Source of the DNA: Pseudomonadota bacterium
GTDB lineage: Bacteria > Desulfobacterota > Desulfobacteria > Desulfobacterales > RPRI01
NCBI GenBank assembly: GCA_018901125.1
Contig: JAHIFE010000091.1
Span: 1-47,689, forward strand
Direction of reading: 5' to 3'
Length of the DNA: 47,689 nt
Shown: positions 1-47,689 of the stretch, in pieces
How positions within the stretch are numbered: the first letter of the stretch is position 1
Layout of the letters: the number at the start of each line of letters is the position of its first letter
The notes under the pieces: model-generated
What the model was told of the DNA's origin: nothing
What the model saw: only the letters and a program-made list of their open reading frames with translations
Databases searched by the model: none
Position numbers and translations under genes: made by a program

Positions 1-141
1 ATGCCTTTGAAGAAACTGTATCTGAGCAGCGCCAGCGGACACCCCGGAACCGGAGTTATCGGCGGCGGTCGTGCAGCTGTACAGGCGGTAATGGAAGATC
101 TTGGAATTGATTTTGAGAAGGTAGCAGCAAAGAAATCTTAA
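1..141 (+). CDS. C-terminal end of a phytoene-desaturase-like NAD(P)/FAD-dependent oxidoreductase (partial at window edge)
   Basis: The frame is open from the first base to a TAA at 139-141. The 46 visible residues contain LYLSSASGHPGTGVIGGGR followed by a helix ending in MEDLGIDF. This is the usual C-terminal FAD-contacting segment of CrtI/amine-oxidase-like flavoenzymes. The two complete flavoenzymes at 36470 and 38232 end with the same pattern (LY-x-x-A/G-S, Gly-rich loop, then x-E-D/E-L-G), so this is probably a third paralogue. The ATG at base 1 is accidental: the N-terminal Rossmann domain must lie upstream of the window. It lies 20 bases from the next gene, suggesting co-transcription. 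The substrate is unknown. Confidence 0.7.
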   Translation: MPLKKLYLSSASGHPGTGVIGGGRAAVQAVMEDLGIDFEKVAAKKS

Positions 142-161
142 CCAAGCAGAAGGAGGTAAAT

Positions 162-554
162 ATGACTATCTTAACTGATTTTCACGAAGCCATTGTTGCT
201 GCGGATGAAATATTTATGGCTACCTATAGCCGAGGTGATGTTGCTGGCATGGCATCTCTATATACTGAAAGATGTCAGGTCATGCCACCGAATAGTAATA
301 GTCTCACGGGTAAGCCGGCGATACAGAGTTTATTTCAAACTTTTATGGACATGGGTATTAAGATTATCAAACTCAAGACTGTCGAAGTGGAGGGCTACGG
401 AGAAACGGCCTTCGAGGTCGGAAAGTACACCCTTGAGGGTGAAAGGGGCCAGGTACTTGACCAGGGCAAGTACATCGTCATTTGGAAGCAAGAGGCAGGC
501 CAATGGAAGCTGCACCGAGACATTTTCAACAGTAGCCTGCCAGCTCCAAAATAG
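162..554 (+). CDS. SnoaL-like / DUF4440 (NTF2-fold) protein
   Basis: A 130-residue protein with the cone-shaped NTF2-like fold signature: an N-terminal helix, the segment YSRGDVAGMASLYT, a GKPAIQSLFQ helix, and a C-terminal strand ending in WKLHRDIFNSS. The last motif is typical of DUF4440 proteins. The family includes ketosteroid isomerase and polyketide cyclase relatives, but many members have no known activity and no catalytic set can be assigned here. The start is well supported by an AGGAGG ribosome site seven bases upstream of the ATG. It follows the partial flavoenzyme by 20 bases, so the two are likely one transcript. A second SnoaL-like gene lies at 25532. Confidence 0.75.
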   Translation: MTILTDFHEAIVAADEIFMATYSRGDVAGMASLYTERCQVMPPNSNSLTGKPAIQSLFQTFMDMGIKIIKLKTVEVEGYGETAFEVGKYTLEGERGQVLDQGKYIVIWKQEAGQWKLHRDIFNSSLPAPK

Positions 555-623
555 TGACATGTCCAGCCGGTTTTACAGGATTGTTTAAGATCGTTTTGCT
601 CATATACTCAAAGGACAGATATT

Positions 624-974
624 ATGAAGTACAATCTTGAAGGAAAAATATTTCGATCAATTTCAAATACAGTTAATAGCGAGGTTAGCTCAGATACTTT
701 ATTTCATTATCATCAAGATGGTGAAATAATATCTGCTGAGTATTATGGAGGCATAATACTCAAAGGACATCTGATAGGCAAAATGCTTGAGACAGGACAA
801 TTAGACTTCATTTATCATCATATCAATAAGAACCTTAAACTCATGGCGGGCAAATGCCTGTCAACACCGGAACTTTTGCCGGGAGGAACATTAAAATTTG
901 TCGAACAATGGGAATGGCTCTCTGGTGATAATTCCTCCGGACAATCTGTAATTGAAGAAATTGACAGTGTATAA
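624..974 (+). CDS. small conserved protein of the type often mislabelled n-acetylglutamate synthase
   Basis: A 116-residue protein containing YYGGIILKGHLIGK, a YHHIN segment, KLMAGKCLSTPE and WEWLSGDNSSGQSVIEE. I recognise this pattern from a widespread family of single-domain proteins of about 110 residues. They are commonly labelled n-acetylglutamate synthase in databases, without biochemical support. The fold is probably an all-beta lipocalin-like barrel, which is an inference from the alternating strand pattern. The ribosome site AAGGACAG precedes the ATG. No partner can be named from context. Confidence 0.6.
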   Translation: MKYNLEGKIFRSISNTVNSEVSSDTLFHYHQDGEIISAEYYGGIILKGHLIGKMLETGQLDFIYHHINKNLKLMAGKCLSTPELLPGGTLKFVEQWEWLSGDNSSGQSVIEEIDSV

Positions 975-982
975 CATAGCGT

Positions 983-1068
983 TTCCCGACCGGGAACCCG
1001 CGCAGCTTTTTTGAAATAGCCACTTCTGGGATAAACGTGGCCTTGTCAGAAGCATTGTTGGGTTCCCG
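983..1068. repeat. nested inverted-repeat segment before the methyltransferase gene
   Basis: TTCCCG (983-988) and CGGGAA (991-996) form a tight hairpin followed by six T residues at 1007-1012. The nine bases CGGGAACCC (991-999) also pair perfectly with GGGTTCCCG (1060-1068), enclosing an inner GCCAC/GTGGC pair. The two folds are mutually exclusive. It could be a palindromic mobile repeat, a weak terminator for the gene ending at 974, or a leader structure for the gene at 1109. Confidence 0.45.
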
Positions 1069-1108
1069 GCAGATGGACTTTTCGTTGTACTTTTTTAGGA
1101 ATGACAAA

Positions 1109-1798
1109 ATGGACTCCTCTGCTGAACAATTTTATGACAGTGTTAGCAATGAATATACTGATTTTGTCGTGAGATGTATTCCCCGATATGAGGAAATGCT
1201 TCTGTCTTTATTTAAATATATACCAACATCGTTTTCTCCAAGAACAATTCTTGATTTGGGATGTGGTACCGGAAACCTTACATGTCTTATTACAAAATAT
1301 TATCCTGAAGCGAAAATTATTGCTGTCGACATATCAAAGGAATGTATCGATAAATGTAAAAAAAGGACAGCGCATTTAAAAATACAATACATTAAGGAAG
1401 ATTTCAGAAAATTAACCTTTCGTGAAAATTCAATTGATTTGATTATGTCAAGTATTGCCATTCACCATCTTGATGATGAAGAAAAGGCACGATTTTTTAA
1501 GGATGTATATAAATGGCAATCGTATAACGGCATATTATCCATTTGTGATCAGTTCAGGGGCGAAACCTCTTTTGTCTATGAAAAGCATATCGAGTTATGG
1601 AAATCTTTTGCCTATGGCCAAGGCGCAACAGATAAAGAGTGGAATTTGTGGATGGATCATCAAGCAACTCATGATTATCATGCGTCTTTGTTCAATTATA
1701 TGAAATGGCTGAGAAATACAGGGTATTTTAATATTGATTGCACTTGGCGTAATCTTTTATGGGCTAATCTCTACGCCCAAAAATTCAAACAAAAATAA
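1109..1798 (+). CDS. class I SAM-dependent methyltransferase
   Basis: A 229-residue Rossmann methyltransferase. Motif I is ILDLGCGTGN near residue 46, motif II is the acidic strand end IIAVDIS, and the post-motif region carries SSIAIHHLDD, typical of Methyltransf_25/11 families. An upstream in-frame ATG at 1037 lies inside an inverted repeat and has no ribosome site. The ATG at 1109 has AGGA eight bases upstream and gives the expected N-terminus (MDSSAEQFYDSVSNEY), so it is preferred. Substrate is unknown; it could methylate a small molecule. It is not obviously co-transcribed with either neighbour. Confidence 0.8.
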   Translation: MDSSAEQFYDSVSNEYTDFVVRCIPRYEEMLLSLFKYIPTSFSPRTILDLGCGTGNLTCLITKYYPEAKIIAVDISKECIDKCKKRTAHLKIQYIKEDFRKLTFRENSIDLIMSSIAIHHLDDEEKARFFKDVYKWQSYNGILSICDQFRGETSFVYEKHIELWKSFAYGQGATDKEWNLWMDHQATHDYHASLFNYMKWLRNTGYFNIDCTWRNLLWANLYAQKFKQK

Positions 1799-1914
1799 CC
1801 GGATAATGGTGGTCAATAATGAAAGATATATTTCCTGAACCATTAAGATTTTAATGATCCTAATCGTTATAAAGCTAAATAATCTGAACGTTATATTATA
1901 TCAAGGAGAAATTC

Positions 1915-2730
1915 ATGCCTTGCAATACTCCGTTAAATAAAATTTCCTTTAGCAGTATATTAGCCATAACAGCAACTCTCTTGATCCTGTCGATTACTTG
2001 CATTGATACAGCAGCCGAGGATAAAGGATTGGCAATCGCCCGTGAGTGGGATCGCCGCGACAGCGGATATAACGATTATTCAGCAATCATGATCATGACT
2101 TTACGCTCTGCCGAAGGCAAAGAAGCCGTACGCAAAATGCGTATGCTTGATATTGAGGTTGAAGGAGATGGCGATAAATCGATTTTGGTATTTGATGAGC
2201 CTAATGATGTTGAAGGCACGGCACTTTTGACCTGGTCACATAAGTTCAAGGATGATGATTCCTGGATATACTTGCCATCGCTGTCACGGGTAAAGCGAAT
2301 TTCCAGCAACAATAAATCCGGAGCATTCATGGGAAGTGAGTTTGCCTTTGAAGACATCGGCTCACAGGAAGTTGAAAAGTTCAGCTATAAATTCATTGAA
2401 GAATCTGCATTAAACGGTCAGCCCTGCTACGTGGTTGATCTTGTTCCGGTATATGCCAATTCAGGATATTCGCGTCAGAGAGTTTGGTACGATAAGCCTG
2501 AATATCGCATAGTAAAAATCGATTACTATGATCATCGCAAAGAACTGTTAAAAACTGTGCAGATACTTGACTACAAACGCTATCTCGAACGTTTTTGGTT
2601 GCCGGGACAATACGAGATGGTAAATCACAAAACAGAACGCTCAACAACCTTATTGATACAAAACTATAAACTACGAAACGGCTATACGCAGCGGGATTTT
2701 GAACCGACCGGACTGGAACGTATACGTTAA
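1915..2730 (+). CDS. outer membrane lipoprotein-sorting protein family (LolA-like) periplasmic protein
   Basis: A 271-residue exported protein with an N-terminal hydrophobic segment (about residues 13-32, then cleavage near TAAED). The body matches the LolA_like family usually found beside HAE3/MMPL RND transporters: ALLTWSHK, DDSWIYLPSLSRVKRIS (about residues 115-131), a central beta-rich part, and TERSTTLLIQNYK near the end. The family fold binds lipid or other hydrophobic ligands in a half-barrel. A good AAGGAGA site precedes the ATG. It is the first gene of a three-gene set with the barrel at 2763 (32 bases later) and the RND pump at 3979. I infer that it is the periplasmic carrier for that pump. 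Confidence 0.85.
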   Translation: MPCNTPLNKISFSSILAITATLLILSITCIDTAAEDKGLAIAREWDRRDSGYNDYSAIMIMTLRSAEGKEAVRKMRMLDIEVEGDGDKSILVFDEPNDVEGTALLTWSHKFKDDDSWIYLPSLSRVKRISSNNKSGAFMGSEFAFEDIGSQEVEKFSYKFIEESALNGQPCYVVDLVPVYANSGYSRQRVWYDKPEYRIVKIDYYDHRKELLKTVQILDYKRYLERFWLPGQYEMVNHKTERSTTLLIQNYKLRNGYTQRDFEPTGLERIR

Positions 2731-2762
2731 GAGAGCTTTGAAAGACGCTCGATAGGTATATA

Positions 2763-3989
2763 ATGCTTCGCAATTGCGTTTTGTTATTACTGCTGGTGAT
2801 TTCAACAGCAGCACATGCCGGGTTTGATTCAGCTAAGTACAAACTGGAGGTCACTCCTGAATTGCGGCTGTTTCCGGACTCGCCCGCATATTCCGGTCAA
2901 ACTGACAACTGCTCATTATCCATATCAGCGCTTGGAAAAGTTGATATGGAATGGAATGACGGACTTACAAAATTAGCGATATATCCGTTTGCGCGGCTGG
3001 ACTCAGAAGACAGTGAACGGACACACGCTGATTTGCGCGAATTTAATCTGCGTCAACGCACCGGTGATTTCGACTGGCTGATCGGAGTCGGTAAGGTATT
3101 CTGGGGAACCACCGAATCCTTACATCTGGTGGACATCATAAACCAGACCGATGCAGTTGAGAGCATCGATGGAGAAGACAAACTTGGACAGCCTATGCTA
3201 AGTCTGGCATGGGCAATCCCTGTCGGCGTATTGAGCGGATTCATTTTGCCTTATTTTCGTGAGCGCACATTGCCCGGTGAAAACGGAAGATTCAGGGCTA
3301 TGATCCCTTATGATACCGATTCTGCCATATATGAATCAAGCCACAAACAGCATCATATAGACAGTGCCTTGCGTTGGCAGTATTCCGGCGGAGGCATCGA
3401 TATAGGTCTTTCTCAATTTCTCGGAACAGCGCGCGAACCACGATTTATCTTTAATCAGGATCAGACAAAGCTTCTGCCTGTCTATGATCTCATTCGTCAA
3501 ACCGGCCTGGATTTTAATTTTGTGAGCGGAAGCTGGATATTAAAACTGGAAGCGCTTTACCAGAGTAACCGGATTGAGAACTTTAAAGCGGCAGTCGGAG
3601 GTTTTGAATATACTATCCCAACCGCAAGTTTTGATGCCCCCGAAATAGGACTGCTTGCGGAATATTGTTGGGATAACCGTGGCAGTGATTCTCTTTCTAT
3701 ATATCAGAACGATCTTTTTTTAGGCCTGCGCATCGGGTTAAACGATATTGCAGGAAGCGAAATGCTTGCCGGGATCACACAGGATATGCAGCATAGCAGC
3801 AGATACATAAGCATCGATGCAAGCAGGCGTATTGAGAATATTGGCCGTATCGCGCTTAAACTGCGCGTCTTTAACGATATCTCAACAAATGATCCGCTAT
3901 ATACATATAAGCGTGATTCATACTTGCAGATTGAATTTACTTTTTATTTCAGTGGAGAAATAAGCAAGGAGAAAGATCATGGACGATAA
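2763..3989 (+). CDS. outer-membrane beta-barrel protein, DUF1302-like
   Basis: A 408-residue protein with a clear signal peptide (MLRNCVLLLLLVISTAAHA) and alternating amphipathic strands ending in IEFTFYFSGE. It is shorter than the DUF1302 protein at 10175. The two nevertheless share a diagnostic stretch: L-R-E-[FY] ... IG-x-x-x-V-[FV]-WG ... [VS]-DIIN-x-x-D, around residues 90-130 here. This supports common ancestry although the overall match is weak. Its end overlaps the next gene by 11 bases, so translation is probably coupled. The likely role is an outer-membrane channel or acceptor for the hydrophobic cargo of the adjacent RND protein. Confidence 0.75.
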   Translation: MLRNCVLLLLLVISTAAHAGFDSAKYKLEVTPELRLFPDSPAYSGQTDNCSLSISALGKVDMEWNDGLTKLAIYPFARLDSEDSERTHADLREFNLRQRTGDFDWLIGVGKVFWGTTESLHLVDIINQTDAVESIDGEDKLGQPMLSLAWAIPVGVLSGFILPYFRERTLPGENGRFRAMIPYDTDSAIYESSHKQHHIDSALRWQYSGGGIDIGLSQFLGTAREPRFIFNQDQTKLLPVYDLIRQTGLDFNFVSGSWILKLEALYQSNRIENFKAAVGGFEYTIPTASFDAPEIGLLAEYCWDNRGSDSLSIYQNDLFLGLRIGLNDIAGSEMLAGITQDMQHSSRYISIDASRRIENIGRIALKLRVFNDISTNDPLYTYKRDSYLQIEFTFYFSGEISKEKDHGR

Positions 3990-6435
3990 AGACCATAAGT
4001 GGAAAAATAACATTAGCAACAAGCGGTATGGAGGGTTGCAGGAAGTTCTGGACCGCATGTTTGTGCCATTGGCCCGCTGGTGCGTCGAACATTCGGTCAA
4101 AGTGCTGGTTGGACTTCTTATATTAACTGCTGTTGCGTTGTATTTCGCCTCAACGGTAACACAGGATAGCAGCGCTACTTCTTTTTTCGATCCGGCCGAT
4201 CCTGCCTATGTTCATTACAAGGCATATATGCGTGAATTCAATTCGGACGAAGTTACTTATATCGTTTATAAAGGAACCAGCAACAAAGACGGTATTTTCG
4301 ACCCGGTTATTATGGAAAAGATCGACAAACTGACACGTGCTATAGAACTGGAAGTCCCTTTTGTTCGCAAGGTTACAAGCCTTTCTAATGTCGAGCTGAT
4401 AGAAGCAAAAGGAGATGACATCCTGATCCATCGTTTAAGCGATAATAAAAGCTTTGATAAAACAGATCTTAAAGATTTGCGCGATATCACAACGACCAAC
4501 CCGTTATATGTCGGCTCACTTGTCACAAAGGATGCGCGCTATGGTGCAATTATAGTCAAGATGACATTGGCAATGACTGATCCTGTCGAAAAGCTGCGTC
4601 TTGACCCTAAAGGCGGCGATGGTCTGGCCAATCTATATCCTCAGGCTACCGACAACAAAATAAATGAAATTTTGTCGCGTCCGGAATTTGCAGGAATTGA
4701 TTTTATGCAAACAGGCGATGTTCCGTGGAATGCCAGTTACAATACTTATATAGATGAGGATATAACAGTCATTACACTGGCCACTCTCGTACTTGTTGCG
4801 ATTTTGTGCATGCTCCTGTTCCGATCACGGCTTTTAGGATTATTTGCGCCGCTTGGCATTGTGCTGCTCGGCATACTGATGACTCTGGCAGTTATGGGAG
4901 CATTGAAATACCAGATCAACCTGATGTTTCTTATGCTTCCCACACTCATTTGCGCGATTGGCGTGGCCCAGTCGGTTCATCTTTTAATGAACTGGCAAAA
5001 CGAGTATGCCCTTTCCGGCTCTCCGCGCGATGCTGCACGTATCACACTGGAGAAAATAGCAACCCCTTCCCTTTTGTGCGCACTTACCTCTGCTGCCGGT
5101 GTTGCGGGTATGGGCGTGTCCAGCCTTAAAGCAATGCGTCAATTCGGTATATATGCGGCTTTAGGCATAATTCTAACTTTTGCAATAAGCTTGATTATGA
5201 TGACCAGTCTGGCGGCAATGGCCAAAAAAAATCCGGCTAAATCCAAAGCACCCCATCCGTTATGGCTGGAAAAAAGCATTTTTGCTTTTCTTGAAACTGC
5301 TTTAAAATATCCAAAGAGCGTGCTTTCCCTGGCTATCATTGCTACTATAATAGCTTGTGCCGGACTCTTCAAATTGAAAGCGGATTACAACTTTGTTGAA
5401 GAGTACAAAACAAGCGCTAAATGGCGCATCGATACGGAAAAAATTGATAAAATCATGGGCGGTACATTGAGTGTTGTTTACGTTTTTGACACAGGAAAGA
5501 TAGACGGCATTCAAAATCCTGAGCTTATTCGAAGTATTGAATCGGTGCAGCAGTTTGCCAAAACCCAGGCTGTAGTTTCCAATGCATACTCAATCGTAGA
5601 TTATCTGAAAGATCTGAACAGGGCTTTTCATGGCGGAGATCCGGCCTATAATGTTATTCCGAAGGATCGCAGTGCGCTTGCGCAATTACTTCTTGTATAT
5701 GAACTTGCAGGCGGAAAAGATATGGATGATATCCGCAATATCGACCGTTCCAAAACCGTTCTGGAACTTCGGGTAAGAATGGGAGGAGCATCAAAAATTC
5801 GTGATCTTGTGAATAAAATTGATGCTTATATAGCAGCACATCCTGTACCTGGAGCAAAAGTTGAGCTTTCGGGAGTCGGTCTGCTCTGGGTCAAACTGGT
5901 TGATTATATAGCCGAAAATCAGATCAGCGGAGCATCGTCGTCGTTTATTCTAATTCTGGGCTTTATCGTAATCGCATTTGGATCGCTTCGCCTCGGCCTC
6001 TGGGCTATGATCCCAAATGTTTTACCATTTATCTTTGTGATGGGCTTCATGGGATATATGGGTTGGCATCTGGATTACATGAGAATGATGCTTGCTTCCG
6101 TAACCATGGGAATTTCGGTTGACGATACGATTCACTTCATAGCACGCTTGCGTGTTGTATTCAATGAAAAAGGCAACTATAGAGAGTCGTTGCGTAAAAC
6201 CATGCACGAAGTGGGAATTCCGCTCGTTATCACAAGCACAGCGCTTGTTGTGGCCTTCAGTAGTTATTTTTTGTCCGATTTTCTGATTCTGTCCAGCTTC
6301 GGTGTATTGCTGTGCCTCAGTGTCATTGTAGGAATGCTGGTCGAACTACTGCTGACACCAACAATCATGGTTATCTTCAAACCCTTCGGTCCCGAGCTTA
6401 AGCCAGATACCGGAGTGGAAAAACAGCATAGCTGA
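3979..6435 (+). CDS. MMPL / HAE3-family RND transporter
   Basis: An 818-residue inner-membrane protein with the two-fold RND layout. TM1 is at about 39-57, then a large periplasmic loop. A bundle of membrane helices follows at about 255-420 (sterol-sensing-like region), then TM7 at about 447-467, a second periplasmic loop, and a last bundle at about 650-805. The fourth-helix type motif MGISVDDTIHFIARLR lies near residue 712. Size and lack of a long central loop fit HAE3/HpnN-like hydrophobe transporters rather than AcrB-type drug pumps. The ATG overlaps the barrel gene and has GGAGAAAG upstream. With the LolA-like and barrel proteins it forms a complete trans-envelope set. Direction of transport and cargo are not visible. 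Confidence 0.88.
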   Translation: MDDKDHKWKNNISNKRYGGLQEVLDRMFVPLARWCVEHSVKVLVGLLILTAVALYFASTVTQDSSATSFFDPADPAYVHYKAYMREFNSDEVTYIVYKGTSNKDGIFDPVIMEKIDKLTRAIELEVPFVRKVTSLSNVELIEAKGDDILIHRLSDNKSFDKTDLKDLRDITTTNPLYVGSLVTKDARYGAIIVKMTLAMTDPVEKLRLDPKGGDGLANLYPQATDNKINEILSRPEFAGIDFMQTGDVPWNASYNTYIDEDITVITLATLVLVAILCMLLFRSRLLGLFAPLGIVLLGILMTLAVMGALKYQINLMFLMLPTLICAIGVAQSVHLLMNWQNEYALSGSPRDAARITLEKIATPSLLCALTSAAGVAGMGVSSLKAMRQFGIYAALGIILTFAISLIMMTSLAAMAKKNPAKSKAPHPLWLEKSIFAFLETALKYPKSVLSLAIIATIIACAGLFKLKADYNFVEEYKTSAKWRIDTEKIDKIMGGTLSVVYVFDTGKIDGIQNPELIRSIESVQQFAKTQAVVSNAYSIVDYLKDLNRAFHGGDPAYNVIPKDRSALAQLLLVYELAGGKDMDDIRNIDRSKTVLELRVRMGGASKIRDLVNKIDAYIAAHPVPGAKVELSGVGLLWVKLVDYIAENQISGASSSFILILGFIVIAFGSLRLGLWAMIPNVLPFIFVMGFMGYMGWHLDYMRMMLASVTMGISVDDTIHFIARLRVVFNEKGNYRESLRKTMHEVGIPLVITSTALVVAFSSYFLSDFLILSSFGVLLCLSVIVGMLVELLLTPTIMVIFKPFGPELKPDTGVEKQHS

Positions 6436-6486
6436 AGCTTTAACAGCCGGATTCAACGAGAACTTAGTCAAATTTTATAATTATAG

Positions 6487-6504
6487 TCCAAATGCGGTTA
6501 CCCT
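6487..6504 (-). repeat. 18-base motif also present at 47520-47537 on the opposite strand
   Basis: The 18 bases TCCAAATGCGGTTACCCT occur here after the RND gene. Their exact reverse complement is at 47520-47537 after the second DUF1329 gene. Both copies are intergenic. It may be part of a dispersed repeat or a protein-binding site. I saw no third copy, but the search was by eye. Confidence 0.6.
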
Positions 6505-6685
6505 GAAAGTGCAGGCAGAATCTCTTGACTATTCTGTTTTTTAATAATACTAGACTATTTCAATCCATTTTTTTTAATCTAATCGTTCTATCTATTCAAA
6601 TATATAATGAATGCAAACAACAAACTTCAAAAATATAATTAGTTTAAACAAAGACTCAATAAAAAAAAGGGGGAGGATTTGTCAG

Positions 6686-7693
6686 ATGAAGCGAAGCGGA
6701 TTTACTGCCTGGTTGTGGCTTGTAATTTTCATACTGGTTCTGGGCATAGGCCACCCTGTGTTAAGTGGGCAGGATATTAAATCACCTGTACAACTTGATT
6801 TTGGACCTAGATTGTATCTTTATAATTTTTACGGAATCATTGCTCTTGGAGAAAACAAAGTCTGTGCCGTAGGAAACAGCGGAACGATAATAATTTCTGA
6901 AGATGGGGGCAAAAACTGGCAGATCCAAAAATCAGGTGTGGATACGGAACTGTTTGATGTCAGATTTTCCGATTCCCAAAAAGGCTGGGCGGTTGGCCGG
7001 GAGGGAACAATTTTGCGTACTGATGATGGTGGAAAAAGCTGGTACAGTCTTAAAAGTCCTCTGGAAACCACGCTACTCAGCCTTTCAGTTGTCGACGAAA
7101 ATAATATCTGGGCGGTTGGCGAATGGGGAACAATTCTGCACTCGGCAGACGGAAAGACATGGGAAATTCAGAATGAAAAAGTAGATAAAATATATCAAAA
7201 GGTATTTTTTACAGACTCCATGCATGGGTGGATAGCAGGGGAATTCGGAGTTATCCTGCATACGGAAGACGGCGGAACAAACTGGAAGCCACAGATAAAT
7301 CCATTAGAAAATGTTACACTCTTTTCCATATTTTTCAAAGATACACAAACAGGCTGGATTACAGGCATGGATGGTCATATTTTAAGCACTGATAATGGCG
7401 GAGCAAAATGGACGGAACTGAAATCTCCTACCACTAAGACAATGTTTGACATTAATGTAATTGGAAATACCGGCTGGGCATTTGGTCTGGAAGGAACCTA
7501 TATACTCAGCAAAGATGGAGGGATAACCTGGGATCAAGGCAGAATGCCGAACTTTTCTTGGCTGACCTCCAGTACTTTTTCAAAAGATGGTAAATGCTGG
7601 GTTGCAGGAGGAAACGGCACTATATGGTTTACGGAAGATGGTCAAAACTGGCAATCTCCGTTAAAACTTTCTTTACTTTCATCCCGGAAATGA
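6686..7693 (+). CDS. secreted YCF48/BNR-repeat beta-propeller protein
   Basis: A 335-residue exported protein: a hydrophobic signal segment (about 8-28) followed by seven Asp-box/YCF48 repeats of the form S/T-x-D-G-G-x-x-W. The repeats read SEDGGKNW, TDDGGKSW, SADGKTW, TEDGGTNW, STDNGGAKW, SKDGGITW and TEDGQNW. Seven repeats predict a seven-bladed propeller as in HCF136/Ycf48. An ATG at 6611 is open but lacks a ribosome site. The ATG at 6686 has GGGGGAGGA eight bases upstream and starts the signal peptide, so it is preferred. YCF48 proteins recur beside MMPL, DUF1302 and DUF1329 genes, where their job is not established. An assembly or scaffold role for the envelope complex is an inference. 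Confidence 0.85.
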   Translation: MKRSGFTAWLWLVIFILVLGIGHPVLSGQDIKSPVQLDFGPRLYLYNFYGIIALGENKVCAVGNSGTIIISEDGGKNWQIQKSGVDTELFDVRFSDSQKGWAVGREGTILRTDDGGKSWYSLKSPLETTLLSLSVVDENNIWAVGEWGTILHSADGKTWEIQNEKVDKIYQKVFFTDSMHGWIAGEFGVILHTEDGGTNWKPQINPLENVTLFSIFFKDTQTGWITGMDGHILSTDNGGAKWTELKSPTTKTMFDINVIGNTGWAFGLEGTYILSKDGGITWDQGRMPNFSWLTSSTFSKDGKCWVAGGNGTIWFTEDGQNWQSPLKLSLLSSRK

Positions 7694-7772
7694 CCGGTTG
7701 CAGCATACAACCAACAAAAGGTATTTGATGAACGGGTAAAAGTAAATAGAGAAGACCAAGGAGATATAAAAA

Positions 7773-10130
7773 ATGACCAAACGTATCGCAGAATTTATTG
7801 TAAAACATCGCTTGCTCGTGCTGCTTGCCTTTATCGCATTCACACTTTTTTTTGCATATGAGGCAAGCAAGGTTCCTTTCAGGACAAATTTTCCTGATTT
7901 AATTCCCAAGCATGCTTACACAGATTTAGCCAAAAAATTTGAAGGCTTCGGCGGTTCCAACCGGGTAACCATTACTCTGGCTGTAAAGGAAGGAGATATC
8001 TTCAATACCCCTACTTTGGCTAAAATTATAGATATTTCAAACACACTGCAGTTTATGCCCGGAGTTGACCGGAACAAGGTTTATTCTATCGGGGTAAGCA
8101 AGATTAAAAACTTTAAAGTTACCACCGAAGGTCTGGAATTCCCTTCTTTGATGTATCCTGATCCGCCAAAAACCCGTGAAGAGATTGAACAGCTTAAACA
8201 GAATATATTTCGGAATAATCTTTATTACGGTCGTTTTGTTTCCATAGATACCAAGGCCGCCCTTATAAGCGGAGAATTTTTTGTAAGAGATCTTAATTAC
8301 AAAGCAACCTACAAAGCACTGGAAGAAATCCGTACAAAAAATACGGATAAAAATACCACGGTTTATATTGAAGGAGATACATATCTTTACGGTGTAATCA
8401 GTCATTATTTAAATCAGACCATCCTGATTTTTGCTCTTACTCTGGTAGGAATGATTATTGCCGCTTTCTGGTTTACCCGTATGGCCCGCCTGGTTTTTGT
8501 GCCTCTAATCTCCATGTTGCTTTGTGGGATATGGGGTCTCGGAGGAATCGGCCTGTTGGGCTTTAATATAGATCCCCTTGTGCTTGTGATTCCGCTTTTA
8601 ATAAGCGCCCGTGCATTAAGCCACTCCATACAGTTCGGCTGGCGGGTTCAGGAAGAATATGTAATTCACGGCAATATAAAGTCTGCCTGTGAGAAGACAA
8701 TCTCAAGTTTGTTGTATCCAGGCCTGGCAGGTATCATAACCGATGGGATAGGAATATTGCTGATTGCAATTATCCCGGTGCCGCTTATGTTCAAGATAGG
8801 CTTATCTTTTTTTATGTGGGCATTGACGGTTATCTTTGTGGTTTTGATTTTCAATCCTGTTATATATCTTTTCATACCTGCTCTTGCTGTAAAAAAGGTG
8901 GACATGTGGCAAAAAATGCAGGAGAAACGCTGGCTGGACCGCGTATTCAGCCAGCAAGTATTTAAAATGGGCAAGGGCAGGAATGCGTGGGCAATTGTGG
9001 GTTTAGGCATAGCTTTGGCCGTTGCGGCCGGTCTTATCAGTTTAAATGCCAAAGTAGGTGATATTCAGCCAGGCTCTCCCCTGCTGCAGGAAACATCCAG
9101 ATATAACCAGGATGTTATGAAAATTAATTCCTTTTTCCCCGGCTTGATAGATCCTCTTATGATAGTTGTCGATACAAAAAATCCGGATGGAATAAGTCAG
9201 CCGGAAGTAATGAAAGCCATGATCGATTTTCAGTCCTATCTGATGACCCGGCCGGAAGTAATGGGAACCGTGTCCATAGTTGACCTTGTAAAAAATCTAA
9301 ACATGAAGCTTTATGAAAATAACCCTAAATACTATGTGTTGCCTAATACTTCCCAGGGAATATATTCCAATCTTTTCTTGCTCCAGGGCGGTGGTGCTGA
9401 ACCCGGGGATTTTGACCAGTATTACAATGATGATCTTTCTGCTACCAATGTAGTGGCTTTCCTCAAGGATCACACGGCCAATACAATTGAAGAAGTTCTT
9501 TCCAGCTGCAAGCAGTATTTGTCACAAATGAAAATCAAAGGATATGAATTCAAACTTGCCATGGGACGTGTGGGATTAGTAGCTGCAACCAATGAATCAG
9601 TTGAATTGCATCAGTTCATGATAAGCGTGCTGGCCTTCGGCAGCACTTTTCTTTTTTGCTCTCTTTTTTTCCAATCATGGATGGCCGGCCTTATTTTAAT
9701 ATTGCCTCTGGGACTTGCCAACCTGTTTACACTGGCATACATGAGTCTTGCCTCGGTCGGACTAAGCTTGCAGACTTTACCTGTTTCAACTATCGCAGTC
9801 GGGGTAGGCGTGGATTATGGAATTTATCTGTTAAGCCGTATCAAGGAAGAATTTGAAATTCTGGGCGACATGGAAGCAGCTATACAGAGAGCTATTTCCA
9901 CAAGCGGCCAGGCAGTCACGGTTACCGGATTGATCATGGTTCTTGGCGTAGGTTTCTGGAATTTTTCAACCATCAAATTTCAATCCGATATGGGGCTTTT
10001 ACTCAGCATCGTAACATTTTTACATATTTTAGGAACTCTGTTTATACTGCCGGCATTAGTAAGAATATTTAAACCCGGATTTATTTTAAAATCTTATTCG
10101 ATAAAAGGAGGTGATCAGAATTTAAAGTGA
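7773..10130 (+). CDS. MMPL / HAE3-family RND transporter (second copy)
   Basis: A 785-residue polytopic membrane protein of the same family as the protein at 3979, but clearly divergent. TM1 lies at about 12-30, a membrane bundle at about 210-370, TM7 at about 405-425 and the last bundle at about 625-770. The helix-4 type motif STIAVGVGVDYGIYLLSRIKEEF lies near residue 672-694. The ribosome site AAGGAG lies upstream of the ATG. The gene is 79 bases after the YCF48 gene and 44 before the DUF1302 gene, in one apparent operon. It probably moves a hydrophobic compound between inner membrane and periplasmic carriers. Confidence 0.88.
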   Translation: MTKRIAEFIVKHRLLVLLAFIAFTLFFAYEASKVPFRTNFPDLIPKHAYTDLAKKFEGFGGSNRVTITLAVKEGDIFNTPTLAKIIDISNTLQFMPGVDRNKVYSIGVSKIKNFKVTTEGLEFPSLMYPDPPKTREEIEQLKQNIFRNNLYYGRFVSIDTKAALISGEFFVRDLNYKATYKALEEIRTKNTDKNTTVYIEGDTYLYGVISHYLNQTILIFALTLVGMIIAAFWFTRMARLVFVPLISMLLCGIWGLGGIGLLGFNIDPLVLVIPLLISARALSHSIQFGWRVQEEYVIHGNIKSACEKTISSLLYPGLAGIITDGIGILLIAIIPVPLMFKIGLSFFMWALTVIFVVLIFNPVIYLFIPALAVKKVDMWQKMQEKRWLDRVFSQQVFKMGKGRNAWAIVGLGIALAVAAGLISLNAKVGDIQPGSPLLQETSRYNQDVMKINSFFPGLIDPLMIVVDTKNPDGISQPEVMKAMIDFQSYLMTRPEVMGTVSIVDLVKNLNMKLYENNPKYYVLPNTSQGIYSNLFLLQGGGAEPGDFDQYYNDDLSATNVVAFLKDHTANTIEEVLSSCKQYLSQMKIKGYEFKLAMGRVGLVAATNESVELHQFMISVLAFGSTFLFCSLFFQSWMAGLILILPLGLANLFTLAYMSLASVGLSLQTLPVSTIAVGVGVDYGIYLLSRIKEEFEILGDMEAAIQRAISTSGQAVTVTGLIMVLGVGFWNFSTIKFQSDMGLLLSIVTFLHILGTLFILPALVRIFKPGFILKSYSIKGGDQNLK

Positions 10131-10174
10131 ATAACCTTTTATGATCTTTTTAACATGCTATGGAAGGAGAGAAT

Positions 10175-11818
10175 ATGAAAAAAAAGAACTTGTTATTTTT
10201 TGTGGTGATGGTTTGTATTGGGGTAGCCCTGTGCCTGAACTGTGCTGACAAGGCAAGGGCCGAAGAAAGCTTATTGGGTGAAAATGTAATACTTACCGGA
10301 TTTATTGAAAACCAGACGGGGCTTCGCCTTCAAAATGGGGTAAATGATGATTACCAGCTCTCCAGGATGAGAAACACCTTGCAGGTAGAGGGTGCAGCTA
10401 CTATTACCGACTGGCTCAAATTTAATACAACCGTAAGAGGCTATTTTGATGCTAGCTATGAGCTTGATCATACTATTAACGATGCGCCTAAACACATGGC
10501 CAAGGTTCCGGATGGTCGCCATAATGAAAAATTATACGGCGACCGTAACATGGAGCAGGAAGTAGACTTGCGTGAATACTATTTTCGCGTTTTCCATGGT
10601 AATTCTACTTTAAAAATAGGAAGGCAACAGGTTGTATGGGGCGAAGCGGATCTTTTCAGGATGTCGGATATTATTAATCCTCTGGATGTGAGCGCCGGAG
10701 GAACTTTTGTGCAGGATCTTGAAAACGTTAGGGTTCCCTTACGCGCGATAGATTTTGTTCACGAAATCCCTAATATGCACAGCTTTAAACTGGAGCTTGT
10801 TGCAATTCCCGAGGATTTCCGTCCCAATACTGCGGCTGCTCCCGGAGCCAACTGGGACCCTTTCTTTGCCACTACGCCTGATATAACTGTCCCTATGCTA
10901 GGCATAAACTGGAACAAGTACGATGTTGCCCGTGCTCTTATAGATGCTATGGAACGCGATTTAAACGATTTTCAGGATAACGACCATTTTCAGGGTGGCG
11001 TCAGACTGAGGGCAAGGTTCGGAGATTGGGACGGCTCTCTTTTCTACTATTATTCACGCTCTCAGGATGCAGTAATGACTCTTAATCGTTCTTCTGAAGC
11101 TATGGTGGAAATGGCCTCTAATCCGGCTCATCCTTTTTATAACCCTGGTATTTTGGCCGGAATCTCTGCTGCAGGGCCTTCTTTTATCGGACAATCTCTT
11201 CATTTTTACTGGCCGAAAGTACAGAATATAGGAATGACCTTCAATGTTCCTGAATCTCTTACCGGTTCAATAATCAGGTTTGAATCAGCCTATACAATCG
11301 ATCAGCCTTTTACCGTTGATTCGCCGAATCCTTTTGTTGCCGGAATGCAAAATATACTGGATCCATCAGGGCTGTTGAAGTTTCCTGATACGGCATTTAT
11401 AAAAAGAGATGTACTTGCCTGCATGATAGGCTTTGACCGTCCGACATTTATAACAGCTTTAAATCGTGACAGGACATTTTTTATTTCAGGACAGCTGTAT
11501 CAAAAATTTGTTTTTGATGCAGTTGATGGCATGAAAACCGGTTTGGGCCGGGAAGGCTACAGCAAGCAGCAGACTATGGCAACTCTTCTTATCAATAGCG
11601 AATATTTTGATGGAAAGGTTACACCCGAAATTCTCGGTGCTTATGATTTTACAGCCAAAGGCGGTTTAGCAAGAGCCACAATTACCTATAGTCCTACTTA
11701 CAGAGCCAGCATAGCTTTAGGAGGAATCTGGCTGTTTGCACGAAATGACACAGCGGCGCTTGTTGGACCTTTCCGGCAGGATGATGAGATTTTCCTCAAT
11801 CTTAAGTACACATTTTAA
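10175..11818 (+). CDS. DUF1302 family outer-membrane protein
   Basis: A 547-residue protein with a signal peptide ending near KARAEE, then a DUF1302 body: GFIENQTGLR, LREYYFRVFHGN, IGRQQVVWGEAD, MSDIINPLD, and a long strand-rich C-terminus ending in the aromatic signature LKYTF. The final Phe is typical of barrels inserted by the BAM machinery. The track start at 10160 is less likely. The ATG at 10175 has AAGGAGA seven bases upstream and begins the basic signal peptide. DUF1302 and DUF1329 genes are regularly paired next to MMPL transporters in proteobacteria that handle lipophilic substrates. Function is known only from such association. Confidence 0.88.
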   Translation: MKKKNLLFFVVMVCIGVALCLNCADKARAEESLLGENVILTGFIENQTGLRLQNGVNDDYQLSRMRNTLQVEGAATITDWLKFNTTVRGYFDASYELDHTINDAPKHMAKVPDGRHNEKLYGDRNMEQEVDLREYYFRVFHGNSTLKIGRQQVVWGEADLFRMSDIINPLDVSAGGTFVQDLENVRVPLRAIDFVHEIPNMHSFKLELVAIPEDFRPNTAAAPGANWDPFFATTPDITVPMLGINWNKYDVARALIDAMERDLNDFQDNDHFQGGVRLRARFGDWDGSLFYYYSRSQDAVMTLNRSSEAMVEMASNPAHPFYNPGILAGISAAGPSFIGQSLHFYWPKVQNIGMTFNVPESLTGSIIRFESAYTIDQPFTVDSPNPFVAGMQNILDPSGLLKFPDTAFIKRDVLACMIGFDRPTFITALNRDRTFFISGQLYQKFVFDAVDGMKTGLGREGYSKQQTMATLLINSEYFDGKVTPEILGAYDFTAKGGLARATITYSPTYRASIALGGIWLFARNDTAALVGPFRQDDEIFLNLKYTF

Positions 11819-11855
11819 GAATACATAAGGTTTAAATAAATTACGGAGGTTAGTT

Positions 11856-13169
11856 ATGTTAAAAAAACTTTTTCTAAGCGGGATTCTTGCTTTTATGATG
11901 GTATTTATTCATCAAAGCGCTTGGGCCGAAGGTACCGGTTTGCCCAAAGCTCCAAACTGGGCTTTCGGAGCTGATATTCCTATTTTTAAGGATGTAGGAG
12001 TTTCCTATAAAGGCTGGAATAATGGCCCCAATCCGGCTGTTGAAAATGCCAAGATTATTAATTCCTGGGGATATAAGGCTAAACCAGTTGAGGAAATAAA
12101 GGATCTGCTGCCGGAAGAATTCTATGAAATTATCAAACATCCGGAAATATGGGGTGATTTCAGGATAAACGAAATAGAAAATATACCTATTCCCTCAACA
12201 GGCCATTGGGGAAAATACAGAGAATATACTGAAAAGTATAAGGGAACCTGTAGTATTGATGCAAAGGGCAGCATAAAAAACTATATTGCAGGACAACCAT
12301 TTACAAAAGAAGAAGCGGAAAAAGATGTAATGAAGCTGATGTGGAACTGGCAGAAATCATGTTACTGTGATGATTCATTCATCGAGTTTGTAATATCCAA
12401 TATTGATGAATCGGGATTTGTGAGAAATGCTCTTGCGGATCATATAGTAATGCGTTTTGATAACAGGCTCGAAACAGATCCACAGCCACTATACAAACCA
12501 AACCCTCAGGGTATTGATAATATTCTGGCTTTTCCTTACCGCTATCCATATAACATAGGCGGTACTATCATGCTTACATACCGGTATCTTTCTCCGGATA
12601 AAGATGATGACATGTGGATGTATATACCATCCATGAGAAGGGTAAGGCGTATGTCTACGGCCCAGAGACAGGATAGGATGCCGGCCGGCATGAACTACGT
12701 CTATGATACCAACGAAGGTTTTCAGGGAAAACTTGAGCGCTGGAAATGGAAGTATATAGGCAAAAAGGTAATGCTTTCGGCTGCCAATTCAACGACAACG
12801 CCGCAAATGGATGTAAAAGGTCATCTTATGGGAGTTGATAACAAGTACTATAGAACGCCCTTATACATTGTTGAAGGCAGGCCGGAACGGGCTATAACCA
12901 TTAGCAAAATCAGATTGTATATTGATCCCGAACGCTATCAGATTCCCTATGCGATAAACTATGATATCAAGGAAAAGCCCTGGTTCTTTCAATATTATGG
13001 TTACGCTTATGACAGCAAATGGTTTCCCGGTCCTGTAAACATGTTTTCTATAGATCTTCAAAGGCGTTATACAACACGGGCTTTCTTTTCAAGCCTTACC
13101 TTTCACGAAGGAAGAAAAGCTGAAGACTTTACCATGGAACTTCTCAAGCAGAAATATTTGAAGCGTTAA
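11856..13169 (+). CDS. DUF1329 family periplasmic protein (LolA/LolB-type fold)
   Basis: A 437-residue exported protein (signal peptide to about residue 24, SAWAEG). It carries the family hallmark DDDMWMYIPSMRRVRRMST at about residues 248-266 and the downstream WKWKYIGKK segment. DUF1329 is grouped with LolA/LolB-fold lipid-binding proteins, so a role as periplasmic shuttle for a hydrophobic molecule is reasonable. A GGAGG site precedes the ATG. It is the last gene of the 6686-13169 module and is followed within eight bases by a strong hairpin. A second, more diverged DUF1329 gene is at 46077. Confidence 0.88.
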   Translation: MLKKLFLSGILAFMMVFIHQSAWAEGTGLPKAPNWAFGADIPIFKDVGVSYKGWNNGPNPAVENAKIINSWGYKAKPVEEIKDLLPEEFYEIIKHPEIWGDFRINEIENIPIPSTGHWGKYREYTEKYKGTCSIDAKGSIKNYIAGQPFTKEEAEKDVMKLMWNWQKSCYCDDSFIEFVISNIDESGFVRNALADHIVMRFDNRLETDPQPLYKPNPQGIDNILAFPYRYPYNIGGTIMLTYRYLSPDKDDDMWMYIPSMRRVRRMSTAQRQDRMPAGMNYVYDTNEGFQGKLERWKWKYIGKKVMLSAANSTTTPQMDVKGHLMGVDNKYYRTPLYIVEGRPERAITISKIRLYIDPERYQIPYAINYDIKEKPWFFQYYGYAYDSKWFPGPVNMFSIDLQRRYTTRAFFSSLTFHEGRKAEDFTMELLKQKYLKR

Positions 13170-13176
13170 AAAAAGT

Positions 13177-13218
13177 AAAATAGAGTTTTCCTGCCATTCG
13201 GCATGAAAACTCTATTTT
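13177..13218 (+). terminator. strong intrinsic (probably bidirectional) terminator after the DUF1329 gene
   Basis: A 14-base arm AAAATAGAGTTTTC (13177-13190) pairs perfectly with GAAAACTCTATTTT (13205-13218). The loop region itself pairs through TGCC/GGCA. It is flanked by A-rich sequence on the left and T-rich on the right. It separates the RND module from the ABC genes. It also contains the ATG at 13203, which argues against that codon as the ABC start. Confidence 0.8.
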
Positions 13219-13235
13219 CAAAGCGAGACATGAAT

Positions 13236-14183
13236 ATGATAGAAGTCACTTCAGTCAACAAGCATTTTGGGTCGATAAGTGCGCTTAAAGATGTTAGTTT
13301 CCGGGTGGAAAAAGGAGAAATTGCCGGGCTTCTCGGGCGAAACGGTGCCGGGAAAACTACTATGCTGCGTATATTAGCCTCTTTTTTTCCACCCTCGGAA
13401 GGTCAAATAAGAATCGCAGGCCTAAATCTTGAAACAGACTCACTTGCTGTAAGAAAAAGAATCGGTTATTTTCTTGAAAAAACTCCTGTTTACAAGGAAA
13501 TGAGAGTAGCCGATTTTCTTGAGTTTGCGGCCAGACTGAAAGGGATTTCAAATAAGGATAGAAAAAAGATTATTACCGGGATTGCCGATGTTTGCGGTTT
13601 GGGCGAAGTTCTACACAGAATAACCGGTAACCTTTCCAAAGGATACCGGACTCGCATAGGCTTAGCCCAGGCATTGATAGGCAATCCCGATATTTTGCTG
13701 CTCGATGAACCGACAGTCGGTCTTGATCCGGAACAAATTATTGAGATCCGGGATTTAATAAAGGGTCTTGCAGGCCGCACAACCATTCTTTTAAGTACCC
13801 ATATTCTTCCTGAAGTAAGCCAGCTTTGCAGCAAAATTATTGTTCTGGATAAAGGCACCATAGTAGCCGCAGGCAACAGCCAGAATCTGAATGCTTTTTT
13901 ACAGCAGGGTGATAATTCTTTTTCAACAATTATCGAATCCCCCAACGGTCAGGTAGTAGAAATACTGAATGCAACTCCGGGAATTTTAAATGTACAATTA
14001 AAAAAGTCGGTTGCCCCATCCGTTTCACATTTTCTTATCGATACATCAGAAGAAATTGATTTTCCTGCCATATTATGCGCAATGGCTTTCCAAAACCGGT
14101 GGATTCTTAGAGAGATACGTCCGGTGAAAATGAATCTTGAAGAAATTTTTGTGGAGCTGATCAGAAAGGAGACGCTTCATTGA
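13236..14183 (+). CDS. ABC transporter ATP-binding protein (GldA-like)
   Basis: A 315-residue ATPase. Walker A is GRNGAGKTT (about residues 37-45), the signature is LSKGYRTRIGLAQAL, Walker B is ILLLDEPTVGLD and the H-loop is STHIL, followed by a C-terminal accessory part of about 95 residues. The first possible ATG at 13203 lies inside the terminator stem and has no ribosome site. The ATG at 13236 gives the standard start MIEVTSVNKHFG, although its ribosome site is weak. Its TGA shares one base with the ATG of the permease gene, so translation is coupled. Together they make an ABC-2 type exporter. Confidence 0.9.
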   Translation: MIEVTSVNKHFGSISALKDVSFRVEKGEIAGLLGRNGAGKTTMLRILASFFPPSEGQIRIAGLNLETDSLAVRKRIGYFLEKTPVYKEMRVADFLEFAARLKGISNKDRKKIITGIADVCGLGEVLHRITGNLSKGYRTRIGLAQALIGNPDILLLDEPTVGLDPEQIIEIRDLIKGLAGRTTILLSTHILPEVSQLCSKIIVLDKGTIVAAGNSQNLNAFLQQGDNSFSTIIESPNGQVVEILNATPGILNVQLKKSVAPSVSHFLIDTSEEIDFPAILCAMAFQNRWILREIRPVKMNLEEIFVELIRKETLH

Positions 14184-16267
14184 TGAATTTTATCACCATC
14201 TTTGGCAAAGAACTTCGTTCATACTTTGTTTCTCCTGTCTTCTATGTAGTACTGACAATCTTTTCCGCACTCTCAGGTTATTTTTTTTATACGGATCTCG
14301 CTCTTTACAATAATTGGACCAATGCCCAAGGCTTCGGCAATCCGGTTGAAGGATTCTTCTATTACTACTTCAATGACTTGCGTTTTATCTTAATGATCCT
14401 TGTCCCTTTGATTACTATGAGATTGTTTGCAGAAGAAAAAAGAACCGGTACGTTTGAGCTTTTAACCAGCTATCCGGTAAAAAACTCAGAGATACTTGCC
14501 GGTAAATATCTTGCCTGTATGACTATATTAATATTGATGCTGGCGGTAACGCTGATTAATTTTCTGTTTATAGGATATTTATGGGGATTTTTCATACTGC
14601 CTGCCATGATTACCGGGTATCTGGGGCTTTTACTTCTTGCCTGTAGCCTGATCAGCTGTGGAATATTAATTTCTTCTTTGACTGAAAACCAGGCTGTTGC
14701 CGCTATGGTAACTTTCGGTGTTTTTATTTTGTTCTGGTTTCTGACATGGAATGAAATGATGGCCGGCGAACATGTGATTAAATTACTTAACCGTTTTTCC
14801 CTTTACGACCGCATTGATTATCTTTTTAAGGGAGTTATTGATAGCAAGGACGTTATATTTTTTCTTCTTTTTATTCTCTTCTCATTATGCTTGACTCTTA
14901 TATATTTAAATGCTCGAAATTCATGGAAGTCGGAAGGCAAATGGCTTAGAGGAAGACAGATAGCAAAGATACTGCTTGTTTTGGGAATTGTTGTTTTTCT
15001 GGAAATTATTTCTTTCCGTCATAATGTCCGCATCGATTTAACACCTGCCAAATCTTATTCCCTTGCGGGTCAGACAGTAAAGATATTAAAACGATTAAAC
15101 AATGATATTAATTTTACAATATTTTACAAGCAGGATCAAAGACAAAAACTTGAGGAATTTTTCAATAAACTTTCGCTCTACACTTCTCATGTAAAATACA
15201 AGCTTATTGATCTTAACAGTAACCCAGCACAGGCCGGATTATATAATATCACATATTCCGGTCAGACTGTTGTTGAAATCGGCGATAAAAAGGACTCCAT
15301 TAGCTATCCGACTGAAGAAAGAGTTGTAAGCCTCATCATAAAATATCTTAATAAAGAAAAACGCAGGTTTATTTTTACCGTCGGTCATGGCGAAAACAGT
15401 CTTAATACTGAATATAGCTATTTAAAAAATGCCTTGCAGGTTGAGGACTGGCAGGTAGAAGAAATAAATATATCAGGAGAAGAAACCATCCCGGCAAAAG
15501 ACTCTCTTCTTTTAATAGCTGGTCCTAAAGCGGATTTCAGCGCCAAGGAGATAGAACAGCTCAATGGATTTATTAAACAAGGCGGAAAACTGATTTTGAT
15601 GATAGAGCCTTTTGTCAAACTTCCAAAACTTGAAGCTTTTTTAGAAAATTATAGAATCGGTTTAGGAAACGGCATTATCGCCGATGATGAAAGTACTCTT
15701 ATGGGTGGTGATATACTTGCCCCGTTAATACCCCATTTTGCTGAAGGCTTTGTTGCCGATTCCCTGGCATATCCGGCGATCTTTCCCACGGCAAGGCCTC
15801 TTGAAATAAAAGCAAGGGGGAAAAACTTTATTTCAATCCTGGCCAAAAGTTCTGAGCAAAGCTGGATAATTAAGGATAAAATTAATCCCGGTCAGGGTGA
15901 AATCCATTTCAGGGATGGTATTGATCTCAAGGGTTCTGTACCTGTTGCTCTTATAGCCATGATACCAAACACTATAAATAATGGAACTAATACTATTGGG
16001 AAAATTTTATGTTTTGGAGATGCTGATTTTGTCAAAAACCGGTTTTGGGAAATGATGGCGAATAAAGATCTTTTCTTAAATACTGCAAATTTACTTGGAG
16101 GTGAACTGGATCTGATTTCCACCCGTGCACAAAAATACGAATTCCCTTATCATTATCTTACCAAAAAACAGGGGTATCTGATCTTCTGGCTGCTTGTTGT
16201 TGCTATTCCGCTTATATCTGTGGTTGCAGGTTCAGGGGCATATATTTATAGAAGATGGCGTGGTTAG
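14183..16267 (+). CDS. ABC-2 type permease fused to a GldG-like domain
   Basis: A 694-residue fusion. Residues 1-250 form an ABC-2 permease with about six membrane helices, starting MNFITIFGKELRSYF and carrying MRLFAEEKRTGTFELL, the usual ABC-2 motif. After a further helix at about 258-275 comes the GldG/auxiliary part: DLTPAKSYSL, a soluble alpha/beta region with ILMIEPF, and a last membrane helix at about 665-687 (YLIFWLLVVAIPLISVV). In Bacteroidetes GldF and GldG are separate gliding-related proteins. Fusions occur in other phyla where gliding is not implied. The ATG at 14183 overlaps the ATPase stop codon (TGATG); the TTG three bases earlier is less likely. Cargo is unknown. Confidence 0.88.
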   Translation: MNFITIFGKELRSYFVSPVFYVVLTIFSALSGYFFYTDLALYNNWTNAQGFGNPVEGFFYYYFNDLRFILMILVPLITMRLFAEEKRTGTFELLTSYPVKNSEILAGKYLACMTILILMLAVTLINFLFIGYLWGFFILPAMITGYLGLLLLACSLISCGILISSLTENQAVAAMVTFGVFILFWFLTWNEMMAGEHVIKLLNRFSLYDRIDYLFKGVIDSKDVIFFLLFILFSLCLTLIYLNARNSWKSEGKWLRGRQIAKILLVLGIVVFLEIISFRHNVRIDLTPAKSYSLAGQTVKILKRLNNDINFTIFYKQDQRQKLEEFFNKLSLYTSHVKYKLIDLNSNPAQAGLYNITYSGQTVVEIGDKKDSISYPTEERVVSLIIKYLNKEKRRFIFTVGHGENSLNTEYSYLKNALQVEDWQVEEINISGEETIPAKDSLLLIAGPKADFSAKEIEQLNGFIKQGGKLILMIEPFVKLPKLEAFLENYRIGLGNGIIADDESTLMGGDILAPLIPHFAEGFVADSLAYPAIFPTARPLEIKARGKNFISILAKSSEQSWIIKDKINPGQGEIHFRDGIDLKGSVPVALIAMIPNTINNGTNTIGKILCFGDADFVKNRFWEMMANKDLFLNTANLLGGELDLISTRAQKYEFPYHYLTKKQGYLIFWLLVVAIPLISVVAGSGAYIYRRWRG

Positions 16268-16392
16268 AAATTAAAAGAATTAATTTAAGTTAACTTTTTA
16301 ACATAAATGTTACCGCGGAGGTGATATTGGAATTTTAAGAAACATATGGGCGTGGCCCTTGTATGCTGAAAATATACAAAAGGACGGAACGT

Positions 16393-17148
16393 ATGAAATT
16401 AAAAGATAAAGTTGCAATAATAACAGGCGGAAGCGCCGGAATCGGTAAAGCTATCGCGCTTGGTATGGCAAAAGAAGGCGCAAACATCGTAATAACTGCA
16501 CGTAATGAAGAACGGCTTAAAATTGCTGAACAGGATATTAAGAATGTCGGCGTTGAAGTACTTGCTTTGAAATCTGATATTTCAGTACTTTCGGATATCA
16601 AAGATATGGTGGATAAAACAGTACAAAAGTACGGAAAGATTGATATACTTGTCAACAATGCCGGTATCAGTGGTGCGCCAATCCCATTTCTTGAAAAAAA
16701 TGAAGAAACTTTTGACAAGGTAGTAGCTATAAATCAGAAAGGAGTATTTTTCTGCACTCAGTTTGTGGCAAGAGAAATGGTTAAGAGAAAATACGGAAAG
16801 ATTATTGGAATATGTTCCGCCCAGGCAAGAGTGGGTGTACCACTAAGCACGGAATATGCCGGAACCAAGGGCGCAATGCTTGCAATGACACGGGCCATGG
16901 CTGCGGAACTTAGTCCGATGGGAATTAATGTGAACGCTATTGCCTGCGGGATAACAACCGATACCGAGATGATCATGGCAGCCAATTATCCGGAAGAAAT
17001 GATTCAAAGGATAGTTAATGTAACCCCTCTGCGACGGACTGCTTCAGTAAAAGATTATATCGGTATCGCCATACTGCTATCTTCGGATGAAGGCTCTTTT
17101 ATTACAGGTCAGACTATATCGGTTGATGGAGGGGTTACTATGCCATGA
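16393..17148 (+). CDS. short-chain dehydrogenase/reductase (SDR), classical
   Basis: A 251-residue classical SDR: TGGSAGIG (11-18) for cofactor, NNAG, catalytic Ser142, Tyr155 and Lys159 in the normal S-x12-Y-x3-K spacing, and ISVDGG near the end. The residue after the second strand (ARN) is basic/polar rather than acidic, which could favour NADP(H), but that is uncertain. It is very like the SDR at 40828 along the whole length (MRLKDKVAIVTGG versus MKLKDKVAIITGG, TPLRR, same end SVDGG-[IV]-[ST]-MP). The two are therefore recent paralogues. The ATG at 16393 has AAAGGACGG upstream; an upstream ATG at 16363 is less likely. It faces the regulator at 17214. Confidence 0.88.
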   Translation: MKLKDKVAIITGGSAGIGKAIALGMAKEGANIVITARNEERLKIAEQDIKNVGVEVLALKSDISVLSDIKDMVDKTVQKYGKIDILVNNAGISGAPIPFLEKNEETFDKVVAINQKGVFFCTQFVAREMVKRKYGKIIGICSAQARVGVPLSTEYAGTKGAMLAMTRAMAAELSPMGINVNAIACGITTDTEMIMAANYPEEMIQRIVNVTPLRRTASVKDYIGIAILLSSDEGSFITGQTISVDGGVTMP

Positions 17149-17213
17149 GAGAAAATAAATATGCAATACCTTTTCTTGAAAAATGGTTTTTCAGGACTGA
17201 CCATGAAAGTTGT

Positions 17214-18884
17214 TCACCTATTAAGCAGTTCTTTCCTTTTGAGTGATAAACCGATTTTTTTCATTTTACTTCTAAGCGTACTCGGATTAAGTCCCATGAG
17301 TTCAGAGGCGCCTCCCGGGCCGGTGACTTTTCCTCTGGTTATCTTCAGCACTTTATTAATATGTGAAGCCAAAATATCATCAAGTTTTAAGGATTCATTT
17401 TCATTTTTTTGGGAGTATAATTTACTGCGTTCCGATTCCGGTAAGATAATCTTTATAATTTCTTTCATGTGCATCGAAAGTTTGTCTTCTATTGAAGGTT
17501 TGTAATTTTGATCTGCCTGTTGCATAGGCTCGGATTCCGTATTCTGAAAAAGTACATTTTCAAAAGATATCGGGTCCGAAATATTTTTGCCCCGATTCTG
17601 AATTAAGGTTCTTTCCACAAAGTTTTCCAATTCACGCACATTTCCGGGCCAATGATATTTCTTGAGTTTCTCAATAGATTCGCTTGCAATAACTGGTGCG
17701 GCAGGAATATTTCTTTCAATAGATTTTTGCTTCATAAAGTAGTCAACAAGTTCAGCAATATCCTCTATTCTTTCCCTTAGAGGGGGTATGTTTATAGGAA
17801 ATACATTCAGCCTGAACCAAAGATCTTCTCTGAACTGCTTCGATAAAACCATTTTTTCAAGATTTCTGTGAGTACAGGCAATAATACGTATATCTATAGA
17901 TATTGGTTCCGTTCCGCCGACACGCTCAATTTCCTGGTTTTGGATTACACGCAAAAGCCTTACCTGCGCTTCCTGCGGCAGTTCTCCGATTTCGTCAAGA
18001 AGTATGGTTCCTTTGTGAGCCCTTTCGAACCTTCCGCGTTTTTGGAATAATGCTCCTGTAAAAGCCCCTTTCTCATGTCCGAAAAGCTCACTGTCAATCA
18101 GCGTATCCGGTATAGCGCCGCAATTCACTTTAATGAAAGGCCCGTTTCTCCGTGGTGATGAATAATGGATGGCATTGGCAATAACTTCTTTTCCTGATCC
18201 GGTTTCACCCAGTAAAAGCACAGGGCTGTTTAAAGGAGCCACCTGCCTTACCATATCGAAAACTTTCTTTAGCCCCTTCCTCCTGCCGATAATTTCATTT
18301 CCGGAAATACGAAGCAACTCGTTATGAAGATACCGGTTGTCATCAGCAAGCATTTCTTTAAGTTTGAGGACATCCTGATGTTTTAAAGCGTTTGACATTG
18401 CTATAGCAAACGGGTCGTGTAACAGCGATAATAAATTGGCATGTGCCCTTGTATATTGATCCAATCCATTCGAATAAACTACCAGAGCAAACAGTTTTGA
18501 ATCATTTATTTTAAGTCGCATAGTCAATGTCGACATTTCAGGCATCTCAAACACTTGAGCTATTAATTTGCTTACCGGAAATGAATCAGGTTGGTTGATA
18601 ATTCCAACATCCGTTAATCCCATCCATTGATGCTCTAAAACCGCCTGCATTTCCTGTGGCAAAGAAATCTTACGGGCAACTTTTTTTAGTTTATTGTGAC
18701 TAACCTGAGCCAGTGTTTCTATGGCAGGCATACCCTGCTCACCCAGCACAAGATTCATACCTGTTAATGGCATAAAATTTTCCAGATACTCAAAAGCATT
18801 CCATAAGGAAGTCTCGATATCAAGACTTCCGCAAATACGTAAAGTTGCCTGACGGAAAAAATCATTTTCATCCATTATCTTCAT
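17214..18884 (-). CDS. sigma-54-dependent Fis-family transcriptional activator
   Basis: A 556-residue activator in three parts. Residues 1-165 form a GAF-like sensing region. The AAA+ domain at about 195-430 has Walker A GETGSGKE (226-233), the sigma-54 contact loop GAFTGA (273-278) and Walker [11 protein letters not shown]-terminal Fis-type helix-turn-helix follows ([23 protein letters not shown], about 525-547). All key motifs are intact, so it should activate RNA polymerase-sigma-54. There is no receiver domain, so it probably senses a small ligand directly. It is divergent from the operon starting at 19179, where a candidate -24/-12 promoter is present. Confidence 0.92.
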
Positions 18885-19046
18885 CCATCATCAGGGGTCT
18901 CCTTAGTATAGATAAATAAAATAATTTCAATAATAATGTATGCGATATACCACTATTTTTGGTGAAATAATAGATATATATATCTTTATTTAGATAGTAT
19001 GCAGACTATTTCTATATAACTAACTGATATAAATATTTATATTATT

Positions 19047-19063
19047 TTGGCATGAATTGAGCA
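19047..19063 (+). promoter_or_regulatory. candidate sigma-54 (-24/-12) promoter
   Basis: TTGGCATGAATTGAGCA has GG and GC exactly ten bases apart and matches the sigma-54 consensus at most -24 positions, with weaker agreement in the -12 TTGC part. It lies about 115 bases upstream of the OYE gene at 19179, next to the divergent sigma-54 activator gene. The 294-base gap 18885-19178 is otherwise AT-rich with several runs of alternating A/T and no open frame that I trust. Confidence 0.6.
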
Positions 19064-19178
19064 TAGATCAAGTCACTTATATAATAACTCTAAATACTCT
19101 TTGATTAAACTTTTACTCTTACTTAAGCAAAAACCGGAATAAGCAATCTAATGTTTATAGACGATAAAAGGGGAATTT

Positions 19179-21125
19179 ATGAACATGGACAATAAATACT
19201 CTGTATTATTTGAAAGAACCTACATCGGCAATCTTGGTATCAAAAACCGGTTGGTTATGGCGCCGATAGGTACAAATCTGGGCAGACCGGACGGGGGCTT
19301 TTCTACCAGAGAAATGGATTATTTCGAAGAGCGCGCCAAGGGTGGTACAGGCATGTTGATTGTCGGCTTTCAGGTTATTACAAATAAAACGGATCCTTTC
19401 TTAAGATACCTGACAACCACGGATACTGATGAGCAGACACAAAAATGGGCACTACTTGCAGATAGAGTTAAAGCACATGGTACTGCTGTTTGCTTACAGT
19501 TATCAGCAGGCCTTGGCAGAAACGCACCTCCGGTAAATAATGAACCATTGGTATCCGCATCTTGTAATCCGTCATTTTGGTGTCCTGATCTAATGACCAG
19601 GGAATTAACTGCTGAAGAAATTAAAGATATAGTTAAATGTTTTGGCAGAGCAGCATTAAGAGCCAAGATAGCAGGATGTGATGCTGTGGAAATTCATGCA
19701 CATATAGGATATTTACTTGATCAGTTTATGACACCGCTCTGGAACAGGCGAAAGGATAAGTATGGGGGAAGTTTTGAAAACAGAATGAGATTTCCTTCTG
19801 AAGTATTGGAAGAGATAAGAAAGAATGTAGGTCCGGATTTCCCGGTACTGTTCAGGATGGCAATTGATCACAAACTTGAAGGTGGCAGAACAATTAAGGA
19901 AGGGCTGGAAATCATTGAGTACCTGGATAAAGCCGGTATAGATGCTTTTGATATTGATGCAGGCTGTTATGAAGCCCACAATTGGTGTTTCCCTACACCA
20001 TACATGGGTGATGCATGTTTGGCTGATTATGCGGCAGAAGCAAAGAAAGCCACAAGTAAACCTGTCCTGAATGCGGGAAATTACACTCCTGAAACCGCTG
20101 CAGAAGCAGTAAAGCAAGGCAAAACCGATTTTATAATGATAGGACGCGGATTACTGGCTGAACCTGAATGGGGCAATAAATTACTTTATGGAAAAAGGGA
20201 CGAGCTTCGTCCATGTATCCGTTGTAATGAATATTGCCTGGTAAAACCCTTAAGCGGACGTTTAACATCCTGTTCAATAAACGCAGCCTGCGGCTCTGAA
20301 AAAGAATATCAAATTACCCAAACTGATAATCCAAAGAAGGTCGCCGTGATTGGTGGCGGACCCGGTGGAATGGAAGCAGCAAGAGTTGCAGCGCTAAAAG
20401 GCCATAAGGTAAATCTCTACGAAAAATATCATTACCTGGGCGGCCAGCTTGTAGCAGCATCCGAACCTTCATTCAAAAGCACGCTGAAGGCATATCTGGA
20501 CTATTTGATTTTGCAGATGAAAAAGATAGACGTTGTTGTGCACTTGAACACGGAGATAAGCGCTGATTCTCCCGAACTCGAAGGTGCAGATACTATCATA
20601 GTAGCTGTTGGAGCCAAACCATTGACACCAAATATAAAAGGCATCGATTCTCCAAAAGCCATGACTATCATAGATGCACATCTTGGAAATAAACAGTTTA
20701 TGGGGAAAAATGTTGTAATAGCCGGTGGAGGTTCCACCGGGTGCGAGTGTGCCATAGATTTGGCAATGAAAGGCAATAATGTAACTATTATTGAAATGCA
20801 GCCTGAAATTGCTCCAAATACTTTTTTGGCCGGCAAGATTTGTATAAATGAAGCATGCATAAATTATAATATCAATATACTGACAAATCACAGCGTTTCG
20901 GAAATATCTGCAACAGGTGTAAAGGTAGTTAATCATGAAGGAAAAATAAACGAGATAGAAGCTGATATCGTAATCCTTGCTTTTGGAATGAAACCTGAGA
21001 GCAAGTTATCCAAAAGTATTTGTGATAAATATATCACAGCTATACCCATAGGAGATTGTGTAAGTATAGGACTAATAGGTGATGCTGTCAGAAGGGGGTT
21101 TTTTGCGGGATGGGGGATACAATAG
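19179..21125 (+). CDS. NADH:flavin oxidoreductase, 2,4-dienoyl-CoA reductase / BaiCD-BaiH-like (OYE family)
   Basis: A 648-residue three-cofactor flavoprotein. Residues 1-330 form an OYE-type FMN barrel (RLVMAPIGTN, MTPLWNRRKDKYGGS, DFIMIGRGLLAEP). A 4Fe-4S motif follows (C-x2-C-x3-C-x11-C within CIRCNEYC...TSC), then FAD/NAD(P) Rossmann parts (VAVIGGGPGGMEAA, VVIAGGGSTGCECA). Such enzymes reduce C=C bonds conjugated to a carbonyl (FadH, BaiCD, BaiH). The active-site segment is unusual: the common HGAHGY reads H173-A-H-I-G-Y178, and the FMN-side QLxHxGR reads QLSAGLGR. It starts an operon with the corrinoid and MttB genes and has AAAAGGGG upstream of the ATG. Confidence 0.9.
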   Translation: MNMDNKYSVLFERTYIGNLGIKNRLVMAPIGTNLGRPDGGFSTREMDYFEERAKGGTGMLIVGFQVITNKTDPFLRYLTTTDTDEQTQKWALLADRVKAHGTAVCLQLSAGLGRNAPPVNNEPLVSASCNPSFWCPDLMTRELTAEEIKDIVKCFGRAALRAKIAGCDAVEIHAHIGYLLDQFMTPLWNRRKDKYGGSFENRMRFPSEVLEEIRKNVGPDFPVLFRMAIDHKLEGGRTIKEGLEIIEYLDKAGIDAFDIDAGCYEAHNWCFPTPYMGDACLADYAAEAKKATSKPVLNAGNYTPETAAEAVKQGKTDFIMIGRGLLAEPEWGNKLLYGKRDELRPCIRCNEYCLVKPLSGRLTSCSINAACGSEKEYQITQTDNPKKVAVIGGGPGGMEAARVAALKGHKVNLYEKYHYLGGQLVAASEPSFKSTLKAYLDYLILQMKKIDVVVHLNTEISADSPELEGADTIIVAVGAKPLTPNIKGIDSPKAMTIIDAHLGNKQFMGKNVVIAGGGSTGCECAIDLAMKGNNVTIIEMQPEIAPNTFLAGKICINEACINYNINILTNHSVSEISATGVKVVNHEGKINEIEADIVILAFGMKPESKLSKSICDKYITAIPIGDCVSIGLIGDAVRRGFFAGWGIQ

Positions 21126-21178
21126 CATTTACTTGTTTTGCAGAATACTTACTATAATTGAAAAAGGAGGCAATCTGA

Positions 21179-21823
21179 ATGACTGATGCTGATATTATTG
21201 CAATGATAACTGAGCTGGTAATTTCTCTGGACGAAGAAAAAGCTATAACTGCGGTACAAAATGCTCTGGACGAGGGCTATGATCCGTTGGAAATCCTTCA
21301 AAAGGGCGTGCTTGCAGGACTCAGAGTGATTGGTGATAAGTTCGGTAGTGGAGAGTACTTCCTGCCGGAACTTATGATGGGTGCTGATCTCAGTGAGGCT
21401 TGCACAAATAAAATCATGGCAAGAATTCCCGAACAAGCTAATGCCTCACGCGGAGTATTTTTGCTTGGTGCTGTTCAGGGAGACCTTCATGACATCGGCA
21501 AGAGCCTGGTACTGAGGCAAATAAGCCTCGCCGGATATAAAGTTTATGACCTGGGTATCAATGTACCCAGTATGACTTTTATTGACAAGGCTATAGAACT
21601 TAATGCGGATATTATTGGGCTATCTGCTTTCCTTGATGCAACTCGCCCCTACTACTCCGAAGTGATCAACTACCTGCGCGATATGGGGTTGCGAAACAAG
21701 TATAAGGTCATTATCGGCGGAGTAGCTTCCTCTGCGGAATTATCGGAATCAATAGGTGCCGACGGCTGGGCGCCTGACGCCCCGTCAGCAGTCAGGCTCT
21801 GTGATAAACTCATGGGACATTAA
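21179..21823 (+). CDS. corrinoid (B12-binding) methyl-carrier protein, MtbC/MttC-like
   Basis: A 214-residue protein with the two-domain layout of methyltransferase corrinoid proteins: an N-terminal helical cap (1-90), then the cobalamin domain. The base-off ligand motif GDLHDIGKSL supplies the cobalt-ligating His104. It is followed by the usual downstream elements GLSAFLDAT and VIIGGVASSAE. It carries a methyl or related group between a substrate methyltransferase and an acceptor methyltransferase. The AAGGAGG site is well placed. It sits 97 bases before the MttB-family gene, its expected partner. No MtbA/MtaA-like acceptor methyltransferase or RamA-type reactivator is in the window. Confidence 0.92.
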   Translation: MTDADIIAMITELVISLDEEKAITAVQNALDEGYDPLEILQKGVLAGLRVIGDKFGSGEYFLPELMMGADLSEACTNKIMARIPEQANASRGVFLLGAVQGDLHDIGKSLVLRQISLAGYKVYDLGINVPSMTFIDKAIELNADIIGLSAFLDATRPYYSEVINYLRDMGLRNKYKVIIGGVASSAELSESIGADGWAPDAPSAVRLCDKLMGH

Positions 21824-21920
21824 ATATCGAATATGCATCAGATATTATCAATTAAGGCATACAAGGTGCTTTTTTCATTTATATAAATATTTTGAAAAAC
21901 TTAATTTCAGGAGATATAAT

Positions 21921-23279
21921 ATGCTATCTATGATGGATATTCAGAAGAGAGCTGAAACCGGCCCGGTGATGAAAAGCAAAGATTTCGACCTTGCGTTTGC
22001 ACGCAAGATACGTGAATTGATTCCAAAGTACAATATCAAGTATGACGCCGAGCAGCTAATCGTGGATGATGCGACAGCCGACGAAATATTTCAGGCTGGT
22101 ATCGAACTGCTGGCTGGGGTCGGCCTTTATAATACGGATACCCAAAGGGTTATTCAGTTCAGCATTGAAGAGCTTCAGCAGGTTGCTGCGACAGCACGAA
22201 CCGGTCCGGATATAGTGATGTTTGGCCGGGGTAAGGATGAGGTCTGCTATCAGCACCGGACCGGCAAAGATAAAAGCTCACCGGTGCTGGCTGCAGGTGC
22301 GCACGGTGGTGGAACAGTGCCCATCCGCCAGGAGTGGTTTTCTCAATTTGTGCAGTCTTTTGTACAGGAGGAATCCAATAAAGCTCTGGCGATAACCGGC
22401 GGTGTTCCCTCAGTTGACGGAATTCCGATCAAGGTGGGTACTCCTTCTGAGGTTTACTGTGCCCTTTGGGAAAACAAGGCCATGCTGGAAGTACTGCGCA
22501 GGGTCGGACGGCCGGGCATGCATCTTGGTCTCCATTCATCCGTTACGAGTATCGGCGGTTTTCTCGCATTGGTCCACGAAGGATTTCGGGGACGCCATAA
22601 CATTCAGCTTTCTGCCCATGTCATGCCTGAGCTCAAGGTTGACTGGTCGAGGCTTACCCTGGCATTGATTGTGAAAGAGTGGGACTTTGTTCCCTGGGTC
22701 AGCGGCATGTCGGTCGAAGGGGCACTGTGCCGGGGACCGGAGGAAACGGCTGTGGGCATGATTGCAAGTATGCTGGGCCAGCTCGCTTACAGCAATGCAA
22801 TTCCGGTTCAAATCTGGAATAATACTGTCAGGGGTGAATGGTCAAGGTCGCAAACGCTATGGGCAAACGGAGCTGCAACACGCGCCGCAGAACGCAATGT
22901 CCGTCTTCCCATTGGTGGTATGGTAACTGCCGAGGAGCAGTTCAGGGGTACTGAAGCATCTCTTTATTGGGAGGCGGCTGCATCTGTTTTATATACGGCT
23001 TGTGGATTTGCATATTGCTGGAGTACTGGCTGGACAGGCCTGGAGGCTCGCTTTGTTGGTGAAATACTCTCAGCAACAGCAGGGATGGATGAGCAGGAAG
23101 CTAATAAACTCGCTAAGGCTATTTATGCAAGATGGGTGGTTGAAAAGGAACATGCCACAGCGCCTAAAGACTTTCCCGAGCTATATGACTTAGAGACTGT
23201 AAAACCAACTCAAGATTGGTTAAGCACTTATAACAGAGTAAAAGATGAGCTTGCGCGAATGGGTGTTCCTTACAAGTGA
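21921..23279 (+). CDS. MttB (trimethylamine methyltransferase) family protein, non-pyrrolysine type
   Basis: A 452-residue MttB-superfamily protein. Recognisable parts are ADEIFQAGIELLAGVGLYNTDT near the start, LAAGAHGGGTVP, GVPSVDGIPIKVGTPSE, and VSGMSVEGALCRGPEETAVGM in the catalytic barrel. The frame runs without an in-frame TAG, so it lacks the pyrrolysine codon of archaeal and bacterial MttB. Non-Pyl members that have been characterised demethylate quaternary amines such as glycine betaine, proline betaine or carnitine, but most are unassigned. The ATG at 21921 follows CAGGAGATATAAT; the open frame upstream to 21756 overlaps the corrinoid gene and is rejected. Sitting between an OYE and a Mo enzyme is not typical for amine demethylation. 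Confidence 0.88.
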   Translation: MLSMMDIQKRAETGPVMKSKDFDLAFARKIRELIPKYNIKYDAEQLIVDDATADEIFQAGIELLAGVGLYNTDTQRVIQFSIEELQQVAATARTGPDIVMFGRGKDEVCYQHRTGKDKSSPVLAAGAHGGGTVPIRQEWFSQFVQSFVQEESNKALAITGGVPSVDGIPIKVGTPSEVYCALWENKAMLEVLRRVGRPGMHLGLHSSVTSIGGFLALVHEGFRGRHNIQLSAHVMPELKVDWSRLTLALIVKEWDFVPWVSGMSVEGALCRGPEETAVGMIASMLGQLAYSNAIPVQIWNNTVRGEWSRSQTLWANGAATRAAERNVRLPIGGMVTAEEQFRGTEASLYWEAAASVLYTACGFAYCWSTGWTGLEARFVGEILSATAGMDEQEANKLAKAIYARWVVEKEHATAPKDFPELYDLETVKPTQDWLSTYNRVKDELARMGVPYK

Positions 23280-23326
23280 TTATTAGTCTTAAGTGTACTA
23301 TAAAGACAAGACTTAAGGAGAATTAT

Positions 23327-25384
23327 ATGAGCGATAAAAAGGAAGTAAAGACCTTATGCGGAATGTGTCTTTGGGCATGTGGTATTATAGTGAGTCTTGA
23401 AGACGAAAAAATCGTCAAAATCAAAGGAGATCCTGATCACCCCTGGAATAAAGGCAGGCTTTGCCCAAAATCTGCAAAAATTATTGATCATTTCTATTCT
23501 CCGCAGCGTGTAAAATATCCTATGAAAAAGGTTGGAGGAAACTTTCAGAGAATTTCGTGGGATGATGCCCTGGAAACCATGGCTTCAGGGTTGAATAAAA
23601 TCAAGGACAGCTATGGTCCCGAGGCATGGACGATGATAGTCGGAATGGCGGTACAGGGTCAGGGGTTTAATACAATGCATTTTCTGCAAAGGTTTTGTGA
23701 TGCTTTTGGCAGTCCTAATTTTATTACACCTGAGACATTTTGCTTCTTAAGCGGTATCACAGCCAACATGCTGACAATGGGAAAATTCCCTTATGCCGAT
23801 CAGAAAAACAGCAAATGTATAGTTTTATGGGGGCATAATCCGTCCGCTTCCAATTTTATTGCTGCTGAAAAAATAAAATATGCAACAGACAATGGAGCAA
23901 AACTTGTTGTTATTGATCCCCGTAAAATCGCTCTTGCAAAAAATGCCGATATCTTTGCCCAGATAAGACCGGGAACTGACTGTGCCTTAGCCCTTGCTCT
24001 GATTAAAATTATTATTCAAGAAGAACTTTATGATAAGGAATTTGTAAAAAACTGGACTTCCGGTTTTGAACAGTTGCAGGAACACATAAAAACTTACGAC
24101 ATAAAAGATGCTTCAAGAATAACATGGATTCCGTTAAAAACAATTGAAAGCATCGCTCATACTTATGCTTCAATAAAACCAGCTTCTATACTACAGGGCA
24201 CAAACTCACTCGATCAGCACCCGACCGGATTTCAAAATAACAGGGCGCTTGCAATTCTTGAGGCTCTAACGGGTAATATAGATGTGCCGGGAGGACATCT
24301 TATTTCAGGCACGTTTCCAAATTTTGCCCAGTTAAGACTGCCGGATCTTGTAAAGGGTAAAAATGTCGGTTATGAAAAATACCCCCTCTTTGCCGGTGAT
24401 TGGACAGGCCAGGGTATGCTGTTGCCTGATATGATGTTGACAGGCAAGCCTCATCCCATGAAAGGCCTGGCGGTTATTGCTTCCAATCCTGTTTTGACCT
24501 GGCCTAATTCAAATAAACTGAAAAAAGCATTGGAGTGCCTTGATTTTCTGGCGGTGATGACCACAGTTCCGAATGAAACATCGGAAATGGCGGATTTGGT
24601 TTTGCCTGGAGCAACCTTTCTCGAAAGAACGGAAGTTTGGGATGGCCCCCTTTTGGGTTCAATGGGTTATATGAGTATTAGAAACAAAGTGACCGAATAT
24701 CATGAAAGCTGGTCAGAAATTAAATTCTGGCTTAATCTGGCAAGACATATGGGTTATGAAAAATATTTTCCGTGGCAGGATGATGATGAAGTATTTAAAC
24801 ATGTTTTCAAAGATACTGGTATTAATATTGACGAATATCTTGGAAAAACAAATATGATTCCATTCGGCGGAGAATTAAAATACAAAACATATGAAGAAAC
24901 CGGATTTCCTACACCTACCGGGAAGATCGAGCTTTTTTCTACGATAATGCAAAGCGTAGGTTTTGATCCTATGCCGACTTTTACGGAACCTCCTGAATCG
25001 CCAATAAACGATCCGGAAACAGCAAAAGAATATCCTGTAATACTTACAACCGGCTCAAGGGTTCTGCAATATACTCACTCATCTTATCGTGAAACATATT
25101 TAAACGATAAAAAAGCTCCTGAACCATATGCTGAAATTCATCCTGCTACTGCCGGATATTATGGTATTGGTGATGAAGAAGTTATTAATGTCGCAACCAA
25201 AAGGGGTGCAATACAAATCAGGGCCAGACTGACGGAAGACATTTTGCCTCATGTTATCAACATACCACATGCCTGGGCTAACAGTAATGTAAACCTTCTG
25301 ACGGATGAAAAATCAGTAGATCCGGTAACCGGATATCCAGCGCTTAAGGCTTTGTTATGCAAGATCAGTCCGGTTAAAAAATAA
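23327..25384 (+). CDS. molybdopterin-dependent oxidoreductase, DMSO-reductase superfamily, cytoplasmic
   Basis: A 685-residue catalytic subunit. It begins with a 4Fe-4S motif (C11-x2-C14-x3-C18-x27-C46, CGMCLWAC...CPKS) and continues with the bis-MGD-binding alpha/beta domains (WGHNPSASN, VVIDPRKIALA, TDCALALALIK). It ends with the molydopterin dinucleotide-binding barrel (ILTTGSRVLQYTHSSYRE). Cys139 in TFCFLSGITAN is at the place of the Mo-ligating residue. There is no Tat or other signal peptide and no adjacent electron-transfer or membrane subunit, so it is probably soluble. In this superfamily such lone cytoplasmic enzymes include hydratases and transhydroxylases as well as reductases, so the reaction cannot be named. 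The ATG at 23327 follows TAAGGAG. Last gene of the sigma-54-linked operon. Confidence 0.9.
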   Translation: MSDKKEVKTLCGMCLWACGIIVSLEDEKIVKIKGDPDHPWNKGRLCPKSAKIIDHFYSPQRVKYPMKKVGGNFQRISWDDALETMASGLNKIKDSYGPEAWTMIVGMAVQGQGFNTMHFLQRFCDAFGSPNFITPETFCFLSGITANMLTMGKFPYADQKNSKCIVLWGHNPSASNFIAAEKIKYATDNGAKLVVIDPRKIALAKNADIFAQIRPGTDCALALALIKIIIQEELYDKEFVKNWTSGFEQLQEHIKTYDIKDASRITWIPLKTIESIAHTYASIKPASILQGTNSLDQHPTGFQNNRALAILEALTGNIDVPGGHLISGTFPNFAQLRLPDLVKGKNVGYEKYPLFAGDWTGQGMLLPDMMLTGKPHPMKGLAVIASNPVLTWPNSNKLKKALECLDFLAVMTTVPNETSEMADLVLPGATFLERTEVWDGPLLGSMGYMSIRNKVTEYHESWSEIKFWLNLARHMGYEKYFPWQDDDEVFKHVFKDTGINIDEYLGKTNMIPFGGELKYKTYEETGFPTPTGKIELFSTIMQSVGFDPMPTFTEPPESPINDPETAKEYPVILTTGSRVLQYTHSSYRETYLNDKKAPEPYAEIHPATAGYYGIGDEEVINVATKRGAIQIRARLTEDILPHVINIPHAWANSNVNLLTDEKSVDPVTGYPALKALLCKISPVKK

Positions 25385-25385
25385 C

Positions 25386-25504
25386 GACTTCGTAAAAACT
25401 CCCTCTGCTGCGTTGCGATTCATCTTTCGTCATTGCAGCGTACGAATAAGTATGCTTCATTCCTCATGATTCGCGCGCCTTGCATATGAAGCTTTTACGA
25501 AGTC
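25386..25504. repeat. 119-base palindromic element with perfect 12-base ends (element A)
   Basis: The ends GACTTCGTAAAA (25386-25397) and TTTTACGAAGTC (25493-25504) are perfect inverted copies. Inside are CTGCGTTG near the left, a central imperfect palindrome GCGTACGAATAAGTATGC, and GCCTTGC near the right. There is no open frame. It looks like a MITE or REP-type element, and its central fold may also stop transcription between the Mo gene and the SnoaL-like gene. Confidence 0.75.
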
Positions 25505-25531
25505 ATCCAAACAACAGAAAAAGGAGAAATT

Positions 25532-25948
25532 ATGAATGACGTATTAATAGAAAAAGATCTGATACATGAAACAATAGCCAATTATTGTTTTTATTTTGAT
25601 GGTGCAGAGTTTGATAAATGGGTTGGCCTGTTCACGGATGATGGTATTTTTGATTGCGGTGCTTTGGGACTATATGATGGCAAAGAAGCTATTAAAATTT
25701 TTACCAAAAACATTCCGCTTACAAACGGTCTGCCTATGATGAAACATTGTATTATGAATGAAGTTATAAAAGTTTCCGGAAACAGCGCAACAGCAAATAG
25801 TTATCTTCTGATGTTTAAAACAAAAACCGATGGGAGTTTAGTTATCAGCATGACCGGGCGTTATGAGGATGAACTGGTTAGACATAATGACCGCTGGTTA
25901 TTTAAAAAGCGTAAGTTGCATATAGAAACAATGGGAGATATGTCTTAG
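25532..25948 (+). CDS. SnoaL-like protein (nuclear transport factor 2 fold), possible dehydratase or isomerase
   Basis: A 138-residue SnoaL_4-type protein: IANYCFYFDGAEFDKWVGLFTDDG at the start, a pocket-lining MKHCIMNE segment, and WLFKKRKLHIETMGD at the end. Tyr18, Asp23 and His72 fall at spacings like the Tyr30, Asp35 and His83 of bile-acid 7-alpha-dehydratase BaiE, as I remember them. The second acidic residue of BaiE (Asp106) has no clear counterpart, so the activity may differ. The ribosome site AAAGGAG is good. It stands between a palindromic element and the Mo hydroxylase gene. Confidence 0.75.
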   Translation: MNDVLIEKDLIHETIANYCFYFDGAEFDKWVGLFTDDGIFDCGALGLYDGKEAIKIFTKNIPLTNGLPMMKHCIMNEVIKVSGNSATANSYLLMFKTKTDGSLVISMTGRYEDELVRHNDRWLFKKRKLHIETMGDMS

Positions 25949-26043
25949 CATAAACAGCTTCTATATAAATACTACGGTTTCAAAAAGAAAAATATAAGAT
26001 ACTGATTCTGACCTTTTTATTTTTCACCATGGAGCATTAGAAA

Positions 26044-28350
26044 ATGACAGAAAAAAAATATTCGGTCATAGGAAAGCGTTTGCCGAGGGTGGATGGAATA
26101 ATCAAGGCAAAGGGAGAGGCACAGTATACAGCAGATATTTCTCTGCCCGGCTTGCTATACGGAAAAATCCTGCGCAGCCCTTATCCCCATGCCAGGATCG
26201 TAAGTATTGATACAAGCAAGGCGGAAAAGGTCAGCGGTGTGAAGGCGATCATTACCGGGCGCGATATTCCGGATATTAAATATGGGTTTATGATGGCTGC
26301 CATACCTGGTAGCGGCGATCAGTATTTTTTGGCTAAGGATAAGGTAAATTATATCGGCGATGAAGTGGCGGCTGTGGCGGCAATAACGGAAGATGTAGCC
26401 TGGGAAGCTTTGGGCCTGATAGAAGCTGAATATGAAGAGCTTCCGGCTTTGCTTTCGGTAGAAGAAGCAATGCGTGAGGGAGCGCCTTTGATTCATGAAG
26501 CATTTGCAGGCAATATTTCTGCAAAAGCTAAGCTCGAATTCGGTGATGTTGAGAAGGGATTCAGTGAATCCGATTACATACGGGAAGACAGGTTTTTAAT
26601 GCCTGCCGTTCAGCATTGTTCACTTGAACCACATGTTTCCCTTGCAAGCTGCGATTCTTCCGGAAATATTACACTATGGATATCTACCCAGGCTCCTTTT
26701 ATGCTAAAGGGCCCTATTGCTTTACTTTTGAATGTACCGGCAGGCAATGTAAGAATAATAAAACCTCATATGGGAGGAGGGTTCGGCGGCAAAATGGAAG
26801 TATTTTCTCTTGATTTGTGCTGTGCAATGCTCGCCAGGAAAACAGGAAACCCGGTTTTAATTTCCTATACGAGAGAAGAAGAATTCTCATCCACGAGAAG
26901 ACGTCACCCTCTTGAAGTTACCCTCAAGATCGGGGTCAAAAAGGATGGAAGCATTATAAGCAGGACTTCAAAGACAGTACTTGACGGCGGAGCGTACGCA
27001 AGCCTGGGTCATGGTGCAGCTCTTTTGGCTAATTTATGGATGACCCTTCCATACAAACAACCGAATATCCGGTTTGAATCCTGCCGGGTTTTGACAAACA
27101 ATATCCCCTGCGGAGCAATGAGAGGTTTTGTTTCTCCGCAAATCAGGCTTGCTTCGGAAGTTCAGCTGGACGCTGTAGCTGAGGTGCTATGTATTGATCC
27201 GCTTGAGTTGCGTATCAAAAACGGCCTGAAAGCAGGAGATGTAACTGTAAATGGACTTAAGATATCCAGCGGCAGTGTTGTGGATTGCCTTAAAACAGCA
27301 GCACAGGCATCAAAATGGCGGCAAAAAATAAAGAGGCTGCCTCCTCTTCATGGGATAGGCGTTGCATGCAGCAGCTTTGAGTGTGGCCCCAGTTTTCCCA
27401 TGCTGGGTCCTTTTACCGCATCTTCTACTATCTTTATTAAAGCCAATACTGACGGCACGGTCATGATAATTTCCGGTGCTTCCGATATCGGACAAGGGTC
27501 GGATACGGTGCTTTCTCAAATTGTAGCGGAAGAACTGGGCATAGAAATGGAAGACGCCAAAATCACCATGCCCGATACTGATTTAACGCCTCCTGATTCG
27601 TTTAGTTCCGGTAGCCGGGTTACTTTCCATACGGGAAATGCGGCCAGACGAGCAGCTGCTGATCTGAAACAGAAGCTCTTACAGGCAGTTGCCGGAAAAC
27701 TGGAAGCCAGAGTTGAAGACCTTGAAGCAAGAAAGCGGAGGATCTACGTAAAAGGTTCGCCTGATAAAGGTATCTTATTTGCTGAGGCGGTAGCAATTTG
27801 TCAGATGGCCCAGGGTGGTATGGCGCTTATGGGTTCCGGATCCTATAGCCCTGAGATGGGACATGTTGATATGGCAACCGGATACGGCAATTATTCACCT
27901 GCTTATAGCTTTGTAGCAGTAATTGCAGAAGTAGAAGTTGATCAGGAGACGGGTCAGGTGAAAGTGGAAAAGCTGACTGTCTGCGATGATTGCGGTCGTG
28001 TAATTAATCCGCTGGGAATAACAGGTCAGATTGAGGGATCGGCAGCGATGGGGCTCGGATACACCTTTTGCGAAGAACTGCTGGTCAGCGACGGCAAAAC
28101 ATTAAATCCATCCTTTCTTGACTACAAAATACCTACGGCATTGGAAATGACTGAGATGGAAAATATCTTTATCGAATCCAATGATCCCGGCGGTCCTTTC
28201 GGCGCAAAGGAGAGCGGGGAAGGGTTGCTGGCGCCCATAGCTCCGGCCATCTTTAATGCCATTTATGATGCTACAGGGATAAGGTTCAAAGAACTTCCCT
28301 TGACTCCGGAAAAGGTTCTCCGGCAGCTTCAGGAGATGAGAGCTTCATGA
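26044..28350 (+). CDS. xanthine dehydrogenase family molybdopterin-binding (large) subunit
   Basis: A 768-residue protein. The a/b hammerhead domain is at about 18-125 (GEAQYTADISLPGLLYGKILRSPYPHARI). The Mo-binding domain follows with HMGGGFGGKMEVF (about 241-253) and AMRGFVSPQ, and near the C-terminus FGAKESGEGL, whose Glu726 is at the position of the catalytic base. This family hydroxylates or dehydroxylates aromatic, N-heterocyclic and aldehyde carbons using water. The 2Fe-2S and FAD subunits normally encoded beside it are absent: neighbours are a SnoaL-like gene and an SDR. A GGAG site precedes the ATG. Its 3' end has a decayed second copy at 30253. Confidence 0.92.
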   Translation: MTEKKYSVIGKRLPRVDGIIKAKGEAQYTADISLPGLLYGKILRSPYPHARIVSIDTSKAEKVSGVKAIITGRDIPDIKYGFMMAAIPGSGDQYFLAKDKVNYIGDEVAAVAAITEDVAWEALGLIEAEYEELPALLSVEEAMREGAPLIHEAFAGNISAKAKLEFGDVEKGFSESDYIREDRFLMPAVQHCSLEPHVSLASCDSSGNITLWISTQAPFMLKGPIALLLNVPAGNVRIIKPHMGGGFGGKMEVFSLDLCCAMLARKTGNPVLISYTREEEFSSTRRRHPLEVTLKIGVKKDGSIISRTSKTVLDGGAYASLGHGAALLANLWMTLPYKQPNIRFESCRVLTNNIPCGAMRGFVSPQIRLASEVQLDAVAEVLCIDPLELRIKNGLKAGDVTVNGLKISSGSVVDCLKTAAQASKWRQKIKRLPPLHGIGVACSSFECGPSFPMLGPFTASSTIFIKANTDGTVMIISGASDIGQGSDTVLSQIVAEELGIEMEDAKITMPDTDLTPPDSFSSGSRVTFHTGNAARRAAADLKQKLLQAVAGKLEARVEDLEARKRRIYVKGSPDKGILFAEAVAICQMAQGGMALMGSGSYSPEMGHVDMATGYGNYSPAYSFVAVIAEVEVDQETGQVKVEKLTVCDDCGRVINPLGITGQIEGSAAMGLGYTFCEELLVSDGKTLNPSFLDYKIPTALEMTEMENIFIESNDPGGPFGAKESGEGLLAPIAPAIFNAIYDATGIRFKELPLTPEKVLRQLQEMRAS

Positions 28351-28401
28351 ATCATTTTGGGAAACTGAAATACATAAATATAGCCACAGGGAAAACACAA
28401 T

Positions 28402-29181
28402 ATGGAAAAAGAGATCAACAAGAATAAATCTCTTGAATTCGAAGAACACGTCGCCTTCATAACCGGTGGTGGTCGGGGTTTTGGCAAAGCCTTCGGACAG
28501 GCGCTTATGAAGCGCGGCGCACGTATTGTCCTGGCGGACATTGATTCTGCAGCAGCGGAAGAGGCAGCCGCCGAACTGCGTGCCAGCGGCGGCGAGGCCC
28601 TCCCGGTCAAGTGCGATGTGGCCGATGAGATACAGGTTGCCGCAGCGATAGAGCTTGCTGTTTCAGAGTATGGGGGTATCGATATCCTTATCAATAACGC
28701 CGGATTGCACTCCGCCGCCTACGCCGAGCCGATGAGCAGCTCTGGAATAAACAAGTTGCGCAGACTGTTCGATGTAAATGTGATGGGTGTAATCATCTGC
28801 TCGCTGGCAGCACGCCAGGCTATGGCAGGTCGCGTGGACTCCGTGATCATCAATATTTCATCTTCAGCCGCCTATGACTATCCGACCGCCTATGGCGTAT
28901 CGAAGCTTGCGGTTCGGGGCCTTACTATCACTATGGCGCGCGACTTCAAAGCCTACGGCATCCGCGTGAATGCCATCGCTCCCGGTCTGATTTACACCGA
29001 AACAATCAGGAAAGAATTGCCGGAGTGGGTACTTGATACCGTTAAGAAGCAGCAGATACTGGATCGTGAAGGCGATGTTAAGGATATTGTTGAAGCAATG
29101 CTATATCTGGCATCAGCACGATCGGCCTTTATTACTGGCGAGACCTTGAGGGTGAGCGGGGGCTTTACCTTAGCAATTTGA
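28402..29181 (+). CDS. short-chain dehydrogenase/reductase (SDR)
   Basis: A 259-residue classical SDR with TGGGRGFGKA, the acidic stop VLADIDS (Asp after strand 2, favouring NAD), NNAG, a Ser-rich ISSS stretch, and catalytic Tyr164 and Lys168 (YGVSK). The end carries TGETLRVSGGF. The Ser-to-Tyr spacing is slightly short compared with the other SDRs here. The coding sequence is visibly richer in G and C than its neighbours (runs such as GCGCGGCGC), suggesting a separate origin. The ribosome site is weak. It follows the Mo subunit by 51 bases. Confidence 0.88.
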   Translation: MEKEINKNKSLEFEEHVAFITGGGRGFGKAFGQALMKRGARIVLADIDSAAAEEAAAELRASGGEALPVKCDVADEIQVAAAIELAVSEYGGIDILINNAGLHSAAYAEPMSSSGINKLRRLFDVNVMGVIICSLAARQAMAGRVDSVIINISSSAAYDYPTAYGVSKLAVRGLTITMARDFKAYGIRVNAIAPGLIYTETIRKELPEWVLDTVKKQQILDREGDVKDIVEAMLYLASARSAFITGETLRVSGGFTLAI

Positions 29182-29327
29182 GGGTCACCGTATTTTAGGA
29201 TGCTGCAAAGGAGTGTTATGCAAACATCTATTACCAGCTTTGGGGGGCTCGGTATCCTTATAAAGCCGGTATCTATGTGCCTTCCGCTTAAACATAATGT
29301 TAAACAAATTATTTAAGTGAGGAAAAC

Positions 29328-30182
29328 ATGACTAAAAAAGAAACTGCCTTCTTTGTGGTGACCGGTGCAGCAAGCGGAATGGGAGCTGCATCTGCGCTTC
29401 GTTTGGGAAGGAGGGGTAAAGTATTACTGGTTGATATTGATGCTAAGAGACTCGATCTGATGACTGATAAACTTGTATCCGGTGGTATTAAAGCAGAGAA
29501 GTATATTTGTGACCTCATGGATGAGCAATCCGTATGCTTGCTGGCTGAGACTGCCAAATCCATGGGACGAGTGATCGGATTAGTGAACGCTGCCGGAATT
29601 TCTCCTTCAATGACTTCGGATTGGAGAAAGGTACTTTCTGTTGACCTTGTCGGTACTGCTCTCATGCTCAGAGAGTTTTTACCCTTGATGGTTCCTGGAG
29701 CCGCTGCTGTGTGCATTGCATCGATAGCGGCCCGTGCTTTTATAAGTAGTCCTGAAACAGATAATGTTCTGGATAATCCTCTTGATCATGAGTTTTTAAA
29801 CCGTATAGAATCTTACCTTTCAATATCTCTTCCTCCATCATCAGAGATAGATCCTAAAAGCGGCGCTGCTTATCTTCTTGCAAAATGTGGCGTTGTGCGT
29901 TTGTGTGAGAGACTTGCCCCTGTCTGGGCACAACACGGAGCCCGTATTGTTTCCATTTCTCCAGGCAATATTGATACACCGATGGGACGGCTTGAATATG
30001 ATAGGTTGGAATATATGCGGAAATCGGTTGAAATGACACCGATACGCCGTTTGGGCAAACCTGAAGAAATTGCAGCAGCAGTTGATTTTCTTTGCAGTGA
30101 AGATGCCTCCTATATAACCGGATGCGATTTATTGATTGACGGTGGCTTCACTGCCGCAATAACTCATGCTGATAGTCATTAG
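29328..30182 (+). CDS. SDR resembling 3-alpha-hydroxysteroid dehydrogenase/carbonyl reductase
   Basis: A 284-residue SDR with VTGAASGMGAA (cofactor), LLVDID (Asp, NAD preference) and NAAG. Catalytic Ser132 lies in IASIAAR, and Tyr182/Lys186 in AAYLLAK. Between Ser132 and Tyr182 there are 49 residues instead of the usual 12. An insertion at this place is the hallmark of the Comamonas testosteroni 3-alpha-HSDH/CR type, in which I recall Ser114, Tyr155 and Lys159. The segments VLSVDLVGTALMLREFLPLM and ASYITGCDLLIDGG also resemble that enzyme. A GAGG site precedes the ATG. Steroid activity is plausible but not proven, since the same layout occurs in unassigned SDRs. Confidence 0.82.
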   Translation: MTKKETAFFVVTGAASGMGAASALRLGRRGKVLLVDIDAKRLDLMTDKLVSGGIKAEKYICDLMDEQSVCLLAETAKSMGRVIGLVNAAGISPSMTSDWRKVLSVDLVGTALMLREFLPLMVPGAAAVCIASIAARAFISSPETDNVLDNPLDHEFLNRIESYLSISLPPSSEIDPKSGAAYLLAKCGVVRLCERLAPVWAQHGARIVSISPGNIDTPMGRLEYDRLEYMRKSVEMTPIRRLGKPEEIAAAVDFLCSEDASYITGCDLLIDGGFTAAITHADSH

Positions 30183-30252
30183 CCGTTTTTTACAAGGGCG
30201 TTGACAAGGGCAGACGTGCAAATGTCCTGACCTCTGATGAATTATCACCCAG

Positions 30253-30414
30253 CGGTCCTTTCGGTGCGAAGAAAAGCGGGGAAGGGTTGGTAGCCCCCAT
30301 CGTTCCGGCTATCTTTAACGCCATCTAAGATGCAAAAGGAATAAGATTCAAAGAACTTCCCTTGATCCCCCGGAAAAGGTTCTCCGGCAGCTTCAGGAGA
30401 GGAGAGCTTCATGA
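30253..30414 (+). pseudogene. decayed 3' fragment of a second xanthine-dehydrogenase-type Mo subunit
   Basis: These 162 bases align with 28191-28350, the last part of the intact Mo-subunit gene, at roughly 85-90 percent by hand count. They read GPFGAKKSGEGLVAPI-VPAIFNAI and then meet an in-frame TAA where the intact gene has TAT. A two-base insertion further on breaks the frame. Matching ends with the same AGCTTCATGA that closes the intact gene. Nothing of the first 700 residues is left, so it is a remnant of a duplication and deletion. Confidence 0.88.
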
Positions 30415-30523
30415 ACTGATTTATCAAAATCGCTTATTGGAACACTGGATTGCCTTGAGCTATCTGGATAGTAACAGGTCTGCAATATTATCTTTCAATT
30501 GTTAGAAATGAAGGAGCAAAAAT

Positions 30524-31825
30524 ATGACTGAAGATACAACTGAGCCACGGCAACGTTGCGGGGTTATCGGTATGGGTATAATCGGTGCTGGTATTGCAGG
30601 ATGTCTGGTTCGGAATGGTCGTGAAGTAAGCGGCTATGACATTCGCCCTGAAGCGGTAACCGGAGTTAGCGGCGTCAAGATCTGTAGCTCGCCGGCGGAA
30701 GTCGCCTTTAATTCTGATGTCATAATAATCTCCGTGGTAAACGCAGACCAAGCCCGCGCCGTGCTCTTCGGTCCTCAGGGAATCGCCGAAGGTGTGCATC
30801 CTAACCTGGTAGTTGCGCTGATGAGTACAATACGAGTGCCGATTGTGCTGGAATTATCTGAAGAAGCTAAACAAAAGGGCTTCAAGCTGATAGATGTTAC
30901 AATTACTACCGGGGGTGCACCAACATCTGAAGGCACCGCCGGTCTGATGGCAGGGGGAGATAATGCTACAATTGAATCTGTACGCGGCGTTATGGAGGAA
31001 TTTTCGTCGATATTCTCGCATATGGGTCCTATCGGCACAGGCATTGCAGCCAAAGTGGCACGCAATATCATGCACTATTGTGCTATCATGGGAGCTTACG
31101 AAGGCGGCCTGCTGGCGGAGGCGGCCGGTGTAGATATTAATAAACTGATCGAGGTTATCCGCAAAAGTGACCCCCACAACATTCAGAGCACGATAATACT
31201 TGAAAAGCGTGGTGTAGCGCCTCTCGATGAAAAGACTTTCCCTAAAGAGATAATAGAGCTGTTCTATAATACAGCAAAACTGCTTCATAAGGATCTCGAT
31301 GCAGGTATCGATCTCGCTAATACCTTGAATGTTGATGTACCTGGTGCAATGCTGGCGATGCAGCGTGGCGATTTGATCCATGGCCTGCCTCCAGGTACAA
31401 CCAAACATATCCCAGCGAAGGCTCGCGACTCAGATCCTAAGCGGCGCGGCTCTCAGATGATGGACGAGACTTACGGAAAAGGCACAGTAAAGATGCCACC
31501 GGCCTCCGATGACTTGCCGCCGTTTGTTGATGCAACTTTTCGAATCGTGTTTGGTGATATATGGACACGTCCACAACTATCGATCCGTGACCGGCGGCTT
31601 TTGGTGATCGGCGCAATCGCGCAGATGAATCGTCCGGATCTGATCGAAGTCCAGGTTCTTGGTGCGCTGGCAAACAATGAGTTGACCGAGGAACAATTAC
31701 AGGAAGCAGTATTGCACCTGGCATTTTATTGCGGTTGGCCAAATGGGACAACAGTTTATCAGGGAGTTACCTCGGCACTAAAGAAGTTTTCCGAATCCAA
31801 GCAAAAGCCCAAGAGTTATAAATAA
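30524..31825 (+). CDS. 6PGDH/HIBADH-like NAD(P)-dependent dehydrogenase fused to a carboxymuconolactone-decarboxylase domain
   Basis: A 433-residue two-domain protein. Residues 10-175 form a Rossmann domain (VIGMGIIGAGIAG, Gly16-x-Gly18-x2-Gly21). A helical C-terminal dehydrogenase domain follows with the catalytic-type Lys177 in GTGIAAKVARNIMHY, as in 3-hydroxyisobutyrate dehydrogenase. Residues 335-430 add a carboxymuconolactone decarboxylase (CMD)/AhpD-like domain: FGDIWTRPQLSIRDRRLLVIG, and LQEAVLHLAFYCGWPNG near its end. CMD-fold enzymes act as lactone decarboxylases, peroxidases or uncharacterised catalysts. Fusion suggests the dehydrogenase product is passed directly on. A GGAG site precedes the ATG. 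It lies just after the Mo-subunit remnant. Confidence 0.87.
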   Translation: MTEDTTEPRQRCGVIGMGIIGAGIAGCLVRNGREVSGYDIRPEAVTGVSGVKICSSPAEVAFNSDVIIISVVNADQARAVLFGPQGIAEGVHPNLVVALMSTIRVPIVLELSEEAKQKGFKLIDVTITTGGAPTSEGTAGLMAGGDNATIESVRGVMEEFSSIFSHMGPIGTGIAAKVARNIMHYCAIMGAYEGGLLAEAAGVDINKLIEVIRKSDPHNIQSTIILEKRGVAPLDEKTFPKEIIELFYNTAKLLHKDLDAGIDLANTLNVDVPGAMLAMQRGDLIHGLPPGTTKHIPAKARDSDPKRRGSQMMDETYGKGTVKMPPASDDLPPFVDATFRIVFGDIWTRPQLSIRDRRLLVIGAIAQMNRPDLIEVQVLGALANNELTEEQLQEAVLHLAFYCGWPNGTTVYQGVTSALKKFSESKQKPKSYK

Positions 31826-32349
31826 TATGATAGATGGAAATGCATAGAAGACACCGCTTTCTCTCTCTCCCAATATCTTTCAGCATCGTTGATTTTCCTG
31901 TCTGTTTTGCCTCTGAATATTTAAGTTTGGTAGTTAATTTTAGCCTTATTGTAAATAAGAGGTAAAAGCGGAATTAATACCAAATTGCATTCAAATTCTA
32001 ACTGCGTTGGCATCAAAGGTTCTGTACTCGGCGTATTAAATATACGCCAGCGAGAAAACCTTCTTGCCGCCTTGCCATCTCTTTGAATGCAACTTGGTAT
32101 AACTCCTATTGCCTTGTACAAAAATTTATTGATTCTAAAATCAAATAATGACAAATAAGGAAAAATCAGATTTGCAATGCGGTAATAAAGGACAGAATAA
32201 ATATGCAAGACTTTACAACTATCAGCGGAGCGAAACAATGTGCTGCTGAGGCCAAAATGTGGACAGCAAAAAAGTGTATGAGAACCACTTTCAAAACGTT
32301 TCAGTTTGGTCAAGGTCAAGGCGGGTGAAAATTTTAACCGCAGGAATAC
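31826..32349. other. intergenic region holding palindromic element B, otherwise nothing recognised
   Basis: No convincing gene lies in these 524 bases. The only clear structure is the 124-base inverted-repeat element at 31977-32100, listed separately. A reverse-strand open frame of 132 codons across the element is explained by the element itself and has no family signature. Confidence 0.6.
31977..32100. repeat. 124-base palindromic element with 19-base inverted ends (element B)
   Basis: ATACCAAATTGCATTCAAA (31977-31995) is matched at the other end by TTTGAATGCAACTTGGTAT (32082-32100), with one mismatch. Inside are CTGCGTTG, a central palindrome GGCGTATTAAATATACGCC, and GCCTTGC, in the same order as in element A at 25386. 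The two differ at the ends, so they are probably subfamilies of one non-coding mobile repeat. Confidence 0.75.
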
Positions 32350-32562
32350 ATGGGGTATTTCGAGGATTATAATTTTCGCCCAACGCAGAGATCGGCCAAA
32401 ATGGGACGTTTTGAAACTGGCTCAAGAATTAATATTATCATTTCTCCATTCATATGTAAAAAATGCGGGAACGCTCTTTATAATATCCAATATTTTGTTA
32501 AACATGGGGAAAAAACGCTATGGGATATGTGCGTTTGTGAAAGATGCAGCTTGCAATATTAA
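32350..32562 (+). CDS. possible small protein with two Cys-x2-Cys pairs
   Basis: A 70-codon frame whose second half contains CKKCGNALYNIQYFVKHG followed by CVCERCSLQY. Two CxxC knuckles 32 residues apart are what a small zinc ribbon would show. The ribosome site is poor, and an overlapping frame (32306-32590) is equally open, so it may be non-coding or a remnant. No family is recognised. Confidence 0.3.
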   Translation: MGYFEDYNFRPTQRSAKMGRFETGSRINIIISPFICKKCGNALYNIQYFVKHGEKTLWDMCVCERCSLQY

Positions 32563-32642
32563 CGATACCAGAGCCAGGACGCGGCAATAAATGAAGGATA
32601 GTCCATAGTGCAACGATTTAAATCTATAAAGGAAATTAATTT

Positions 32643-33344
32643 ATGAAGCAGTTAAGTGCAATCAAATGTTTAACCGTGTTTATTCTCGTATTTTTGATGG
32701 GAAATTTTGCGTATGGAGATACCGCATCTTTGCCTGATTTTTCGAAGCTCGTTGCCGAAAGCAAGTATTATGGACAAATGACTAAGGAGCAGGCTGCTGA
32801 AATAATGAGAACATGTGCCAGTAATACGTATAATACCCGATCCATTGTGGATAAAGATAGTTTCTTAATGGATGTGCCGAAAGAAACTATCGCTCATCCT
32901 TTAGCAACAAGAACAAAGCAAATCTTCAAATGGACAGAAGTAAAACACATTCAACTTTTACAAAAATCCATCAAACTTACCTATGTGACCTCATTTTTGG
33001 GAATAAACAGTCGTGGGACTTTAGAGCTTGATCCGCAGGGATATAATCTTTCAGATCTGGCCTTAGCCGCCATGACCCTTTCAGGACTTCCTTTAACACA
33101 GGAAAAGGCGGTTTCACGCACCTATGTTGCGACAACAATAAAAACCGGTATTGATCTTGATGAAAGTCTCACTAAACTTAAAGGAAGTTATAATCAAGGT
33201 CTCATGAGCGAGGACGTTTATGAATCCAGGCAAAAGGAAATTCTAAACAGTAAGCTTAAAGAATGTTACACTAAAGGTTTAATAAGCAAGGCCGTTTATG
33301 AATCAATGCATAAGGATCTTCCTGACAGTATGCTTGTCAAATGA
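32643..33344 (+). CDS. exported hypothetical protein with SHOCT-like C-terminal repeats
   Basis: A 233-residue protein with a signal peptide (hydrophobic 9-22, cleavage near YGDT). The body is unrecognised. The C-terminal 60 residues hold two copies of a short helical unit, K-G-S-Y-N-Q-G-L-M-S-E-D-V-Y-E-S and then K-E-C-Y-T-K-G-L-I-S-K-A-V-Y-E-S. This resembles SHOCT-type short C-terminal modules (oligomerisation or anchoring). An AAAGGAAA site precedes the ATG. It stands alone in the scar region between element B and the PilZ gene. Confidence 0.65.
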   Translation: MKQLSAIKCLTVFILVFLMGNFAYGDTASLPDFSKLVAESKYYGQMTKEQAAEIMRTCASNTYNTRSIVDKDSFLMDVPKETIAHPLATRTKQIFKWTEVKHIQLLQKSIKLTYVTSFLGINSRGTLELDPQGYNLSDLALAAMTLSGLPLTQEKAVSRTYVATTIKTGIDLDESLTKLKGSYNQGLMSEDVYESRQKEILNSKLKECYTKGLISKAVYESMHKDLPDSMLVK

Positions 33345-33517
33345 GGGAAGAATCATAGCAATTGAATCCTTCCTGAAAGAAGAAAGATCAATATTTTCAG
33401 AAAAATAGTAGATTTCTAACGTAAATCATGATAATTAATGGCTAAATAATAAATTATTTTATAAATTTTATACCATTTGTTGATTTAGAGAACTTTGACA
33501 AGAAATAGAGGTTATAT

Positions 33518-33895
33518 ATGTCAGATGATAAGCGTAAATTCGCCCGAGTTCCTTTTCTATCTAAAGCAGAAATGATGGTCAATAACATTTTATATTCTTC
33601 TGAGGAAATTAATAATCTTAGCATAGGTGGCTGTCTTTTACCAATCAAGATTGATGTTGAAACGGGAACCAAATGTAGTTTGGAGATTTTTCTGAGCGGA
33701 ACAAATAGTAAGCTTTCCATTTTACTTGAAGGTGAAATCATTCGTTGTGTATCTATGACTGTGGCTATAAAATTCATCGAAGTTGAACCTGATAGTCTAT
33801 TTCACCTTCAGAACATTGTCCGTTATAATTATCCGGATACAGATAGGGTTGAACAAGAAATCAGCAATCATCTTGGCAATTGGGAGAAGTGGTAA
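33518..33895 (+). CDS. PilZ domain protein (cyclic-di-GMP binding type)
   Basis: A 125-residue single-domain protein. It starts with the RxxxR-type motif DDKRKFARVPF (Arg6 to Arg10) and continues with NNLSIGGC, the D/N-x-S-x-x-G element of PilZ domains, then beta strands ending in AIKFIEVE. These are the residues that grip c-di-GMP in the family, so binding is likely. A GAGG ribosome site lies upstream. No flagellar, pilus or synthase gene is near, so the controlled process is unknown. Confidence 0.82.
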   Translation: MSDDKRKFARVPFLSKAEMMVNNILYSSEEINNLSIGGCLLPIKIDVETGTKCSLEIFLSGTNSKLSILLEGEIIRCVSMTVAIKFIEVEPDSLFHLQNIVRYNYPDTDRVEQEISNHLGNWEKW

Positions 33896-33939
33896 AGAGT
33901 CAGTTCTACTTTTAACTCTTGTTGAAATCATAAATGAGT

Positions 33940-34194
33940 CAAAATCGAGTAGACCGGCTCCTCCTTTGGAAACAAAACATTACAAAGCAAGTCTTTCACT
34001 GACGCCTTGCCGCACGCGGCTACTACGTGACGGATGCTTTGCCTTGTCTTCACCTTTGTAACCAGCCCCTCTCAGAACCGTGCTTGCCCAATTTACGCAC
34101 ATGGTTCCTCACATAGTCAATTCACAGAATACTTCTCTGTTATGCGGTGCAGTTTCGTTTACACCGATTCCCCGCTTTTCAGAAAATACCCAAA
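33940..34194 (-). mobile_element. 3' remnant of a group II intron (domain V and VI region)
   Basis: Read on the reverse strand, 34108-34074 gives GGAACC-ATGTGC-GTAA then GGGCAAGCACGGTTCTG, which has the sequence and stem pattern of a bacterial group II intron domain V. It continues GAGAGGGGCTGG and, after an inserted palindrome, CCGGTCTACTCGAT (33957-33944), as in domain VI and the intron end. The stretch before domain V (ending GTGAATTGACTATGTGAG) also fits the region after an intron reverse-transcriptase gene, but no such gene remains. Identification is from memory of the motif, not a search. Confidence 0.6.
33980..34061. repeat. 82-base palindromic insertion inside the intron remnant (element C)
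   Basis: TTACAAAG (33980-33987) and CTTTGTAA (34054-34061) are perfect inverted ends. The interior holds GCCTTGC and CGGCTACTACGTG. It interrupts what should be the domain VI loop of the intron remnant. Like elements A and B it is short, non-coding and contains GCCTTGC. Confidence 0.55.
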
Positions 34195-34533
34195 ATGAAA
34201 AACGATTGGGGTCAAGGATATCCAATCTCTTTCTGGTTCTCTGACTATTATGGTAGTTTGAAACTTGTTTTAGAACTAGGACCATTTGATATGGAAGAAC
34301 AAAGGATTAATTTTTTGAATTGTTTAGAGACAAATGGAGTAGCAATAAGACCAAGCGCAAAGTAACCAGGAAGGCAATATACAAGAATATGCACGGACAC
34401 TGAGAAAATTAAAGACTGGCATGACAAAGATGAGCTCTTAGAATAAATGTTGAAACTTTACAAGAAGAAGATAATGGTTGAAGTAAAAGAAAAGCTACTT
34501 AAAGCCATTGATGAATTCGATTGGCAAGAATGA
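34195..34533 (+). pseudogene. broken gene: C-terminal part of an unassigned protein, read through two in-frame TAA codons
   Basis: From ATG 34195 one reading frame gives a coherent protein, MKNDWGQGYPISFWFSDYYG ... GVAIRPSAK, then TAA (34363-34365). It continues in the same frame PGRQYTRICTDTEKIKDW ... DELLE, meets TAA (34444-34446), and finishes KLYKKKIMVEVKEKLLKAID to a TGA at 34531-34533. There is no frameshift. The parts read as one domain and resemble, from memory, the C-terminal half of PD-(D/E)XK-nuclease-like hypothetical proteins. The 5' part is missing and is replaced by the intron remnant. Confidence 0.6.
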
Positions 34534-34842
34534 GATAACCAAACAATGCACTTGACCGCAAGAGGTCCGGGTTGTTCAATTAAAATGATTATTTTCCACA
34601 TGCTTACGACCTCTGGGCAGCAAGTGATCTTTATGTTACTAACTTTCCATCAGTAATAAACAATTTTCAAAAAATCCGATAGCATTTCTTTGTAGGTAAA
34701 ACCAAGACAAGAATTTAAATTAAAATAACAGCATAGAAATAATTCTTCCCATTATCCTTTATTATATTTCCGGGTAAACCAGATAAATTAAGAAATAGCC
34801 TTATTCCATGAATGCAAATTGATTAGCGTGAACTAGTGCTAT
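34534..34842. other. intergenic, nothing recognised
   Basis: These 309 AT-rich bases carry no supported open frame, repeat or RNA gene that I can see. They lie between the broken gene and the 3' end of the reverse-strand regulator. Confidence 0.5.
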
Positions 34843-36333
34843 CTATTTTGCCTTAGAGTTTTGCTCGGCAGCAACTTTCATCCAGTGCCGGACAGTATCA
34901 AACTTGACGCCAAGAGCTTTTGATACTTCTTGTATGGATTTACCCTTCTGTAAGAGTTTAAGAGACATTAATACTTTTTCTTCCGGGTATCGAAGGCCAT
35001 AAAATATACTTCCCGCTCTGGCGCAAAATGATTTGCCGCATTTTTTACACAAATACCGGCGAGACAGAGTTCCATCTTTTTTGCGGTATGTTCCGTTAAA
35101 AACAATATTTCCTTTATTTTTTTTATTGAAAAGATCGCAATTGGGATTAGTACATATATTTGACTTTAATTGATTTGGATCATTATCAATATTTATGGTT
35201 CTTCGTTTTTTGGCGTCAACGTCAAACGGAAAATCAACGCTAAACGGAAAGTTGCCGGCTTTTTTTGCTTCCATAAATTTTTGATATAATTCATTTAAGT
35301 CATACTTTTTTTTGTCCGGATTAACTGCTGATTCTTTATATCCGGCATCTTCAATAAAATCCTTTTTATCTGATTTTGCAGCAGATTCTTTAACCAAAGG
35401 ATACGATTTTCCGGCTCGCGTAATTATTACATCCAATCCGGCCTCATACATTGCAGGAACTGTTTCTGTCTGAATGTTTTTATTTATAGGCTTTTTGCTG
35501 AATATCCTTTTCATTCCAAAAATATCGGAAAGGTTTCTTCCGTCAGCCGTGACTGCATTACGGGCAACCAGATAGTTTTCTTTGAATTCAATTTCATCAA
35601 GATACCGGTGATTGTTTCTCATAATCGCCTGAGCAGCACTGGTATTGGCTGTATACATGGAATAAAAATAAAAGACTCCTTCTCCCAGGCTGATAATATC
35701 AATTATTTCCTTTTCTGTAATACCACCTTCAAATATCTTTTGCTTCTTTAATTGTTCATATGAATCATTTGCTATCGGCAAGCAGATCTGGTGCCCCACG
35801 TAATGACCCCAGCTGTCAAAAGCTATTAAATTGAGATCAGGAAGCAGTAACCCGGCTTTTTTTATCACATTGCCTGCAAACGACTTTTCAGTTCCGTAAA
35901 TATCGCAATGACATGAAAGAATCATACGGATCTGTTTATCGGTTTTAACCGTATCGTATTTTGTGATGATTCCTTCATCAGATTGTTGGCTGCTTTTCAA
36001 TAATTCAGGAGAGGAAAAAAGGGCTTGTTCAATAAATGAATATGTAAAGCGCCTTGTCCTGAGTGAATACCAGACCGGCTGCTGTGCATTCAGCGCCACA
36101 CAAACCTGCATGGGAATTCCCACGACCTCGGAAAGATCGTGAAGGTTCTCAACCCTGGCGCTTCGTCCGTCAGCTTCCCAGTATTGCAGTTCGCGTGCAC
36201 TTATTTTTATGGATTCCGCCAGAGTCTCCTGACTGACTCCACGCCACTTACGGTAGTCTTTAATCAAAGATCCGAGTGATCTGTATAGTTTCGTATTTGT
36301 TGGCGCAATCTTTATTCGTGGTGAAGCGATCAT
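34843..36333 (-). CDS. composite DNA-binding protein: XRE helix-turn-helix, middle domain, zinc ribbon and transposase-type helix-turn-helix
   Basis: A 496-residue protein with two separate DNA-binding ends. Residues 21-80 are an XRE-type HTH (LIKDYRKWRGVSQETLAESI, ISARELQYWEADGR). Residues 100-300 are an alpha/beta domain, possibly acyltransferase (GNAT)-like, with no firm match. A charged linker (about 310-390) follows. Cys394, Cys399, Cys429 and Cys432 then form a zinc ribbon of the kind found in IS1/InsA-like transposase N-termini (YLCKKCGKSFCAR). The last 45 residues are an HTH (KGKSIQEVSKALGVKFDTVRHWMK). No DDE catalytic core is present, so a regulator is more likely than a transposase. 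It is divergent from the operon at 36470. Confidence 0.75.
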   Translation of the reverse strand: MIASPRIKIAPTNTKLYRSLGSLIKDYRKWRGVSQETLAESIKISARELQYWEADGRSARVENLHDLSEVVGIPMQVCVALNAQQPVWYSLRTRRFTYSFIEQALFSSPELLKSSQQSDEGIITKYDTVKTDKQIRMILSCHCDIYGTEKSFAGNVIKKAGLLLPDLNLIAFDSWGHYVGHQICLPIANDSYEQLKKQKIFEGGITEKEIIDIISLGEGVFYFYSMYTANTSAAQAIMRNNHRYLDEIEFKENYLVARNAVTADGRNLSDIFGMKRIFSKKPINKNIQTETVPAMYEAGLDVIITRAGKSYPLVKESAAKSDKKDFIEDAGYKESAVNPDKKKYDLNELYQKFMEAKKAGNFPFSVDFPFDVDAKKRRTINIDNDPNQLKSNICTNPNCDLFNKKNKGNIVFNGTYRKKDGTLSRRYLCKKCGKSFCARAGSIFYGLRYPEEKVLMSLKLLQKGKSIQEVSKALGVKFDTVRHWMKVAAEQNSKAK

Positions 36334-36386
36334 AGACGATATACCCTATTGACAAAAGTAAGGGAATTAAAAAATAATTATTTAAT

Positions 36387-36416
36387 ATTATGCATCAAGA
36401 TCGACATATTTGTCAA
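36387..36416 (-). promoter_or_regulatory. candidate sigma-70-type promoter of the composite regulator, with overlapping operator-like palindrome
   Basis: On the reverse strand TTGACA (36416-36411) and CATAAT (36392-36387) are 18 bases apart, about 55-60 bases before the regulator ATG. The 12-base palindrome GACATATTTGTC (36403-36414) overlaps the -35 box. This would suit autoregulation and could also affect the divergent operon at 36470. There is no direct evidence of binding. Confidence 0.5.
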
Positions 36417-36469
36417 TCGCAGGTTTTTCGGTCTGGCATCAGCAAGATAAAATAAAGGGGGAAATAAAC

Positions 36470-38200
36470 ATGTCTAAACAAGAAGATTTTGATGTTGCCA
36501 TTATCGGCGGCGGTGTATCGGGATTGGTTTGCGGTTGTTATCTTCAGAAGGCGGGATTGAAGGTGGCAATATTTGAAGCCAGGGAGGAATCGGGAGGAGG
36601 ACGGTGCGCTCACGAAGCTATGCGCCCCGGTCATGTAGTTCAGTCATGTATATGGGGAGATGTAGAACCTATAATGATGTCTCAATTGGATCTGGAATTG
36701 GACAGATATGGATACCAGGATACACATATGATGGCGGACTGGGGCTGGGGCTATATTTTTGAAGATAATACATGCCTTGTAAATAACTGCTGGGATCCGA
36801 AAAAAACGGCTGATAAAGTCAGAAGATTTTCGGAAAAAGATGCCCAAAAGATTTTGGATATGGTTGCCTATTTCTCCGAACCTTATGATGATAAAATTAC
36901 CAAGATGTGCAAATTCACCGAGTTGTTTTTCACTGATTTCTGGACCTGGGAAAATTTCGACATTCTTCTTGATCTGGTTGCTCCTGTTTTTCCGTTTAAA
37001 GATCCGTATGAGATAACCGATTTAAATGCATTTGAAATGCTGGATGCGATGTATGAAAGCGAACAGTTTAAAATGTATGCCGCAAGCATTGCCATAGGAG
37101 GAGCCATATATCCTCACTATACAGGAGGACAGAGTATGCTGGCCGCATTGTTGCCGATGGGATTATATTATTCTCATCCGAAAAACGGCTGTCATTCCGT
37201 AGCCCATGTTTTTATACGTTGTTTCAGGGCTCTTGGCGGTAAGTTGTTTAACAGTTGCCCGGTAAAGAAAATTATTGTTGCAGGAGGAGAAGCCAAAGGA
37301 ATCGTATTAGATGATGATGCAGCTTTTCCGGGCAAAGAAATAACCGCAAAAAAGGTTGTAACCAATATCAATCCCCGTGTCACATTTTGCGATATGGTTG
37401 GTGAGGAGCATCTCGACAGAAAAGTAATCCAGAAACTCAAGACAAACTGGAAGTATGACGGAGTACTGGTCGAAATACATTTTGCATTAAAACACAGGCC
37501 TCGCTTTGAAGCGGAAAAAGATGACCCTGATATTATTCAATCACTGACCGGCATGATAGGACCGAATACCTTAGGAGAACTGATGCAGGGATGGGGAGAA
37601 AGAGTCGGCGGCAGAATTCCATCAGAAGGATTAACACCTCTTAGTTATGTTTATGCTCATATGGATGATCCGACACAAACCAGATCTGATAATTGCGTTA
37701 TAAATGTTTGTATAGAAGTACCTTTTGCAATTTATGAAAAGGGCGGGCCGGAGATCTGGGATGACAAAGACTTCAGAAAGTCTGTATTTGATACTCACAT
37801 CGGAACCATGGAAAAAGCCTGCCCTGGTTTTACAGATAGCATACTTGACTACTGGTTCACCACACCCCTTGATCTTTCAAGATTCAATCCACACTACACC
37901 AGGGGATGTATGAGCGGTGGAAGTACTGCTGCCAACCAGATGTTTTTTGCAAACAGGGCGGATATAGAGGGTTTTGAAAAAGGAGGAGTTGTAACTCCTA
38001 TTAAAAACCTTTACGGAGCAGGAAGCGTAGGGCCCTCATGGAGCAGCGGCGGAAACGGATATCGTGCGGCATGCCAGATAGCCGAAGAGCTTGGGATAAG
38101 AAATCAACCCTGGTGGGTTCACAGAGCTTTTGAATATATTCAGAAAAAATATATCGACAAGACTTATATCCCGTTAAAGAAAACGAGTATATTGGACTAG
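36470..38200 (+). CDS. phytoene-desaturase-like NAD(P)/FAD-dependent oxidoreductase
   Basis: A 576-residue flavoenzyme. The N-terminal FAD-binding motif is VAIIGGGVSGLVCGCYLQ followed by the ribose-binding Glu in VAIFEAREESGGG. The C-terminal FAD contact is LYGAGSVGPSWSSGGNGYRA. The centre is the usual mixed substrate domain. The family performs desaturation, isomerisation or amine/alcohol oxidation on hydrophobic substrates. The ATG at 36470 has AAAGGGGGA upstream; the earlier ATG at 36410 precedes it without a ribosome site. It is the first gene of an operon running to about 45618, and its product is 31 bases from a paralogue. Confidence 0.85.
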   Translation: MSKQEDFDVAIIGGGVSGLVCGCYLQKAGLKVAIFEAREESGGGRCAHEAMRPGHVVQSCIWGDVEPIMMSQLDLELDRYGYQDTHMMADWGWGYIFEDNTCLVNNCWDPKKTADKVRRFSEKDAQKILDMVAYFSEPYDDKITKMCKFTELFFTDFWTWENFDILLDLVAPVFPFKDPYEITDLNAFEMLDAMYESEQFKMYAASIAIGGAIYPHYTGGQSMLAALLPMGLYYSHPKNGCHSVAHVFIRCFRALGGKLFNSCPVKKIIVAGGEAKGIVLDDDAAFPGKEITAKKVVTNINPRVTFCDMVGEEHLDRKVIQKLKTNWKYDGVLVEIHFALKHRPRFEAEKDDPDIIQSLTGMIGPNTLGELMQGWGERVGGRIPSEGLTPLSYVYAHMDDPTQTRSDNCVINVCIEVPFAIYEKGGPEIWDDKDFRKSVFDTHIGTMEKACPGFTDSILDYWFTTPLDLSRFNPHYTRGCMSGGSTAANQMFFANRADIEGFEKGGVVTPIKNLYGAGSVGPSWSSGGNGYRAACQIAEELGIRNQPWWVHRAFEYIQKKYIDKTYIPLKKTSILD

Positions 38201-38231
38201 TAAATACAGACTATCGCAAGGAGAGATTAAA

Positions 38232-39839
38232 ATGGATAAAAGAGAATATGATGCTATAATAATCGGCGGTGGTCCCAACGGTTTAACTACTGCTGCCTAT
38301 CTGATAAAAGCAGGCGCCAAGGTGCTGGTAATTGAGAAAAGGCGCGAAATGGGCGGTGGCGCAGCTTCCGATAATGCCGGAGGTTTTCGTTATCAGCCTC
38401 ATGCAACGTATATGGTTATGGGCGAGTTGATGCCGGCCTATAAAGACTTTGATATGGCTGCTGATGGGGTCAAATTTGTTACCCCCGAAGTTCAGGCAGC
38501 TCTTATAACCAAAGATGGTCCCTTGGTTTTTTACCAGGACCCTGAAAAAACGGCGAAATCTATAAGTACATTCTCCCAGGATGATGCAAAAAGCTTTCTC
38601 GCCCTTCATGAAGAGATGAAGGCCATCTTTGATGAGATTTTATTCCCAGCTACATATACTTACGCAGTACCTGCTCTTGACCAGTTTGCTATGTTTGAAA
38701 AAGCTAACATGCCTATAGCAACTCGTTTTGGAGAATTGGCAGAGATGAACTTTTTGCAAATCGTTGATCAGTTCGGTTTTAGAGAACCAACAAAAACCCT
38801 TCTCTTATATCTGGCAACCATGTGGGGAGTTCCATTTGAGTCGGGATTGGGCTTTCTATTTCCACTGTTTGTTTACCGGATGTTAAACAGTGGAATATGC
38901 AGAGGAGGTACTCACAGAGCCATAGGGGCTTTGATCGGAATCACACATGCCGGTGGAGATGTTGTTGAAGGAATGGCTCCCGAAAAAATCATTATGGAAA
39001 ACGGAAGGGCTGTTGGGGTAAAGATGGAAGACGGCAGAGAATTTTGGGCAAAAACAATCGTAAGCAGTTTAAACCCCGAGCAGACCTTTAAGGAGCTTGT
39101 AGGAGAGGAAAATTGCACAGATGACCTTAATTTCTATGTTAATGAGTGGAAGTGGGAACATTACAGCATGCTTAATTTTAATATTTCCCTTAGAGAACCG
39201 CTCGAATACAAGGCTGCCAAGGATAATCCCGATGTAAACAAGGCCCTCACCTGCGTAATGGGACTTGATAATTTCGAAGATCTGAATTCCGGGTTCAAAA
39301 AAATGGATAATAACGATATTTCGATTCACGCACATGCATCCCCCTTAAGTCTCTATTCACCCGGCCTTGCCCCGAAGGGATATCATACAGCCAAACTGGA
39401 GACACTGGCTCCTTATGACCTTGATGGCGATCCAGCCAACTGGGACAAGAGAGAAAAGGAGATTACCGAAACTTTCATGGATCTGTGGGCAAATTACACT
39501 ACGAATTTCAAATCAGCCTACATGGATTTTCATACTTCAACAACGACGCCCCTTGACGTGGAGCGCAGGTTTGCAACTATGAAGCGCGGAAGTTTCAAGC
39601 ATGGGGCTTACACAGCCTTTCAGTTGGGCTCCAACAGGCCAAATTCACTCTGTTCTTCTTACAGAACTCCAATCCCCGGATTATATGTAAACGGTGCAAG
39701 CACCTATCCGGGAGGCATGATACTTGGTGCATGTGGTTATGTGGCTGCCTCGGCGATTGTGGAAGATCTCGGTATGGAGAAATGGTGGAAAGATCCGGAT
39801 TGTGTAATAAGTGCCAGAGAAAAGGGCCTGCTTCCTTGA
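38232..39839 (+). CDS. phytoene-desaturase-like NAD(P)/FAD-dependent oxidoreductase (tandem paralogue)
   Basis: A 535-residue flavoenzyme with AIIIGGGPNGLTTAAYLIKAG at the start, VLVIEKRREMGGGAASDN after the second strand, and the C-terminal LYVNGASTYPGGMILGACGY. The two tandem enzymes share the fold but differ in the central substrate domain, so they probably act on successive intermediates or form a pair. Its last segment is closer than that of the 36470 protein to the fragment at base 1. The ribosome site AAGGAGAG precedes the ATG. The stop is 14 bases before the next gene. Confidence 0.87.
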   Translation: MDKREYDAIIIGGGPNGLTTAAYLIKAGAKVLVIEKRREMGGGAASDNAGGFRYQPHATYMVMGELMPAYKDFDMAADGVKFVTPEVQAALITKDGPLVFYQDPEKTAKSISTFSQDDAKSFLALHEEMKAIFDEILFPATYTYAVPALDQFAMFEKANMPIATRFGELAEMNFLQIVDQFGFREPTKTLLLYLATMWGVPFESGLGFLFPLFVYRMLNSGICRGGTHRAIGALIGITHAGGDVVEGMAPEKIIMENGRAVGVKMEDGREFWAKTIVSSLNPEQTFKELVGEENCTDDLNFYVNEWKWEHYSMLNFNISLREPLEYKAAKDNPDVNKALTCVMGLDNFEDLNSGFKKMDNNDISIHAHASPLSLYSPGLAPKGYHTAKLETLAPYDLDGDPANWDKREKEITETFMDLWANYTTNFKSAYMDFHTSTTTPLDVERRFATMKRGSFKHGAYTAFQLGSNRPNSLCSSYRTPIPGLYVNGASTYPGGMILGACGYVAASAIVEDLGMEKWWKDPDCVISAREKGLLP

Positions 39840-39853
39840 AAGGAGAAGAAGAT

Positions 39854-40795
39854 ATGACCGGGAAAAGATTGTGTACACAAGCCGAGTTGGAAAGAATGTG
39901 CATTACACCCGCAAAGCAGTTTGAAACAGTGCTTGAAAGCAAAGACATTGAAGCAGCCAAGAAAAAATATATTGAATTGGAAGATGCGTTCTTTGGCTTG
40001 CATATCATGTACCAGAACTGGATCGCATTTCTTCAGGAATTTATCTATAACAATTACGGACACGAAGGTCTTACAAATGCTGTTCCGATAGCTGAAATTA
40101 TAATGCAGGCTGTTAAGTTCGGTATGACAATAGATGAAGCTGATAAGTGCAGCAAGTCTGCAAAAGAAGAAATGTCAGCTCTGATTAACGCCGGAAAGAT
40201 AAAGGAAGTAAAAGATCTATTTAAGTTCCTGGAAAAAGGATGGCGGGATTTTCACGATATTTACAACAGTTGGACGACTCTTCTTTTATCAAGAATCTAT
40301 CGTGACCTGGGAGGTCTTGAAGCTCTTGAGAAGTGTCACCGCTATGCCGGCGGCAGTCATTGGATGCCATGGATGGAACAAGATATCCAATGTGATCCAA
40401 AGTTTCGCATTCAATATTGGAGTATGTTGATGCATGGCAACCTTTCGGAATTTACAGTCGAAGAAGATGATGAAAAGTTTATAATGAAAATGCACGTTTG
40501 CGGAAGTTGTGGCCGTCAGATCATTGATGGCTACTATAGTAGTCCTACAAACTTTGCAAAAGTCAAAGAAAAAGGTCCTGCAACATGGTGCCGCGATGAT
40601 TGTACCGTATATCAAACGCATCTTACAATAATACATGGAATGATGGCTATAGAAAAGATCGGAGCCCCATGGCCGGTTATCACATGCAATAACGGCAAAG
40701 GCCCTGAACCATGTCAGATACTGCTATACAAGGACCCTAAAACAGCCGCTGCCGAATATTACGAGATGGTGGGTAAGCAAAAGCCAAAGTCATAA
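39854..40795 (+). CDS. unknown helical protein with Cys-rich C-terminal metal-site motif
   Basis: A 313-residue soluble protein. Residues 1-190 are mostly helical (KKKYIELEDAFFGLHIMYQNW, EKGWRDFHDIYNSW). The C-terminal third carries a Cys/His pattern: Cys216-x2-Cys219 (CGSCGR), Cys246-x3-Cys250 (WCRDDC), His256, His261, Cys278 and Cys287 in GPEPCQILLYKDP. This could hold zinc, iron or an Fe-S centre. I do not recognise an assigned family, though similar CGS-G-R ... C-x2-C hypothetical proteins exist in other bacteria. The ATG at 39854 has AGGAGAAG upstream; an open frame from 39731 overlaps the previous gene and is rejected. Tight spacing ties it to the flavoenzymes. Confidence 0.75.
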   Translation: MTGKRLCTQAELERMCITPAKQFETVLESKDIEAAKKKYIELEDAFFGLHIMYQNWIAFLQEFIYNNYGHEGLTNAVPIAEIIMQAVKFGMTIDEADKCSKSAKEEMSALINAGKIKEVKDLFKFLEKGWRDFHDIYNSWTTLLLSRIYRDLGGLEALEKCHRYAGGSHWMPWMEQDIQCDPKFRIQYWSMLMHGNLSEFTVEEDDEKFIMKMHVCGSCGRQIIDGYYSSPTNFAKVKEKGPATWCRDDCTVYQTHLTIIHGMMAIEKIGAPWPVITCNNGKGPEPCQILLYKDPKTAAAEYYEMVGKQKPKS

Positions 40796-40827
40796 CCGGT
40801 TAGGAACTTGCTGAAAGGGGGTATAAA

Positions 40828-41580
40828 ATGAGATTGAAAGATAAGGTAGCAATAGTAACCGGCGGCGGTGCCGGTATCGGTAAAGCTATAGCCGCAGGGT
40901 TTGCAAAAGAAGGAGCCAAAGTAGTAATAACCGATATTAATGAAGACCGCCTGAAAAAATCTTCAGAAGAAATCAAATCTCAAGGCTCAGATGTTCTGGC
41001 TTTTCGTTCGGATGTTTCGGTTATGAAAGATATAAAACGGATGGTTGAAAAAACCATGGAGCGTTTCGGCAAGATAGATATTCTTGTAAATAACGCAGCG
41101 ATGCAGACACCGGCAAAGATATTCTGGGAGAGGGAAGAATCTGTATTTGATAATGTTGTAAAGATTAATTTGAAGGGACTCTATTTTTGTACCCAAGCTG
41201 TGGTTAAAACCATGTTGCAAAGAAATTACGGCAAAATTGTAAATATAGCTTCAAGTCAGGGTCGTATAGGCCTTCCAATGAACTCTGATTATGCAACCAC
41301 AAAAGGCGCGGTAATAAGTCTGACCAGAACACTTGCTGTAGAACTGGGACCTATGGGTATTAATGTAAACGGTATATGCCCCGGTCTTACTCCGACCGAA
41401 GGCATGAAGGCCGTTGGTCTCTCTCCGGAAATTACGGAAGCAGTAATCAATATGACGCCCTTGCGAAGGATGGGCAAACCCGAAGACTATGTAGGAATTT
41501 CAGTTTTTTTGGCTTCCGATGAAAGCTCTTTTATGACCGGGCAAACTGTTTCCGTGGATGGTGGAATCAGTATGCCATAG
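40828..41580 (+). CDS. short-chain dehydrogenase/reductase (SDR), paralogue of the 16393 enzyme
   Basis: A 250-residue classical SDR: TGGGAGIG, VVITDIN (Asp, NAD preference), NNAA in place of the usual NNAG, catalytic Tyr155 and Lys159 (YATTK), and TVSVDGG. It resembles the SDR at 16393 over the full length, but that one has ARN where this has DIN, suggesting different cofactor preference. AAAGGGGG precedes the ATG. It lies 32 bases after the Cys-rich gene, inside the operon. Confidence 0.9.
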   Translation: MRLKDKVAIVTGGGAGIGKAIAAGFAKEGAKVVITDINEDRLKKSSEEIKSQGSDVLAFRSDVSVMKDIKRMVEKTMERFGKIDILVNNAAMQTPAKIFWEREESVFDNVVKINLKGLYFCTQAVVKTMLQRNYGKIVNIASSQGRIGLPMNSDYATTKGAVISLTRTLAVELGPMGINVNGICPGLTPTEGMKAVGLSPEITEAVINMTPLRRMGKPEDYVGISVFLASDESSFMTGQTVSVDGGISMP

Positions 41581-41590
41581 TAATTCGTAT

Positions 41591-41662
41591 TCACCCTCTC
41601 CTGTAACCTCTCCCCTTAAGGGATGAGAAATAATCCATCTCTTCCCTTGCGGGAGAGGGTGA
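41591..41662. repeat. 72-base inverted repeat between two SDR genes
   Basis: TCACCCTCTCC (41591-41601) is exactly inverted at GGAGAGGGTGA (41652-41662). The interior also has CTCCCCTTAAGGGATGAG-like self-pairing. It fits the common CCCTCTCC/GGAGAGGG class of dispersed bacterial palindromes. It sits within an operon, where it could reduce or stabilise downstream message. Confidence 0.7.
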
Positions 41663-41705
41663 GACGGAATGGGGCATAGACATTAAGAGAAGGAGTACTA
41701 ATACA

Positions 41706-42470
41706 ATGAAATTATTAGAAGGCAAAATCGCACTGGTAACAGGTGGAGCAGGAGGCATCGGAAAAGCAACAGCTTTACTTCTTGCCAGAGAAGGAGCCAA
41801 AGTAGTAGTAAACACCGGTTCAAACATTAAAGGCGGCGAAGAGGTAGTCCGCCTTATAAAGGAAGCAGGCTGCGAAGCCATTTTTGTGCAGGGTGATGTA
41901 TCAAAGGCAAAGGAGGTGGAAGCATTAATCAACAAAGCAGTAAATACTTATGGCCGTCTGGATTATGCTGTTAATAATGCCGGTATAATACCGGATGTCA
42001 TGCCAACAGCCGAGACCACGGAAGAAAGCTGGGATCGCACAATTAATGTCGATTTAAAAGGCGTCTGGCTTTGTATGAAGTATGAAATTCTTCAGATGTT
42101 AAAACAAGGCGGCGGCTCTATTGTTAATGTTTCCTCGATTCTAGGATTAGTGGGCACTCAAGCGGGTGTTTGTGCATATGTGGCAAGCAAACACGGAGTT
42201 ATAGGGTTAACCAAAGCGGCTGCCCTTGAGTATGCTAAAGCCGGAATACGTGTAAATACAGTATGCCCCGGTTCCACTGAAACACCCGGCTTTGATAAAA
42301 CTCTGGAGCTTTCTCCGCAAGTCAGAGATATAACGATAAGCATTACTCCTATTGGACGAATTGCAGAGTCGGAAGAAGTGGCTGAAGCTATTGTTTGGCT
42401 GTGTTCGGGCCGGGCCTCATATGTCACCGGTCATGCCATGGTTGTTGATGGAGGCATGATCGCACAATAA
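41706..42470 (+). CDS. short-chain dehydrogenase/reductase (SDR)
   Basis: A 254-residue classical SDR: TGGAGGIG near residue 12, VVVNTGSN after strand 2 (no acidic stop, compatible with NADP(H)), NNAG, VNVSSILG, catalytic Tyr158 and Lys162 (YVASK), PGSTETPG, and HAMVVDGG. It is similar to many FabG-like and glucose-1-dehydrogenase-like SDRs, so substrate cannot be assigned. AAGGAG lies upstream. It is preceded by an inverted repeat and followed after 40 bases by the small unknown gene. Confidence 0.88.
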   Translation: MKLLEGKIALVTGGAGGIGKATALLLAREGAKVVVNTGSNIKGGEEVVRLIKEAGCEAIFVQGDVSKAKEVEALINKAVNTYGRLDYAVNNAGIIPDVMPTAETTEESWDRTINVDLKGVWLCMKYEILQMLKQGGGSIVNVSSILGLVGTQAGVCAYVASKHGVIGLTKAAALEYAKAGIRVNTVCPGSTETPGFDKTLELSPQVRDITISITPIGRIAESEEVAEAIVWLCSGRASYVTGHAMVVDGGMIAQ

Positions 42471-42510
42471 TCAGCAGTATAAAAATTGCATTATTCTTAG
42501 GGGGTAATCA

Positions 42511-42822
42511 GTGGCTGAGACGAATAAGTCTGAAACAAAAAAACCCGAAATAAAAAAACCTGAAGCATGTATGCGTATGAAATCTACCGGCCTTGGAACT
42601 ACAATGCTGTATGCTGAAGTAGATAAAGTAGATGTGGTGGATGACATGCTGATTTTGCATATTAATTCCGTATCGCCTGTAAGGTGGCATATCAGAGCCG
42701 GAATTACATATAAGGGAATGCTTGAACTTTTATGGGCGGTTTTCAAAAGTTTTATTGCCGTCAAGTTTGTATTTCTCGGTTTTACAAAACTCAAAAACCC
42801 TAAATTACCCGAAGATTTTTAG
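42511..42822 (+). CDS. unknown 103-residue protein, GTG start
   Basis: A 103-residue protein. It has a Lys/Glu/Pro-rich N-terminal tail (about 1-18), then a compact beta-rich part (LGTTMLYAEVDKVDVVDDMLILHINSV) and SPVRWHIRAGITYKGMLELLW, ending in a hydrophobic helix and KNPKLPEDF. The start is GTG at 42511 with TTAGGGGG upstream; the first in-frame ATG would remove the tail. No family is recognised. Its place between an SDR and the OYE gene, with 32-40 base gaps, shows it belongs to the operon. It may be an accessory subunit or ligand-binding factor. Confidence 0.7.
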   Translation: MAETNKSETKKPEIKKPEACMRMKSTGLGTTMLYAEVDKVDVVDDMLILHINSVSPVRWHIRAGITYKGMLELLWAVFKSFIAVKFVFLGFTKLKNPKLPEDF

Positions 42823-42854
42823 GCAATATAAAATAAATACTACAAGGAGAGAAA

Positions 42855-44813
42855 ATGGAAGGACAATTCAAATATTTATTTACTCCTTTTAAAGTCGGAC
42901 CAATAACAGTAAAAAACCGAATTTTCAGCAGCGCACATATAACACAGCTTGCAGATCAGGATAATCTACTCGACGACAGATATATTGAATATCAAAGAAA
43001 TAAGGCAAAAGGAGGTCTCGGGTTGACTATTTGCGGGATGATGAACGTGATGCCCAACTCAAGAGAATTTTTATTCATACAAGAGATATATGATGAAAAA
43101 GTGGTTCCCAGGTTAAAACTGCTTGCTGAAGCGGTACATGAACAAGGATGTAAAATTTTTGCACAGTTAGTCCATGTGGGCAGAGAAATGGATACTGAGA
43201 TATCCAGGCAACCATCCTGGGCACCCTCCCCTATCGCGCCTGCCGCAGTGTTCCATGATATGCCAAAGGCAATGGATGTTGAAGATATCATAAAAGTTGT
43301 AAAGTCATTCGGCATATCGGCAGGATTTGCAAAAAAAGCAGGCTTGGATGGTGTTGAACTCCACGGTGGCTCAGGTTATTTAATCGAGCAATTTATGTCG
43401 CCCTACAGCAATAAAAGAAACGATGAATATGGCGGCGACATGGATAAGAGATTGAGATTTCTTCTTGAGGTAATTGATTCCATCCGGGAATCAGCAGGAA
43501 GCGACTTTGTTCTGGGCTTAAGGATGCCGGGTGATGAGCTGGTGCCGGGAGGATATACTATAGATGAAATGAAGCAGATAGCTCAAAAGCTGGAAGATCA
43601 TGGAGGAGTTGATTATCTTTCTATAACAGCTCCATTTTATGAGGCTTTCATGGCTATCGGCACCGGCATGCAAACACCTTTAGGACTTTACGCCGGACAA
43701 TGTGCTCAATTCAAGGAAGCAGTCGATCTTCCCATAATGACCGCATTCAGAATTAATGACCCAGTCCAGGCTGAAAAGCTCTTGGCGGATGGTACTATGG
43801 ATATGGTTGGTATGGCACGGGCTCTTATTGCGGATCCGGAGTTGCCGAATAAAGCAAGCGAAGGAAGAATTGATGAAATCAGGTCATGCATTGCCTGTAA
43901 CCAGGGCTGTCTCTCACGAATTTTTAAACAAAAACCGATCTCCTGTTTGCAAAATCCGGAAATAGGCCGGGAAAAGGAGCTAGGTGCCCTTACTACAGCC
44001 AAAACAAAAAAGAAGGTATTAATCATAGGCGGAGGCCCTGGAGGCATGGAGGCAGCAAGAGTAGCCAGGCTAAGGGGTCATGAAGTAGTACTCTATGAAA
44101 AAGAAAAAGAATTAGGGGGGCAAGTTAATATTGCCGTTAAAGCACCCATCAGAAAAGAGTTCGGCGGCTGTATCAGATACCGTATAAAACAGATGGAAAT
44201 ATTAGGTGTTAAGGTAAATCTTGGAACTGAAGCAACACCGGAAATGATTGAAAAAGAAAACCCTGATGTAGTTATAGTAGCCACCGGTTCCAAACCACAG
44301 ATTTCTCCGCTGCCTGGAGCGGATCAGGATAATGTGGTCAGTGTGCATGATGTGTTGCTGGAGAAAGCCGATATAGGGAAAAGAGTGCTGGTTGTAGACG
44401 GCGGGGAGGGTCATTGGGAGTGTTGCAGTGTTGTGGAATATCTGGTTGATATGGGTAAGGAAGTAGAAATTATCACTCCTTTGATGTTTGTAGGCCAGGA
44501 ACTTGTCACAACAACCGACCTTACTGCTTTTTATATGAGAATGAGGCCAAGAGGAGTCGTTTTCAGTCCCAACACAGTAATAAAAGAAATCTCAGGAAAT
44601 ACAGTAGTAGTTCATGACATCTTCGCCTTTACCGAAAGGACAATCGAGGAGGTTGATACCGTTGTTCTTGCTATGGGGAATCAGGCAAATAATCAAATTT
44701 ACTATGATTTAAAAGGTAAAGTAAAAGAATTGTATGCAATTGGTGACTGTCTTTCTCCTCGAAAGGCAATAGATGCAATATATGATGGTTACAATATTGG
44801 TAGGAGCTTATAG
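42855..44813 (+). CDS. NADH:flavin oxidoreductase, 2,4-dienoyl-CoA reductase / BaiCD-BaiH-like (second OYE)
   Basis: A 652-residue flavoprotein with the same order of parts as the 19179 enzyme: an FMN barrel (about 1-340), a 4Fe-4S motif Cys345-x2-Cys348-x3-Cys352-x11-Cys364, and Rossmann parts (VLIIGGGPGGMEAARVARLRG, then VLVVDGGEGHWECC). It keeps the canonical QLVHVGR (104-110), unlike the 19179 protein. The HGAHGY segment reads H170-G-G-S-G-Y175, so the second His is Ser. It likely reduces a conjugated C=C in an intermediate different from that of its paralogue. AAGGAGAG precedes the ATG. It ends 13 bases before the last SDR. Confidence 0.9.
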   Translation: MEGQFKYLFTPFKVGPITVKNRIFSSAHITQLADQDNLLDDRYIEYQRNKAKGGLGLTICGMMNVMPNSREFLFIQEIYDEKVVPRLKLLAEAVHEQGCKIFAQLVHVGREMDTEISRQPSWAPSPIAPAAVFHDMPKAMDVEDIIKVVKSFGISAGFAKKAGLDGVELHGGSGYLIEQFMSPYSNKRNDEYGGDMDKRLRFLLEVIDSIRESAGSDFVLGLRMPGDELVPGGYTIDEMKQIAQKLEDHGGVDYLSITAPFYEAFMAIGTGMQTPLGLYAGQCAQFKEAVDLPIMTAFRINDPVQAEKLLADGTMDMVGMARALIADPELPNKASEGRIDEIRSCIACNQGCLSRIFKQKPISCLQNPEIGREKELGALTTAKTKKKVLIIGGGPGGMEAARVARLRGHEVVLYEKEKELGGQVNIAVKAPIRKEFGGCIRYRIKQMEILGVKVNLGTEATPEMIEKENPDVVIVATGSKPQISPLPGADQDNVVSVHDVLLEKADIGKRVLVVDGGEGHWECCSVVEYLVDMGKEVEIITPLMFVGQELVTTTDLTAFYMRMRPRGVVFSPNTVIKEISGNTVVVHDIFAFTERTIEEVDTVVLAMGNQANNQIYYDLKGKVKELYAIGDCLSPRKAIDAIYDGYNIGRSL

Positions 44814-44826
44814 CATAGGGGGTATT

Positions 44827-45618
44827 ATGGAAAGTATTGCACAATTAATGAATTTGGAAGGAAAGGTAGCTATAGTAACAGGTGGCGCTTTAGGAATCGG
44901 GGAGGCAATTTCTATGCGTCTTGCTGAGGCCGGAGCATCCGTATTGATTGCTGATATCAATATTGAAGCAGCCAAGAGAACTGCTGGAAATATTGTTGAA
45001 AAAGGCGGCAAGGCCGAAGCTGTCAAGACCGACGTCAGCAATGCCAACGATACACAGCAGCTGATAAAAGCTGCTGTATCAACTTTTGGTGGGATAGATA
45101 TTCTTGTTAATAATGCAGGCATCTATCCGCCTTCTCCTGCCGTCAATATGTCTGAAGCACAATGGGATAAAGTATTAGCTATTAATCTAAAAGGCACTTT
45201 TCTTTGCGCACAAGCTGCAGCAAAGGAAATGATTAAAGCCGGCGGCGGCGGAAAAATTATCAACCTTGCTTCAGCCGGTGCAACTGTTCCAACCGGAATG
45301 ATGTCACATTATGATGCATCCAAAGGAGGAGTTATCTCGTTCACCAAATCTTTGGCCAAGGAACTGGGGCAATTTCAGATCACGGTTAATGCGGTTGCAC
45401 CTGGCGGTGTTCCTACAGAAAGCAGCGCCGCTGTTGCAGCAGAAATGATAAAGATATTGAATCTTCCGAAGGACGCTGTGCCACCGCCGCGTTCTGTATT
45501 GGGTCGATGGGGTAGTCCCGATGATATAGCAAAGGTTGTATGTTTTCTTTCAAGCAGTATGGCAGACTATATGACAGGAAGTCTCGTATCCGTTGATGGA
45601 GGTTTTCTTCTTATGTGA
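44827..45618 (+). CDS. short-chain dehydrogenase/reductase (SDR), last gene of the operon
   Basis: A 263-residue classical SDR: TGGALGIG, VLIADIN (Asp, NAD preference), NNAG, INLASAG, catalytic Tyr162 and Lys166 (YDASK), PGGVPTESS, and GSLVSVDGG. It has an insertion before the final strand (LNLPKDAVPPPRSVLGRWG) not seen in the other SDRs of this window, which may shape a distinct substrate pocket. The ATG at 44827 has AGGGGG upstream; an earlier ATG at 44773 overlaps the OYE gene and is rejected. Confidence 0.88.
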   Translation: MESIAQLMNLEGKVAIVTGGALGIGEAISMRLAEAGASVLIADINIEAAKRTAGNIVEKGGKAEAVKTDVSNANDTQQLIKAAVSTFGGIDILVNNAGIYPPSPAVNMSEAQWDKVLAINLKGTFLCAQAAAKEMIKAGGGGKIINLASAGATVPTGMMSHYDASKGGVISFTKSLAKELGQFQITVNAVAPGGVPTESSAAVAAEMIKILNLPKDAVPPPRSVLGRWGSPDDIAKVVCFLSSSMADYMTGSLVSVDGGFLLM

Positions 45619-45944
45619 AGTACATGCTTGTTAAAAGTGGACATCGCGTGTGCAGGCTTATATGACCCGGTGGTCCTTTACTAAAAAATTTACTCCACAA
45701 ATGCACATTGCTGTCATCAATGATTCACGAAGAGATATGCCACGCAGAGACCATCTTTTGTTCGAATAACGAACAGCGTACATCGCAAATATAGGCTTGC
45801 TGTTCGATCTTTAATTTAGTGATCAGTAAAATTATACTGAAATCTTCGTCTAAAAGCGAGAGTTTTTTTGCTTGTTGGACGACGCCCAACAAGCCGTGGG
45901 CGACCATTCTGTCTTGCGGCCTTTTTTTATTTAATAGAAGTTAT
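45619..45944. other. intergenic region with several hairpins, no gene recognised
   Basis: Two perfect inverted pairs are visible: CGAACAGC (45770-45777) with GCTGTTCG (45799-45806), and GCTTGTTGG (45870-45878) with CCAACAAGC (45886-45894). About 27 bases further on, a CGGCC followed by seven T residues (45921-45927) could end transcription of the SDR operon, but the stem for it is poor. Confidence 0.5.
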
Positions 45945-46038
45945 TTCGGACATGATATAGCCCTTTTGTTGTTTCATGTCTTGCCTGACAGCGCTTAGTA
46001 ATTGATATGATCCTCAAAAGGGTTATTTCATGTCCGAA
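45945..46038. repeat. 94-base MITE-like element with 24-base inverted ends, just upstream of DUF1329
   Basis: The left end TTCGGACATGATATAGCCCTTTTG (45945-45968) is matched by the inverted right end (46015-46038) with two mismatches. The 46-base interior has no open frame. It contains TTGCCT and TATGAT 19 bases apart, so the element might supply a weak promoter to the DUF1329 gene that starts 38 bases downstream. Confidence 0.75.
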
Positions 46039-46076
46039 AGGAAATAATAAAACCATAAATAAGGAGGGGAAACAAA

Positions 46077-47387
46077 ATGAAAAGAGGTGTGGTCGTTAAA
46101 TGGCTGGGGCGTTTAATTTTTTCATTGATTATTTTGCTTTTGGGTATAGGGCAAGCACGAGCATTGGATTTGCCTAAAGTGATCGACAAGACCAACTGCA
46201 GTCAATACAAAGACCTGCTTATTCCGGCTTTGTACCGTGCGGTTGAAAGAGGTGAATGGATTATTACTCCTGGGCAAATAAACTTCAAATACAAACAAAA
46301 CGACGGGTTTCTTGCAGCAAGCGCAAAGAATGAAGGAAAATTCGACGTAACTCATGAAGGCGATTTGGTCGATAAACACACAGGGAAATACCCGGAAAAT
46401 ATTTACGGTTATCCTTTTCCCAATATAGATCTCAAAGATCCCAAGGTTGGGGCAAAGATCATATATAACTTCGATTTCCAGAGATATCGCTTTATGGGCT
46501 CAAAAGACAAAATCTATCTTCAGTGGATAAATATAAAAGGAGAGGAACGTTATATTGCAGGCATGGATTACCGCCTTTATCTGAATGGTCGTCCGCCAGA
46601 TAAGGAACTCAAGAATCCTGATAAAGTTCTAACCTACGAATTTCAAAGAGTTCTGGAGCCAATGAGCACAAAAGGAACTAATACAATGGCATGTATATAT
46701 ATGGGCGCAAAGCAAGATACCAATTTTGCCTATGTTCCAGCCATCCGAAGAATTCGGCAAACCGGCTCAACTGCAAGGTCTGATCCTTATATGGGCTCTG
46801 ATTCATGGATGGATATGAATTTCATGTGGGGTGGTAAAACCAGTACAATGAAATGGGAATATGTTGGCGAGAAGACAATCCTTGCTCCTTTTACCAGCCC
46901 CAATATGATTCCGGTAAAGGAATTGCCCGATGGAAGTATGACCAGGGCATATCCCTATACCGGCAATCACCCCAAATGCGGCTATGAAGATCCAAACTGG
47001 AAGGGGGCATCCTGGGCTCCTCTTAATATTACCTATGTTCCAAGAAAAGTATGGATTGTGGAACAGATGCCAAAAGATCCTTATTATAATTGGGGAAAGC
47101 ATGTAAATTATGTTGATCAGGAAAGTTATACCATATGGTACAAGGAGGTATATGATAGGGCTGGTGAATTCCGGACTTGGGTCTCTCTTTCGGCACACTA
47201 CAGTGAGACACCGAGCGGTAAAAACAACACAGGAGATTTTGATAGCCAAGTCTATATTGACGAAAAAAGCCACCATGCTACAACCGTAAGCCGATCATCG
47301 GACCCGGAATCATTCTTATTTCTGCCTGCTTCAAAACTGGATCCCAGCTTTTTTAGCACGAATAACTTCTTACTGTTGTCTAAATAA
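46077..47387 (+). CDS. DUF1329 family periplasmic protein (second copy)
   Basis: A 436-residue exported protein (signal peptide to about residue 30, GQARALD). It carries the family motif in the form NFAYVPAIRRIRQTGSTARSD followed by MKWEYVGEK, plus YVPRKVWIVEQMPKDP, the characteristic late segment. It is clearly diverged from the DUF1329 protein at 11856 (DMWMYIPSMRRVRRMS). A strong AAGGAGGGG site precedes the ATG. There is no adjacent RND or DUF1302 gene inside the window, so it either serves the modules at 1.9-13.2 kb or has partners downstream of the window. Confidence 0.87.
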   Translation: MKRGVVVKWLGRLIFSLIILLLGIGQARALDLPKVIDKTNCSQYKDLLIPALYRAVERGEWIITPGQINFKYKQNDGFLAASAKNEGKFDVTHEGDLVDKHTGKYPENIYGYPFPNIDLKDPKVGAKIIYNFDFQRYRFMGSKDKIYLQWINIKGEERYIAGMDYRLYLNGRPPDKELKNPDKVLTYEFQRVLEPMSTKGTNTMACIYMGAKQDTNFAYVPAIRRIRQTGSTARSDPYMGSDSWMDMNFMWGGKTSTMKWEYVGEKTILAPFTSPNMIPVKELPDGSMTRAYPYTGNHPKCGYEDPNWKGASWAPLNITYVPRKVWIVEQMPKDPYYNWGKHVNYVDQESYTIWYKEVYDRAGEFRTWVSLSAHYSETPSGKNNTGDFDSQVYIDEKSHHATTVSRSSDPESFLFLPASKLDPSFFSTNNFLLLSK

Positions 47388-47689
47388 AGAAGCAGTTAAT
47401 TCTCCAGTAATAATAAAATATAGGGGCTATCCCTGTAGATGCTGCCGATCCGGGTTAAGCTAATGTAATTAATATAAAATAGAGCGTTAAGTTAACTAAA
47501 ACGGAATGGGGGGGTAACCAGGGTAACCGCATTTGGAATTAATATGCCGTTTAATAATTTTGTGAAACACCCAAACCGTCATGCCGGACTTGATCCGGTA
47601 TCCAGAACCCAATGGAATTACTGGTTTCCGGCCTTCGCCGGAATGACAAAAGTGGAGTTTTCCAGCTTTTTACATGTCTATGAAATCTA
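47388..47689. other. intergenic end of window with repeats
   Basis: No gene is recognised in these 302 bases. They hold the 18-base AGGGTAACCGCATTTGGA at 47520-47537 (inverse copy at 6487-6504), preceded by a partial GGGTAACC, and the inverted repeat at 47578-47647. Confidence 0.6.
47578..47647. repeat. 70-base dispersed inverted repeat (GTCATGCCGG ... CCGGAATGAC type)
   Basis: GTCATGCCGGACTTGATCCGG on the left and CCGGCCTTCGCCGGAATGAC on the right form two local hairpins and an overall inverted repeat. I recognise this as a very common proteobacterial intergenic repeat. No transposase is present. Confidence 0.75.

Follow-up and report, generated by a model that had tools for sequence, protein, structure and literature searches.

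The window, i.e., the whole stretch of 47,689 nucleotides that was analysed, carries a corrinoid protein gene and a methyltransferase gene between the genes of an OYE-family flavoenzyme and a molybdenum enzyme, raising the question of which methyl group such a set would move. The original prediction described an MttB-family methyltransferase in a single sigma-54-linked operon, removing a methyl group from nitrogen, oxygen or carbon on an unsaturated ring or chain.

Layout of the gene cluster

Four intact open reading frames were found on the plus strand at positions 19179-25384, each starting with ATG behind a plausible ribosome-binding site. The gaps between them are 53, 97 and 47 bases in order, in agreement with the predicted four-gene cluster with gaps of 47-97 bases. 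The features of the region are as follows:

17214-18884, minus strand: sigma-54-dependent activator, divergent from the four genes (PF00158, 7.9e-69)
19179-21125, plus strand: OYE-family flavoenzyme (FMN/FAD/4Fe-4S) of the BaiCD/2,4-dienoyl-CoA-reductase type, 648 aa (PF00724 and PF07992)
21179-21823, plus strand: corrinoid protein, 214 aa (PF02607 and PF02310; DLHDIG cobalt-binding motif, residue 102)
21921-23279, plus strand: MtmB-family methyltransferase without pyrrolysine, 452 aa (PF05369, 1.7e-57)
23327-25384, plus strand: cytoplasmic Mo/W-bisPGD 4Fe-4S enzyme, 685 aa (PF00384/PF01568/PF04879; 2e7z, E 5.8e-87)
25532-25948, plus strand: SnoaL_4-fold protein (PF13577, 7.4e-24), adjoining the Mo enzyme in the window and in a congener (L074)
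26044-28350, plus strand: Mo subunit of the xanthine-dehydrogenase (XDH) family, 4-hydroxybenzoyl-CoA reductase alpha-like (1rm6, E 1.9e-166)
28402-29181 and 29328-30182, plus strand: two short-chain dehydrogenases (PF13561/PF00106)
36410-45618, plus strand: two FAD oxidoreductases, SDRs and a second OYE, syntenic with a congener (77-98% identical orthologues in L073)

The gene run extends past the four genes to about 47.4 kb and also contains several SDRs, a HIBADH-CMD fusion and a DUF1329 protein. Judged from their spacing, the four genes may well form an operon. As to the predicted single sigma-54-linked operon, the cluster continues beyond the four genes, and 22 sites resembling -24/-12 elements were found against 35 expected, so a sigma-54 promoter was not detected above chance; the best-placed site (19047-19063) has 3 mismatches. 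An orthologue of the activator, 92% identical, flanks the congener's cluster, and activator paralogues adjoin KstD-like genes in other parts of the window's genome. An inverted-repeat element at 25386-25504 was considered as a genomic repeat, but a search with its exact pattern gave a single occurrence.

The identities proposed for the flavoenzyme, the corrinoid protein and the Mo/Fe-S enzyme were borne out. The flavoenzyme has a Pyr_redox domain and a C-x2-C-x3-C-x11-C cluster; its best NCBIfam match was BaiCD at 414 bits, which lies below the cut-off of 825 for a BaiCD equivalog, and its best PDB matches were NCR and 2,4-dienoyl-CoA reductase. The corrinoid protein has both expected domains and the DLHDIG motif. 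The Mo/W-bisPGD enzyme is of the FdhA/acetylene hydratase type, with acetylene hydratase itself as its closest solved relative, and a hydration role would be a guess from this resemblance.

The methyltransferase belongs to the MtmB family

The third protein (METHYLTRANSFERASE) had been taken for an MttB-family enzyme, an identity that we reject. The MttB superfamily profile (PF06253) matched only C15 genes and not the third protein, while the MtmB profile (PF05369) matched it with 195.7 bits over positions 2-449 of 450. MtmB entries were the sole matches in a PDB sequence search, and the AlphaFold model (pLDDT 92.9) gave a TM score of 0.89-0.90 to MtmB and about 0.5 to MttB. Looking for the quaternary-amine aromatic box of MttB is inapplicable because the protein is MtmB-like. 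The original prediction was to be refuted if the protein clustered tightly with a demethylase acting on betaine or carnitine; this did not occur, those enzymes being of another family.

No in-frame TAG was found within the MtmB-like gene, and the column of MtmB pyrrolysine-202 holds Gly in 27/27 rows of the clade described below. The column of Glu229 holds Gly (24 rows) or Ser (3 rows) and that of Glu259 holds Ser (27 rows); we take both glutamates to be functional in MtmB. Residues invariant specifically in the clade include Trp183, Glu184, Arg223, His233, Trp242, Trp259, Ser261, Cys270, Arg271, Tyr290, Glu324 and Trp367.

A clade with KstD-like neighbours

The order, a genome collection and wider samples supplied the relatives compared here, the two phylum-centred samples largely overlapping; a plasmid search for relatives of the MtmB-like protein found none. 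A FastTree phylogeny of 71 MtmB-family proteins resolved a clade, supported at 0.999, that holds the window protein, those of two congeners (90-93% identity) and more distant members (about 37-51% identity) belonging to Chloroflexi, Desulfobacterales, Desulfatiglandales and MAGs associated with foraminifera.

Of the clade genes, 26 after removal of duplicates, 21 had a KstD-like FAD_binding_2 flavoprotein encoded within 10 kb (by locus, 18 of 23), compared with 0 of 43 other MtmB-family genes. For this contrast between the clade and the rest of the family, Fisher's test gave p ~2e-13 without correction for kinship, a value that overstates the evidence because the rows are related, some genomes give five or six of them, and the KstD references were drawn from clade neighbourhoods. 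Counted by genome, 9 of 11 clade genomes had KstD-like neighbours, the exceptions being the window's genome and G118. A looser KstD scan of the control loci returned one weak partial match only. One further locus (L189, 50% identity, with KstD-like neighbours) was left out of the tree and the counts because its own ORF had been lost by the ORF filter.

FAD_binding_2 enzymes as a group act on many different substrates. The strongest neighbour (L079, 11320-13032), located 77 bases downstream of its MtmB-like gene, matched 3-oxosteroid 1-dehydrogenase (7p18) with an E value of 1.9e-153 and with the catalytic tyrosines aligned. Three catalytic Tyr and a Gly (YYYG) were kept in most KstD neighbours of the clade, the Tyr positions being numbered as in Rhodococcus KstD, in agreement with the alignment. 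Deviations were a single YYFG, some flavoproteins that are truncated or of another kind, and the Desulfonema type, which reads VYYG and, in one congener, VFYV. MttB neighbours were found at 0 clade genes versus 10/43 in the rest of the family, while KstD, OYE and SDR neighbours were strongly enriched in the clade. MeTr genes adjoin clade genes in Chloroflexi and Desulfobacterales.

Gene order in the congeners

The search for the same four-gene order in other genomes, which the original prediction had proposed, led us to reject a conserved four-gene operon: the order is absent from both congeners that carry the MtmB-like gene. For most window genes between 17.2 and 45.6 kb, likely orthologues with 72-98% identity lie together in a single region of congener G005, ordered as activator, KstD-like, OYE, MeTr, DUF1329, FAD, AveC-like, corrinoid, MtmB-like and XDH, with the Mo and SnoaL genes on the activator's other side. 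The latter two therefore constitute a separate pair, so that the Mo enzyme is partnered with the SnoaL gene instead of, as had been supposed, with the methyltransferase. The G005 cluster has both KstD and MeTr genes, which the window's version lacks. The other congener has its OYE, MeTr and DUF1329 genes on one contig, and the corrinoid and MtmB-like genes on another. The corrinoid protein is 91% identical in the congeners, with its gene immediately 5' of the MtmB-like gene, and an XDH-family gene follows directly 3' of the MtmB-like gene in the congener.

Acceptor, activator and KstD genes elsewhere in the genome

An acceptor methyltransferase and a reactivator had been reported as missing, which is true of the window cluster but not of the genome. 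A MeTr (methyl-THF:corrinoid methyltransferase) homologue, at 73%, and four RACo genes are located outside the cluster, MeTr is part of the congener's cluster, and an acetyl-CoA synthase gene is present. The best PDB match of the MeTr was the 4o0q/4o1e/4o1f group. A set comprising a URO-D-like protein, a corrinoid protein and a MeTr, as known from O-demethylases, is also encoded elsewhere in the genome. We assume that the organism reduces sulfate because a congener record is named Desulfonema limicola.

Several points count against angular-methyl removal from a 3-keto steroid or steroid-like terpenoid, among them the breadth of FAD_binding_2 enzymes and the kinship of the clade rows. In addition, no KstD-like gene was found within 10 kb in the window; the KstD-like flavoproteins of the genus read V-Y-Y-G and so have lost the first of the catalytic Tyr residues; and no AcmB-like KstD in the window's genome reached 1e-40. 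Seven KstD-like matches were found elsewhere in that genome, and three other congeners, which lack the MtmB-like gene, gave no KstD-like match at the same threshold.

Proposed function and alternatives

With moderate confidence, we favour a corrinoid system like EmtAB and AbeAB that would move an angular methyl group of a steroid or terpenoid with a 3-keto function, probably taking it off and passing it to tetrahydrofolate; the substrate, the bond broken, the atom and the direction of methyl transfer are what we infer here. Methyl transfer in a catabolic island for a 3-keto steroid or steroid-like terpenoid would centre on the corrinoid protein (21179-21823) together with the MtmB-like protein (21921-23279). 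KstD-like flavoproteins would dehydrogenate the ring to a cross-conjugated 3-keto-1,4-diene, after which cob(I)alamin on the corrinoid protein, docked on the MtmB-like barrel, would attack the angular methyl carried by the quaternary carbon, which is C10 in steroids. With the ring leaving as a phenolate, aromatisation would drive the removal. The methyl would pass to tetrahydrofolate via a MeTr-type enzyme and be oxidised by the Wood-Ljungdahl pathway, RACo proteins would keep the cobalt reduced, and the OYE, SDR, Mo and XDH-type enzymes may make the ring ready or convert it further. The association of the clade with KstD fits the chemistry of EmtA and AbeA: dehydrogenation would give the dienone, Co(I) would take the angular methyl and aromatisation would pay for the step. 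The earlier proposal of corrinoid-dependent methyl removal on an unsaturated ring, with C-C as one of its options, is what our results favour, while the enzyme assigned to it turned out to be MtmB-like rather than MttB-like.

The same enzyme class may instead run in reverse, methylating C10 of a phenolic steroid from SAM or methyl-THF and dearomatising it for degradation, as in EmtABCD. EMT is reversible in extracts (PMC7448270), MeTr could be donor rather than acceptor, and the adjoining 4-hydroxybenzoyl-CoA-reductase-like gene is of a type acting on phenols. However, this direction is described as endergonic without SAM (PMC7448270), no SAM-regeneration genes were recognised among the annotated window genes, and the presence of acetyl-CoA synthase and MeTr in one genome fits a methyl being taken off and then oxidised; we regard the reverse direction as unlikely.

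It appears somewhat less probable again that the MtmB-like methyltransferase O-demethylates an ether or a methoxylated aromatic compound. The URO-D-like/corrinoid/MeTr set elsewhere in the genome and the title of 4o1e, which names an O-demethylation component, speak for this reading, but it leaves the KstD link unexplained, and we know of no O-demethylase with an MtmB fold, which counts against it. Least probable is a quaternary-amine or choline demethylase like MtqB of Methanococcoides, a biochemically proven non-Pyl MtmB homologue (PMC13044021), with steroid-type neighbours present by chance, against which stand the lack of MttB neighbours in the clade and its enrichment in KstD, OYE and SDR genes.

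Beyond angular-methyl transfer in this cluster, a wider proposal is tentative and, in our view, doubtful: that the KstD-linked MtmB clade is a broad corrinoid family cutting the C-CH3 bonds of quaternary carbons in steroids and other polycyclic terpenoids, including methyls besides C19, which would give sediment anaerobes an oxygen-free way to aromatise rings or strip them. For Desulfonema-like bacteria it would mean a multi-copy programme, with KstD-like flavoproteins next to corrinoid and URO-D-like methyltransferase genes as well.

Significance

A 2026 tree of 1,061 MtmB proteins left most non-Pyl members without a function (PMC13044021), and the tight KstD link of one clade provides a concrete, testable substrate class. 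If the angular-methyl reading is true, oxygen-free removal of an unactivated ring methyl would occur in Desulfobacterota and Chloroflexota, beyond the few denitrifiers and one fermenter. This would matter for what becomes of steroid hormones and, speculatively, for the ring-A-aromatic steroids of sediments, on which a literature search returned nothing usable.

Comparison with known systems

The MttB superfamily (MtgB, MtcB and others) shares corrinoid-partnered TIM barrels with the window protein but is another family. MtmB monomethylamine methyltransferase (1l2q, 1nth, 1tv2) shares PF05369 and the fold, whereas the window protein has about 25% identity to it, no pyrrolysine and replaced pocket residues. 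MtqB, acting on tetramethylammonium and choline, is likewise a non-Pyl MtmB homologue but is archaeal, with amine substrates and another gene context.

EmtA of Denitratisoma is described as MtmB-related and Pyl-less (PMC7448270). In the reverse reaction, Denitratisoma extracts transferred the methyl of 1-dehydrotestosterone, made with the KstD AcmB, to a protein acceptor, with estradiol formed (PMC7448270). The EmtAB(CD) estrogen methyltransferase (EMT) system resembles the window's in its Pyl-less MtmB-related catalyst and corrinoid partner, and the product of EMT, a 1,4-diene-3-keto steroid, is also a KstD product (PMC7448270). It differs in its denitrifying host, its SAM donor and the absence of described OYE or Mo genes within emt. 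The D. oestradiolicum plasmid contained no MtmB gene.

AbeABC of Phosphitispora TUW77 (anaerobic estrogenesis), reported to share 57% identity with EmtAB, strips the C19 methyl of testosterone and feeds it into the Wood-Ljungdahl pathway (PMC12507874). It would resemble the congener cluster with its corrinoid, MtmB-like and MeTr genes if AbeC is of the MeTr type, which is our assumption, while the window cluster is without MeTr, which is encoded in trans in the genome. Compared with EmtA and AbeA by description only, the window has the Pyl-less MtmB-family protein and its corrinoid partner, and the KstD link is found in the clade and not within 10 kb in the window. Corrinoid-dependent angular-methyl transfer, by which bacteria interconvert oestrogens and androgens, is a very recently known kind of reaction (Emt, Abe), and on our best reading, by analogy, the window system would be a variant of it.

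Corrinoid methyl-transfer genes elsewhere in the window's genome

A second corrinoid methyl-transfer system was located in this genome, where three genes are closely grouped and transporter genes lie nearby:

contig C84, 5034-11951: genes for a URO-D-like protein, a corrinoid protein and a methyl-THF:corrinoid methyltransferase (MeTr)

Paralogous KstD-like flavoproteins were found on contigs C194, C229 and C21 (L212, L213 and L214), where corrinoid proteins, sigma-54 activators or genes of URO-D-like type lie close by, the activators being relatives of the window's own; these loci may represent additional corrinoid methyl-transfer clusters. MttB-family (PF06253) matches in the genome were confined to contig C15 (L001 and L002), and one of them contains an internal TAA. 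An inverted repeat separates the Mo enzyme and SnoaL genes of the window, and its exact pattern occurred once in the genome:

window, 25386-25504: two inverted 23-nt arms with 73 nt between them

MtmB-like genes in other genomes

FdhA/acetylene-hydratase-like Mo enzymes were observed near MtmB-like, MttB-like or corrinoid genes at five other loci (L135, L141, L142, L145 and L150). These enzymes scored 31-33% to the window's Mo enzyme, and their MtmB context belonged to other, non-KstD clades. Non-KstD paralogues also formed arrays in a single genome, G561, with at least three MtmB-like copies per array (L192 and L194) together with corrinoid genes. Two further loci were of Chloroflexi origin:

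L034, 9902-14095 (Chloroflexi MAG): three MtmB-like paralogues in tandem
L198, 7960-9426 (genome G697, Chloroflexi class sample): distant MtmB-like gene

The tandem paralogues of L034, which follow three OYE genes, showed 82-85% to the first copy. The MtmB-like gene of L198 is adjoined by corrinoid, MeTr, RACo and OYE genes; together they make up a compact system that does not belong to the KstD clade.
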